Source of the DNA: Candidatus Fiminaster equi | Lineage (GTDB): Bacteria; Bacillota_I; Bacilli_A; RFN20; CAG-826 | Assembly: GCA_018064745.1 (NCBI GenBank) | Contig: JAGHUR010000058.1 | Span: forward strand, 1-37,086 | Direction: 5' to 3' | DNA: 37,086 nt | Part shown: positions 1 to 37,086 of the stretch, in pieces | Layout: each line of letters starts with the position of its first letter | Position numbering within the stretch: position 1 is the stretch's first letter | The notes under the pieces: generated by a model | Seen by the model: only the letters and a program-made list of their open reading frames with translations | Database searches by the model: none | What the model was told of the DNA's origin: nothing | Program-made: the position numbers and the translations under genes

Positions 1-133
1 ATAAGAACCGTTTAAATTCCGTTTTTGATAATAAAAGCGGAAATTAGTTTGATAAATTCGACATTTTAAATTTTTGCGGAATTTACTTTAGGAATTCACG
101 ACTTAATAATTTATTGCTTCTTTTTCATTTTTT

Positions 134-163
134 CTAACACTTTTATTTTAAATAAGTTAATAT
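134..163 (+). promoter_or_regulatory. Candidate promoter of the leader peptide and ABC importer operon
   Basis: A -10-like TAATAT (158-163) lies 18 bases after a 4/6 match to the -35 consensus, CTAACA (134-139). Transcription would start near 170, just ahead of the leader peptide's ribosome binding site. The surrounding DNA is very AT-rich, so chance matches are likely. The call rests mainly on its position relative to the leader ORF. Confidence 0.35.
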
Positions 164-185
164 ATACGCAAGGTAGGAAGCAAAA

Positions 186-257
186 ATGATGAAGAAATGC
201 GTTTCTAATATCAACAAAATCAATGCTTTTTACTTTGGTTATTTTTACTTTAGGTAA
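186..257 (+). CDS. Phe/Tyr-rich attenuation leader peptide (23 aa)
   Basis: This is a short open frame upstream of the ABC importer. It starts ATG ATG AAG AAA and ends TAA at 255-257. An AGGAAG Shine-Dalgarno (175-180) sits 5 bases before the first ATG and 8 before the second. The C-terminus reads FYFGYFYFR, so seven of its last nine residues are Phe or Tyr (four Phe, three Tyr), and there is no Trp. Short peptides packed with codons for one amino-acid class, placed before a transporter or biosynthetic operon and followed by an intrinsic terminator, are the hallmark of ribosome-mediated attenuation (compare pheL, hisL, trpL). The inference is that ribosome stalling at these codons when charged tRNA-Phe or tRNA-Tyr is scarce lets transcription read into the importer. 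The reading frame and codon run are directly visible. The regulatory role is inferred. Confidence 0.72.
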   Translation: MMKKCVSNINKINAFYFGYFYFR

Positions 258-279
258 TTGTTTCCTGCTGTAAAGATAA

Positions 280-346
280 TTGGTGGGAGACGAAAGTTGA
301 ACACCAAGCAAAGATAGCCCGGTGTTCACTCCCGGGATTTATTTTT
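280..346 (+). promoter_or_regulatory. Transcription attenuator with mutually exclusive hairpins
   Basis: Two incompatible folds can be drawn. In the antiterminator fold, GAACACC (299-305) pairs with GGTGTTC (321-327), enclosed by GGGAG (285-289) with CTCCC (329-333). In the alternative, TTGGTG (280-285) pairs with CACCAA (302-307), which frees CCCGG (318-322) to pair with CCGGG (332-336) just before ATTTATTTTT, a terminator. Segments 321-322 and 332-333 cannot be in both folds. The region lies 23 bases after the leader peptide stop, as expected for attenuation. No T-box antiterminator core (GGGTGGNACCGCG type) is present. Pairings were found by eye and no energies were calculated. Confidence 0.6.
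318..346 (+). terminator. Intrinsic terminator arm of the attenuator
   Basis: CCCGG (318-322) and CCGGG (332-336) form a 5-bp all-GC stem with a 9-base loop, followed directly by ATTTATTTTT (337-346). It lies 18 bases before the start codon of the substrate-binding protein. It would therefore act as a conditional terminator for the downstream operon rather than as the end of an upstream gene. Confidence 0.55.
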
Positions 347-364
347 GAAAAGAGGTAAGAAATT

Positions 365-1354
365 ATGAAAAAAAGAATCCTTGCTTTAGCAATTACTACA
401 ACTGCTCTGCTTGCTGGTTGTGGTAATAAAACCATTAAGATCAACCCAAACAAAGAGAAATACGTTGTTGGTGTTTGTCAATTGGTCGAACATCCTGCTC
501 TTGATAAAGCTACTAATGGTTTTAAAGACAAACTTACAAGTGAACTTCAAGCAAAAGGCAGATCCGTTGACATTCAAGTTAAGAAAGGAACTGGCGCAGC
601 AAGTGATTGTGCAACCATTATAAATGGATTTGTTGCTTCAGATGTTGATTTAATCATGGCAAATGCTACAGCTTCACTTCAAGCAGCATTCAATGCAACC
701 GAAATCATTCCTATTTTAGGAACTTCAATCACTGAATACAGCGTTGCAACCGAACTTCCTATGAAGGATGGAAAATCTGGAACAAACATTTCTGGTACTT
801 CCGATATTGCTTCAATCGAAGAACAGGTCAACATCATGCTTCAACTACTAAATGACTCTAGTAAAACAGTCAATAAAGTCGGAATTTTATATTGTGCTAG
901 CGAAGCTAACTCAAAATTCCAAGTTGATGAAGCAAAGAAATTCTTCGAAGCTAAAGGCAAAACAGTTGATGCTCGTTCATTCTCTGAAACTACAGACATG
1001 GCAGCCGTTTGCGTTGCTTTAGCAAACAACGTTGATGCTGTTTACATTCCAACAGACAACATTGTTGCTGAAAACACTGAAATTGTTTACTCAAATATTG
1101 TCAAAGATAAAAAAATTCCAGTATTCTGTGGAGAAGCTGGCATTTGTAAAGGCTGTGGCTTTGCCACACTCTCAATCGATTATTATCGTTTAGGTGAAGT
1201 GACCGGTAAAATGGCATGTGAAATCTTACTTGGAGAAAAGGATATTAGAGAATACCCAATTCAATACGATACAAACCCAACAAAAATGTACAATAAGGCA
1301 ATCGCACAAGAACTTGGAATTAATATTCCAGCTGACTTTGTCGAAATTCAATAA
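365..1354 (+). CDS. ABC transporter substrate-binding lipoprotein, TrpX-type
   Basis: This 329-aa lipoprotein belongs to the ABC substrate-binding family typified by TrpX (COG2984). It has a signal peptide with a lipobox ending LLAGC (Cys19), then two Rossmann-like lobes. The segment around residues 35-60 (GVCQLVEHPALDKA) is characteristic of the family. It would sit on the outer face of the membrane and hand ligand to the permease that follows. An AGAGG Shine-Dalgarno lies 9 bases before the ATG. Family members are usually predicted to bind tryptophan or other aromatic amino acids. The Phe/Tyr-rich leader upstream suggests phenylalanine or tyrosine here, which is inference. The family assignment is firm and the ligand is not. 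Confidence 0.85.
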   Translation: MKKRILALAITTTALLAGCGNKTIKINPNKEKYVVGVCQLVEHPALDKATNGFKDKLTSELQAKGRSVDIQVKKGTGAASDCATIINGFVASDVDLIMANATASLQAAFNATEIIPILGTSITEYSVATELPMKDGKSGTNISGTSDIASIEEQVNIMLQLLNDSSKTVNKVGILYCASEANSKFQVDEAKKFFEAKGKTVDARSFSETTDMAAVCVALANNVDAVYIPTDNIVAENTEIVYSNIVKDKKIPVFCGEAGICKGCGFATLSIDYYRLGEVTGKMACEILLGEKDIREYPIQYDTNPTKMYNKAIAQELGINIPADFVEIQ

Positions 1355-1359
1355 AAAAA

Positions 1360-2274
1360 ATGAATTACTTCACCGCACTTTTTAACTCATTACCAGGAGT
1401 TGTAAACCTTGGAATCATTTATGGCATTGCAGCCATTGGTGTTTTCATCACATTCAAAATTTTAGATTTTGCCGATTTAACAGTAGACGGCTCGTTTGCT
1501 ACAGGTGGCGCTGTATTTGCAGTTCTAACAGTAGCTGGAGTTAATATTATTCTAGCTCTTATTGTAGCTTTCTTAGCAGGTGCTATTGCTGGACTTATAA
1601 CAGCCTTAATTCACTGCTATTTAGGAATTCCTGGCATCTTGTCAGGCATCCTTACACAACTTATGTTGTGGTCCATAAATTTGGTTATTTTAGGAAAGGC
1701 AAATCAACCTATTAGTTCTAGAGGTGCTTTAATTGCATCATCTTCCACTGGTACATCAATTGGAATCTTGCTTGCAATAGCCGCTTTAGTTGTTGGGGTT
1801 TTATATTGGTTCTTCGGAACAAGGTATGGCGCCTCAGTAAGATCTGCAGGTAGCAATCCAGCAATGTCAAAAGCTAACGGAATCTCCGTTAATAATCGTA
1901 AGATTATTGCTCTTATGATTTCAAATGGATTAGTTGCATTAGGTGGCGCATTATTCTCTCAATATAACGGTGCTGCAGATATCAATAACGGAAGAGGATT
2001 TATTGTTATTGCTTTAGCAGCCATCATTATTGGAGGCGCAATTGTTAAAAAATGGGGTAAAAACTTTGCTATTCAACTTTCATTTGTATTAGTTGGCGGC
2101 ATTATTTACTACTTAGTCTATCAAGCAATTGCATTAATTAATGGCATTAACACAGAATGGCTTAAGATGCTTTCAGCAGTTGTTGTTGTTATCTTCTTAG
2201 CAATTCCGTATGTTAAATCTCACTATTTTGCTGATTGGAAATCAAAACATAATCGTAAAAAGGAGGCTAAATAA
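1360..2274 (+). CDS. ABC transporter permease, TrpY-type
   Basis: This 304-aa polytopic membrane protein has about eight to nine hydrophobic segments and belongs to the permease family that partners TrpX-type binding proteins (COG4120). It starts 5 bases after the binding protein's stop. There is no recognisable Shine-Dalgarno: the interval is only A residues. It may therefore depend on translational coupling to the preceding gene. Its stop overlaps the ATPase start (TAATG at 2272-2276), which supports one transcription and translation unit. It would form the transmembrane channel of the importer. Confidence 0.85.
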   Translation: MNYFTALFNSLPGVVNLGIIYGIAAIGVFITFKILDFADLTVDGSFATGGAVFAVLTVAGVNIILALIVAFLAGAIAGLITALIHCYLGIPGILSGILTQLMLWSINLVILGKANQPISSRGALIASSSTGTSIGILLAIAALVVGVLYWFFGTRYGASVRSAGSNPAMSKANGISVNNRKIIALMISNGLVALGGALFSQYNGAADINNGRGFIVIALAAIIIGGAIVKKWGKNFAIQLSFVLVGGIIYYLVYQAIALINGINTEWLKMLSAVVVVIFLAIPYVKSHYFADWKSKHNRKKEAK

Positions 2275-3281
2275 TGTTAAGTTTTAAAAATGTTAACAAA
2301 GTGTTCCTAAAAGGAACTCCTGACGAAAAACACGCATTAAAAGATGTCTCTTTTGATATTAAAGATGGCGAATTCGTTACCATTATAGGTGGTAATGGAT
2401 CTGGTAAATCCACCACTTTAAACATTCTCGCTGGTACATTTAAGCCAGATGGAGGTTCTGTTCTTTTAAATAACGTTGACATCACCGATATTAACGAAAA
2501 TACTAGAGCACGTTATTTCTCACGTGTATTCCAAGATCCTAGAATGGGTACAGCAGGAACAATGTCAGTTCTTGAAAACCTTGCTATTGCCTCTAGAAAA
2601 GGTTCTCATCGCGGATTTTCTTGGTATGTATCAAAAACTGAGAAAGAAAAATACAAAGCAATGCTTGAACCTTTACACTTAGGTTTAGAAAATCGTTTGT
2701 CTGCAAAAACAGAAGTTTTGTCAGGTGGACAACGTCAAGCATTAACGCTGTTAATGGCTACTCTTAGAGCAGAGCCAACTCATAAACAAATTATCTCTGA
2801 TTATTACACCTTCTCTATGGGTGACAAAGAACAGGCAAAAGTTGAAGTTACTAATGCCTATGACGAATATAAAAATGAATATTTAGAGAAGAAAAATGAA
2901 ATTTTAAAATCAAATCTCTCAAGAGTTGAGAAGAAAGCAAAAATTAAAGAAGCATATGCTGAATTTGATAAAAAGTTCAGAAAATATGACTTAACAAAAC
3001 AAATTCTTCTTCTTGATGAACACACCGCTGCTCTTGATCCAAAGACAGCAAAGAAAGTTCTTGATTTAACAAATCAAATCGTTAATGAAAATCATTTAAC
3101 AACATTAATGGTTACTCATAATATGAGAGATGCTCTTCTATATGGAAATCGTTTAATTATGTTCTATGAAGGAAAAATAATTCACGATTTCAACGCTGAA
3201 GAGAAAAAGAAACTTACATCAGCAGATTTACTTAGATTATTCGATGAAGCTGATGAAAAGCTTCATGATTCAGAAAACTAA
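2274..3281 (+). CDS. ABC transporter ATPase, TrpZ-type, with internal charged insertion
   Basis: This is the 335-aa nucleotide-binding subunit of the importer. Visible motifs are Walker A GGNGSGKST (39-47), Q-loop Gln87, signature LSGGQRQ (149-155), Walker B ILLLDEH (244-250), D-loop ALDP (253-256) and H-loop His282. The distance from signature to Walker B is about 90 residues. In ordinary ABC ATPases, and in this family, it is about 20. The extra block (about 167-241) is rich in Lys, Glu and Tyr and looks helical or coiled. Every catalytic motif is intact and the frame is open, so this looks like a real in-frame insertion rather than damage. An AAAAGGAGG Shine-Dalgarno lies within the end of the permease gene. 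Confidence 0.88.
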   Translation: MLSFKNVNKVFLKGTPDEKHALKDVSFDIKDGEFVTIIGGNGSGKSTTLNILAGTFKPDGGSVLLNNVDITDINENTRARYFSRVFQDPRMGTAGTMSVLENLAIASRKGSHRGFSWYVSKTEKEKYKAMLEPLHLGLENRLSAKTEVLSGGQRQALTLLMATLRAEPTHKQIISDYYTFSMGDKEQAKVEVTNAYDEYKNEYLEKKNEILKSNLSRVEKKAKIKEAYAEFDKKFRKYDLTKQILLLDEHTAALDPKTAKKVLDLTNQIVNENHLTTLMVTHNMRDALLYGNRLIMFYEGKIIHDFNAEEKKKLTSADLLRLFDEADEKLHDSEN

Positions 3282-3317
3282 AAAAAGACCGGTTCGATAA
3301 GAACAGGTCTTTTTTTA
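3281..3317. terminator. Bidirectional intrinsic terminator
   Basis: AAAAAAGACC (3281-3290) pairs with GGTCTTTTTT, and an inner GTTC/GAAC stem closes a GATAA loop. It has a T-run on both strands. It lies between the end of the ABC importer operon (+) and the end of mnmA (-), so it can serve both converging transcripts. Confidence 0.9.
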
Positions 3318-3330
3318 TACAAAGTATAAA

Positions 3331-4461
3331 CTACTTATCAATTCTAATATTATCTCTGTAGACTTCATCTATTGTGCCAGAGCCAATCATTAAGCCTTCT
3401 TCATTATAGAAAACAGCTTCTTGTCCCGGTGTAACTGCTTTGTAGTAATCATATTCACAAACAATTTCACCATTTACAAGCTCGATAACTGCAGGATGAT
3501 CAGGTTGACGATATCTAAACTTGACCCCAACTTTTTGAGGGAAAATTTCGTCTTTATTAATAAAGTTAAGTTTTCTAACGATACATTTATTGGACATTAA
3601 ATACTTTTGAGTGTCTCCACGTGTTACATAAAGAATATTTTTCTTAGCGTCTTTTTTAACAATGAACCAACCTACTGCTGTTTCACCAGAGATACCACCA
3701 ATGCCTAAACCCTTGTGTTGACCAATTGTATAGTAATAAACTCCACGATGTTCACCAATGATTTTTCCAGTGTCAATATCTTTGATATTGCCTTTTTGAG
3801 CTGGAATGTAATTTTTGAGGAATTCTCTGAAGTTACGTTCACCAATAAAACAAACTCCAGTTGAATCTTTTTTGTCCATAACTGACTCTAAATCTAGTTC
3901 ATGAGCAATTCTTCTAACTTCAGTTTTATCAATGTCACCAAGTGGGAATAAACATGATTTAATTTGTTCTTCGTTGATTTGAGAAAGGAAATAAGTTTGA
4001 TCTTTGTTTGTATCAAAACATTTTGCAAGATAAAAGTGTCCATCTTTTTCAACACGTTTTGCATAATGACCCATTGCAATCATGTCACAATTATTCTTCT
4101 TAGCAAACTCTAAAAATGCATCAAATTTAATGTATTTGTTACATAAAATATCTGGGTTTGGAGTTCTTCCATTTTCGTATTCTGAAATAAAGAAAGAAAA
4201 GACGTGATCCCAGTATTCTTTTATGAAATCCACTCTTAAGAGTGGGATACCAAGTTTTTCTGCAACTTTTTGTGCATCTTGGTAGTCTTTTTCTTGTGGA
4301 CATTGATCATCATTTACGGTTGGATTTCCAAGGTAATCGCCATTAGCCATGGCATCCCAGTTACGCATAAAACAAGCAACGACATCATATCCTTGCTTTT
4401 TAAGTAAATATGCTGCAACCGCGGAATCAACACCACCGCTAAGACCAACCATTACTTTCAT
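3331..4461 (-). CDS. mnmA: tRNA-specific 2-thiouridylase MnmA
   Basis: This 376-aa enzyme makes 2-thiouridine at the wobble position (U34) of tRNA-Lys, -Glu and -Gln in the cytoplasm, using ATP and a persulfide sulfur donor. The N-terminal PP-loop SGGVDS is at residues 8-13. The two conserved cysteines are in PNPDILCN (Cys107) and STGVCFIG (Cys204), the nucleophile and persulfide positions of the family. The C-terminal tRNA-binding and beta-barrel regions are present, and the length is normal. It overlaps dtd by 4 bases (ATGA), with AAGGAG upstream in the end of dtd. It is the last gene of a pdp-dtd-mnmA operon. Confidence 0.96.
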   Translation of the reverse strand: MKVMVGLSGGVDSAVAAYLLKKQGYDVVACFMRNWDAMANGDYLGNPTVNDDQCPQEKDYQDAQKVAEKLGIPLLRVDFIKEYWDHVFSFFISEYENGRTPNPDILCNKYIKFDAFLEFAKKNNCDMIAMGHYAKRVEKDGHFYLAKCFDTNKDQTYFLSQINEEQIKSCLFPLGDIDKTEVRRIAHELDLESVMDKKDSTGVCFIGERNFREFLKNYIPAQKGNIKDIDTGKIIGEHRGVYYYTIGQHKGLGIGGISGETAVGWFIVKKDAKKNILYVTRGDTQKYLMSNKCIVRKLNFINKDEIFPQKVGVKFRYRQPDHPAVIELVNGEIVCEYDYYKAVTPGQEAVFYNEEGLMIGSGTIDEVYRDNIRIDK

Positions 4462-4910
4462 AGCCCTAACTCCTTAGAATCTACTATTGTGGTAAATGGG
4501 CCATCATTAATTAATGAAATTTTCATATCTGCCCCAAAAACACCAGTTTGAACTTCAAAACCTGTATTTCTTAAGCATTCATTAAAGTAATCGTACATTT
4601 TTGTAGCTTCTTCTGGTCTCATCGCATTCACAAAACTTGGACGACGACCATCTTTAACTGAAGCATAAAGTGTAAATTGAGATATTGAGAGGATTTTTCC
4701 ATCAATATCTTTCAGAGAAAGATTAGTTTTTCCATTTTCGTCATTGAAGACTCTTAATGAGACAATTTTGTTGACCATTTTTTCAACAATTTCTTTTGTG
4801 TCATCATGAGTAAAACCAACTAGAATGCAAAAACCGCGGGAGATTTCTCCCACGATTTTGTTATTGATCCTACAAGAGGCTTCGGTTACGTTTTGGATAA
4901 CTACTCTCAT
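4458..4910 (-). CDS. dtd: D-aminoacyl-tRNA deacylase
   Basis: This 150-aa homodimeric cytoplasmic proofreading enzyme hydrolyses D-aminoacyl-tRNA (and Gly-tRNA-Ala) and recycles the tRNA. Both signature motifs are present: SQFTLY at 77-82 and the NxGPxT motif as NDGPFT at 135-140, with Phe where Val is usual. The length matches the family. The start overlaps the stop of the phosphorylase gene by one base, and the stop overlaps mnmA by 4 bases. No good Shine-Dalgarno is visible, so translation is probably coupled. It ends in TGA, which helps show that TGA is a stop in this genome. Confidence 0.95.
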   Translation of the reverse strand: MRVVIQNVTEASCRINNKIVGEISRGFCILVGFTHDDTKEIVEKMVNKIVSLRVFNDENGKTNLSLKDIDGKILSISQFTLYASVKDGRRPSFVNAMRPEEATKMYDYFNECLRNTGFEVQTGVFGADMKISLINDGPFTTIVDSKELGL

Positions 4911-6214
4911 TATTTGTGAATGTAATCGTGAACTGTTGGAGGATATTCAACAAAGCCATCAACAATGACGAATGCTTTTTCAATGTCTTTTAAGACTGCT
5001 GCATAATCGTCTTTGTTAGTGTGAACTGTACAAAGTACATCACCTTTTGCAACTTTGTCGCCAACTTTCTTGGAAAGAACGATACCTGCTGACATATCAA
5101 TAACGTCATCAAATGTCTCTCTACCTGCACCTAAGCGCATAGCGCTTTCGCCGATTTCAAGTGCGACGATTTGTTTAATATATCCTGGTTTTGAAGCTTT
5201 AACTTCAATAATGTTTTTGGATAATGGGAATTTTTCTGGATTATCAATGTATGAGATATCGCCACCTTGAGCAATAATCATTTGTCTGAATTTTTCAAAT
5301 GCTGAACCATCTTCAACTACTTTGTGAAGCATTGCAAGACCTTCTTCTTGGCTCTTAACAACTTTTGCTTGTTCAAGCATAATTGCACCAGATTGATAAC
5401 AAAGGTCTTGGAAATCCTTTGGTCCATGACCATGTAATGTATCAATTGCTTCTTTAACTTCAAGGGCGTTGCCTACGGCAAGACCTAAAGGTTGATCCAT
5501 AGAAGTAAGGACAGCACGTGTATCTCTATTAAGTGAGTTACCAATGTTACACATAATTGTTGCAAGTTCATAAGCAGATTCTCTGTTCTTCATGAATGCA
5601 CCATTACCGAACTTGACGTCAAGTAAAATACAATCTGAACCAGATGCTAACTTTTTAGACATAACTGATGAAGCAATTAAAGGAATTGATTCAACTGTAC
5701 CAGTAACGTCACGAAGTGCATAAATCTTCTTGTCTGCTGGAACAAGTTGACCAGTTTGGCCAGCAATGGCTACGCCAATCTTTCTTAATTGATCCATAAA
5801 TTGTTCTTGTGTTAAGAAGACATTCATACCTGGAATTGACTCGAGTTTATCAAGTGTTCCGCCTGTATGGCCAAGTCCACGACCTGACATTTTTGCAACA
5901 ACTGCGCCACAAGCAGCGACCATTGGGCCAAGAGCTAATGAAGTCTTGTCACCAACACCACCTGTAGAGTGTTTGTCAACTTTAAATCCTGGAATTGAGC
6001 TAAGATCCATAACGTCTCCGCTGTGTTCCATTCTATCGGTAAGTGTAACGATTTCATCGTTAGACATACCTTTGAATACGATAGCCATTAATAATGATGA
6101 AACTTGATAATCTGGAATTTTGCCATCAACATAGCCATTGACAACAAATTCGATTTCTTCATCACTTAATTTACCGCCATCGCGTTTTTTCGTAATAATA
6201 TCTACCATTCTCAT
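4910..6214 (-). CDS. pdp: Pyrimidine-nucleoside (thymidine/uridine) phosphorylase
   Basis: This 434-aa cytoplasmic salvage enzyme splits thymidine, deoxyuridine or uridine with phosphate to give base plus (deoxy)ribose-1-phosphate. The phosphate-binding segment KHSTGGVGDKTS is at 81-92 and the family signature SGRGLGHTGGTLDKLE at 110-125. The C-terminal domain is complete. The length (about 430) fits Firmicutes Pdp. The first of two close ATGs is chosen because MRMVDI is the usual family start and a GAGG motif precedes it. It is the first gene of the operon with dtd and mnmA. Pdp (broad) and DeoA (thymidine-specific) cannot be told apart from the motifs alone. Confidence 0.93.
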   Translation of the reverse strand: MRMVDIITKKRDGGKLSDEEIEFVVNGYVDGKIPDYQVSSLLMAIVFKGMSNDEIVTLTDRMEHSGDVMDLSSIPGFKVDKHSTGGVGDKTSLALGPMVAACGAVVAKMSGRGLGHTGGTLDKLESIPGMNVFLTQEQFMDQLRKIGVAIAGQTGQLVPADKKIYALRDVTGTVESIPLIASSVMSKKLASGSDCILLDVKFGNGAFMKNRESAYELATIMCNIGNSLNRDTRAVLTSMDQPLGLAVGNALEVKEAIDTLHGHGPKDFQDLCYQSGAIMLEQAKVVKSQEEGLAMLHKVVEDGSAFEKFRQMIIAQGGDISYIDNPEKFPLSKNIIEVKASKPGYIKQIVALEIGESAMRLGAGRETFDDVIDMSAGIVLSKKVGDKVAKGDVLCTVHTNKDDYAAVLKDIEKAFVIVDGFVEYPPTVHDYIHK

Positions 6215-6228
6215 AAAATAAAACCTCA

Positions 6229-6253
6229 GTCTAGATTATATCATAATCGAGAC
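6229..6253 (-). promoter_or_regulatory. Extended -10 promoter of pdp-dtd-mnmA inside an inverted repeat
   Basis: On the minus strand TGaTATAAT (6243 to 6235) is a perfect extended -10 box, about 20 bases before the pdp start codon. No good -35 is visible, which is common for extended -10 promoters. The box sits inside an imperfect inverted repeat (GTCTaGATTA / TAATCgAGAC, arms 6229-6238 and 6244-6253) that could be an operator. No regulator can be named. Confidence 0.6.
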
Positions 6254-6313
6254 TTTTTACATAGCGAAAAACAAAAAAGACAAATCCTTTAACTAAAGGA
6301 GTATAATAAAGAT

Positions 6314-7291
6314 ATGGAAAAGGTTAAATTCTTATTTGTATTAACCCTTGGAGCAATATGCTTTGCATCTTGTACTCCTGTTTCCAGTGCCCAAAATTCA
6401 GATAATTCAGATAATCAAACAACTGATAACATAAATGATGATGGTGATTCCACAAATACAGATAACGATGACGATGGAGGAACCACTGTTATTGATATTG
6501 ATGATGATACCCACACAGAAACAGATACATCAGCTTATTACTCAACAATTTCGTCTTCATTAAAAGGAGACAATCTTAAGGTTGAACTTTATAAAATTAT
6601 TAAAGGTCATACTAAATATAGTTATGACAATTTAGAGATTGCAATGAGAATAACTGATAGAGATTGGACTAAATCTCCTAATGTTAATGATCAAAATCCA
6701 AAAATGCATTTACTCTACTTAGTTGATAATGAAAACAAACCAAAACTTTGGAACACTTATCATGGTAATGGAGGAATAACTGATGGAAATAAAGCCGTAT
6801 GGAATAAAGAACATATTTGGGCAAAAGCCAATGGTTTCCCATCAAAAGGACTCGAAGCTTACTGTGATTTGCATCATTTAAGAGCATCCGACAAGCTTAA
6901 TAATGGTTCTAGAAGTAATTATCCGTTTGCAACAGCTTCAACTGGTAGTTACGTAAAAGATTTTGATGGTAATAATTCCGGAAAATTGATTAAAAGCACA
7001 CTTTATGAACCTCAGGATTGTGATAAAGGTGATGTTGCTCGTGCTTTGTTCTACATGGCAACGCGCTATTATAGCGGAGATGGTTCAGCCAGTTCTTTAT
7101 CATTAACTGATGGAAAAGATTCATCGGGAGGAAAATGGGGTTATGTTTCAACATTGCTTCAATGGAATGAACAAGATCCACCTGATGCTTTTGAAAAACA
7201 TCGTAATGACTTAATTTACGAACAATTCCAGCACAATAGAAATCCATTTGTTGATCATCCAGAATACGCAAAAAGAATCTGGGGAAAATAA
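6314..7291 (+). CDS. Secreted endonuclease I family lipoprotein nuclease
   Basis: This 325-aa predicted surface lipoprotein (lipobox FASC, Cys20) has an Asp/Asn/Thr-rich low-complexity linker (about 29-70) and a C-terminal endonuclease I domain (EndA/Vvn-like, PF04231 type). Supporting motifs are the metal-site segment WNKEHIWAKANGF (about 163-175), DLHHLRASDKLNNGSRSNY (185-203, with the His-His, Asn and Arg of the family) and KGDVARALFYMATRY (238-252). It would degrade extracellular DNA or RNA, probably to scavenge nucleotides, and a salvage phosphorylase operon lies divergently next door. An AAAGGAG Shine-Dalgarno lies 12 bases before the ATG. CCTTT/AAAGG can form a small hairpin over it. 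The gene stands alone. Confidence 0.88.
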   Translation: MEKVKFLFVLTLGAICFASCTPVSSAQNSDNSDNQTTDNINDDGDSTNTDNDDDGGTTVIDIDDDTHTETDTSAYYSTISSSLKGDNLKVELYKIIKGHTKYSYDNLEIAMRITDRDWTKSPNVNDQNPKMHLLYLVDNENKPKLWNTYHGNGGITDGNKAVWNKEHIWAKANGFPSKGLEAYCDLHHLRASDKLNNGSRSNYPFATASTGSYVKDFDGNNSGKLIKSTLYEPQDCDKGDVARALFYMATRYYSGDGSASSLSLTDGKDSSGGKWGYVSTLLQWNEQDPPDAFEKHRNDLIYEQFQHNRNPFVDHPEYAKRIWGK

Positions 7292-7320
7292 AAACCAAAT
7301 TAATTGGTTTGTTATTTTAA
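7292..7320 (+). terminator. Terminator after the nuclease gene
   Basis: AAACCAA (7292-7298) pairs with TTGGTTT (7304-7310) around ATTAA, followed by the T-rich GTTATTTTAA. The right arm also supplies the -35-like TTGGTT of the next gene. Confidence 0.65.
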
Positions 7321-7332
7321 TTATGATAAAAT
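7304..7332 (+). promoter_or_regulatory. Promoter of the rRNA methyltransferase gene (leaderless type)
   Basis: TTGGTT (7304-7309) is followed after exactly 17 bases by TAAAAT (7327-7332), preceded by TG at -14/-15 (extended -10). Only 6 bases separate the -10 from the ATG at 7339, and no Shine-Dalgarno exists. The predicted transcript therefore starts at or very near the initiation codon. Confidence 0.6.
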
Positions 7333-7338
7333 ATTAAT

Positions 7339-8616
7339 ATGACTTTTGAAGAACATCTTAAAAAGTATTTAGACGAAAACGAAATTAAATCATTAGTTTC
7401 CTCTTTCAATGAGAAAGAAAAGAAAGCTATATTTTTAAATACAAACAAGATGAGTGAAAAAACTTTACTAGATCTTTTCCCAACTCTCAAACCTCATCCT
7501 GTTGTACCAAACGGATTTATATTTGATAAAGATGAAATCCAACTTGGCAAAAAGGTTTACCACGAGCAAGGTGCCTATTATATTCAAGAACCATCTGCTA
7601 TGCTTGTCGCACATTTACTTAATGCAAATAAAAATGACATTGTTTTGGATCTTTGTGCAGCACCTGGTGGAAAGACAATTCAAACAGCCCTAAAAATGGA
7701 AAATGAAGGCTTAATAATTGCAAACGATTTATCAAAATCAAGAGCTAATGTTTTGCTCTCAAATATTGAACGCCTAGGAATCAAAAATACTGTTGTAACT
7801 TCATTAGATTTTTCTACTGTAAAAAATCAATTTCAAAACTACTTTGATAAGATCATTTTAGACGCCCCATGTTCAGGGTCTGGAATGTTTAGAAAGTCTG
7901 ACGAAATGAAGTCTGATTGGACATATGAAAAAGTACTTAAAAATTCTGCTATTCAAAAAGACTTAATTTTGATGTGCTATTCTATGCTTAAAGAAGGCGG
8001 CACAATGGTCTATTCGACATGCTCGTATTCATATGAGGAAGATGAGGAAATAATTGGGTTTTTACTCGAAAAAACCACCGCAAAACTCCAGTATATTGAA
8101 AAAATCAATGGGGAATTTAGATCTAAAAAATATCCAGAAACAATTCATTTATTCCCATCTAAATTTGATGGAGAAGGCCACTATATTGCCATTATTAAAA
8201 AGCCAGGAAATTTAACTAAAAATTCATTTGAAAAAATTGAGACAAAACGTACCATAAAAGGCAAAGGAAATTTAAATGAAATTCAAAAGTTTTCGCTTAA
8301 TTATTCTTTACCAGAAAAGTTCATAAATTTATCGCTTAGACCAGGCTTATTTTTAAGTTCAAAAATTGGTGAAAAAGAAGTCCCTTCACACCACATTTCC
8401 CATGCCTCAAATATAGACAAATCTATTCCTTTAAATCAAGAGGGAGTCATTAAATATTTAAGAGGCGAATCAATAAATAAAAAATATCCAGACGGCTACT
8501 ATTTTGTTAGCTATCTAGATATGAATCTTGGTGTCGTCCATTCGGTGAACGGAACACTTAAAAATCTTTATCCAAAAGGATTAAGAATTAACGCTGATAT
8601 CAAAACGAGTTTCTAA
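7339..8616 (+). CDS. 16S rRNA m5C methyltransferase, RsmF/NOL1-NOP2-Sun family
   Basis: This 425-aa cytoplasmic SAM-dependent RNA cytosine-C5 methyltransferase probably acts on 16S rRNA. Motif I is DLCAAPGGKT (104-113). Motif IV is DAPCSGSGMFRK (175-186), whose Cys178 is the release cysteine. Motif VI is STCSYS, with Cys228 as the nucleophile. The C-terminal 100 residues resemble the RsmF pre-PUA/PUA-like region, so RsmF-type is preferred over RsmB (no NusB-like N-terminus). It has no Shine-Dalgarno and appears leaderless. Its 3' end overlaps the convergent acyltransferase gene by 36 bases. The exact target cytosine cannot be read from sequence. Confidence 0.88.
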   Translation: MTFEEHLKKYLDENEIKSLVSSFNEKEKKAIFLNTNKMSEKTLLDLFPTLKPHPVVPNGFIFDKDEIQLGKKVYHEQGAYYIQEPSAMLVAHLLNANKNDIVLDLCAAPGGKTIQTALKMENEGLIIANDLSKSRANVLLSNIERLGIKNTVVTSLDFSTVKNQFQNYFDKIILDAPCSGSGMFRKSDEMKSDWTYEKVLKNSAIQKDLILMCYSMLKEGGTMVYSTCSYSYEEDEEIIGFLLEKTTAKLQYIEKINGEFRSKKYPETIHLFPSKFDGEGHYIAIIKKPGNLTKNSFEKIETKRTIKGKGNLNEIQKFSLNYSLPEKFINLSLRPGLFLSSKIGEKEVPSHHISHASNIDKSIPLNQEGVIKYLRGESINKKYPDGYYFVSYLDMNLGVVHSVNGTLKNLYPKGLRINADIKTSF

Positions 8617-9402
8617 TTTCTTTCTCTTTTCTGACATCTTAAGAGCATAAATATAATCTTTATCTTTTACTTTTAACTTATTAACGTATTGATCAGTTTC
8701 ATCTTTAAGCATTGGCGCAAGTTCAGTTGTATTATAAGCTTTTGCTTCATCAACACTCATTTTCTTAAAATATGTAAAGAAATATGGGTATTTTTTAACA
8801 TATGAGCCTTTATCAAGAACTCTAAAGGAGCCATAGGCTGCGCCAATTAAAAGAGGAACTCCAGCCATTTGAGCAATCTTTAAAGTTCCAGGATGGAAAT
8901 CTAAACATGGTTTTGTAGGATCTTGGTTTCTAGTTCCTTCAATATAGATTAAAACTGATGGTTTTTCTTGATCCTTTAAATAAGAAACTATGTTTCTAAT
9001 TTGAGCAATTTGACTCATAAGGTTTTCTCTATCGAGCGGGAAGCAATCAATAGCTTTAGCTACTTTGCCAACAAATGGCATTTTAAATACTTCTTTTTTA
9101 CAAACAAATGTTAATGGCTTTTCGCTAGCTGCAATCATTGCAAGAGGGTCAAATAAAGAATAGTGATTTGAGATAACTAAACACTTCTCATCAAGGTTAT
9201 CGTACATCTCAGCATTTTCGATTAAATAATCAACGTGAAAACGTTTAAAAACGAATCTAATTTCTTTTCTCACCACTTTATAGCGTTTCTCAATTGGATA
9301 TTTTTCCGGATGTCTTGCGTATCTACACATATAAAATATGTGATAGAAAAGAATTGGGAAAGCACAAATTAAAATTGCTTTAATAAACTGAAGGATTTTC
9401 AT
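8581..9402 (-). CDS. plsC: 1-acyl-sn-glycerol-3-phosphate acyltransferase (PlsC family)
   Basis: This 273-aa membrane-associated acyltransferase transfers the second acyl chain onto lysophosphatidic acid in phospholipid synthesis. It has an N-terminal hydrophobic segment (about 5-25). The catalytic H-x4-D box is NHYSLFD (His80, Asp85). FPLDRE is at 121-126, EGTR at 155-158, and a Pro-rich motif IV is near 182-184. AACGGAGG precedes the ATG, and the start overlaps the ftsK stop (TAATG). Its end overlaps the convergent rsmF-type gene by 36 bases, so any terminator would lie inside that gene. The substrate could be another lyso-lipid. The plsC symbol reflects the family. Confidence 0.87.
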   Translation of the reverse strand: MKILQFIKAILICAFPILFYHIFYMCRYARHPEKYPIEKRYKVVRKEIRFVFKRFHVDYLIENAEMYDNLDEKCLVISNHYSLFDPLAMIAASEKPLTFVCKKEVFKMPFVGKVAKAIDCFPLDRENLMSQIAQIRNIVSYLKDQEKPSVLIYIEGTRNQDPTKPCLDFHPGTLKIAQMAGVPLLIGAAYGSFRVLDKGSYVKKYPYFFTYFKKMSVDEAKAYNTTELAPMLKDETDQYVNKLKVKDKDYIYALKMSEKRKKLETRFDISVNS

Positions 9403-12092
9403 TATTCATTTCCTCCGTTACTAGGATCATCTGGAATAAAGGTTGATTGTTCAATAGAACCAATTTGTGGTTCGTTATTAATTTCAGCATGAATCAAAAC
9501 TTTATTGCCTTTGGCACTTGCATCTGGTTGTTCAGCGACAATGCCTTCTTTAATAAGTCTAGCGAATATTCTTCCAGCACGTGGGAATCCCATGCCAAAT
9601 GAGCGTTGAATGAATGAAATTGAGCAAGTATCACGTCTCATGATTTGATCTTTGATATCTTGATATTGTTGTTCTTCAGAAGCTTCTTTATCGATTGCTT
9701 CAACTGCAGGTTCATTAGAACCTTTCTTTTCTTCTACGTGATCTTCTAAGTCAAGGAAATATGGATCATATTGAGTTGGGTAATGTTCCTTAAGGAAGCT
9801 ACAAACTCTATTGATTTCACAATCATCAACATAGCAGCCTTGTAAACGAGGTCTATTAGAACGTGATAAAAGTGGACATTCGATAAGCATATCACCATGA
9901 CCAAGTAACTTTTCAGCACCACCTTCACCAATGACTGTTGTTGAGTCAATTGCGGATGCAGACATAAGTGCAACACGTGTTGAGAAGTTTGATTTAATTG
10001 TACCATCAATGACATCTGTTGAAGGTCTTTGCGTAGCAATAACTAAGTGAATACCAGCAGCACGAGCCTTTTGGACGAGTCTTTGGACTAATGCTGGGAC
10101 TTCCTTAACTTGTTCAACTAAATCAGCGTATTCATCAACAAACATGACAATATATGGAAGAGGTTGAACGTCGTGTTCACGGCACCAGACGTTAAATCCT
10201 TTAATGTCTCTATATTTGTGTTCAGAGAATAAGTTATAACGTCTTTCCATTTCATCAACGAGTTTCTTCATTGCGTTATAAGTTTTTCTCATATCTGTAA
10301 TGATTGGGCAAAGTAAGTGAGGAATGTCTTCATAATAAGACATTTCAACTTTCTTAGGGTCAACTAAAATAATCTTTAACTCTTCTGGTTTATTTCTCAT
10401 GATGAGAGTTAAGATTGTAGCGTGAACTGTAATAGATTTACCTGAACCAGTTGTACCTGAAACAAGCATATGCGGGAAATCGGCAAGGTTTGCGTGTTTA
10501 AGTTCACCGCTAATTCCCTTACCGAAAGGAATGTTCATTAAGTACTTTTCGCCAGTTGGCATTGCAGCTAAAGATTCTCTTAAACCAACGTTAGTCCTAA
10601 TTTCATTAGGAATTTCAAGACCAGAGGTAGATTTACCAGCAACAATTGTTTCAAATCTTACTGGAACACCACCAAGTCTAATGGAAATATCATTGATATA
10701 TCTTTGGACTGCTGAAATAGAAACATCGAAATTTGTTTGGATGTCATATCTTGTAACAGATGGGCCAACTGTATGACCGACAACTTGAGCACCAACTCTA
10801 AGTTGCTCAAATGTTTTATTAATAATTTCAGTTCTTTCTGCACAAGAACCTTCATTTTTAGTAGCATCATCTGCAGCTTCATGAAGATCTAATAAATCAA
10901 GAGAAGGATAAATATAGTTTTTAACTAAGTTAGCTTTTGGTTGAGGTTTGTGCAAGTAATCGACTTCAACTTCAACTGGAGCTTCTTCCTTAACAGGTTC
11001 TGGTACTGGTTCTGGTACTGGTTCTGGAATTACTGGAGCAACAACAGATTCAACAATAGGAGTAACTTCAGGAACTGGAATTTCAGGAGCCACTTCAACT
11101 TCTGGAGCAGCTTCAATTACTGGTTCTTCTAGAACTGGTTCTTCTTTAGAAGAAATACCTTCAAATCTAGCTTCAGTAAATGTTGGTCTAATTGGTTCTG
11201 GGTTAGAATTAACATCTTCTATTTTTCTAACCATTGAATCTTCAATAATATTGTCATCAGATAAGACTAAACGAGCTTTCTTAAGGGAATTATCATTATT
11301 GATAGCATTTGTATGAAAATCTTCATAAATTGGTTTTGAAATAAGTTTTTCTTGAATAACTGGTTGAGGAATTTCCTTATTAACTGATTTATTTTCTTCA
11401 ACAATTGGAGCAACACTGATTGGCTCTTCTTCATTTGATAATTCAACTTCTTTGTATTCGTCATCTTTTTTAGCGTTTTTGTTTTCTTTTCCAATTTTGC
11501 TTCTAATTAAAATGAAAAGTGCTTTGACTTGTTTATTTAAAAGCATTAGTAAGCCACCAATAAAGAAGACCCAACATACAATGTTGAGACCAACAGGAGT
11601 GATAGCACTATTAATGGATCCAGCTAAAATAAAACCAACATAACCACCACCAAGTTGTGGGTTAAATGGAGATGAATTAGCCTCTCTAATTTGTTTTAAA
11701 ATGTTAGTTGAATTAGAAAAAATAAGGAATCTTGATGTTCCATCAACAGCTGTTGAATAACCATCTAAAACTAAACCATTATAAGTGACACCGATTGATG
11801 CCCAATGAGATGAAAGAATGACAAAGCATACAATCATGACAAAGAAGCCGCCAATTGATAAACCAAGTTTAAACTTGAGCAATTTTTTCTTAAAAATAAG
11901 GAATAAGCCAAGAATGATTAAAAATGGCATTAAGATCCAAAAGCCAACAAAACCTAAAGCTGTTGTAATAGCAATAGAAAGGAAGGCAAATGGTGTGTTA
12001 TTAGAAAGCATTGTAACGAGTGCTAAAAGAATGAAGCAGATGCCTCCAACAATAGTGATTGAGTTTCTGGTAATCTTTCTTTTCTCGTTCAT
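9402..12092 (-). CDS. ftsK: DNA translocase FtsK/SpoIIIE
   Basis: This 896-aa septal DNA pump clears and aligns chromosome termini at division. There are four to five N-terminal membrane segments within residues 10-190. A variable linker follows, with a Pro/Glu/Val-rich stretch (about 315-380, including repeated PEPVPEPV). The alpha/beta motor comes next, with Walker A GTTGSGKS (about 545-552) and a DEYADLVE Walker B region. The C-terminal winged-helix gamma domain (about 810-870, QRSFGMGFPRAGRIF) reads KOPS/SRS polarity sites. It has no Shine-Dalgarno: a -10-like TAAAAT (12108-12103, minus) lies 10 bases before the ATG, so it may have a nearly leaderless transcript. The gene follows a terminator hairpin after the RNase J-like gene. 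Confidence 0.95.
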   Translation of the reverse strand: MNEKRKITRNSITIVGGICFILLALVTMLSNNTPFAFLSIAITTALGFVGFWILMPFLIILGLFLIFKKKLLKFKLGLSIGGFFVMIVCFVILSSHWASIGVTYNGLVLDGYSTAVDGTSRFLIFSNSTNILKQIREANSSPFNPQLGGGYVGFILAGSINSAITPVGLNIVCWVFFIGGLLMLLNKQVKALFILIRSKIGKENKNAKKDDEYKEVELSNEEEPISVAPIVEENKSVNKEIPQPVIQEKLISKPIYEDFHTNAINNDNSLKKARLVLSDDNIIEDSMVRKIEDVNSNPEPIRPTFTEARFEGISSKEEPVLEEPVIEAAPEVEVAPEIPVPEVTPIVESVVAPVIPEPVPEPVPEPVKEEAPVEVEVDYLHKPQPKANLVKNYIYPSLDLLDLHEAADDATKNEGSCAERTEIINKTFEQLRVGAQVVGHTVGPSVTRYDIQTNFDVSISAVQRYINDISIRLGGVPVRFETIVAGKSTSGLEIPNEIRTNVGLRESLAAMPTGEKYLMNIPFGKGISGELKHANLADFPHMLVSGTTGSGKSITVHATILTLIMRNKPEELKIILVDPKKVEMSYYEDIPHLLCPIITDMRKTYNAMKKLVDEMERRYNLFSEHKYRDIKGFNVWCREHDVQPLPYIVMFVDEYADLVEQVKEVPALVQRLVQKARAAGIHLVIATQRPSTDVIDGTIKSNFSTRVALMSASAIDSTTVIGEGGAEKLLGHGDMLIECPLLSRSNRPRLQGCYVDDCEINRVCSFLKEHYPTQYDPYFLDLEDHVEEKKGSNEPAVEAIDKEASEEQQYQDIKDQIMRRDTCSISFIQRSFGMGFPRAGRIFARLIKEGIVAEQPDASAKGNKVLIHAEINNEPQIGSIEQSTFIPDDPSNGGNE

Positions 12093-12118
12093 ATACGTAT
12101 TAATTTTAAATTAATTTT

Positions 12119-12145
12119 AAATAAAAATAAAGCAATAAATTGCTT
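12119..12145 (-). terminator. Terminator after the RNase J-like gene
   Basis: On the minus strand AAGCAA-TTTA-TTGCTT (12145-12130) is followed by TATTTTTATTT. It lies 1 base after the stop codon of the RNase J-like gene and 37 bases before the ftsK start. The stem is AT-rich and probably leaky. Confidence 0.55.
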
Positions 12146-12146
12146 A

Positions 12147-13820
12147 TTATTCTATTTCAGCAAAAATTGGTAAAATAATAGGTGTTTTATTAAGGCTTCT
12201 TCTAATTGCTTTAAAGACTATGTCTTTAGTAGCCTCTTCTAAATAGGAAATAGAATAATGTTCTTTTGCAAGTTCCATTTCAATCGTAGAAATAAATAAA
12301 CGGGTTATTTCTTTCATAAGTGGTTCGTTGTCTTTTAAGAAAACGAGACCTCTTGATTGAACATCTGGCCCTGCGACAATTTGATGTTTAGATTTTGAAA
12401 TTGTTGCAGCTAAAATGATGACGCCATCATCAGAGAATTTTTGTCTTTCTTCAATGACTTCGTTTTGAATATCACCAATGCCCTTACCATCAACAAGTAA
12501 ATCTCCTGAGATGACTTTGTTTGATGAAAGTTTTCCAAATCCAGCTTCAAATTCAAGAATATTTCCGTTATCGACAACAAAAATGGAATTGTGATTTAAT
12601 CCAACATTCATACTTACTGCAAGTTTTGCAGCGGCAAGAAGTTGTTTAAATGATCCGGAAATTGGAACGAAATATTTTGGTCTAATGAATGAAAGAATTT
12701 GTTTAATATCTTCTTCTTGAGCATGCATTCTAACGAAGTCTTTTTTAACACGAATGATTTTACAATCATTGTGATAAAGTTCATCGAGTGCATCTGTTGT
12801 AGAAACTTCATTTTCTGGAGTAATGTGATTTGCGAAAATAAAGGTATCTTTTTCAGTTAAAAATACAATCTTTTCATCGTTGTTTCTAGAAGCAAGAAGT
12901 GCAACTTTAGAATTGAGTTTTGCACCAAATCCTGTGATGAAAATAAGTAATTCTTTTGGATTAATTCTATTAACATCTTCAATGGATAAAATTGAATTCT
13001 TATCGACTTTTAAATAACCTGATTTCATAAGGTTGGTGATTAATTCGCGACTTGATTCATCATAAGGTATGATTTTTCTTCCAGCATATTTGTTTGCCTT
13101 ATTGATTACATCAATAATATTAAATAAATCTGGAGTATCAATAGCTAAAAATGCTCTACCATTGATATCAAATAATTCCTTTTTGATAAGAGAAATTAAA
13201 CGATAGTTTGGAGCACAATAACCAGGTTTTTCACTAGCTTCAGCATCCATAAGTAAAACTAATGTTTTTTGATCACAAATTCTACCGAGTTTAGCAAAGT
13301 CATTTGTAAATCCTGGAACATTGTCGTTATTTATAACGAAATTACTTAAATAAATGATATTTCCTTGATCTGTTGAAATAGAAACGCCAAATGATTCAGC
13401 AAAGTTACAACAGGTTGAAAATAAAGAAATTAATCTATTTCCGATACGAATATCATCGGATGGTTTAACAATAACAAAAGAATATTTGCGATAATCAATA
13501 TGATTGTGGACACAGAATGAACAAAAGAAAGTCTTGGTTGTGTTTGTACAATAAATTGGAGCAGGAACTCTATCATAAATGTATGGTAAAGCTCCGATTA
13601 TTGAGTCATGACCGTGTGTTAAAAAATAACCTTTAACTTTGCTTTTATTTGCAAGCAAATAATCAAAACGAGGGATGATATAATCAACACCTGGTTTTGT
13701 CTTGTCTGGGAACTTAACACCACACTCGATAACATAAATCTCGTCGTTAACTTCGACAAGAGTCATGTTTTTGTATAGTTCATCTAGTCCGCCAAGAGTA
13801 ATAATTCTAATCTTGTCCAT
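12147..13820 (-). CDS. RNase J-family protein with degenerate catalytic motifs (J2-like pseudo-nuclease)
   Basis: This 557-aa protein has the full RNase J architecture: metallo-beta-lactamase, beta-CASP and C-terminal domains, with the family N-terminus GGLDELYKNM and the VDYIIPRFDYL segment. The metal ligands are mostly lost. The HGHxDH box reads HGHDSI (69-74), lacking the Asp and last His. The THS(I/L)PD motif reads TCCNFAES (about 136-143). The bridging Asp of GDF is Asn160 (LSNF). The first His of HxSGHA is absent while His366 remains (VRMHAQEE). The PxHGE His is Ser388 (PISGS). Known RNase J2 subunits also show weakened active sites and act in complex with J1. This one probably scaffolds or binds RNA rather than cleaving it. 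An AAAGGA Shine-Dalgarno is present, and it sits 2 bases after the DUF1667 gene. Confidence 0.85.
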   Translation of the reverse strand: MDKIRIITLGGLDELYKNMTLVEVNDEIYVIECGVKFPDKTKPGVDYIIPRFDYLLANKSKVKGYFLTHGHDSIIGALPYIYDRVPAPIYCTNTTKTFFCSFCVHNHIDYRKYSFVIVKPSDDIRIGNRLISLFSTCCNFAESFGVSISTDQGNIIYLSNFVINNDNVPGFTNDFAKLGRICDQKTLVLLMDAEASEKPGYCAPNYRLISLIKKELFDINGRAFLAIDTPDLFNIIDVINKANKYAGRKIIPYDESSRELITNLMKSGYLKVDKNSILSIEDVNRINPKELLIFITGFGAKLNSKVALLASRNNDEKIVFLTEKDTFIFANHITPENEVSTTDALDELYHNDCKIIRVKKDFVRMHAQEEDIKQILSFIRPKYFVPISGSFKQLLAAAKLAVSMNVGLNHNSIFVVDNGNILEFEAGFGKLSSNKVISGDLLVDGKGIGDIQNEVIEERQKFSDDGVIILAATISKSKHQIVAGPDVQSRGLVFLKDNEPLMKEITRLFISTIEMELAKEHYSISYLEEATKDIVFKAIRRSLNKTPIILPIFAEIE

Positions 13821-13822
13821 AA

Positions 13823-14167
13823 CTATTCCTTTATTTCTTTTGTAGAGATGACATCAACGCCACTACCACAAACATTCTTAATAACAACATCACCAATTTT
13901 GACTGGTACTTTAACTACTGTTTTTCTAATTTCATCCATTACTGGGAAGATAAGTTCCTTTGGAACTGGTTCTTTAGTTTTAACTGGAAGTCTACATTCT
14001 GATATTGATGCAATTGCAACTGTTGAAGTTACCATTCTAACTGGATGAGTAAGTTCGGCTTTGGCATACATTGCACCTCTAGGACAGAAGTTTCCTGTAA
14101 CATTTAAATTATCGTCAACACTTAAGTGACAACCACGTGGACAAGTAATACAAATAAGTTCTTTCAT
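13823..14167 (-). CDS. DUF1667 cysteine-motif protein of the GlpA-like cluster
   Basis: This 114-aa cytoplasmic protein of the DUF1667 family (PF07892 type) has four N-terminal cysteines, Cys6, Cys9, Cys13 and Cys28, in CxxCPRGCxL and FCPRG contexts. They could hold an Fe-S cluster or zinc. In Bacillota this family is found as the third member of GlpA-like dehydrogenase and FAD oxidoreductase clusters, as here. The start overlaps the preceding gene's stop by one base, with GGAGGAG upstream. A role as an electron-transfer or assembly partner is inferred from context. No reaction is known to me. Confidence 0.82.
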   Translation of the reverse strand: MKELICITCPRGCHLSVDDNLNVTGNFCPRGAMYAKAELTHPVRMVTSTVAIASISECRLPVKTKEPVPKELIFPVMDEIRKTVVKVPVKIGDVVIKNVCGSGVDVISTKEIKE

Positions 14168-15423
14168 TATTTTTTCTCCTCCACGTAAACTTTGATTTCG
14201 TTAGACTCTTTTTTAAAGAGATCTTTAGATAAATGTACAATTTCCATTTCGCTTGGAACTATTGCAGGTTTAAAGATTTTCTTGATGATATTATTACCTT
14301 CGGTAATAAGAATATTAATATCTTTCATAGGTTTAGCAACTCTAAACTTAAATGAAAGTGAATCTTTAACATCATCAAGGAAAACTTTTTGAGGAACAAC
14401 ATAGTTGATTCCAATGCCAGGATTTACATCGTAAATATGGCCAGTGTGTTTTAATTCACCATTTAGGTAACTAATAGCACCCACTGCAGCTTCTCTAGCT
14501 TCTTCTACAACGTAATCTACTAAATCGTGAACATGTAAAACGTTTCCTGCAGAGAAAATACCTGGGATTTCAGTTTCCATGGCTTGATTAACTTTAGCAC
14601 CTCTAGTTTTAGATAAACTTAAAGGTAACTTATTAAATAAGTCAACGTTTGGTAATAGACCTACTGAAAGAAGTAAACAATCGCATTCAAAGTCAATTTC
14701 AGTTCCTTCAATAAATTGCATCTTTTCATCAACTTTTGCAATTGTCACCTTTTCAAGGTGTGATTCACCAGTTACTTTTTTAACGGTGTGGCTTAAATAT
14801 AAAGGAATGTTGTAATCTTTAAGACATTGAACGATGTTTCTATTAAGTCCTGCTGAATAAGGCATAAGCTCTGCAACACCTAAAACTTTTGCGCCTTCAA
14901 GTGTCATTCTACGAGCCATAATAAGACCAATATCACCACTGCCTAAAATAAAGACACGTTTACCAACTAAGTAGCCATAGCAGTTAGCGAACAATTGAGC
15001 TTGGCCTGCAGTATAAATACCTGATGGTCTATCACCTGGAATTTGGATAGCACCAGCATTTCTTTCATAACAACCTGTTGTAAGAATAATAGCTTCAGCT
15101 TTAACTTCAACAAGTCCATCTTTAGCATTTGAATAAGTTACGACTTTGTCGTCACTTATAGATAAAACATTAGACTCTAATGCATAAGAAATTCCGAGTT
15201 CATCAACCTTTTTAGAAAATCTAGTCATAAACTCTGGACCAGTGAGTTCTTCTTTAAACTCATGAAGTCCAAAGCCATTATGAATACATTGATTTAAGAT
15301 TCCGCCAAGATAAGCATTTTTCTCAATGATTAAAATATCTCTCACACCGAGTTCATATGCTTTAATGGCTGCGGCCATTCCTGCAGATCCACCACCAATA
15401 ATAACTAACCTATGGTTAATCAT
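14167..15423 (-). CDS. NAD(P)/FAD-dependent oxidoreductase of the GlpA-like cluster
   Basis: This 418-aa two-dinucleotide-binding flavoprotein has an FAD motif GGGSAG (10-15), a GGILNQCIHNGFG segment with a cysteine near residue 46, and a second nucleotide-binding motif GSGDIG. A C-terminal FAD motif reads GIFSAGN. It belongs to the oxidoreductase group paired with GlpA-like dehydrogenases and DUF1667 proteins. The likely role is to pass electrons between the dehydrogenase's Fe-S centre and NAD(P)H or another carrier, which is inferred from the conserved three-gene arrangement. CAAAGGAG precedes the ATG. It overlaps the upstream gene by 4 bases (ATGA). Confidence 0.83.
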   Translation of the reverse strand: MINHRLVIIGGGSAGMAAAIKAYELGVRDILIIEKNAYLGGILNQCIHNGFGLHEFKEELTGPEFMTRFSKKVDELGISYALESNVLSISDDKVVTYSNAKDGLVEVKAEAIILTTGCYERNAGAIQIPGDRPSGIYTAGQAQLFANCYGYLVGKRVFILGSGDIGLIMARRMTLEGAKVLGVAELMPYSAGLNRNIVQCLKDYNIPLYLSHTVKKVTGESHLEKVTIAKVDEKMQFIEGTEIDFECDCLLLSVGLLPNVDLFNKLPLSLSKTRGAKVNQAMETEIPGIFSAGNVLHVHDLVDYVVEEAREAAVGAISYLNGELKHTGHIYDVNPGIGINYVVPQKVFLDDVKDSLSFKFRVAKPMKDINILITEGNNIIKKIFKPAIVPSEMEIVHLSKDLFKKESNEIKVYVEEKK

Positions 15424-16862
15424 TTCTTTTCTCCTTTGATGTCATATCTAACAACAAATGAGTCATGCTTTTGGAACATAACTTGGTTTAGAGGAATATT
15501 AAACTTCTCCGCAATGATTTTAGTTACTAAAGGTTGGCAGAAACCACCTTGACACTTACCAAATCCTGCTCTTGTACGTTTTTTAACGCCTTTAATTGTC
15601 TTTGGAGGCACGGAAGTATTCATCTCGAATAAAATCTCACCTAAAGATACTTTTTCGCAGTTACAGATGATTTTTCCATAATCTGGATTTTCAGCGATAA
15701 ATTTGTTGCGTTCTTCTACTGACATCTCGTTAAGATGGGCTCTGCGTTTAACTCTAGGATTAAAGTTTGGATTTGGCACTAGATCAATAACTTTAGAGAC
15801 AAATTCATTCACAACATATTCTGCAATTGCAGGAGATGATGCAAGACCTGGAGATTCAATACCACTTAATGTAATAAAGTGATTATCACATTTTGCATAT
15901 CTAATAATGAAGTCATGAGTATTTGGAGTTGGTCTACTACCAGCGAAAGTACGAATGACTTGATTAAATGGAATTGATGGCACCATTTGTAAAGCTTGGC
16001 GTTTAATTTCATCTAATGTGAACTTGTCTGTTGAGACATCATCTTTAGATGCCATTGCTTCTGCGGATGGACCAACAAGGAAAGTTCCGCCAATTGATGG
16101 AGTAACTAAAATACCTTTTCCTTTTTCACTTGGAAGAGGGAAAATTGTGTGTTTTACTAAATCATCACAATAGTGATCCAAAATGAAATACTCACCTTTT
16201 CTTGGGGTAAGGAAGTAATCAATTGGCTCCACCATTTTATGGATTTCATCGGAGTAAATACCTGCAGCATTGATAACAATCTTTGTTTGGTAGGTATTTC
16301 CAGATTGACAAATAATGTTATAGAAACCGTTGTCTTTATTAATTAGTACTACTTTTTCATCTAAGAATAACTTAGCACCATTATCAACAGCGTTTTCGAT
16401 AGCATGAACCGATAAAGTGAAAGGATTCACTATGCCAGCGGTTGGAGCAAAAAGTGAACCCTTCACTTCTTTTGATAAATTTGGTTCGAGTTTTAAAGTT
16501 TCTTCGGCGTTTAAGATCTTTACAGGTACGCCGTTAATTGCACTTCTTTCAGCAAGTTCCTGTAAAACAGGAATTTGTTCATCATAAAGAGCAACTGTTA
16601 AAGAACCAATACGTTTCATTTCAACATCTAGTTCATCGCAGACTTGATCCATCATCTTGTTACCAAGAGCATTAAGTTTAGCCTTAAGTGTGCCTGGAAC
16701 TGGGTCATAACCTGAGTGAACAATGGCAGAATTGGCCATAGTTGTAACGTTACCAACATCTGGTTCTTTTTCAATAACTGCCACTGATAATTGGTAGCTT
16801 GAAAGTTTGCGCGCTATAAGCGAGCCAACGATTCCAGCCCCAATTACAGTAACATCAAACAT
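15420..16862 (-). CDS. GlpA-like FAD-dependent glycerol-3-phosphate dehydrogenase with BFD-like [2Fe-2S] domain
   Basis: This 480-aa protein has an N-terminal FAD motif (GAGIVGSLIARKL, from residue 8) and a DAO fold. The C-terminal BFD-like domain carries the cysteine set CNC (about 400-402) and CQGGFC (about 435-440) for a [2Fe-2S] cluster. It resembles the anaerobic GlpA subunit and COG0579 dehydrogenases, oxidising glycerol-3-phosphate to dihydroxyacetone phosphate or a related 2-hydroxyacid. Hydroxyglutarate-type alternatives cannot be excluded. It starts 20 bases after pnp with no Shine-Dalgarno. A TATAAA (16879-16874, minus) lies 11 bases before the ATG, so it may have its own near-leaderless promoter in addition to read-through from pnp. 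Confidence 0.82.
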   Translation of the reverse strand: MFDVTVIGAGIVGSLIARKLSSYQLSVAVIEKEPDVGNVTTMANSAIVHSGYDPVPGTLKAKLNALGNKMMDQVCDELDVEMKRIGSLTVALYDEQIPVLQELAERSAINGVPVKILNAEETLKLEPNLSKEVKGSLFAPTAGIVNPFTLSVHAIENAVDNGAKLFLDEKVVLINKDNGFYNIICQSGNTYQTKIVINAAGIYSDEIHKMVEPIDYFLTPRKGEYFILDHYCDDLVKHTIFPLPSEKGKGILVTPSIGGTFLVGPSAEAMASKDDVSTDKFTLDEIKRQALQMVPSIPFNQVIRTFAGSRPTPNTHDFIIRYAKCDNHFITLSGIESPGLASSPAIAEYVVNEFVSKVIDLVPNPNFNPRVKRRAHLNEMSVEERNKFIAENPDYGKIICNCEKVSLGEILFEMNTSVPPKTIKGVKKRTRAGFGKCQGGFCQPLVTKIIAEKFNIPLNQVMFQKHDSFVVRYDIKGEKK

Positions 16863-16882
16863 AGTATGTTTAGTTTATAAAA

Positions 16883-19048
16883 TTATTTTCTATGACCTTT
16901 TTTGAAAGGTTTCTTTTCAACTGCTGGTTTTTCAACATATCCAGCTGGTTTCTCTAAGAATTCTCTATGAGAAACTTTGACTTTTCCGTGGTCATCAATT
17001 TCGCAAACGCGAACTTTTAAGACATCGCCAACTTTGACTTTGTCACTTGCTTTTTCAACATAACCCCAGTCAAGTCTAGAGACATGGCATAAGCCTTCGC
17101 AATTACCAAATAATTTGACGAATGCACCATAGTCTTCGACTCTAGTGACTTCACCTTCGTAAACTTCACCAACTTTTGCTTCACGAACGATATTTTCAAT
17201 CATTGCTTTTGCTTTGTTGATCATTTCACGGTTCATATGGTAAATAACGATATGTCCGTCATCATCGATATCGATTTGGACGTTATCACATTGTGCAATA
17301 ATGTCGTTGATGACTTTACCGCCAGTACCGATAACATCTCTAATCTTATCGACGTCAATTTGCATCTTATCAAGTTTTGGTGCAAATTCTGCAACGTCTG
17401 CTCTTGGTTCAGCAATGGCTTTAGCCATAACTTCACGAATTTGAGCACGTGCTTTGTTAGCTTGAGCTAATGCTTCTGCTAAAACTTCTCTTGTAACACC
17501 ATCGATTTTGATATCCATTTGAAGTGCTGTAATACCTTTTGCAGTACCTGCAACTTTGAAGTCCATATCACCGAAGTGATCTTCAAGACCTTGAATATCT
17601 GTAAGGATTGTGTATGGATTCTTTCTTAAGTCGCCATCTGAGATAAGACCCATAGCGATACCAGAGACCATTCCTTTAATAGGAACACCGGCTGCCATAA
17701 GTGACATACAACCTGCACAGATGGATGCTTGTGATGAGGAACCGTTTGATTCGACAACTTCAGCAACTGTACGAATTGTGTATGGGAATTCTTCTTCTGA
17801 TGGGATAACTTGAGCTAATGCTCTTTCAACAAGGGCACCGTGTCCAACTTCACGACGTGCTAAGACACCGATTTTTCCTGTGCCACCAACACACCATTGT
17901 GGGAAGTTATAGTGATGAATGAAGCGTTTTTCTTCTTCTGCTGTTAAATCATCTAAAACTTGTTTGTCGCTTAATGGACCAAGGGTTGTAGCTGAGATAA
18001 CTTGTGTTTGTCCACGTGTGAACATGGCAGAACCATGAACTCTACGACCTAAAAGGTCAATTTGAGCATCGAGTGGACGAACTTCATCGGTCTTACGTCC
18101 ATCTGGTCTGACTTTATCTTCGATAATAAGTCTTCTGACTTCTTTGTGGACAAGATCTTCTTGAATGTTGTGGACTTGTTGAACTGTCTTTGCGTCTGCA
18201 CCATTTGCAGCATATTCTTCTTCAATAGCCTTTTCAACTTTTTCAATATTTGCTTCTCTTTCGAGTTTGTCTTTTGTTGAGACAGCTTTACGTAAATCTT
18301 TATCGGCTTTTGCCTTGACTTCTTCATATAAGTCTTGTGGCATAACCTTAAATTCAATGTTTTTGTTCTTTTCAACGCCAATAGCTTTGATGATCTTCTT
18401 TTGCCATTTACAAAGTTTCTTGACTGCTTCATGACCAAACATTAAGGCATCAAGCATATCTTCTTCTGAGACTTCTTTAGCACCTGCTTCAACCATGTTA
18501 ATAGCTTCTTCGGTACCAGCGACACAGAGGTCGATATCTGATTTTGCTTTTTGTTCTACTGTTGGGTTAATAACAAATTTGCCATCAACTCTACCAACGT
18601 AGACACCTGCGATAGGACCATTGAATGGAACGTCTGAGATACAGACACATAATGATGAACCTAACATTGCAGTAATCTCTGGAGAATTATCATAATCAGC
18701 AGCCATTACTTGAGAAACGACTTGAACTTCATTACGAAATCCTTCAGGGAAAAGTGGACGCATTGTTCTGTCAGTAATTCTACTTGCAAGAATTGCATGG
18801 TAGGATGGACGGGACTCACGTCTTAAGAATCCGCCTGGAATCTTTCCAGCAGCGTACATTCTTTCTTGGTACTCAACTGAGAGTGGGAAGAAATCCCAAT
18901 CGACAGTATGTTGTGACATAGTAACGTTTGATAAAACTACTGTGTCGCCATAACGTACCAAAACCGCAGCTTTTGTTTGCTTGGCAATCTCGCCAGCTTC
19001 GACAACAATTTTGCGGCCTTCGAAATCGAGTTCGAATACTTTTTTCAT
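16883..19048 (-). CDS. pnp: Polynucleotide phosphorylase
   Basis: This 721-aa trimeric 3'-5' phosphorolytic exoribonuclease acts in mRNA decay. It has two RNase PH-like domains separated by an all-helical region, then a KH domain containing GTGGKVINDI (about 565-575) and an S1 domain (about 630-695, YEGEVTRVEDYGAFV). A short basic tail follows. Length is normal. AAAGGAG lies before the ATG. Downstream of rpsO, as in many bacteria, with a hairpin between them. The GlpA-like gene starts 20 bases after its stop with no terminator in between. Confidence 0.97.
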   Translation of the reverse strand: MKKVFELDFEGRKIVVEAGEIAKQTKAAVLVRYGDTVVLSNVTMSQHTVDWDFFPLSVEYQERMYAAGKIPGGFLRRESRPSYHAILASRITDRTMRPLFPEGFRNEVQVVSQVMAADYDNSPEITAMLGSSLCVCISDVPFNGPIAGVYVGRVDGKFVINPTVEQKAKSDIDLCVAGTEEAINMVEAGAKEVSEEDMLDALMFGHEAVKKLCKWQKKIIKAIGVEKNKNIEFKVMPQDLYEEVKAKADKDLRKAVSTKDKLEREANIEKVEKAIEEEYAANGADAKTVQQVHNIQEDLVHKEVRRLIIEDKVRPDGRKTDEVRPLDAQIDLLGRRVHGSAMFTRGQTQVISATTLGPLSDKQVLDDLTAEEEKRFIHHYNFPQWCVGGTGKIGVLARREVGHGALVERALAQVIPSEEEFPYTIRTVAEVVESNGSSSQASICAGCMSLMAAGVPIKGMVSGIAMGLISDGDLRKNPYTILTDIQGLEDHFGDMDFKVAGTAKGITALQMDIKIDGVTREVLAEALAQANKARAQIREVMAKAIAEPRADVAEFAPKLDKMQIDVDKIRDVIGTGGKVINDIIAQCDNVQIDIDDDGHIVIYHMNREMINKAKAMIENIVREAKVGEVYEGEVTRVEDYGAFVKLFGNCEGLCHVSRLDWGYVEKASDKVKVGDVLKVRVCEIDDHGKVKVSHREFLEKPAGYVEKPAVEKKPFKKGHRK

Positions 19049-19081
19049 TATCTTATTTTTCTCCTTTAAAAAACTATAGGT

Positions 19082-19090
19082 ATTTTATCA
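19082..19090 (-). promoter_or_regulatory. Candidate extended -10 promoter of pnp
   Basis: On the minus strand TGaTAAAAT (19090 to 19082) lies 33 bases before the pnp start. It is the same extended -10 form as at 7324-7332. No clear -35 is seen. Together with the rpsO terminator, it would let pnp be expressed on its own. Confidence 0.45.
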
Positions 19091-19126
19091 TATAATGATA
19101 GATAATGTATAATACTTTTAAAGGTA

Positions 19127-19158
19127 AAAGAAAGGACCATAACTATAAGTTATGGTCC
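19127..19158 (-). terminator. Terminator between rpsO and pnp
   Basis: GGACCATAAC (19134-19143) pairs perfectly with GTTATGGTCC (19149-19158) across a 5-base loop. On the minus strand it is followed by TTTCTTTT. The 10-bp stem lies 20 bases after the rpsO stop. It may also be a processing site for the rpsO-pnp transcript, as in other bacteria. Confidence 0.85.
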
Positions 19159-19178
19159 ATCTTTATAAGTTTTTTAAC

Positions 19179-19445
19179 TTATTTGCGGATGTTTAATTCA
19201 GCTAAGAGTTTAACGTAAGCATCTCTGTCTGTCTTATTAAGATAGTTTAAGAATGATTTACGTTGACCAACTAAGATGAATAATCCACGTCTTGCTGAAG
19301 CATCCTTTTTGTTGTGTTTAAGGTGCTCTGTAAGATCGTTAATTTGAGCTGTAAGAAGAGCGATTTGGACTTGGACTGAACCAGTGTCTTTTTCGTTCTT
19401 TCCGAACTTCTTAACGATTTCAGCAGTTCTTTCTTTGGATAACAT
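19179..19445 (-). CDS. rpsO: 30S ribosomal protein S15
   Basis: This is the 88-aa four-helix S15, which binds the 16S rRNA central-domain three-way junction early in 30S assembly. The family segments DTGSVQVQIALLT and LNKTDRDAY are present, and the length is exactly typical. A strong AGGAGGG Shine-Dalgarno precedes the ATG. It is transcribed from its own promoter through a structured leader of about 75 bases, then followed by a terminator and pnp. Confidence 0.98.
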   Translation of the reverse strand: MLSKERTAEIVKKFGKNEKDTGSVQVQIALLTAQINDLTEHLKHNKKDASARRGLFILVGQRKSFLNYLNKTDRDAYVKLLAELNIRK

Positions 19446-19447
19446 AT

Positions 19448-19522
19448 TTATCCCTCCTAAGATTAACTTCGCTTATTCCAGGTATAGCGTCGGAGTATTC
19501 GCTGAACTTAGAATAAGTTGCG
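19448..19522 (-). promoter_or_regulatory. Structured rpsO leader, possible S15 autoregulatory site
   Basis: Between the predicted start (near 19522) and the ATG, the minus-strand leader can form a long stem, CTTATTC with GAATAAG. It encloses AGCG/CGCT and is followed by AAGTT, which can instead pair with AACTT. A short local hairpin AACTTA-TTC-TAAGTT competes with the long stem. S15 leaders commonly carry an autoregulatory fold in this position, but they differ between lineages. The role is inferred from position. Pairings were drawn by eye. Confidence 0.4.
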
Positions 19523-19528
19523 ACTAAT

Positions 19529-19557
19529 ATTATAAAGATAAATATTTTGTTTTACAA
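19529..19557 (-). promoter_or_regulatory. rpsO promoter
   Basis: On the minus strand TTGTAA (19557 to 19552), a 17-base spacer and a perfect TATAAT (19534 to 19529) form a standard vegetative promoter. The start would be near 19522, giving a 5' leader of about 76 bases. Confidence 0.75.
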
Positions 19558-19595
19558 TAGTAAATTTATAAGTTGAAAAGATATAAAAATTGAAG

Positions 19596-19690
19596 AAAAA
19601 GCATTGGGTTCAACCTCAATGCCTTTTTACAAGTTTCCACTAAGTACTTTGGTTATTTATATTAAGTATAAAAATATTAAAATTGCAAAT
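19596..19690 (-). ncRNA. Possible small RNA ending in an orphan terminator
   Basis: This covers most of the 286-base gap between rpsO and the next gene. On the minus strand a TTGCAA-18-TAATAT promoter-like pair lies near the left of the segment. About 65 bases later a hairpin GGCATTGAGG-TTGAA-CCCAATGC is followed by TTTTT (19600-19596). The preceding gene already has its own terminator at 19694-19720, so this second one has no obvious client. A short RNA is one reading. A back-up terminator, or one shared with plus-strand transcripts (T-run also at 19623-19627), is another. Confidence 0.25.
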
Positions 19691-19693
19691 AAT

Positions 19694-19720
19694 AAAAAAA
19701 AAGATGGGCAAGCCCATCTT
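19694..19720 (-). terminator. Terminator of the 161-aa lipoprotein gene
   Basis: AAGATGGGC (19701-19709) pairs with GCCCATCTT (19712-19720). On the minus strand it is followed by an uninterrupted T-run (A-run 19694-19702 on the plus strand). It lies 11 bases after the stop codon. Confidence 0.85.
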
Positions 19721-19731
19721 AAATATTTAAA

Positions 19732-20217
19732 TTATTTGTTGTAGGAATATGAGCACTTTAAGGTTAATTCTTCACCTTCATGTGTTTGATACATATAAGT
19801 GCATTTTCCATATTTGTCGAATTCGCCAACAAATTTTTCTTTTTCTTTTTCGCCTTCAACTTTGAATGATCCACCAGCGTAATAGGTAATTCCTTCAACT
19901 TCGCCTAAGAGCATACTATGGACATCCATTGCAAAGATAACTGAATAAACACTTCTAACTTCGTTTTTGGCAACATCAGCTACGTATTTAACTGCAATTT
20001 CTTTAAAATTTCCTTCATATGTAACTGAGTCATCAATTACAATGCCTTCCATTTTTCCTTTTGCGGAAAGTTCAATTTTTGTTACATCAAGGCCTTCTGG
20101 AATTTGAATTTCTTCGACAGCTTTTTTGAATTCTTCGAATGAAACTTTTTTAGCACAGCCACAGAGTAACATTGCTGGAACAGCTGCGCCAATTAATAAT
20201 CTTCTTGTAATTGTCAT
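19732..20217 (-). CDS. Small lipoprotein of unknown function
   Basis: This 161-aa protein has an N-terminal MTITRRLLIG signal sequence and lipobox LLCGC (Cys21). The mature part is acidic and Lys/Glu-rich, predicted mainly as beta strands, with no enzyme motif I recognise. The start is supported by AAAAGGAG, 9 bases before the ATG. It has its own terminator, and a TATAAT (20254-20249, minus) lies in the upstream gap, so it appears monocistronic. Function unknown. A membrane-anchored sensor or binding role cannot be distinguished from sequence. Confidence 0.7.
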   Translation of the reverse strand: MTITRRLLIGAAVPAMLLCGCAKKVSFEEFKKAVEEIQIPEGLDVTKIELSAKGKMEGIVIDDSVTYEGNFKEIAVKYVADVAKNEVRSVYSVIFAMDVHSMLLGEVEGITYYAGGSFKVEGEKEKEKFVGEFDKYGKCTYMYQTHEGEELTLKCSYSYNK

Positions 20218-20248
20218 TTTATTATTCTCCTTTTAAATTGACTTTTTT

Positions 20249-20276
20249 ATTATAAAATAGATTTCCAATCAAATCT
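20249..20276 (-). terminator. Weak terminator after the 154-aa membrane protein gene, overlapping a -10 box
   Basis: AGATTT (20259-20264) pairs with AAATCT (20271-20276). On the minus strand it is followed by ATTTTAT. The stem is short and AT-rich. The TATAAT just beyond it (20254-20249, minus) is the likely -10 of the next lipoprotein gene. Confidence 0.4.
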
Positions 20277-20285
20277 ATATATAAT

Positions 20286-20750
20286 TTATTTTTCTTTATC
20301 GTCTGGCTTATAAAACACCAAGAAAAGACATAAAGTAGCAACTGTAAAACCGGCATTTGTTAAGGCGAATTGTAGACCCATTGAGAATATTTTTCCGAAT
20401 GAATCAACCCCACAAAGAACAGTTACAAAAAAGACAGCAATAATAGCAAATATACCAGCTAAAACGCTACAAACCACCACTGTTTTCTTATTCTTTTCGC
20501 CATTTTCTTTTGTGGTCACAATTTGGATAAACATTGATCCTGCTAAATAGGCTTTTAATGTGTAAATAAAAAGAATTCCAACGATAACTAAATGGAAAAA
20601 CAAAAACACAAATGACATTGTGTGTTCAACCTTTTTATCAGCAGGAACTGAACTACTATTTAAAACACATAAAATAATGGATGCACAACAAAGCACAAAT
20701 AATGCAATTTCGGCAATCATTAAACCTAAGAAATATTTACGTTTTTTCAT
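20286..20750 (-). CDS. Four-helix membrane protein of unknown function
   Basis: This 154-aa protein has four hydrophobic helices (about 8-28, 45-65, 88-112, 122-147) separated by short polar loops. It begins and ends with Lys-rich cytoplasmic-type tails. I recognise no family motif. The start has no Shine-Dalgarno: a perfect TATAAT (20766-20761, minus) lies 10 bases before the ATG, so the transcript would have a leader of only about 3-4 bases. It sits directly after the terminator of the starch operon but is likely transcribed separately. Confidence 0.65.
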   Translation of the reverse strand: MKKRKYFLGLMIAEIALFVLCCASIILCVLNSSSVPADKKVEHTMSFVFLFFHLVIVGILFIYTLKAYLAGSMFIQIVTTKENGEKNKKTVVVCSVLAGIFAIIAVFFVTVLCGVDSFGKIFSMGLQFALTNAGFTVATLCLFLVFYKPDDKEK

Positions 20751-20760
20751 AACAGCACTT

Positions 20761-20766
20761 ATTATA
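20761..20766 (-). promoter_or_regulatory. -10 box of the 154-aa membrane protein gene
   Basis: A perfect TATAAT on the minus strand lies 10 bases from the start codon, immediately after the starch-operon terminator's T-run. No clear -35 is seen. The lack of any Shine-Dalgarno between it and the ATG fits a leaderless-type start. Confidence 0.5.
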
Positions 20767-20767
20767 A

Positions 20768-20816
20768 CAAAAAATCACTCATTACGAGTGATTTATTTGT
20801 ACTATCTATAGATAGT
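20768..20816 (-). terminator. Terminator of the starch operon, with an upstream palindrome
   Basis: On the minus strand, after the last gene's stop, comes a perfect 16-base palindrome ACTATCTATAGATAGT (20801-20816). It is followed by a strong hairpin AATCACTC-GTAAT-GAGTGATT (20793-20773) running into TTTTTTG. The second is a clear intrinsic terminator for the ten-gene operon. The palindrome may stabilise the 3' end. Confidence 0.85.
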
Positions 20817-20818
20817 AA

Positions 20819-21211
20819 TTATTCTTTTTCTTCTCTTGCCTTGACTACATCAGCATGTTTTAAGCATAAACCGAATGCAACAAGAGAAAGAGTTGTGAAT
20901 ATGTATGCAGGAACTGATAAGGATTTGTATGCATTAGCATCATTTTGGTTAACAGTTGTGAAATGCTCTGCAATTTCACCATACCAAGCTTTCTTGTCAT
21001 CAACTTCATCACTTGGAGCTGAAACTTCAAGCATTCTAAGTTGAGATTGTGCACCTGTTAATGCGACAGATGAGGAAGCATACTTAGCTTTTTGGTATTG
21101 AGCATTGCCGAAACAAATAATGCCTGCTAAAGCTAAACCACCTGTAATTAAAACATATGCGGCAAGGTAAAGTTTTTTCTTATCAATTTTAATCTTTTTA
21201 AGAAAACTCAT
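20819..21211 (-). CDS. Two-helix membrane protein at the end of the starch operon
   Basis: This 130-aa protein has a Lys-rich start, a membrane helix at about 12-32, an external region of about 70 residues, a second helix at about 100-120 and a charged Lys/Glu tail. I recognise no family. Its start overlaps the MsmK-type ATPase stop by one base, with AAAGGAG upstream, so it is firmly part of the sugar-import operon. A role in organising or anchoring the transporter, perhaps with the ATPase's coiled tail, is speculative. Confidence 0.7.
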   Translation of the reverse strand: MSFLKKIKIDKKKLYLAAYVLITGGLALAGIICFGNAQYQKAKYASSSVALTGAQSQLRMLEVSAPSDEVDDKKAWYGEIAEHFTTVNQNDANAYKSLSVPAYIFTTLSLVAFGLCLKHADVVKAREEKE

Positions 21212-22797
21212 TACTTATCTCCTTTTGGTTTTGGACCACGTTTATGTTTAAGTGCTTCAGCTTCTGCAGCTTCTTTCTTTTCGCGTTCCTTGTTGTGTTT
21301 TTCAATATCGACGTCATATTTATGACGTTTAATTGGACTTTTGCCTTCTTCTTTTGCTGGTTCAGCTGGTGCTTCTTCTGCTTTTATAGCTTCTGCTGCA
21401 GCCTTTGCGGCTTCAGCTTCGGCCTTTGCAGCCTCTGCTTCTTCTTTAGCTTTTTTAGCAGCTTCTTCAGCTTCTTTTAAGGCAGCAATTTGCTTTGCAA
21501 GTTCTTCTTGATTAGCATCAGATTTTGGTTCTTCTTTTGCTTCTTCTTCACCACCAGCGTTTTCCTCATCTTCAGGTTGCTCTTCTACTGGAGGAAGGAC
21601 AATAAGTCCTTTGGAATTAACAGCACGTGGGCCTGCAAGTAAGTTCTTTTCATCTTCTGGATCGAAGAAATGCATTGCCTTTGCTTCAAATGATAAGAAA
21701 ACTTCGTTGCCTGGAATAATCTTATCTTTTTCTTCTTGAGTCATGTTGATTGTTGGAATACGAACAATGATCTTTGTATCATCTTTTGTTGTGACGTGAA
21801 CATGAATTTCACTACCCATCATTTCGCAAACTTCAACAGTGACTGGAATTGATGCTTTATCTTGTTTTACAGATAAAGCCATATGTTCTGGACGGACACC
21901 AAGAAGAATTGGTCTAGACTCTATGTCCTTTTTAAGAAGCATATCGCCTTTTTCACCTGTAACAGGGATTTTTACGTCAAATAAGTTAACGCTATAGGAT
22001 TTACCTTCTCTAATAAGTTCAGTATTGAAGGTATTCATCATAGGAGCGCCAATAAATTGAGCAACGAATAAGTTATCTGGCATTTCAAATAATTCAGTTG
22101 GTGTACCAACTTGCATAATGAAGCCATCTCTCATACATACGATTCTATCACCAAGTGTCATAGCTTCGGTCTGGTCGTGTGTAACGTAAATGAAGGTTGT
22201 TTGAATTCTCTTACGAAGTAAGATAATTTCAGCTCTCATTTGGTTTCTAAGTTTTGCGTCCAAGTTAGAGAGTGGTTCGTCCATTAAGAAGACTTTACAA
22301 TCTTTAACCATAGCACGACCGATAGCAACACGTTGTCTTTGACCACCTGATAAGGCTTTTGGTTTACGTGTTAAGTATTGGGTGATGTTTAAGACTTTAG
22401 CAGCCTCAGTAACCTTTTGGAAAATTTCGTCTTGAGAATAACCTTTAATGGTTTTTCCAGTGATTGAATCGGTTCTCACTCTCTTATTAAGACGAAGTGG
22501 GAATGCCATGTTTTCAAAAACGGTTAAATGAGGATACAAAGCATAGTTTTGGAAGACCATTGAAATATGACGATCTTTTGGAAGTAAGTCGTTAACGACT
22601 TCTCCATCAATTTTACAAATACCTTCACTGATGTCTTCAAGTCCAGCGACCATTCTTAAGGTTGTGGATTTACCACATCCTGAAGGTCCGACAAAGACGA
22701 CGAATTCTTTGTCTTTTATATCAAGGTTAAAATCGTGAACAGCGGTCACTTTACCTTGGTAAATCTTTTTAACATTAATTAATTGTACTCTAGCCAT
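21211..22797 (-). CDS. Sugar ABC transporter ATPase, MsmK/UgpC type, with long C-terminal coiled tail
   Basis: This 528-aa cytoplasmic ATPase energises the maltodextrin importer. Walker A is GPSGCGKST (37-45), signature LSGGQRQR (149-156), Walker B VFLMDEP (169-175), and H-loop His208. The C-terminal TOBE/MalK regulatory region runs to about residue 385 (GVRPEHMAL at 300-308). Family members normally end near 365-385. Here about 140 residues follow: an acidic linker, an Ala/Glu/Lys heptad-rich helix (about 430-480) and a basic tail ending GPKPKGDK. The tail is encoded in the same frame with normal codons. AGGAGG lies upstream. It overlaps the small membrane protein gene by one base. Confidence 0.92.
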   Translation of the reverse strand: MARVQLINVKKIYQGKVTAVHDFNLDIKDKEFVVFVGPSGCGKSTTLRMVAGLEDISEGICKIDGEVVNDLLPKDRHISMVFQNYALYPHLTVFENMAFPLRLNKRVRTDSITGKTIKGYSQDEIFQKVTEAAKVLNITQYLTRKPKALSGGQRQRVAIGRAMVKDCKVFLMDEPLSNLDAKLRNQMRAEIILLRKRIQTTFIYVTHDQTEAMTLGDRIVCMRDGFIMQVGTPTELFEMPDNLFVAQFIGAPMMNTFNTELIREGKSYSVNLFDVKIPVTGEKGDMLLKKDIESRPILLGVRPEHMALSVKQDKASIPVTVEVCEMMGSEIHVHVTTKDDTKIIVRIPTINMTQEEKDKIIPGNEVFLSFEAKAMHFFDPEDEKNLLAGPRAVNSKGLIVLPPVEEQPEDEENAGGEEEAKEEPKSDANQEELAKQIAALKEAEEAAKKAKEEAEAAKAEAEAAKAAAEAIKAEEAPAEPAKEEGKSPIKRHKYDVDIEKHNKEREKKEAAEAEALKHKRGPKPKGDK

Positions 22798-22815
22798 AAT
22801 ATAAGAGTCCTCCTA

Positions 22816-23682
22816 TTAACCTTTGACTGCGCCACCAGTGACGCCTTCGACATAATACTTTTGTAAGAATAAGAATAATACAATTACAGGAATTGCAACG
22901 ACGACACCACCAGCACAGAAGTACTTATAATAGCTATCAATATTAGCTTGTGATAACCAAGTTGATAAACCGGTTGCAACGTTAAATCCCTCAGAGATGT
23001 TCTTTGCTAATGTTGCAGCAAAGATGTAATCGCCCCAAGGTCCCATAAATGATGTTAAGATGATGTAAATAACGATTGGTTTACATAAAGGCATAATAAC
23101 CTTATAGAAAACTTGGAATCTATTAGCACCATCGACCATTGCAGCTTCATCAAGTGATTTTGGCATTGTATCTAAGAAGCCTTTGGCTACATAGTAGCCC
23201 ATGCCTGATGAGGCAATAGAAACTAAGATTAAGCCTGGAACAGCATTTTCACCAGTCATACCAAGTGTCTTTAAGACTTCATATAAGACGATCATGGTAA
23301 GGAAGCCTGGGAACATGCCAAGAACAAGCATGACGTTCATCATTGCTTTACGAAGTCTGAAACGGAATCTTGATAAAGCGTAAGCCATCATGATTTGCAT
23401 AATTGTCTGACCAACGCAAACGCATAAGGCGATAATGAATGTGTTGAAATACCATTGTAAGAAGTCGCAATCACCACTAAACAAGAATATAAAGTTATCG
23501 AAACCCCATTTTTGAGGCCAGACATTTCCAGTTAGTGAAGTAGTTGCAACATCAAATGATTGAAGTACTAAAAATATGAATGGGATAATCCATATAATGG
23601 ATATGAGTGTAAGACCGATGTAGGAAGCAATATTTCCAGCACGTCTTCTTCCTGATAAGGAAGCTAATTTTTTAGTAGCCAT
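22816..23682 (-). CDS. Maltodextrin ABC permease, MalG type
   Basis: This 288-aa inner-membrane permease has six predicted helices. It carries the ATPase-contacting EAA loop DEAAMVDGANRFQVFYKVIM. The ATG at 23682 (MATKKL) is chosen because AGGAGG lies 12 bases upstream and it begins 1 base after the MalF-type stop. The longer in-frame extension to 23736 would overlap the MalF-type gene by 53 bases and lacks a ribosome site. It pairs with the MalF-type protein to form the channel for malto-oligosaccharides. Confidence 0.92.
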   Translation of the reverse strand: MATKKLASLSGRRRAGNIASYIGLTLISIIWIIPFIFLVLQSFDVATTSLTGNVWPQKWGFDNFIFLFSGDCDFLQWYFNTFIIALCVCVGQTIMQIMMAYALSRFRFRLRKAMMNVMLVLGMFPGFLTMIVLYEVLKTLGMTGENAVPGLILVSIASSGMGYYVAKGFLDTMPKSLDEAAMVDGANRFQVFYKVIMPLCKPIVIYIILTSFMGPWGDYIFAATLAKNISEGFNVATGLSTWLSQANIDSYYKYFCAGGVVVAIPVIVLFLFLQKYYVEGVTGGAVKG

Positions 23683-23683
23683 A

Positions 23684-25189
23684 TTATTGGAATTCCTCCT
23701 CGTTCTTTGTAGATGGGATGATGTTATAAACAACAACGGAGATCAAGGCAACAACCACGAAGACCATAATACCTATAACAGCGCCCAACGCATAGTTACT
23801 ATCCTTAATAGCTAAGTTAAATAACCATGTAATAAGTAAGTCTGTTTGACCAGCGTTATTTGCCATTGTCTGAGGATGTGGAGCACCACCAGTTAAAAGG
23901 TAAATAACGTTGAAGTTATTCATATTGCCCGTAAATGACGTTAATAAGTACGGGCCAGTAACGAAGAGCATATATGGAAGAGTGATCTTCGTATATTGTT
24001 GCCACTTAGTGGCACCATCAATATTTGCTGATTCGTAAAGGTCGGCTGGAATATTCATCAAAATACCTGTTGTAACAAGCATTAAGTATGGAATACCAAT
24101 CCAGATGTTAATGATAATAACTGTAATACGAGCAACCCATGGAGAAGCATCGTTATCCAAGAAGTGAATTGCTTCACCACCACATTTTACGATGACATCA
24201 TTAATAATTCCGTGGTAGTCAAACATCTTTGAGACATAAAGTAAGGAAATAAACTGTGGAATAGCAATGGACATAACAAGAACTGTTCTCCATACCTTTT
24301 TAAGTTTAATTCCTTTCTTATTAATAAGCATAGCAACCATCATACCTAAGAAGTAGTTTGTGAATGTTGCAAAGAATGCCCAAATAAGTGTCCAAAGTAA
24401 GACTTCTCCGAATGTTGCAGAGAAACTATTTGCTCCGGAATTCCATGAGAATATTTGAGAGAAGTTTGTAAATCCTTGCCAACCGAAAAGGGCGTTAGAA
24501 ACACCATTGTGGTTCGCGTCGTAGTTAGTAAATGCGACGAGAATCATAAAGAAGATTGGAAGGACAGTAAAGATGATAATACCTAATGTAGGTAATGTTA
24601 AAAGTGTCTTATGGAAGTTTTTATCAACAAGAGCTCTTAAATCATCTTTAGATGATGTGAGTTGTTTTTCTTCTTTAAGAATTTGTTCATTGATTCTATT
24701 TTGCTTGATATTTAAGTACCAAGTATAGATGAATGCAACAATAAAGAAGATTGTTAATACACCATAAAGAAGAATCTTGAATGAGTTATCACCATAGATG
24801 ATAGTACCATCATCAAGATGTTGAGGTTGAACTGTACCTAAGGTATTTAATTTGCCAACATAATAACCACCCATGGCAATCATATACCAAATGAATACAA
24901 CCTCCATTACTAGGAATAAAATACCTCTTAACACTTGTTTACGGGTGATATTACCAAAGCCCATAATAAGATAGGAAACTTTAGTTTTATAGTCACCTTC
25001 AATAAATGTCATGACAATATCTCTAAAGAAGATGTAAATACCAATACCGAGTTTTTTGACAGCATTGTAAATGCCGATGCCTAGTTTTTTGAAGAAACCT
25101 GGTATTGCACAAAAGAAGCATTTAAGTTTGTAAACAAATCTTTTGCCTTTAGATAGAGATAGAAGTTCTAAATCTGTATAAGTTTTCAT
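23684..25189 (-). CDS. Maltodextrin ABC permease, MalF type, with extended N-terminus
   Basis: This 501-aa polytopic permease has about eight helices. Two are N-terminal (about 85-108 and 138-160), followed by a cytoplasmic loop and the six-helix core with EAA motif YESANIDGATKWQQYTKITLP. Many Gram-positive MalF or MsmF proteins are shorter (about 290-430). The first 60 residues hold a tandem repeat, KKLGIGIY at 34-41 and again at 45-52, that looks like a membrane-lying amphipathic helix. AAAGGAG precedes the ATG. It lies 11 bases after the binding-protein gene. Confidence 0.9.
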   Translation of the reverse strand: MKTYTDLELLSLSKGKRFVYKLKCFFCAIPGFFKKLGIGIYNAVKKLGIGIYIFFRDIVMTFIEGDYKTKVSYLIMGFGNITRKQVLRGILFLVMEVVFIWYMIAMGGYYVGKLNTLGTVQPQHLDDGTIIYGDNSFKILLYGVLTIFFIVAFIYTWYLNIKQNRINEQILKEEKQLTSSKDDLRALVDKNFHKTLLTLPTLGIIIFTVLPIFFMILVAFTNYDANHNGVSNALFGWQGFTNFSQIFSWNSGANSFSATFGEVLLWTLIWAFFATFTNYFLGMMVAMLINKKGIKLKKVWRTVLVMSIAIPQFISLLYVSKMFDYHGIINDVIVKCGGEAIHFLDNDASPWVARITVIIINIWIGIPYLMLVTTGILMNIPADLYESANIDGATKWQQYTKITLPYMLFVTGPYLLTSFTGNMNNFNVIYLLTGGAPHPQTMANNAGQTDLLITWLFNLAIKDSNYALGAVIGIMVFVVVALISVVVYNIIPSTKNEEEFQ

Positions 25190-25200
25190 GTTTCTCCTTT

Positions 25201-26511
25201 CTAGTCACCGATCATAGTCTCAAGGTTTAGCTCATAGAGCTTAAGTGCAGCTCTTAACTCTGAATCAGTTGATGTAGCTTCGATGGAGCCAACCATTGAT
25301 GAGAGTGTACTAAACCAGCTAGATGGACATTGTCTTTGTGGTTTTGAGTATTCTTGTTGGTCTCTAAGTGCTTTTAAGCCTGGAGAAGACATAACTGTTG
25401 GATTTTGAAGGTCTGCAATGTTTGATGGACCCCAGTTAACAGCGGCAAATCTCTCTAATTGACAAACTTGATTTGATAAGTATCTAGCAATACGTTTACA
25501 AACAGATACTTTCTTTGGATCAGTTTGTGGCTTAACACCGATTAATTTATAACCAGAGAATGAAGAAATGTGATATCTTTGACCATCCACTGTGAAGTAT
25601 GGCATTGGAGCACAACCGAGGTTAGCGCCAAGTAACTTCTCTGCAACAGGGTAGTTCCAGCTACCAGTAACACAGGCAGCAAGACCATTACCGAATTTGC
25701 CAGGAAGGTCATCATTACCGAATACAGAGGCATGTTTACGGATTTCTCTAATACCTTTAGCAGCAATAAAGCCTTTTTCAGTATTATAAGTATCGACGTA
25801 GCCCGAGAATTTGTTAGAAGCATCAATTTCCCATATGGACTCACAATCGAGGCCTTTTGACATAAAGTAAGAGGCTGAATAGAATCCGTTTGCGAATACA
25901 GGATAATTGAAGATTTTATTCTTTTGTTCACATATTGAGACGATGTCTTCAATATTTTGAACTTTATCATCAGGAATAATGGACTTGTCATACATTAAGT
26001 AATAACCGTTATCTGATGTAAATGGGAAAGCGTAGAGTTTTTTGTTGATGGTTGCGGCATCAATACCGACTTGTTCGGTTTCTCTTTTTACAGCAGCTTC
26101 CATTGCTCCAGAGATTGGTGCTAAAGCACCACCTTTTTGAAGTTTTGCTAATTGGTCTTGAGCAAAGACATAAATATCAGCACCATTTTGAACATCTTCA
26201 AGCATTGATGCAGCGGTCTTATCTTCACCAGAAGCATCAATTGAAAGGTTAATCTTATACTTTTGGTTACCGTTTTCATCTTTGGCTTGGTTAACAAAGT
26301 TACCAACTTGAGTCTTAGTTAAGTTAACAATACGTTCATCACACCAAATTCTGATATTGTAGGTTCCTGCGTCTTCGACGCCTGTATCTTCACCGATTCC
26401 ACCATTATCACCTGGATAAGATGGAACAACATAGTTAAAGATAAAGGAACATGAAGCAAGTGAACCAAGTGCTATAGCCAATGCAGAGGCAAGTAATAAT
26501 TTTCTTTTCAT
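25201..26511 (-). CDS. Maltodextrin-binding lipoprotein (MalE-type extracellular solute-binding protein)
   Basis: This 436-aa lipoprotein (lipobox SLASC, Cys21) is of the family 1 extracellular solute-binding type. The start at 26511 (MKRKLL) is preferred over an upstream in-frame ATG because GGGAGG precedes it and the signal peptide then begins correctly. The DIYVFAQDQLAKLQKGGAL and YAFPFTSDNGYYLMYDKS segments are typical of maltose/maltodextrin-binding proteins. It would bind malto-oligosaccharides released by the surface amylases and deliver them to the MalF/MalG-type permeases encoded directly downstream. Confidence 0.9.
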   Translation of the reverse strand: MKRKLLLASALAIALGSLASCSFIFNYVVPSYPGDNGGIGEDTGVEDAGTYNIRIWCDERIVNLTKTQVGNFVNQAKDENGNQKYKINLSIDASGEDKTAASMLEDVQNGADIYVFAQDQLAKLQKGGALAPISGAMEAAVKRETEQVGIDAATINKKLYAFPFTSDNGYYLMYDKSIIPDDKVQNIEDIVSICEQKNKIFNYPVFANGFYSASYFMSKGLDCESIWEIDASNKFSGYVDTYNTEKGFIAAKGIREIRKHASVFGNDDLPGKFGNGLAACVTGSWNYPVAEKLLGANLGCAPMPYFTVDGQRYHISSFSGYKLIGVKPQTDPKKVSVCKRIARYLSNQVCQLERFAAVNWGPSNIADLQNPTVMSSPGLKALRDQQEYSKPQRQCPSSWFSTLSSMVGSIEATSTDSELRAALKLYELNLETMIGD

Positions 26512-26528
26512 ATCGCTTATCCTCCCTC

Positions 26529-27029
26529 TTATAGACTTTCGTGGACCCAAATGCCGAATAATGTAACTGTTGACATTTGTTTATAGTCCTTTGTGAAATC
26601 CCAAAGGCCACTTTCATCAAGGCAACCGCCATTGAATGAGAAGCCAAGGAATGTATCATAATATGGATCAGGTGTGTATCCAAGTGCAGCGCCTAATGCG
26701 AGAACTTTTGCTTCATCAATTGCATTAGGATCTTCACTACCATCTACAGCAAGTTCATCAGGAGCTTTGCCAAGAGGTTTTAACATTGCGAATTCGAATG
26801 AAAGAATTGGTGAATCCTCATCTTTATCAAGGAATTCATTATATTTTGTGGTTGTCCAGAAAGAGAAATAGAAATTATAAGTAGTCTTATTGTCATCATC
26901 GTCATCTCCCTCTTTAACTGGAGGAGCAACCCAATTTCCACCCTTGCTTGGGTAGAAGTAATCGCCTGCGCTACAGCCTGCGAGCATAAATATTGAGGAG
27001 GCTAAGAGTAATAAATTTTTAATTTTCAT
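26529..27029 (-). CDS. Small lipoprotein with an InlB B-repeat-like C-terminus
   Basis: This 166-aa lipoprotein (lipobox MLAGC, Cys19) has an Asp-rich linker (DDDDD near 41-46). The C-terminal 50 residues (about 115-164, with a FxGFSxNGG turn, LWDF and VTLFGIW) fit the Listeria-Bacteroides/InlB B-repeat pattern (PF09479 type), found in surface proteins. AGGAGG precedes the ATG. It lies between pullulanase and the binding protein, so it is probably a surface accessory of starch uptake. Binding function is inferred. Confidence 0.7.
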   Translation of the reverse strand: MKIKNLLLLASSIFMLAGCSAGDYFYPSKGGNWVAPPVKEGDDDDDNKTTYNFYFSFWTTTKYNEFLDKDEDSPILSFEFAMLKPLGKAPDELAVDGSEDPNAIDEAKVLALGAALGYTPDPYYDTFLGFSFNGGCLDESGLWDFTKDYKQMSTVTLFGIWVHESL

Positions 27030-27043
27030 ATTGTTTTTCCTCC

Positions 27044-30000
27044 TTAATGAGCTTCATAGACTCTTATAGCGAGTCCTTTGTTATATCCGAAATCACCGAG
27101 ATACAACTCTTGTTTGGATTGATCATATGCAGTTGTACCTGAATGATGAAGTTCTGTCCAAGAAGAGAAATCAACCCAGCCTTGATAGCCGTATTCTCTA
27201 CCTGTAAGGTAAATGAAATATTTGTCATATTGAACACCAATACAGCTTTCATTTTCTCCACCATCTTTATCACTACCTTTCCAGGATCCTTTGACCTTGG
27301 AGGCAATTTCTTCTGCACTATATTTATGCATTGTTTGATGGATTTTAATTAAGTTAGCGAAAATTGCTGTCATATCGAGTGTTGACACTGTATCTGAATC
27401 GCCACCTTTTACTCTATCCATTGTGACAGAAATCTTATTTCCCCACTTGAATGTATTAACTTCAAGAGGTGAATTGTATGAGTTGTGTGATAAATGATGT
27501 CCATAAGCTAATTCATAAGAATCCTTAGGAATTTCATCGAAAATCTTCTTATCTTTAACAACATCAATATCCTTTGTTCTAAGAATTTCTTCGCCACCTT
27601 GCATGAATGCAATACCATTTGATGCAAAGATTGCACCATGGATTGCTAAAGAACCATGTTTAACATCAGCAGCATAAGCAGCTTGATTTCCACTATATGG
27701 ATTACCATCGCTACCTAAAGAAATATAAAGTTGATCTCTAATTGTCCAGTTATCGTGACAGGAGACGTAGTTAATTGTTTGTCTTGGGTTATTACAATTA
27801 ATATCTTCACCACCCCAACCGGAAGCAAAGCCTTGTATACCTTTTTCGATTACTAATCTTCTACTTTCGCCTTTTTCATTTGCGTCATGAACGCCTTGTG
27901 AAATGAAAGCGAAGAAACTTCCATCGATATTAGTTCCTTTAACATATTTTTGTTGAGCATCGCTCCATTCATATGCATAAAGATTGTTTTCACCTTTAAG
28001 TGCGTTACGCATACGATCGTTAAAGCCACCTAAGCTAACTTCGTTAGCTGCATCGTAAGCTTCATGGTAAACGTTTTCTGTTCCGGTGCCCATTGATTGC
28101 TTATTGTTTTCAAAGTCCCAGCCACCATTAAAGCCCATGGACCAACCTTCACCATATAAAACAATATCTGGATCGATTTCATACATAGCTTTTTTAATAG
28201 CCTTCATTGTTTCAACATCAATAAGTTCCATTAAGTCGAAACGGAAACCTTTAATTTTGTATTCTTTTGCCCACATTGAGACTGAATCAACAATGAACTT
28301 ACGAGCCATGGTTGCTTCACTTCTAAATTCGTTATGACAACCTGAACCATCATAAAGTTCACCTTTTTCATCATATCTAAAGTAGTAACGTGGCATTAAC
28401 TTGTTAAAGCAAGATGCTGTTGGAGATGAGACGTGGTTATAAACAACGTCCATGATAACTCTAATACCACTTTGAGCAAGTTTAAGAACCATGTTCTTGA
28501 ATTCTTTAACTCTAGTTAAACCATTGTGTGGGTCTGTTGAATAAACGCCTTCAACTACGTTGTAGTTGAGTGGGTTATAACCCCAGTTATATTCTGGTTT
28601 ATAAACTTCGTCGTTATCGTGGTCAAATACTGGAAGTAATTGAACAGCGTTAAGACCAAGTTCTTTTAAGTGATCAAAACCAGTTGATACAGTTACATTA
28701 CCATCTGTGTAGGTTGTACCTTCTTCAACGAAAGCGTTGTATGTACCTGGTTTTTCTGTTCCACCCCAAGAAGAATCGCCTGTAAAGTCTTGCATATGGA
28801 CTTCGTAGACTGTTAATTGTTGAGGAGTAGAAATATCATAACCTGTCACACCATCCCATTTTGTTGGAATTGCGTTCCAATTTTCTGGGTTTGCTTCTGT
28901 TTTATCATAGATATAACCACGAATGCCATTGGCTCCAGCGCTTGTTGCGTATGGGTCCATACATACGTTGGTACCAATCCATGTATCAACTTGATAATTA
29001 TAATATTTACCTTTTAAATCGCCTTTAATGGTGAGTTCCCAAAGTCCACCTGGTTGATAACAAAGATGGAAACCTCTGTATTTTTCATCACCACCATAAG
29101 GTGTTGTTGTGTCTGTATCATAAATTAAGACAGAAATGTTAGCTGCTACTGGTGACCAAACCTTGAAGTGGGTTTCGGTATTTTTATATGTTACACCTAA
29201 GTTTTTGTATCTTTCTGCACTTGTTGGATCATTCTTGTTATATGAGAAATAATCTTGGAATTCTTTAGTTTTGTATAACTCTTCCATTGATACATACACT
29301 GTTTTAAGCATATTTGCCTTGCCTGCTGTATCGTGTGATTCAATACAATAAACAAGGTTAATATGTGCATCGTATTTTAATTCGATGTTAAAGAGTGCTA
29401 AAGAAGATCTGCCACTTGCAACAATGTAGTTTCTCTTAATAGCGCTTCTTTGTTTTGCTTTGACTCTATAATAAGTTTCGTCAAATGCATATAAGTTCCA
29501 GTCAACAATACGTGAGTTATTTGTCATGACACATTTAATTGTTCTCCAATCAAGGAACTTACCAAGCTTAATTCCATCGACCTTAGTTTCCTCTTCGGTC
29601 TTGAATTGAGCAATACCACCACCGGCAGCTGGTGTACACCAAACTGTAACGGTACCTTCACCATCTGGTTCGAATTCGTCGAATCTAACTTCAACGTCTT
29701 CTGATTGTCCGCCCCAGTTTAAATCACTGCCTTGGTGTTTGAATTTAATAATGTACATGATAGATTGACTTCCAGCGTATCCTTTAAAAGGATCTTTTGT
29801 AAAATCAATTGTAATTGTCATTAAGTTTGCAGATGCAGTAACAATGTCTGGGTTATCAATTTCATTATATTCATAACCTTTGTTTGAACCACCCCAAACA
29901 TAGAATGCTCTACCTTTTTCGCCAGCACATTGTCCATCTTCGTTAACATAGTTAAGAATAACTTTATTAACGACTACAGCAGGTTCTGGGTCTTCTTCAT

Positions 30001-30172
30001 CAGCTGCAAATACTGGATGAGCATAATCAGCATAAAGTTCATTAGAGAAATTGTAGTCTTTTGTGAAATCTTTAGCTTTTTGAGCTGGTGATTTAGCAAA
30101 TAAACTTGCTGAAACAGAGGCTAAGACAGTTCCTGATAATGCTAGTAATATAAAACTTTTTCTTATCTTCAT
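27044..30172 (-). CDS. Secreted type I pullulanase (GH13)
   Basis: This 1042-aa protein has a cleavable signal peptide (about 1-27) and no lipobox, so it should be secreted. After an N-terminal beta region (possibly carbohydrate-binding) comes a CBM48-like domain (about 330-410, FKVWSPVAANISVLIYD). The GH13 barrel follows: YEVHMQDFTG, the pullulanase hallmark YNWGYNP (about 525), region I DVVYNHV (about 575), region II GFRFDLME with the nucleophile Asp (about 645), region III YGEGW with the acid/base Glu (about 674), and region IV SCHDNW (about 803). It would hydrolyse alpha-1,6 branches of amylopectin, pullulan or glycogen at the cell surface. AGGAGG lies before the ATG. It sits within the operon, 10 bases after the starch-binding lipoprotein gene. 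Confidence 0.93.
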   Translation of the reverse strand: MKIRKSFILLALSGTVLASVSASLFAKSPAQKAKDFTKDYNFSNELYADYAHPVFAADEEDPEPAVVVNKVILNYVNEDGQCAGEKGRAFYVWGGSNKGYEYNEIDNPDIVTASANLMTITIDFTKDPFKGYAGSQSIMYIIKFKHQGSDLNWGGQSEDVEVRFDEFEPDGEGTVTVWCTPAAGGGIAQFKTEEETKVDGIKLGKFLDWRTIKCVMTNNSRIVDWNLYAFDETYYRVKAKQRSAIKRNYIVASGRSSLALFNIELKYDAHINLVYCIESHDTAGKANMLKTVYVSMEELYKTKEFQDYFSYNKNDPTSAERYKNLGVTYKNTETHFKVWSPVAANISVLIYDTDTTTPYGGDEKYRGFHLCYQPGGLWELTIKGDLKGKYYNYQVDTWIGTNVCMDPYATSAGANGIRGYIYDKTEANPENWNAIPTKWDGVTGYDISTPQQLTVYEVHMQDFTGDSSWGGTEKPGTYNAFVEEGTTYTDGNVTVSTGFDHLKELGLNAVQLLPVFDHDNDEVYKPEYNWGYNPLNYNVVEGVYSTDPHNGLTRVKEFKNMVLKLAQSGIRVIMDVVYNHVSSPTASCFNKLMPRYYFRYDEKGELYDGSGCHNEFRSEATMARKFIVDSVSMWAKEYKIKGFRFDLMELIDVETMKAIKKAMYEIDPDIVLYGEGWSMGFNGGWDFENNKQSMGTGTENVYHEAYDAANEVSLGGFNDRMRNALKGENNLYAYEWSDAQQKYVKGTNIDGSFFAFISQGVHDANEKGESRRLVIEKGIQGFASGWGGEDINCNNPRQTINYVSCHDNWTIRDQLYISLGSDGNPYSGNQAAYAADVKHGSLAIHGAIFASNGIAFMQGGEEILRTKDIDVVKDKKIFDEIPKDSYELAYGHHLSHNSYNSPLEVNTFKWGNKISVTMDRVKGGDSDTVSTLDMTAIFANLIKIHQTMHKYSAEEIASKVKGSWKGSDKDGGENESCIGVQYDKYFIYLTGREYGYQGWVDFSSWTELHHSGTTAYDQSKQELYLGDFGYNKGLAIRVYEAH

Positions 30173-30182
30173 ATCTTTCCTC

Positions 30183-32954
30183 CTAATTCTTTACTCCCCA
30201 AGACCAATTCTCTGTCTTGGTTATTGATGGTGTATAGCTTCGATTTCCATCAATTTCTTCCCAACGATCACTACCGCTATCTGGGTGATATAAGAACTTG
30301 CATTCAAACTTTTGTCCTATCTTAAGCGTTAAAGTCTTTTTCCAAACATCACCAGTATTATATGTCATTCTTGTATCATCGTTAGCGCTCCAGCATCCTT
30401 CTTTATAATCACCAACAAAGTAGATGCAGCCATTATTGTATGTGTTATATGTAACAGTGAAAGTTACTTTACAATAATTAGGATCAAGTTCACCACATGA
30501 ACATTCATGTGTTTTTGAATCAAAACTATGAGCTGCTAATGGAAGCCAAGGAATTTCATCAATTTCTACACTTTGATCATCTTTGCTAAACAATTTAGAA
30601 CATCCATTTACATCACATTTGTAGTAGGCGTCATGACCTTGTTTAGTGCAAGTTGAAGCTTCAGCAGAGACTAACACCTTATGGTGTTCATGTGGAAGCG
30701 GATCTGTGTAAACGTGATTACAGATTTCACAAATCTTTCCAGATGTTTCGGTTGCTGTACCGCCTGAGTGTGCACCTGTAAGTCCACATACGTTACACAT
30801 GTGAACAACATTATCAACATATTCATATGTGTGAGTGTGTTGTGTATAGGTCATTTCACCAACAGGGATTTCTGGAGGTGTTGTTTCTCTCCATGCAGTG
30901 ATTGTAACTAAGTTCTTATCTGCATCAAACTTACAATCATCTGTCTTACCCCATGCAATAGACCAATCAGTGTCAAGGAATGCATGGATAGATGGATTCA
31001 TTCTAACAATTAAGAAGTCTGTGTATTCTGTTGGAACATTAGTGTAATAATAACCAGCCTTAGCTGTCTTAGTAAATCTAAAGTCTTCAGAACCACCATC
31101 TTTCCAAGCATGGATATAGAACCATGCACTATGAGTATCCCAAACTTCTGTATTTGCATTTAAATGAAGTTTTCTAGTTTCTCTAGTATCAACTTTTGTT
31201 TCAATTGTGATTGTCTTTGTGTAAGTTTCATTCTTAACTTGAACAGTTGTTGTGCCAACATCAATAAATGCAACGTGGAATCCGGCATAATTTTCAGTAA
31301 CTTCAGCATGTTCTGGTGAAGATGTAACTGTAACTGTGTAGTCAGTTGCACTACCTAAAACAACATCAGTTTCGTTACCTTCATAAACTGTGACGTTTTC
31401 TTTATTAACATTTAAGTAATCTTCAAATGTCTTGAATGAACCACCAAATGTTTCTCCGCCTGGAATATCATAGAGATTACCGCTTACTTCTTTAATGTAA
31501 AGATCTTCTGTCTTGTCCCAAACGCCTTTTTCCCAATCTAATGTTGGATATGCTGGGTTACAACGTACGAATATAACATTTTCAAATAAAGCTGAAGCAG
31601 TTAATGAATAATAACCAAGGTTACCAATGCTTTCGAATTTAATATCTTCATCAGCATCTCCGCCCCAGAAGTGAGCACAGAACCAAGCATTACCTTCGGT
31701 CCAGTTGCCTTGTGGGTAAAGATACCAAGTTTTCATTGGTAATTCGCCTAAACAATTAACTGTAAGAATATCTGTCTTTTCTTTATTAGTAACTTTGATT
31801 TGGCATGAACCTTCATGTAAGCCAGTAATGACTAAAACATTGTTTTCAGCATCATAATCAAATGAAACTGCGTCATCTGGGTTATTTAAGATTTCAAAGT
31901 TTGCATTTGTTAATTCACTCTTACAAGTAACTCCAACCCTGACGGTTTTTGGAGCATAAACATCAACACTGCTTTGAGCAAAGTGAGGTGCAATAAGTGG
32001 ATCTTCTCTAACTGAAATATGACATGTATTGAAAGAACCATCTGGTAAGGTGGCTGTAATTGTACATTCACCTTCATCAACGGCAACTACATGTCCTGAA
32101 GCATCAACTGTAGCAACATCTTCATTGGATGAAGTCCATGTAATTGTAGGTGCTGGACTTTCTTTACATGTTGCTTGAATGTCTAATGTATCTTCAGTAT
32201 ACAAAACTTTATCCATAGGATAAAGAAATATTTTAGCGTCCTCTGGTGGAACTGGATCTACGCCTTCTTGTTCAACAACTGCGTAGAAGATAGCGCCCTT
32301 TTCTGGGTTACCATTTGAAGTAACTGCAATTGTTACTCTACCAGTTTTATCTTTTGGAGTGATTACAAATGATTCACCAGAATGCAATTCAGTTTTATCG
32401 ACTGAAAGAATTTCATCAACTGGTGTTAAATCACTAGGGACTGAATTAGTAAGTGTTAATGTGACTGAATCATCAAAATCATTTTCACCATTAACGGTTA
32501 CTAAAATTGATTCACCTTCACCACTTACTTTATATTTTCCACTAGTTTTTGATAAGCCAACTGAATCAATATAAGGTTCAGTGTGTTCTCCTGGATTTAA
32601 AACAAATACTTGGACTGTTGCAACTTTAGTTGGATCTCCAACAGAAGTTACATCAACAGTTGTATTACCATGAGCAACACCTTTAACTGTAAATTCTCTT
32701 TTGCCTTTAGTCATTTCGACTGTTGCAATTGAGGTGTCTTTTGATGCAACTGTAACATCCTTATTGAATTGGCCTTGACCATTAACCGCATAACTAACTG
32801 GTTCTGGTGTACCGCCAAGTTCTACCTTAACAGTTGATGGGTTAACAGCAACAGATGTAACCTTTGGTTCATAAGGATCTTGAGGCATCTCTTGTGAACA
32901 GCTTCCTAAAAGGAAGAGTGAGGATAAAAAGAAAAGTAAAGAACGTTTTTTCAT
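30183..32954 (-). CDS. Large starch-binding surface lipoprotein (Ig-like, duplicated aromatic modules, CBM20)
   Basis: This 923-aa lipoprotein (lipobox LLGSC, Cys19) carries no catalytic motif. From the N-terminus it has bacterial Ig-like domains, the clearest being a Big2-type near 240-320. Two related aromatic-rich modules follow (about 405-490 and 595-690), sharing AWFxxHxWxxG, a GYY turn and a VRxNP segment, separated by another Ig-like domain. A Cys-rich region (about 705-815) carries CxxC pairs CNVC, CEIC and CSCG. The C-terminal CBM20-like domain (about 825-923) has the family ending WEEIDGNRSYT. It probably tethers starch to the cell near the amylases and importer. GTAGGAGG lies before the ATG, which overlaps the upstream stop by one base. 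Confidence 0.85.
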   Translation of the reverse strand: MKKRSLLFFLSSLFLLGSCSQEMPQDPYEPKVTSVAVNPSTVKVELGGTPEPVSYAVNGQGQFNKDVTVASKDTSIATVEMTKGKREFTVKGVAHGNTTVDVTSVGDPTKVATVQVFVLNPGEHTEPYIDSVGLSKTSGKYKVSGEGESILVTVNGENDFDDSVTLTLTNSVPSDLTPVDEILSVDKTELHSGESFVITPKDKTGRVTIAVTSNGNPEKGAIFYAVVEQEGVDPVPPEDAKIFLYPMDKVLYTEDTLDIQATCKESPAPTITWTSSNEDVATVDASGHVVAVDEGECTITATLPDGSFNTCHISVREDPLIAPHFAQSSVDVYAPKTVRVGVTCKSELTNANFEILNNPDDAVSFDYDAENNVLVITGLHEGSCQIKVTNKEKTDILTVNCLGELPMKTWYLYPQGNWTEGNAWFCAHFWGGDADEDIKFESIGNLGYYSLTASALFENVIFVRCNPAYPTLDWEKGVWDKTEDLYIKEVSGNLYDIPGGETFGGSFKTFEDYLNVNKENVTVYEGNETDVVLGSATDYTVTVTSSPEHAEVTENYAGFHVAFIDVGTTTVQVKNETYTKTITIETKVDTRETRKLHLNANTEVWDTHSAWFYIHAWKDGGSEDFRFTKTAKAGYYYTNVPTEYTDFLIVRMNPSIHAFLDTDWSIAWGKTDDCKFDADKNLVTITAWRETTPPEIPVGEMTYTQHTHTYEYVDNVVHMCNVCGLTGAHSGGTATETSGKICEICNHVYTDPLPHEHHKVLVSAEASTCTKQGHDAYYKCDVNGCSKLFSKDDQSVEIDEIPWLPLAAHSFDSKTHECSCGELDPNYCKVTFTVTYNTYNNGCIYFVGDYKEGCWSANDDTRMTYNTGDVWKKTLTLKIGQKFECKFLYHPDSGSDRWEEIDGNRSYTPSITKTENWSWGVKN

Positions 32955-33481
32955 TAGTTTTGTCCTCCTACTTTCTTAAAGCTAGCATAAAGAATTTTGT
33001 TTTTTGATTTAGGAACTGCAGTATAAATTGTTGGAGCTCCTTTATTTTCATAACAAAGCCATGCATCAAATTCAAATAAACTGGAATTGACGTGGCTTAC
33101 CCTATCTTTGCCCGGAAGAGCTGTTCCTGGTTTATCTGTAAATTCAAATGCATATTCAAGGAACATGCTTTCATATTTTGAACCAGCTTTGCTATCTAAT
33201 TCACCAAATTGACCAACGACTAAATAAACAGTGTATTCAGTTGGCTCAGGTTCTGGAACTGGTTGAGGTGCTGGCATCTTTTCACCACAAAGATCACAAA
33301 TCCCATCTTGTGGATCTTGGTCCACGTGTTGGCATCTCTTCTCTAAAACTTTCTTGCAAACATCGCAAATGCCATCGTTATCAGCATCTTTATGTTCATA
33401 ACATTCACCATTATTGTGTGTACAACCACACAATGTGACGGCGGATAGAAGAATTAATAATGATTTAATATTTTTCATCAC
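32954..33481 (-). CDS. Small lipoprotein with duplicated Asp/Cys (DxDxDGxCDxC) motifs
   Basis: This 175-aa lipoprotein (lipobox TLCGC, Cys20) has, just after the lipid anchor, two copies of a motif of the form DxDxDGICDxC (about 31-43 and 53-63). The second, DQDPQDGICDLC, is slightly altered. These look like a calcium-type Asp loop combined with a CxxC pair. The C-terminal 100 residues are unrecognised, rich in Tyr/Phe and beta-prone. AGGAGG lies before tandem ATGs, and the first is used. Its stop overlaps the next gene's start. Being between amylase and the starch-binding lipoprotein, it is probably an accessory of the same surface apparatus. Confidence 0.75.
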   Translation of the reverse strand: MMKNIKSLLILLSAVTLCGCTHNNGECYEHKDADNDGICDVCKKVLEKRCQHVDQDPQDGICDLCGEKMPAPQPVPEPEPTEYTVYLVVGQFGELDSKAGSKYESMFLEYAFEFTDKPGTALPGKDRVSHVNSSLFEFDAWLCYENKGAPTIYTAVPKSKNKILYASFKKVGGQN

Positions 33482-33489
33482 TTTTCCTC

Positions 33490-36201
33490 CTAGTTAATTA
33501 TGTAAGAACAAACTGCCCACCATTCGCCAAAGTTTTCACCTGGTGTCTTTTGGTTGCAGCCAATAGTAACGAATGGTTCATAACCAGCGATATTTGCACC
33601 ACCAATTATGTATTCGTTATCGTTCTTGCCAATATTGATAAATGATCTAACAACTCTATTAGAATCATTTGAATATGCTGTAATAACTAAAACATTGCTT
33701 GAAGAGTATTCAAAATTAACTTGTGCATTCTTTGGATATGCATTCTTAATTTGAATTAACTTCTTATAGAAGTCATACATTGGGTTGTTTGTAACAACAT
33801 TGTATTTTGAAACATTTCCTTCACCATCAAGTTCTGGTCTCATTTCAACACCCCAGTCTTTGTCATAAAGCATTGCTGAGTTATTTGAGTCATATTCAAA
33901 TGTATATTGACCAGCTTTAAAGTGTGGACGTGCAGTATTGTCTTTCCAAAGCATTGGTTGACGATACCAAATATCCATTGAGTTTTCGTTGTGATATAAA
34001 GAAATGTGTTTATTTGTATTTGAGCTCATTGCAAGTTCATCACCATAATAAATCCATGAACAACCTGGGTTTAAAATGGTAACTGCTGCCATAACTTTGG
34101 CTCTGCCAAGTTGCTCTAAACCAGCATGACCACTTAAAGTACAATCGATGTTGTCGTTTGCAGTTGTACTCGTTGCAGTACCACCTGGAAGTGGGTTTGC
34201 TTGGTTAATTGCACGCATAACGTCGTGGTTAGAAGTAAATGCACCATTAATTGCATCTCCTCTATTACCGCCATCAACATATGATTTACTTCCATCTGGA
34301 TTGCTGATTTGGTATGGACCAGCATTTCTAAATGTATCGTAGGTTTCACTTGCTTCTGTATTTGCATATGTACTTGCATCACATGCATCTGTGTAGAAAT
34401 ATGCAGGAACATGGTAGTAGTTTGCAAAGTCAAATTGAGAATCAAGACCTTGATAATAAGCGGCTGTACGTGTTCCATAACCATCGAAGTTTTCACCAAC
34501 TAAGAAGCAGTTTGGATATTGAGCTTTAACTTCGTTAGAGAACTCTTTCCACCACTTAACGTTCTTGGTTTGGTTTGTTGAATAATCGTATGGTTGAGCA
34601 ATATAGGCACCACGTTCATCATCGTAGGCTTTCTTTGTGCCTGTATCTGGGATAATTACATCACCAGGAGCATTTGTTGATTCATCGTTCATATAGATGT
34701 GTTTGACTGCGTCAAGACGGAATCCATCAAGGCCAAAACTCATCCAATACTTAGCCATATCAATGACAAGTTTACGAGTTGCTTTGTTATCATAGTTCAA
34801 TTCAGGCATGGATGAACCGAATTTACCATAGTAATAGTAATTTGATTCACCATTTCTATACCAAGATGCACCTGCTGGATCAGCGGCGTCTTGTTGAATT
34901 GTAATTGTTTCTGGTTCGCCAAATTCATATGTACCATATGTACTATGTCCATCATCTTTTGGATCTGGATGATATGTACGTTTTTTACGGCTGAATGGAT
35001 CAGTTGCGAACTTCCAGGTGTAAACATCTCTCCAGTTAATTCCTGTGTCATCAGTTTCTGCACCAGGAGCACCAGAGTTAACACCCCATTGTGATTTCTT
35101 GAACCAAACATTTGATTTGGATGTGTGGTTAAGAACTAAGTCCATAATAACTTTGATACCACGTTCATGAGCTTTTACAAGAAGTTCACGATAATCATCG
35201 ATAGTACCAAACTTTGGATCTACTGCGTAATAGTCTGAAATATCATATCCATGATATGAATCTGATTTTTGAATTGGAGTTAACCAAAGAGCTTTAATTC
35301 CAAGGTCTTGGAAATAGTCTAATGAATCTGTAATACCTTTAATATCACCATAACCATCGCCATTTGAATCTCTAAAGGAGGCAACGAAGACTTGGTAGCC
35401 AACACCAATCTCTTTGAATACATCAGATGTTGATGAGACTCCATAATCAGCAAAGCCGCCTTCGGTTTTTGATCTATAATCACCACTTGTATCAACATCC
35501 ATTGGATTAATTCTAACAACTGGAGCACCACTACCAACGAAGAATGCTGGATTTTCAAGTTGACCCGTTGCAAGGAAAATGTGTTCTGCTGTTCCACCAT
35601 CCTTTAGGGATCTTAAATTTTTCTCGTTTCTCCAATCTTCAATAACATTATCTTTGCCACCATCACTTGTCCAGTGACTAACACCTGTCATTGATTCTGC
35701 TAAAGGGAACAAGAAACCAAGGTTTTTACAAGTATCATATTTTGCAACAGATTTTGTTTCACCTTTTTGAATTTTTCCATTAAATAGTGTCTTTGACAAA
35801 TCAATATCAGCGATAACACCATATTTATCAATATAGGTTTTGTCTCCGCCTTCAACACCAAGTTCTTCACAAGTCATCCAGTGAGTTGACATTGGCAAAA
35901 GGGTTAATGTTGGAGAAACTTCGGTCTTTTTGCTGTAAGCCCAAAGTGTTCCGTCTGTGTCTGTATCATCGTTCCACATCCAAAAACAGAAGTCATTATA
36001 GTCAGTTTTACCTTCACCACGATTATAGTGAACATAAAGATGGCCATCCTTGCTTAAATCAGTCATGAAATTATCATAGACTTCAGGATTATCTTCCGGA
36101 TTTGTATGAGGATCATCTTTTCCACCGCCACAGCTAGCAAGTGGAGTAGAGATTGCCAAAGCAATGCCTAATAGAATAAATGATGAGATTTTCTTCTTCA
36201 T
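33490..36201 (-). CDS. Surface alpha-amylase lipoprotein (GH13) with CBM41-like N-terminus
   Basis: This 903-aa lipoprotein has lipobox PLASC (Cys24). The region after the anchor (about 50-80, LYVHYNRGEG then FCFWMWNDD) resembles a CBM41 alpha-glucan-binding domain. The GH13 barrel starts near residue 265. GYHGYDISDYY is followed by region I DLVLNHT (about 357), region II GFRLDAVKH with the nucleophile Asp (about 496), region III GENFDGY with the acid/base Glu (about 569) and region IV SNHDVMR (about 660). A beta-sandwich C-terminus follows. It would cut alpha-1,4 links in starch outside the cell, although neopullulanase-type specificity is possible. It is the first gene of the starch operon, under a strong promoter, with AGAGGG before the ATG. 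Confidence 0.92.
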   Translation of the reverse strand: MKKKISSFILLGIALAISTPLASCGGGKDDPHTNPEDNPEVYDNFMTDLSKDGHLYVHYNRGEGKTDYNDFCFWMWNDDTDTDGTLWAYSKKTEVSPTLTLLPMSTHWMTCEELGVEGGDKTYIDKYGVIADIDLSKTLFNGKIQKGETKSVAKYDTCKNLGFLFPLAESMTGVSHWTSDGGKDNVIEDWRNEKNLRSLKDGGTAEHIFLATGQLENPAFFVGSGAPVVRINPMDVDTSGDYRSKTEGGFADYGVSSTSDVFKEIGVGYQVFVASFRDSNGDGYGDIKGITDSLDYFQDLGIKALWLTPIQKSDSYHGYDISDYYAVDPKFGTIDDYRELLVKAHERGIKVIMDLVLNHTSKSNVWFKKSQWGVNSGAPGAETDDTGINWRDVYTWKFATDPFSRKKRTYHPDPKDDGHSTYGTYEFGEPETITIQQDAADPAGASWYRNGESNYYYYGKFGSSMPELNYDNKATRKLVIDMAKYWMSFGLDGFRLDAVKHIYMNDESTNAPGDVIIPDTGTKKAYDDERGAYIAQPYDYSTNQTKNVKWWKEFSNEVKAQYPNCFLVGENFDGYGTRTAAYYQGLDSQFDFANYYHVPAYFYTDACDASTYANTEASETYDTFRNAGPYQISNPDGSKSYVDGGNRGDAINGAFTSNHDVMRAINQANPLPGGTATSTTANDNIDCTLSGHAGLEQLGRAKVMAAVTILNPGCSWIYYGDELAMSSNTNKHISLYHNENSMDIWYRQPMLWKDNTARPHFKAGQYTFEYDSNNSAMLYDKDWGVEMRPELDGEGNVSKYNVVTNNPMYDFYKKLIQIKNAYPKNAQVNFEYSSSNVLVITAYSNDSNRVVRSFINIGKNDNEYIIGGANIAGYEPFVTIGCNQKTPGENFGEWWAVCSYIIN

Positions 36202-36228
36202 AAGCCTACCCTCTTAGTAATTACTAAT

Positions 36229-36257
36229 ATTATAAGAATGTAAGCGCTATTTGACAA
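36229..36257 (-). promoter_or_regulatory. Promoter of the ten-gene starch operon
   Basis: On the minus strand TTGTCA (36257 to 36252), a 17-base spacer and a perfect TATAAT (36234 to 36229) form a near-consensus vegetative promoter. The start would be near 36222, giving a 5' leader of about 21 bases that contains AGAGGG. No other equally good promoter was noticed between here and the terminator at 20768, but internal promoters were not searched for exhaustively. Confidence 0.85.
36238..36252 (+). promoter_or_regulatory. Candidate CcpA/LacI-family operator in the starch promoter
   Basis: The 15 bases ATGTAAGCGCTATTT match the catabolite-responsive element pattern WTGNAARCGNWWWCA at all but the last two positions, around an AGCGCT core. 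The site lies between the -35 and -10 boxes, where a bound repressor would block RNA polymerase. CcpA and MalR-type LacI-family repressors both recognise such sites. No such regulator is encoded in this window. Confidence 0.6.
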
Positions 36258-36275
36258 GATTATATTTATATAATC
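36258..36275. repeat. Perfect inverted repeat upstream of the starch promoter
   Basis: GATTATA (36258-36264) and TATAATC (36269-36275) form a perfect 7-bp dyad around TTTA, abutting the -35 box. It lacks a following T-run on the minus strand, so an upstream activator or repressor site is as likely as a weak end for the HAD gene transcript. Confidence 0.35.
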
Positions 36276-36294
36276 CTCACCTAATATAGTAACA

Positions 36295-37080
36295 TTAGAT
36301 GATATTGTAATGTTTGAGGGTGTCCAAAACACCATTTTCTGAGATTGGTTTTGCTACATACTTTGCAGCTTTTTTGACCTCTTCTAAGCCATTCCCCATT
36401 GCTGCAGAAAATTTGGTTTTTTGGAACATGAAAATGTCTTGCATATCATCACCAATTGAGAGTGCATTATCATAACTCAAGTTATGATATTTTAACACAA
36501 AATCAATAGCTTTACCTTTGTCATTTTTCACAAATCTGATGTCAACTCCATAAGGGTGAAATCTGAAGTAATCTAGCTCTTTTGGAATGCGTTTTAAAAG
36601 ACCTTTATCGAAGCGTTTTGGACACATAAGAAGTAAGCTTGTAACTTCTTCACCATTATATTTACTAACAGGACATGGTTTTTCGTTAAAAGTTTGGAAA
36701 TATTTAGTAACGTATTTATTAGATTCAATTGAAAAATATCTATCTTTTATAGTGCCATATTCTACTTCAAGTTTCTTCTTATTACAGACTTCTAAAACCT
36801 TGCTAACGTATTCACTTGGAATGATATTTTTCATAATGACTTTGTCATTGTGAAATATAAGACCACCATTTGTGCATATTAAGCCATTTGGAGTGAACTT
36901 CTTAAGTATTTCAATCTGATTAACAGATTCGTATGGTCTAGCAGTGTTTAAATACACTAAAACACCATTTTCTTGGGCTTTCTTAAGTCCTTCTATAGAT
37001 TTGTAGTCAAAGTCATGGATGCAATGATCAAGAAGCGTCCAGTCTATGTCTACAAAGATAATCTTAATATCAGAGTTCAT
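36295..37080 (-). CDS. HAD-superfamily phosphatase, Cof type
   Basis: This 261-aa cytoplasmic hydrolase is of the Cof/IIB haloacid dehalogenase group, which dephosphorylate sugar phosphates, FMN/PLP or other small phospho-compounds. Motif I is FVDIDWTLLDH (about residues 10-20), with both Asp residues intact but Trp where Gly is nearly universal (DxDGT). Motif II is in NTARPYE, and motif IV is SIGDDMQDIFMF near 216-227. The start (MNSDIK) gives the usual short stretch before motif I. Only 6 bases precede it in the window, so its ribosome site and operon context are unseen. It lies 93 bases upstream of the starch operon on the same strand, with a separate promoter in between. Confidence 0.85.
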   Translation of the reverse strand: MNSDIKIIFVDIDWTLLDHCIHDFDYKSIEGLKKAQENGVLVYLNTARPYESVNQIEILKKFTPNGLICTNGGLIFHNDKVIMKNIIPSEYVSKVLEVCNKKKLEVEYGTIKDRYFSIESNKYVTKYFQTFNEKPCPVSKYNGEEVTSLLLMCPKRFDKGLLKRIPKELDYFRFHPYGVDIRFVKNDKGKAIDFVLKYHNLSYDNALSIGDDMQDIFMFQKTKFSAAMGNGLEEVKKAAKYVAKPISENGVLDTLKHYNII

Positions 37081-37086
37081 TGATAC

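Follow-up and report, generated by a model that had tools for sequence, protein, structure and literature searches.

An RNase J2 orthologue without its metal site in Candidatus Fiminaster equi, probably a non-cutting partner of RNase J1

Studies in different bacteria disagree on whether RNase J2 acts as a nuclease in its own right or lends RNase J1 structural support. The J2 of Staphylococcus stands beside an intact J1, has an altered HxHxDH motif and has lost H390 (S. epidermidis, structure 6k6w; S. aureus rnjB). S. aureus showed no phenotype when the first two His of its J2 site were replaced, while deletion of J2 had one and was harmful, and the authors proposed that the active site comes from J1 and that J2 is structural (PMC3937233). 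The J2 of S. epidermidis keeps three canonical ligands, binds one Mn through H76, H78, H80, H144 and E166 and is weakly active (PMC7864078). A J2 paralogue is also found beside J1 in E. faecalis and S. mutans, and there, in contrast to the dispensable site of S. aureus, J2 is an active nuclease (PMC5383250, PMC6759994), so a silent J2 is no general rule. The E. faecalis J2 carrying H69A, H71A is inactive and binds J1 like the wild type, and the ligands of the second metal are unconserved in J2s (PMC5383250). The C-terminal domain of S. mutans J2 is a protein-interaction domain (PMC6759994). Both J1 and J2 have been reported for all Mollicutes (PMC4014445).

The window analyzed here is a stretch of 37,086 nucleotides from Candidatus Fiminaster equi (JAGHUR010000058.1), taken from a metagenome-assembled genome (MAG) of 893 kb that is about 80% complete. 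It carries an rnjB-like gene (12147–13820), which, like all the genes and motifs located below around it, lies on the reverse strand; its frame of 557 aa is open from an ATG start to a stop. The protein matches the RNase J profile TIGR00649 over its whole length (residues 4–552) with 345 bits, under the curated cut-off of 400, which is a threshold for annotation and not a biological trait; the J1 of the same genome reaches 582. The Pfam profiles for the beta-CASP domain (PF22505), RMMBL (PF07521) and the C-terminal domain (PF17770) all score over their cut-offs, and no separate Pfam match was found in the protein for the metallo-beta-lactamase (MBL) core. Profiles and predicted fold together show a single chain of about 555 aa that combines the MBL, beta-CASP, RMMBL and RNase J C-terminal domains, and the full RNase J domain plan claimed by the sequence-only reading is borne out by the end-to-end profile match and the AlphaFold fold. 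Most J1-invariant positions are replaced in the beta-CASP domain (residues 222–348; 12777–13157), and the C-terminal, dimerisation domain (residues 455–557; 12150–12458) is as conserved in the genus as it is in J1. A sequence comparison with solved structures ranked the RNase J2 chains of S. epidermidis first, ahead of B. subtilis J1.

In a quick maximum-likelihood tree of 35 J1s and 94 J2s, calculated with the ligand columns left out, all J2s, S. epidermidis J2 among them, were split from the J1s by a branch whose support is 100, and the inner forks of the J2 clade are partly weak. Rows had been sorted into J1 and J2 by His390, and the J2 clade is an independent check on this sorting; the change at His390 occurs once on the tree, at the J1/J2 branch. 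The gene order points the same way. The pnp gene (PNPase; 16883–19048; 927 bits to TIGR03591) lies upstream in a common gene row with rnjB, followed by genes for an FAD-dependent glycerol-3-phosphate oxidase/dehydrogenase-like protein (15420–16862), an NAD(P)/FAD-dependent oxidoreductase (14167–15423) and a small cysteine-containing protein (13823–14167). The last of these had no NCBIfam match, and we take it to be DUF1667-like. The neighbourhood with pnp that had been read from the window is thus real: pnp stands four genes ahead of rnjB in the same orientation, and no gap between the two exceeds 20 bases. An ftsK/spoIIIE-type DNA translocase gene (9402–12092) is the next gene downstream of rnjB, and a plsC-like acyltransferase gene (8581–9402) lies beyond it. 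An upstream pnp and a downstream ftsK on the same strand as rnjB are found in the genus and in the distant families f14 and f18 of the class, and rnjB-ftsK without pnp in f11, f20 and f25. The same three genes fill the interval between pnp and rnjB (13823–16862) in all genus loci read, and none of them turned up at this place in the other families inspected. The full-length match, the tree and the synteny thus place the window protein in the RNase J family as a diverged J2, and the tree and the conserved gene order make it the RnjB orthologue and no stray paralogue; tree position and gene order exclude a J1-type or stray RNase J. Elsewhere in the window, positions 21211–36201 hold what look, from the sequence itself, like sugar ABC transporter genes, then genes for large secreted amylase/pullulanase-like proteins and Ig-like lipoproteins, probably a starch-use locus.

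Alignment to 95 J1s showed that two of the seven metal ligands are kept in the window protein, His69 and His71 (J1 H74 and H76). Residues 69–74 (13599–13616) read HGHDSI instead of HGHEDH, with Ser73 for D78 and Ile74 for H79; Cys138 (13407–13409) replaces His142 of THSIPD, Asn160 (13341–13343) replaces the bridging Asp164 and Ser388 (12657–12659) replaces His390 of PxHGE. The HxSGH motif has become FVRMH (residues 362–366; 12723–12737), in which the first His is Phe362, J1 Ser366 is Arg364 and the phosphate-pocket His366 (J1 H368) is retained. The sequence-only reading had named all of these losses, namely HGHDSI for HGHxDH, the missing His of THS(I/L)PD, the missing first His of HxSGHA, Asn160 for the bridging Asp and Ser388 for the His of PxHGE, and the alignment agreed with it residue by residue. 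It had also held that no sequencing slip was involved, which is supported by a MAG from horse faeces (JAKSVH010000001; L003/L112, 86% identical) that reads HHSMCNS at the ligands; this separate MAG with near-identical ligand states, together with full-length open frames across the genus, excludes a frameshift or assembly error. With two of its seven residues, the protein lacks the two-metal ligand set (H74, H76, D78, H79, H142, D164 and H390), and, with Cys138 at H142 and Asn160 at D164, it also lacks the one-metal site of the S. epidermidis type (H74, H76, H142 and D/E164).

The sole other RNase J of the genome (G000) is a J1 on another contig (C14:9037–10668), so the intact J1 that had been expected elsewhere exists. 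It has all seven ligands, in the motifs HGHEDHIGG, THSIPDS, GDFKIDL, HSSGHPSKQE and MPIHGEYR. Intact J1s also occur in the other genomes of the genus whose J2 has lost its site. RNase Y is present in the genome too, as two partial matches on two contigs.

All seven ligands are present in 95/95 J1s surveyed, and the loss in the window protein is therefore beyond chance. Among J2s the count runs from 6/7 down to 0/7, and in J2s generally the second metal site was already partly gone. Outside the genus, in the family and order, H74, H76 and H142 are present in 29/29 J2s and D164 in 26/29, while H79 and H390 are gone; in their residues these proteins resemble S. epidermidis J2, whose solved structure has a single metal. 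In the genus, the first metal site is broken in 22 of the 23 J2s, the exception being an early branch (G002) with H74, H76 and H142. H142, D78, H79 and H390 are lost in all of the other 22 and D164 in most of them, several sublineages have E, D, R, Y, F, N or Q in place of H74/H76, and several relatives retain 0/7 ligands. Constraint at the old ligand positions has thus been lost in the genus, where mean pairwise identity is 0.31 at the seven ligand columns vs 0.48 at all columns, as against 0.72 vs 0.40 outside it; random sets of seven columns were as low as the genus ligand columns in 4% of cases, which makes the support moderate (P about 0.04). Judged by its residues, the window protein is in mid-decay, with the metal site gone and two of its His still carried. 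The earlier claim that it is more degenerate than known J2s therefore stands against S. epidermidis J2, but the condition is not peculiar to this protein, being genus-wide, more advanced in the relatives with 0/7 and recurrent in other lineages. Next to the remaining His, Asp72 (J1 Glu77; 13605–13607) is invariant in 22/22 genus J2s. Its role is probably structural, because the residue persists even in J2s that have lost both nearby His (EGND).

Complete or near-complete loss of the ligands is found as well in families f7/f11/f22 and in f26. Small genomes and in-frame TGA codons suggest that f11 and f22 are probably Mollicutes. The HxHxDH motif is wholly lost in four J2s from genomes with in-frame TGA (L160, L161, L177 and L178 in G061, G119, G083 and G101), where NSASYN, NPSSNN, DVKNES and NVKNDN stand in its place, and the J1 motifs beside them are intact in the three genomes in which they were read (G061, G083 and G101). 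In f26, the J2 L175 (G117) is almost without ligands (RFGERT) and sits on a very long branch, apparently an independent loss. The number of RNase J genes also varies: G098 of f18, a family in which several genomes have extra matches, has besides J1 and J2 another RNase J (L173), whose motifs are of the J1 type; the single RNase J found in the 96% complete G138 (L166) is J2-type with 6/7 ligands, its J1 not found there, maybe through an assembly gap; and the single RNase J found in G059 (L179), again with no J1 found, is J2-like with one in-frame TAA.

The gene is maintained by purifying selection. Simple Nei-Gojobori counts among close genus relatives gave dN/dS values of 0.05–0.16 for J2 and 0.02–0.09 for J1, about twice as high for J2, and J2 is present in about 35 of 36 relatives of at least 90% completeness. 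This shows that the J2 protein is needed, and selection does not tell its role. The constraint is unevenly distributed along the chain: identity in the C-terminal domain is 0.46 for J2 and 0.47 for J1, as compared with 0.52 vs 0.81 in the MBL core and 0.41 vs 0.74 in the beta-CASP domain. The fraction of J1-invariant positions kept by the genus J2s is 0.81 for the C-terminal part (a figure based on five positions), 0.41 for the MBL core and 0.22 for the beta-CASP domain.

AlphaFold predicted a complete RNase J fold for the window protein (pLDDT 88), and the sister J2 L014, with 0/7 ligands, was modelled with the same complete set of secondary structures (pLDDT 86). A Foldseek search with the window model returned the integrative model of the B. 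subtilis RNJ2-RNJ1 complex (9a5v) at the top, then J1 and J2 crystal structures. Residues 450–463 are of low confidence in both models yet include the invariant Arg459; a conserved segment that is unsettled in the modelled monomer would fit an oligomer interface, which is only a hint.

Taken together, the window gene quite probably encodes the J2 of a J1-J2 complex, a metal-free, non-cutting and structural subunit; the absence of activity, the binding to J1 and the structural role are what we infer from the findings above. In such a complex, the J1 encoded elsewhere would supply the sole active site. The RNase J fold and the C-terminal domain of J2 would pair with J1, and possibly with other degradosome proteins, which is the proposed reason why J2 is retained, and J2 would keep J1 in the right oligomeric state and shape its exo- and endonuclease activity. 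The path to this state may have led from a two-metal site of the J1 type, through the general J2 state in which H390 and the His of HxSGHA are gone and the single-metal J2 of the order (H74, H76, H142 and D164), to the metal-free J2 of the genus.

Other readings account for parts of these data. Loss of the ligands and evolution faster than that of J1 are what a decaying gene without a role would show, but this reading is scarcely credible for a gene whose frames are open at full length in the genus, whose dN/dS is 0.05–0.16, which keeps its gene order and its presence in about 35/36 near-complete relatives and whose C-terminal domain is conserved like that of J1; dN/dS, retention and synteny exclude a pseudogene. 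It is highly unlikely that the RNase J scaffold has been recycled for a new role unrelated to J1. The 23 genus J2s share 51 invariant positions, some of them unlike J1 (e.g., Asp371), but many of these, such as glycines, prolines and C-terminal motifs, are common to J1 and other J2s, and the gene is always accompanied by J1 in the genus. Somewhat less improbable, yet still unlikely, is a window J2 in which His69 and His71, perhaps with Cys138 or Asp72, continue to bind one metal and sustain a weak or unusual nuclease activity, as in S. epidermidis J2, which is active with one Mn and an altered site (PMC7864078). The window protein and its closest relative both retain the two His, whose persistence may allow weak binding of one metal, and Asp72 is invariant in the 22 genus J2s. 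However, the window protein has Ser, Cys and Asn where the S. epidermidis protein has the third His of HGHEH, H144 and Glu166, and Asp72, which persists even in EGND, more likely serves the structure. Moreover, Tyr, Phe, Glu, Arg or Asn stands at the two remaining His positions in close relatives, and this variability argues that the site is free of selection.

The phosphate pocket raises a further possibility, which is doubtful as the main role and compatible with a structural J2 as an added function: J2 might bind RNA 5'-ends without cutting, its pocket holding or sensing monophosphorylated ends for J1. The pocket His (J1 H368) is retained in 21/23 genus J2s, and the neighbouring J1 Ser366 column (12729–12731), which is Ser in 24/29 J2s outside the genus, is Lys or Arg in 20/23 of those inside it. 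Against this, the genus J2s keep only 22% of the J1-invariant beta-CASP positions, and the RNA channel is perhaps not intact; in S. epidermidis J2, mutations of the phosphate pocket had limited effect (PMC7864078).

The proposed non-cutting partner of J1, which the sequence-only reading had put forward as a candidate regulatory or scaffold subunit, matches the S. aureus J2, whose structural role is independent of its active site (PMC3937233), and the comparisons made here support that reading well. The idea of a structural J2 has thus already been published, and what is new is a metal site that was erased naturally and recurrently; a literature search, mostly outside subscription journals, yielded no description of complete metal-site loss in a J2. 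The window protein differs from S. epidermidis J2 in having Cys for H144 and Asn for E166 and in lacking the third His of the motif. It resembles the J2s of E. faecalis and S. mutans in being a paralogue beside J1, and differs from them in that those are active. Its best structural likeness is to the J1-J2 complex of B. subtilis, to which it was compared by predicted fold alone. Lineages that erased the J2 site and kept the protein amount to natural separation-of-function mutants, for which close relatives whose one metal site is intact provide ready controls, so that the structural role is directly testable. They also call into question the assumption that both RNase J proteins of a minimal genome are enzymes, as 4/4 sampled Mollicutes-like J2s have lost most or all ligands.

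In principle, a similar arrangement is known from CPSF100/CPSF73 and INTS9/INTS11, in which a metal-free pseudonuclease is paired through its C-terminal part with an active MBL/beta-CASP paralogue (PMC7980224). The window model gave weak Foldseek matches to CPSF100/INTS9-type chains, and the window J2, with its lost ligands and constrained C-terminal domain, is a candidate pseudonuclease partner of this kind. CPSF100 and INTS9 differ in subfamily, in their C-terminal domains and in the process they serve (3'-end formation), and their origin is presumably separate. With these differences in mind, we tentatively propose, at somewhat short of even chances, that J2 turned repeatedly into a metal-free pseudonuclease among small-genome Bacilli (the genus; the Mollicutes-like f11/f22 with f7; and f26), that the J1-J2 pair of these lineages is the bacterial counterpart of CPSF73-CPSF100 and INTS11-INTS9, and that the J2 of the genus may also keep a remodelled 5'-phosphate pocket that holds RNA ends for J1.
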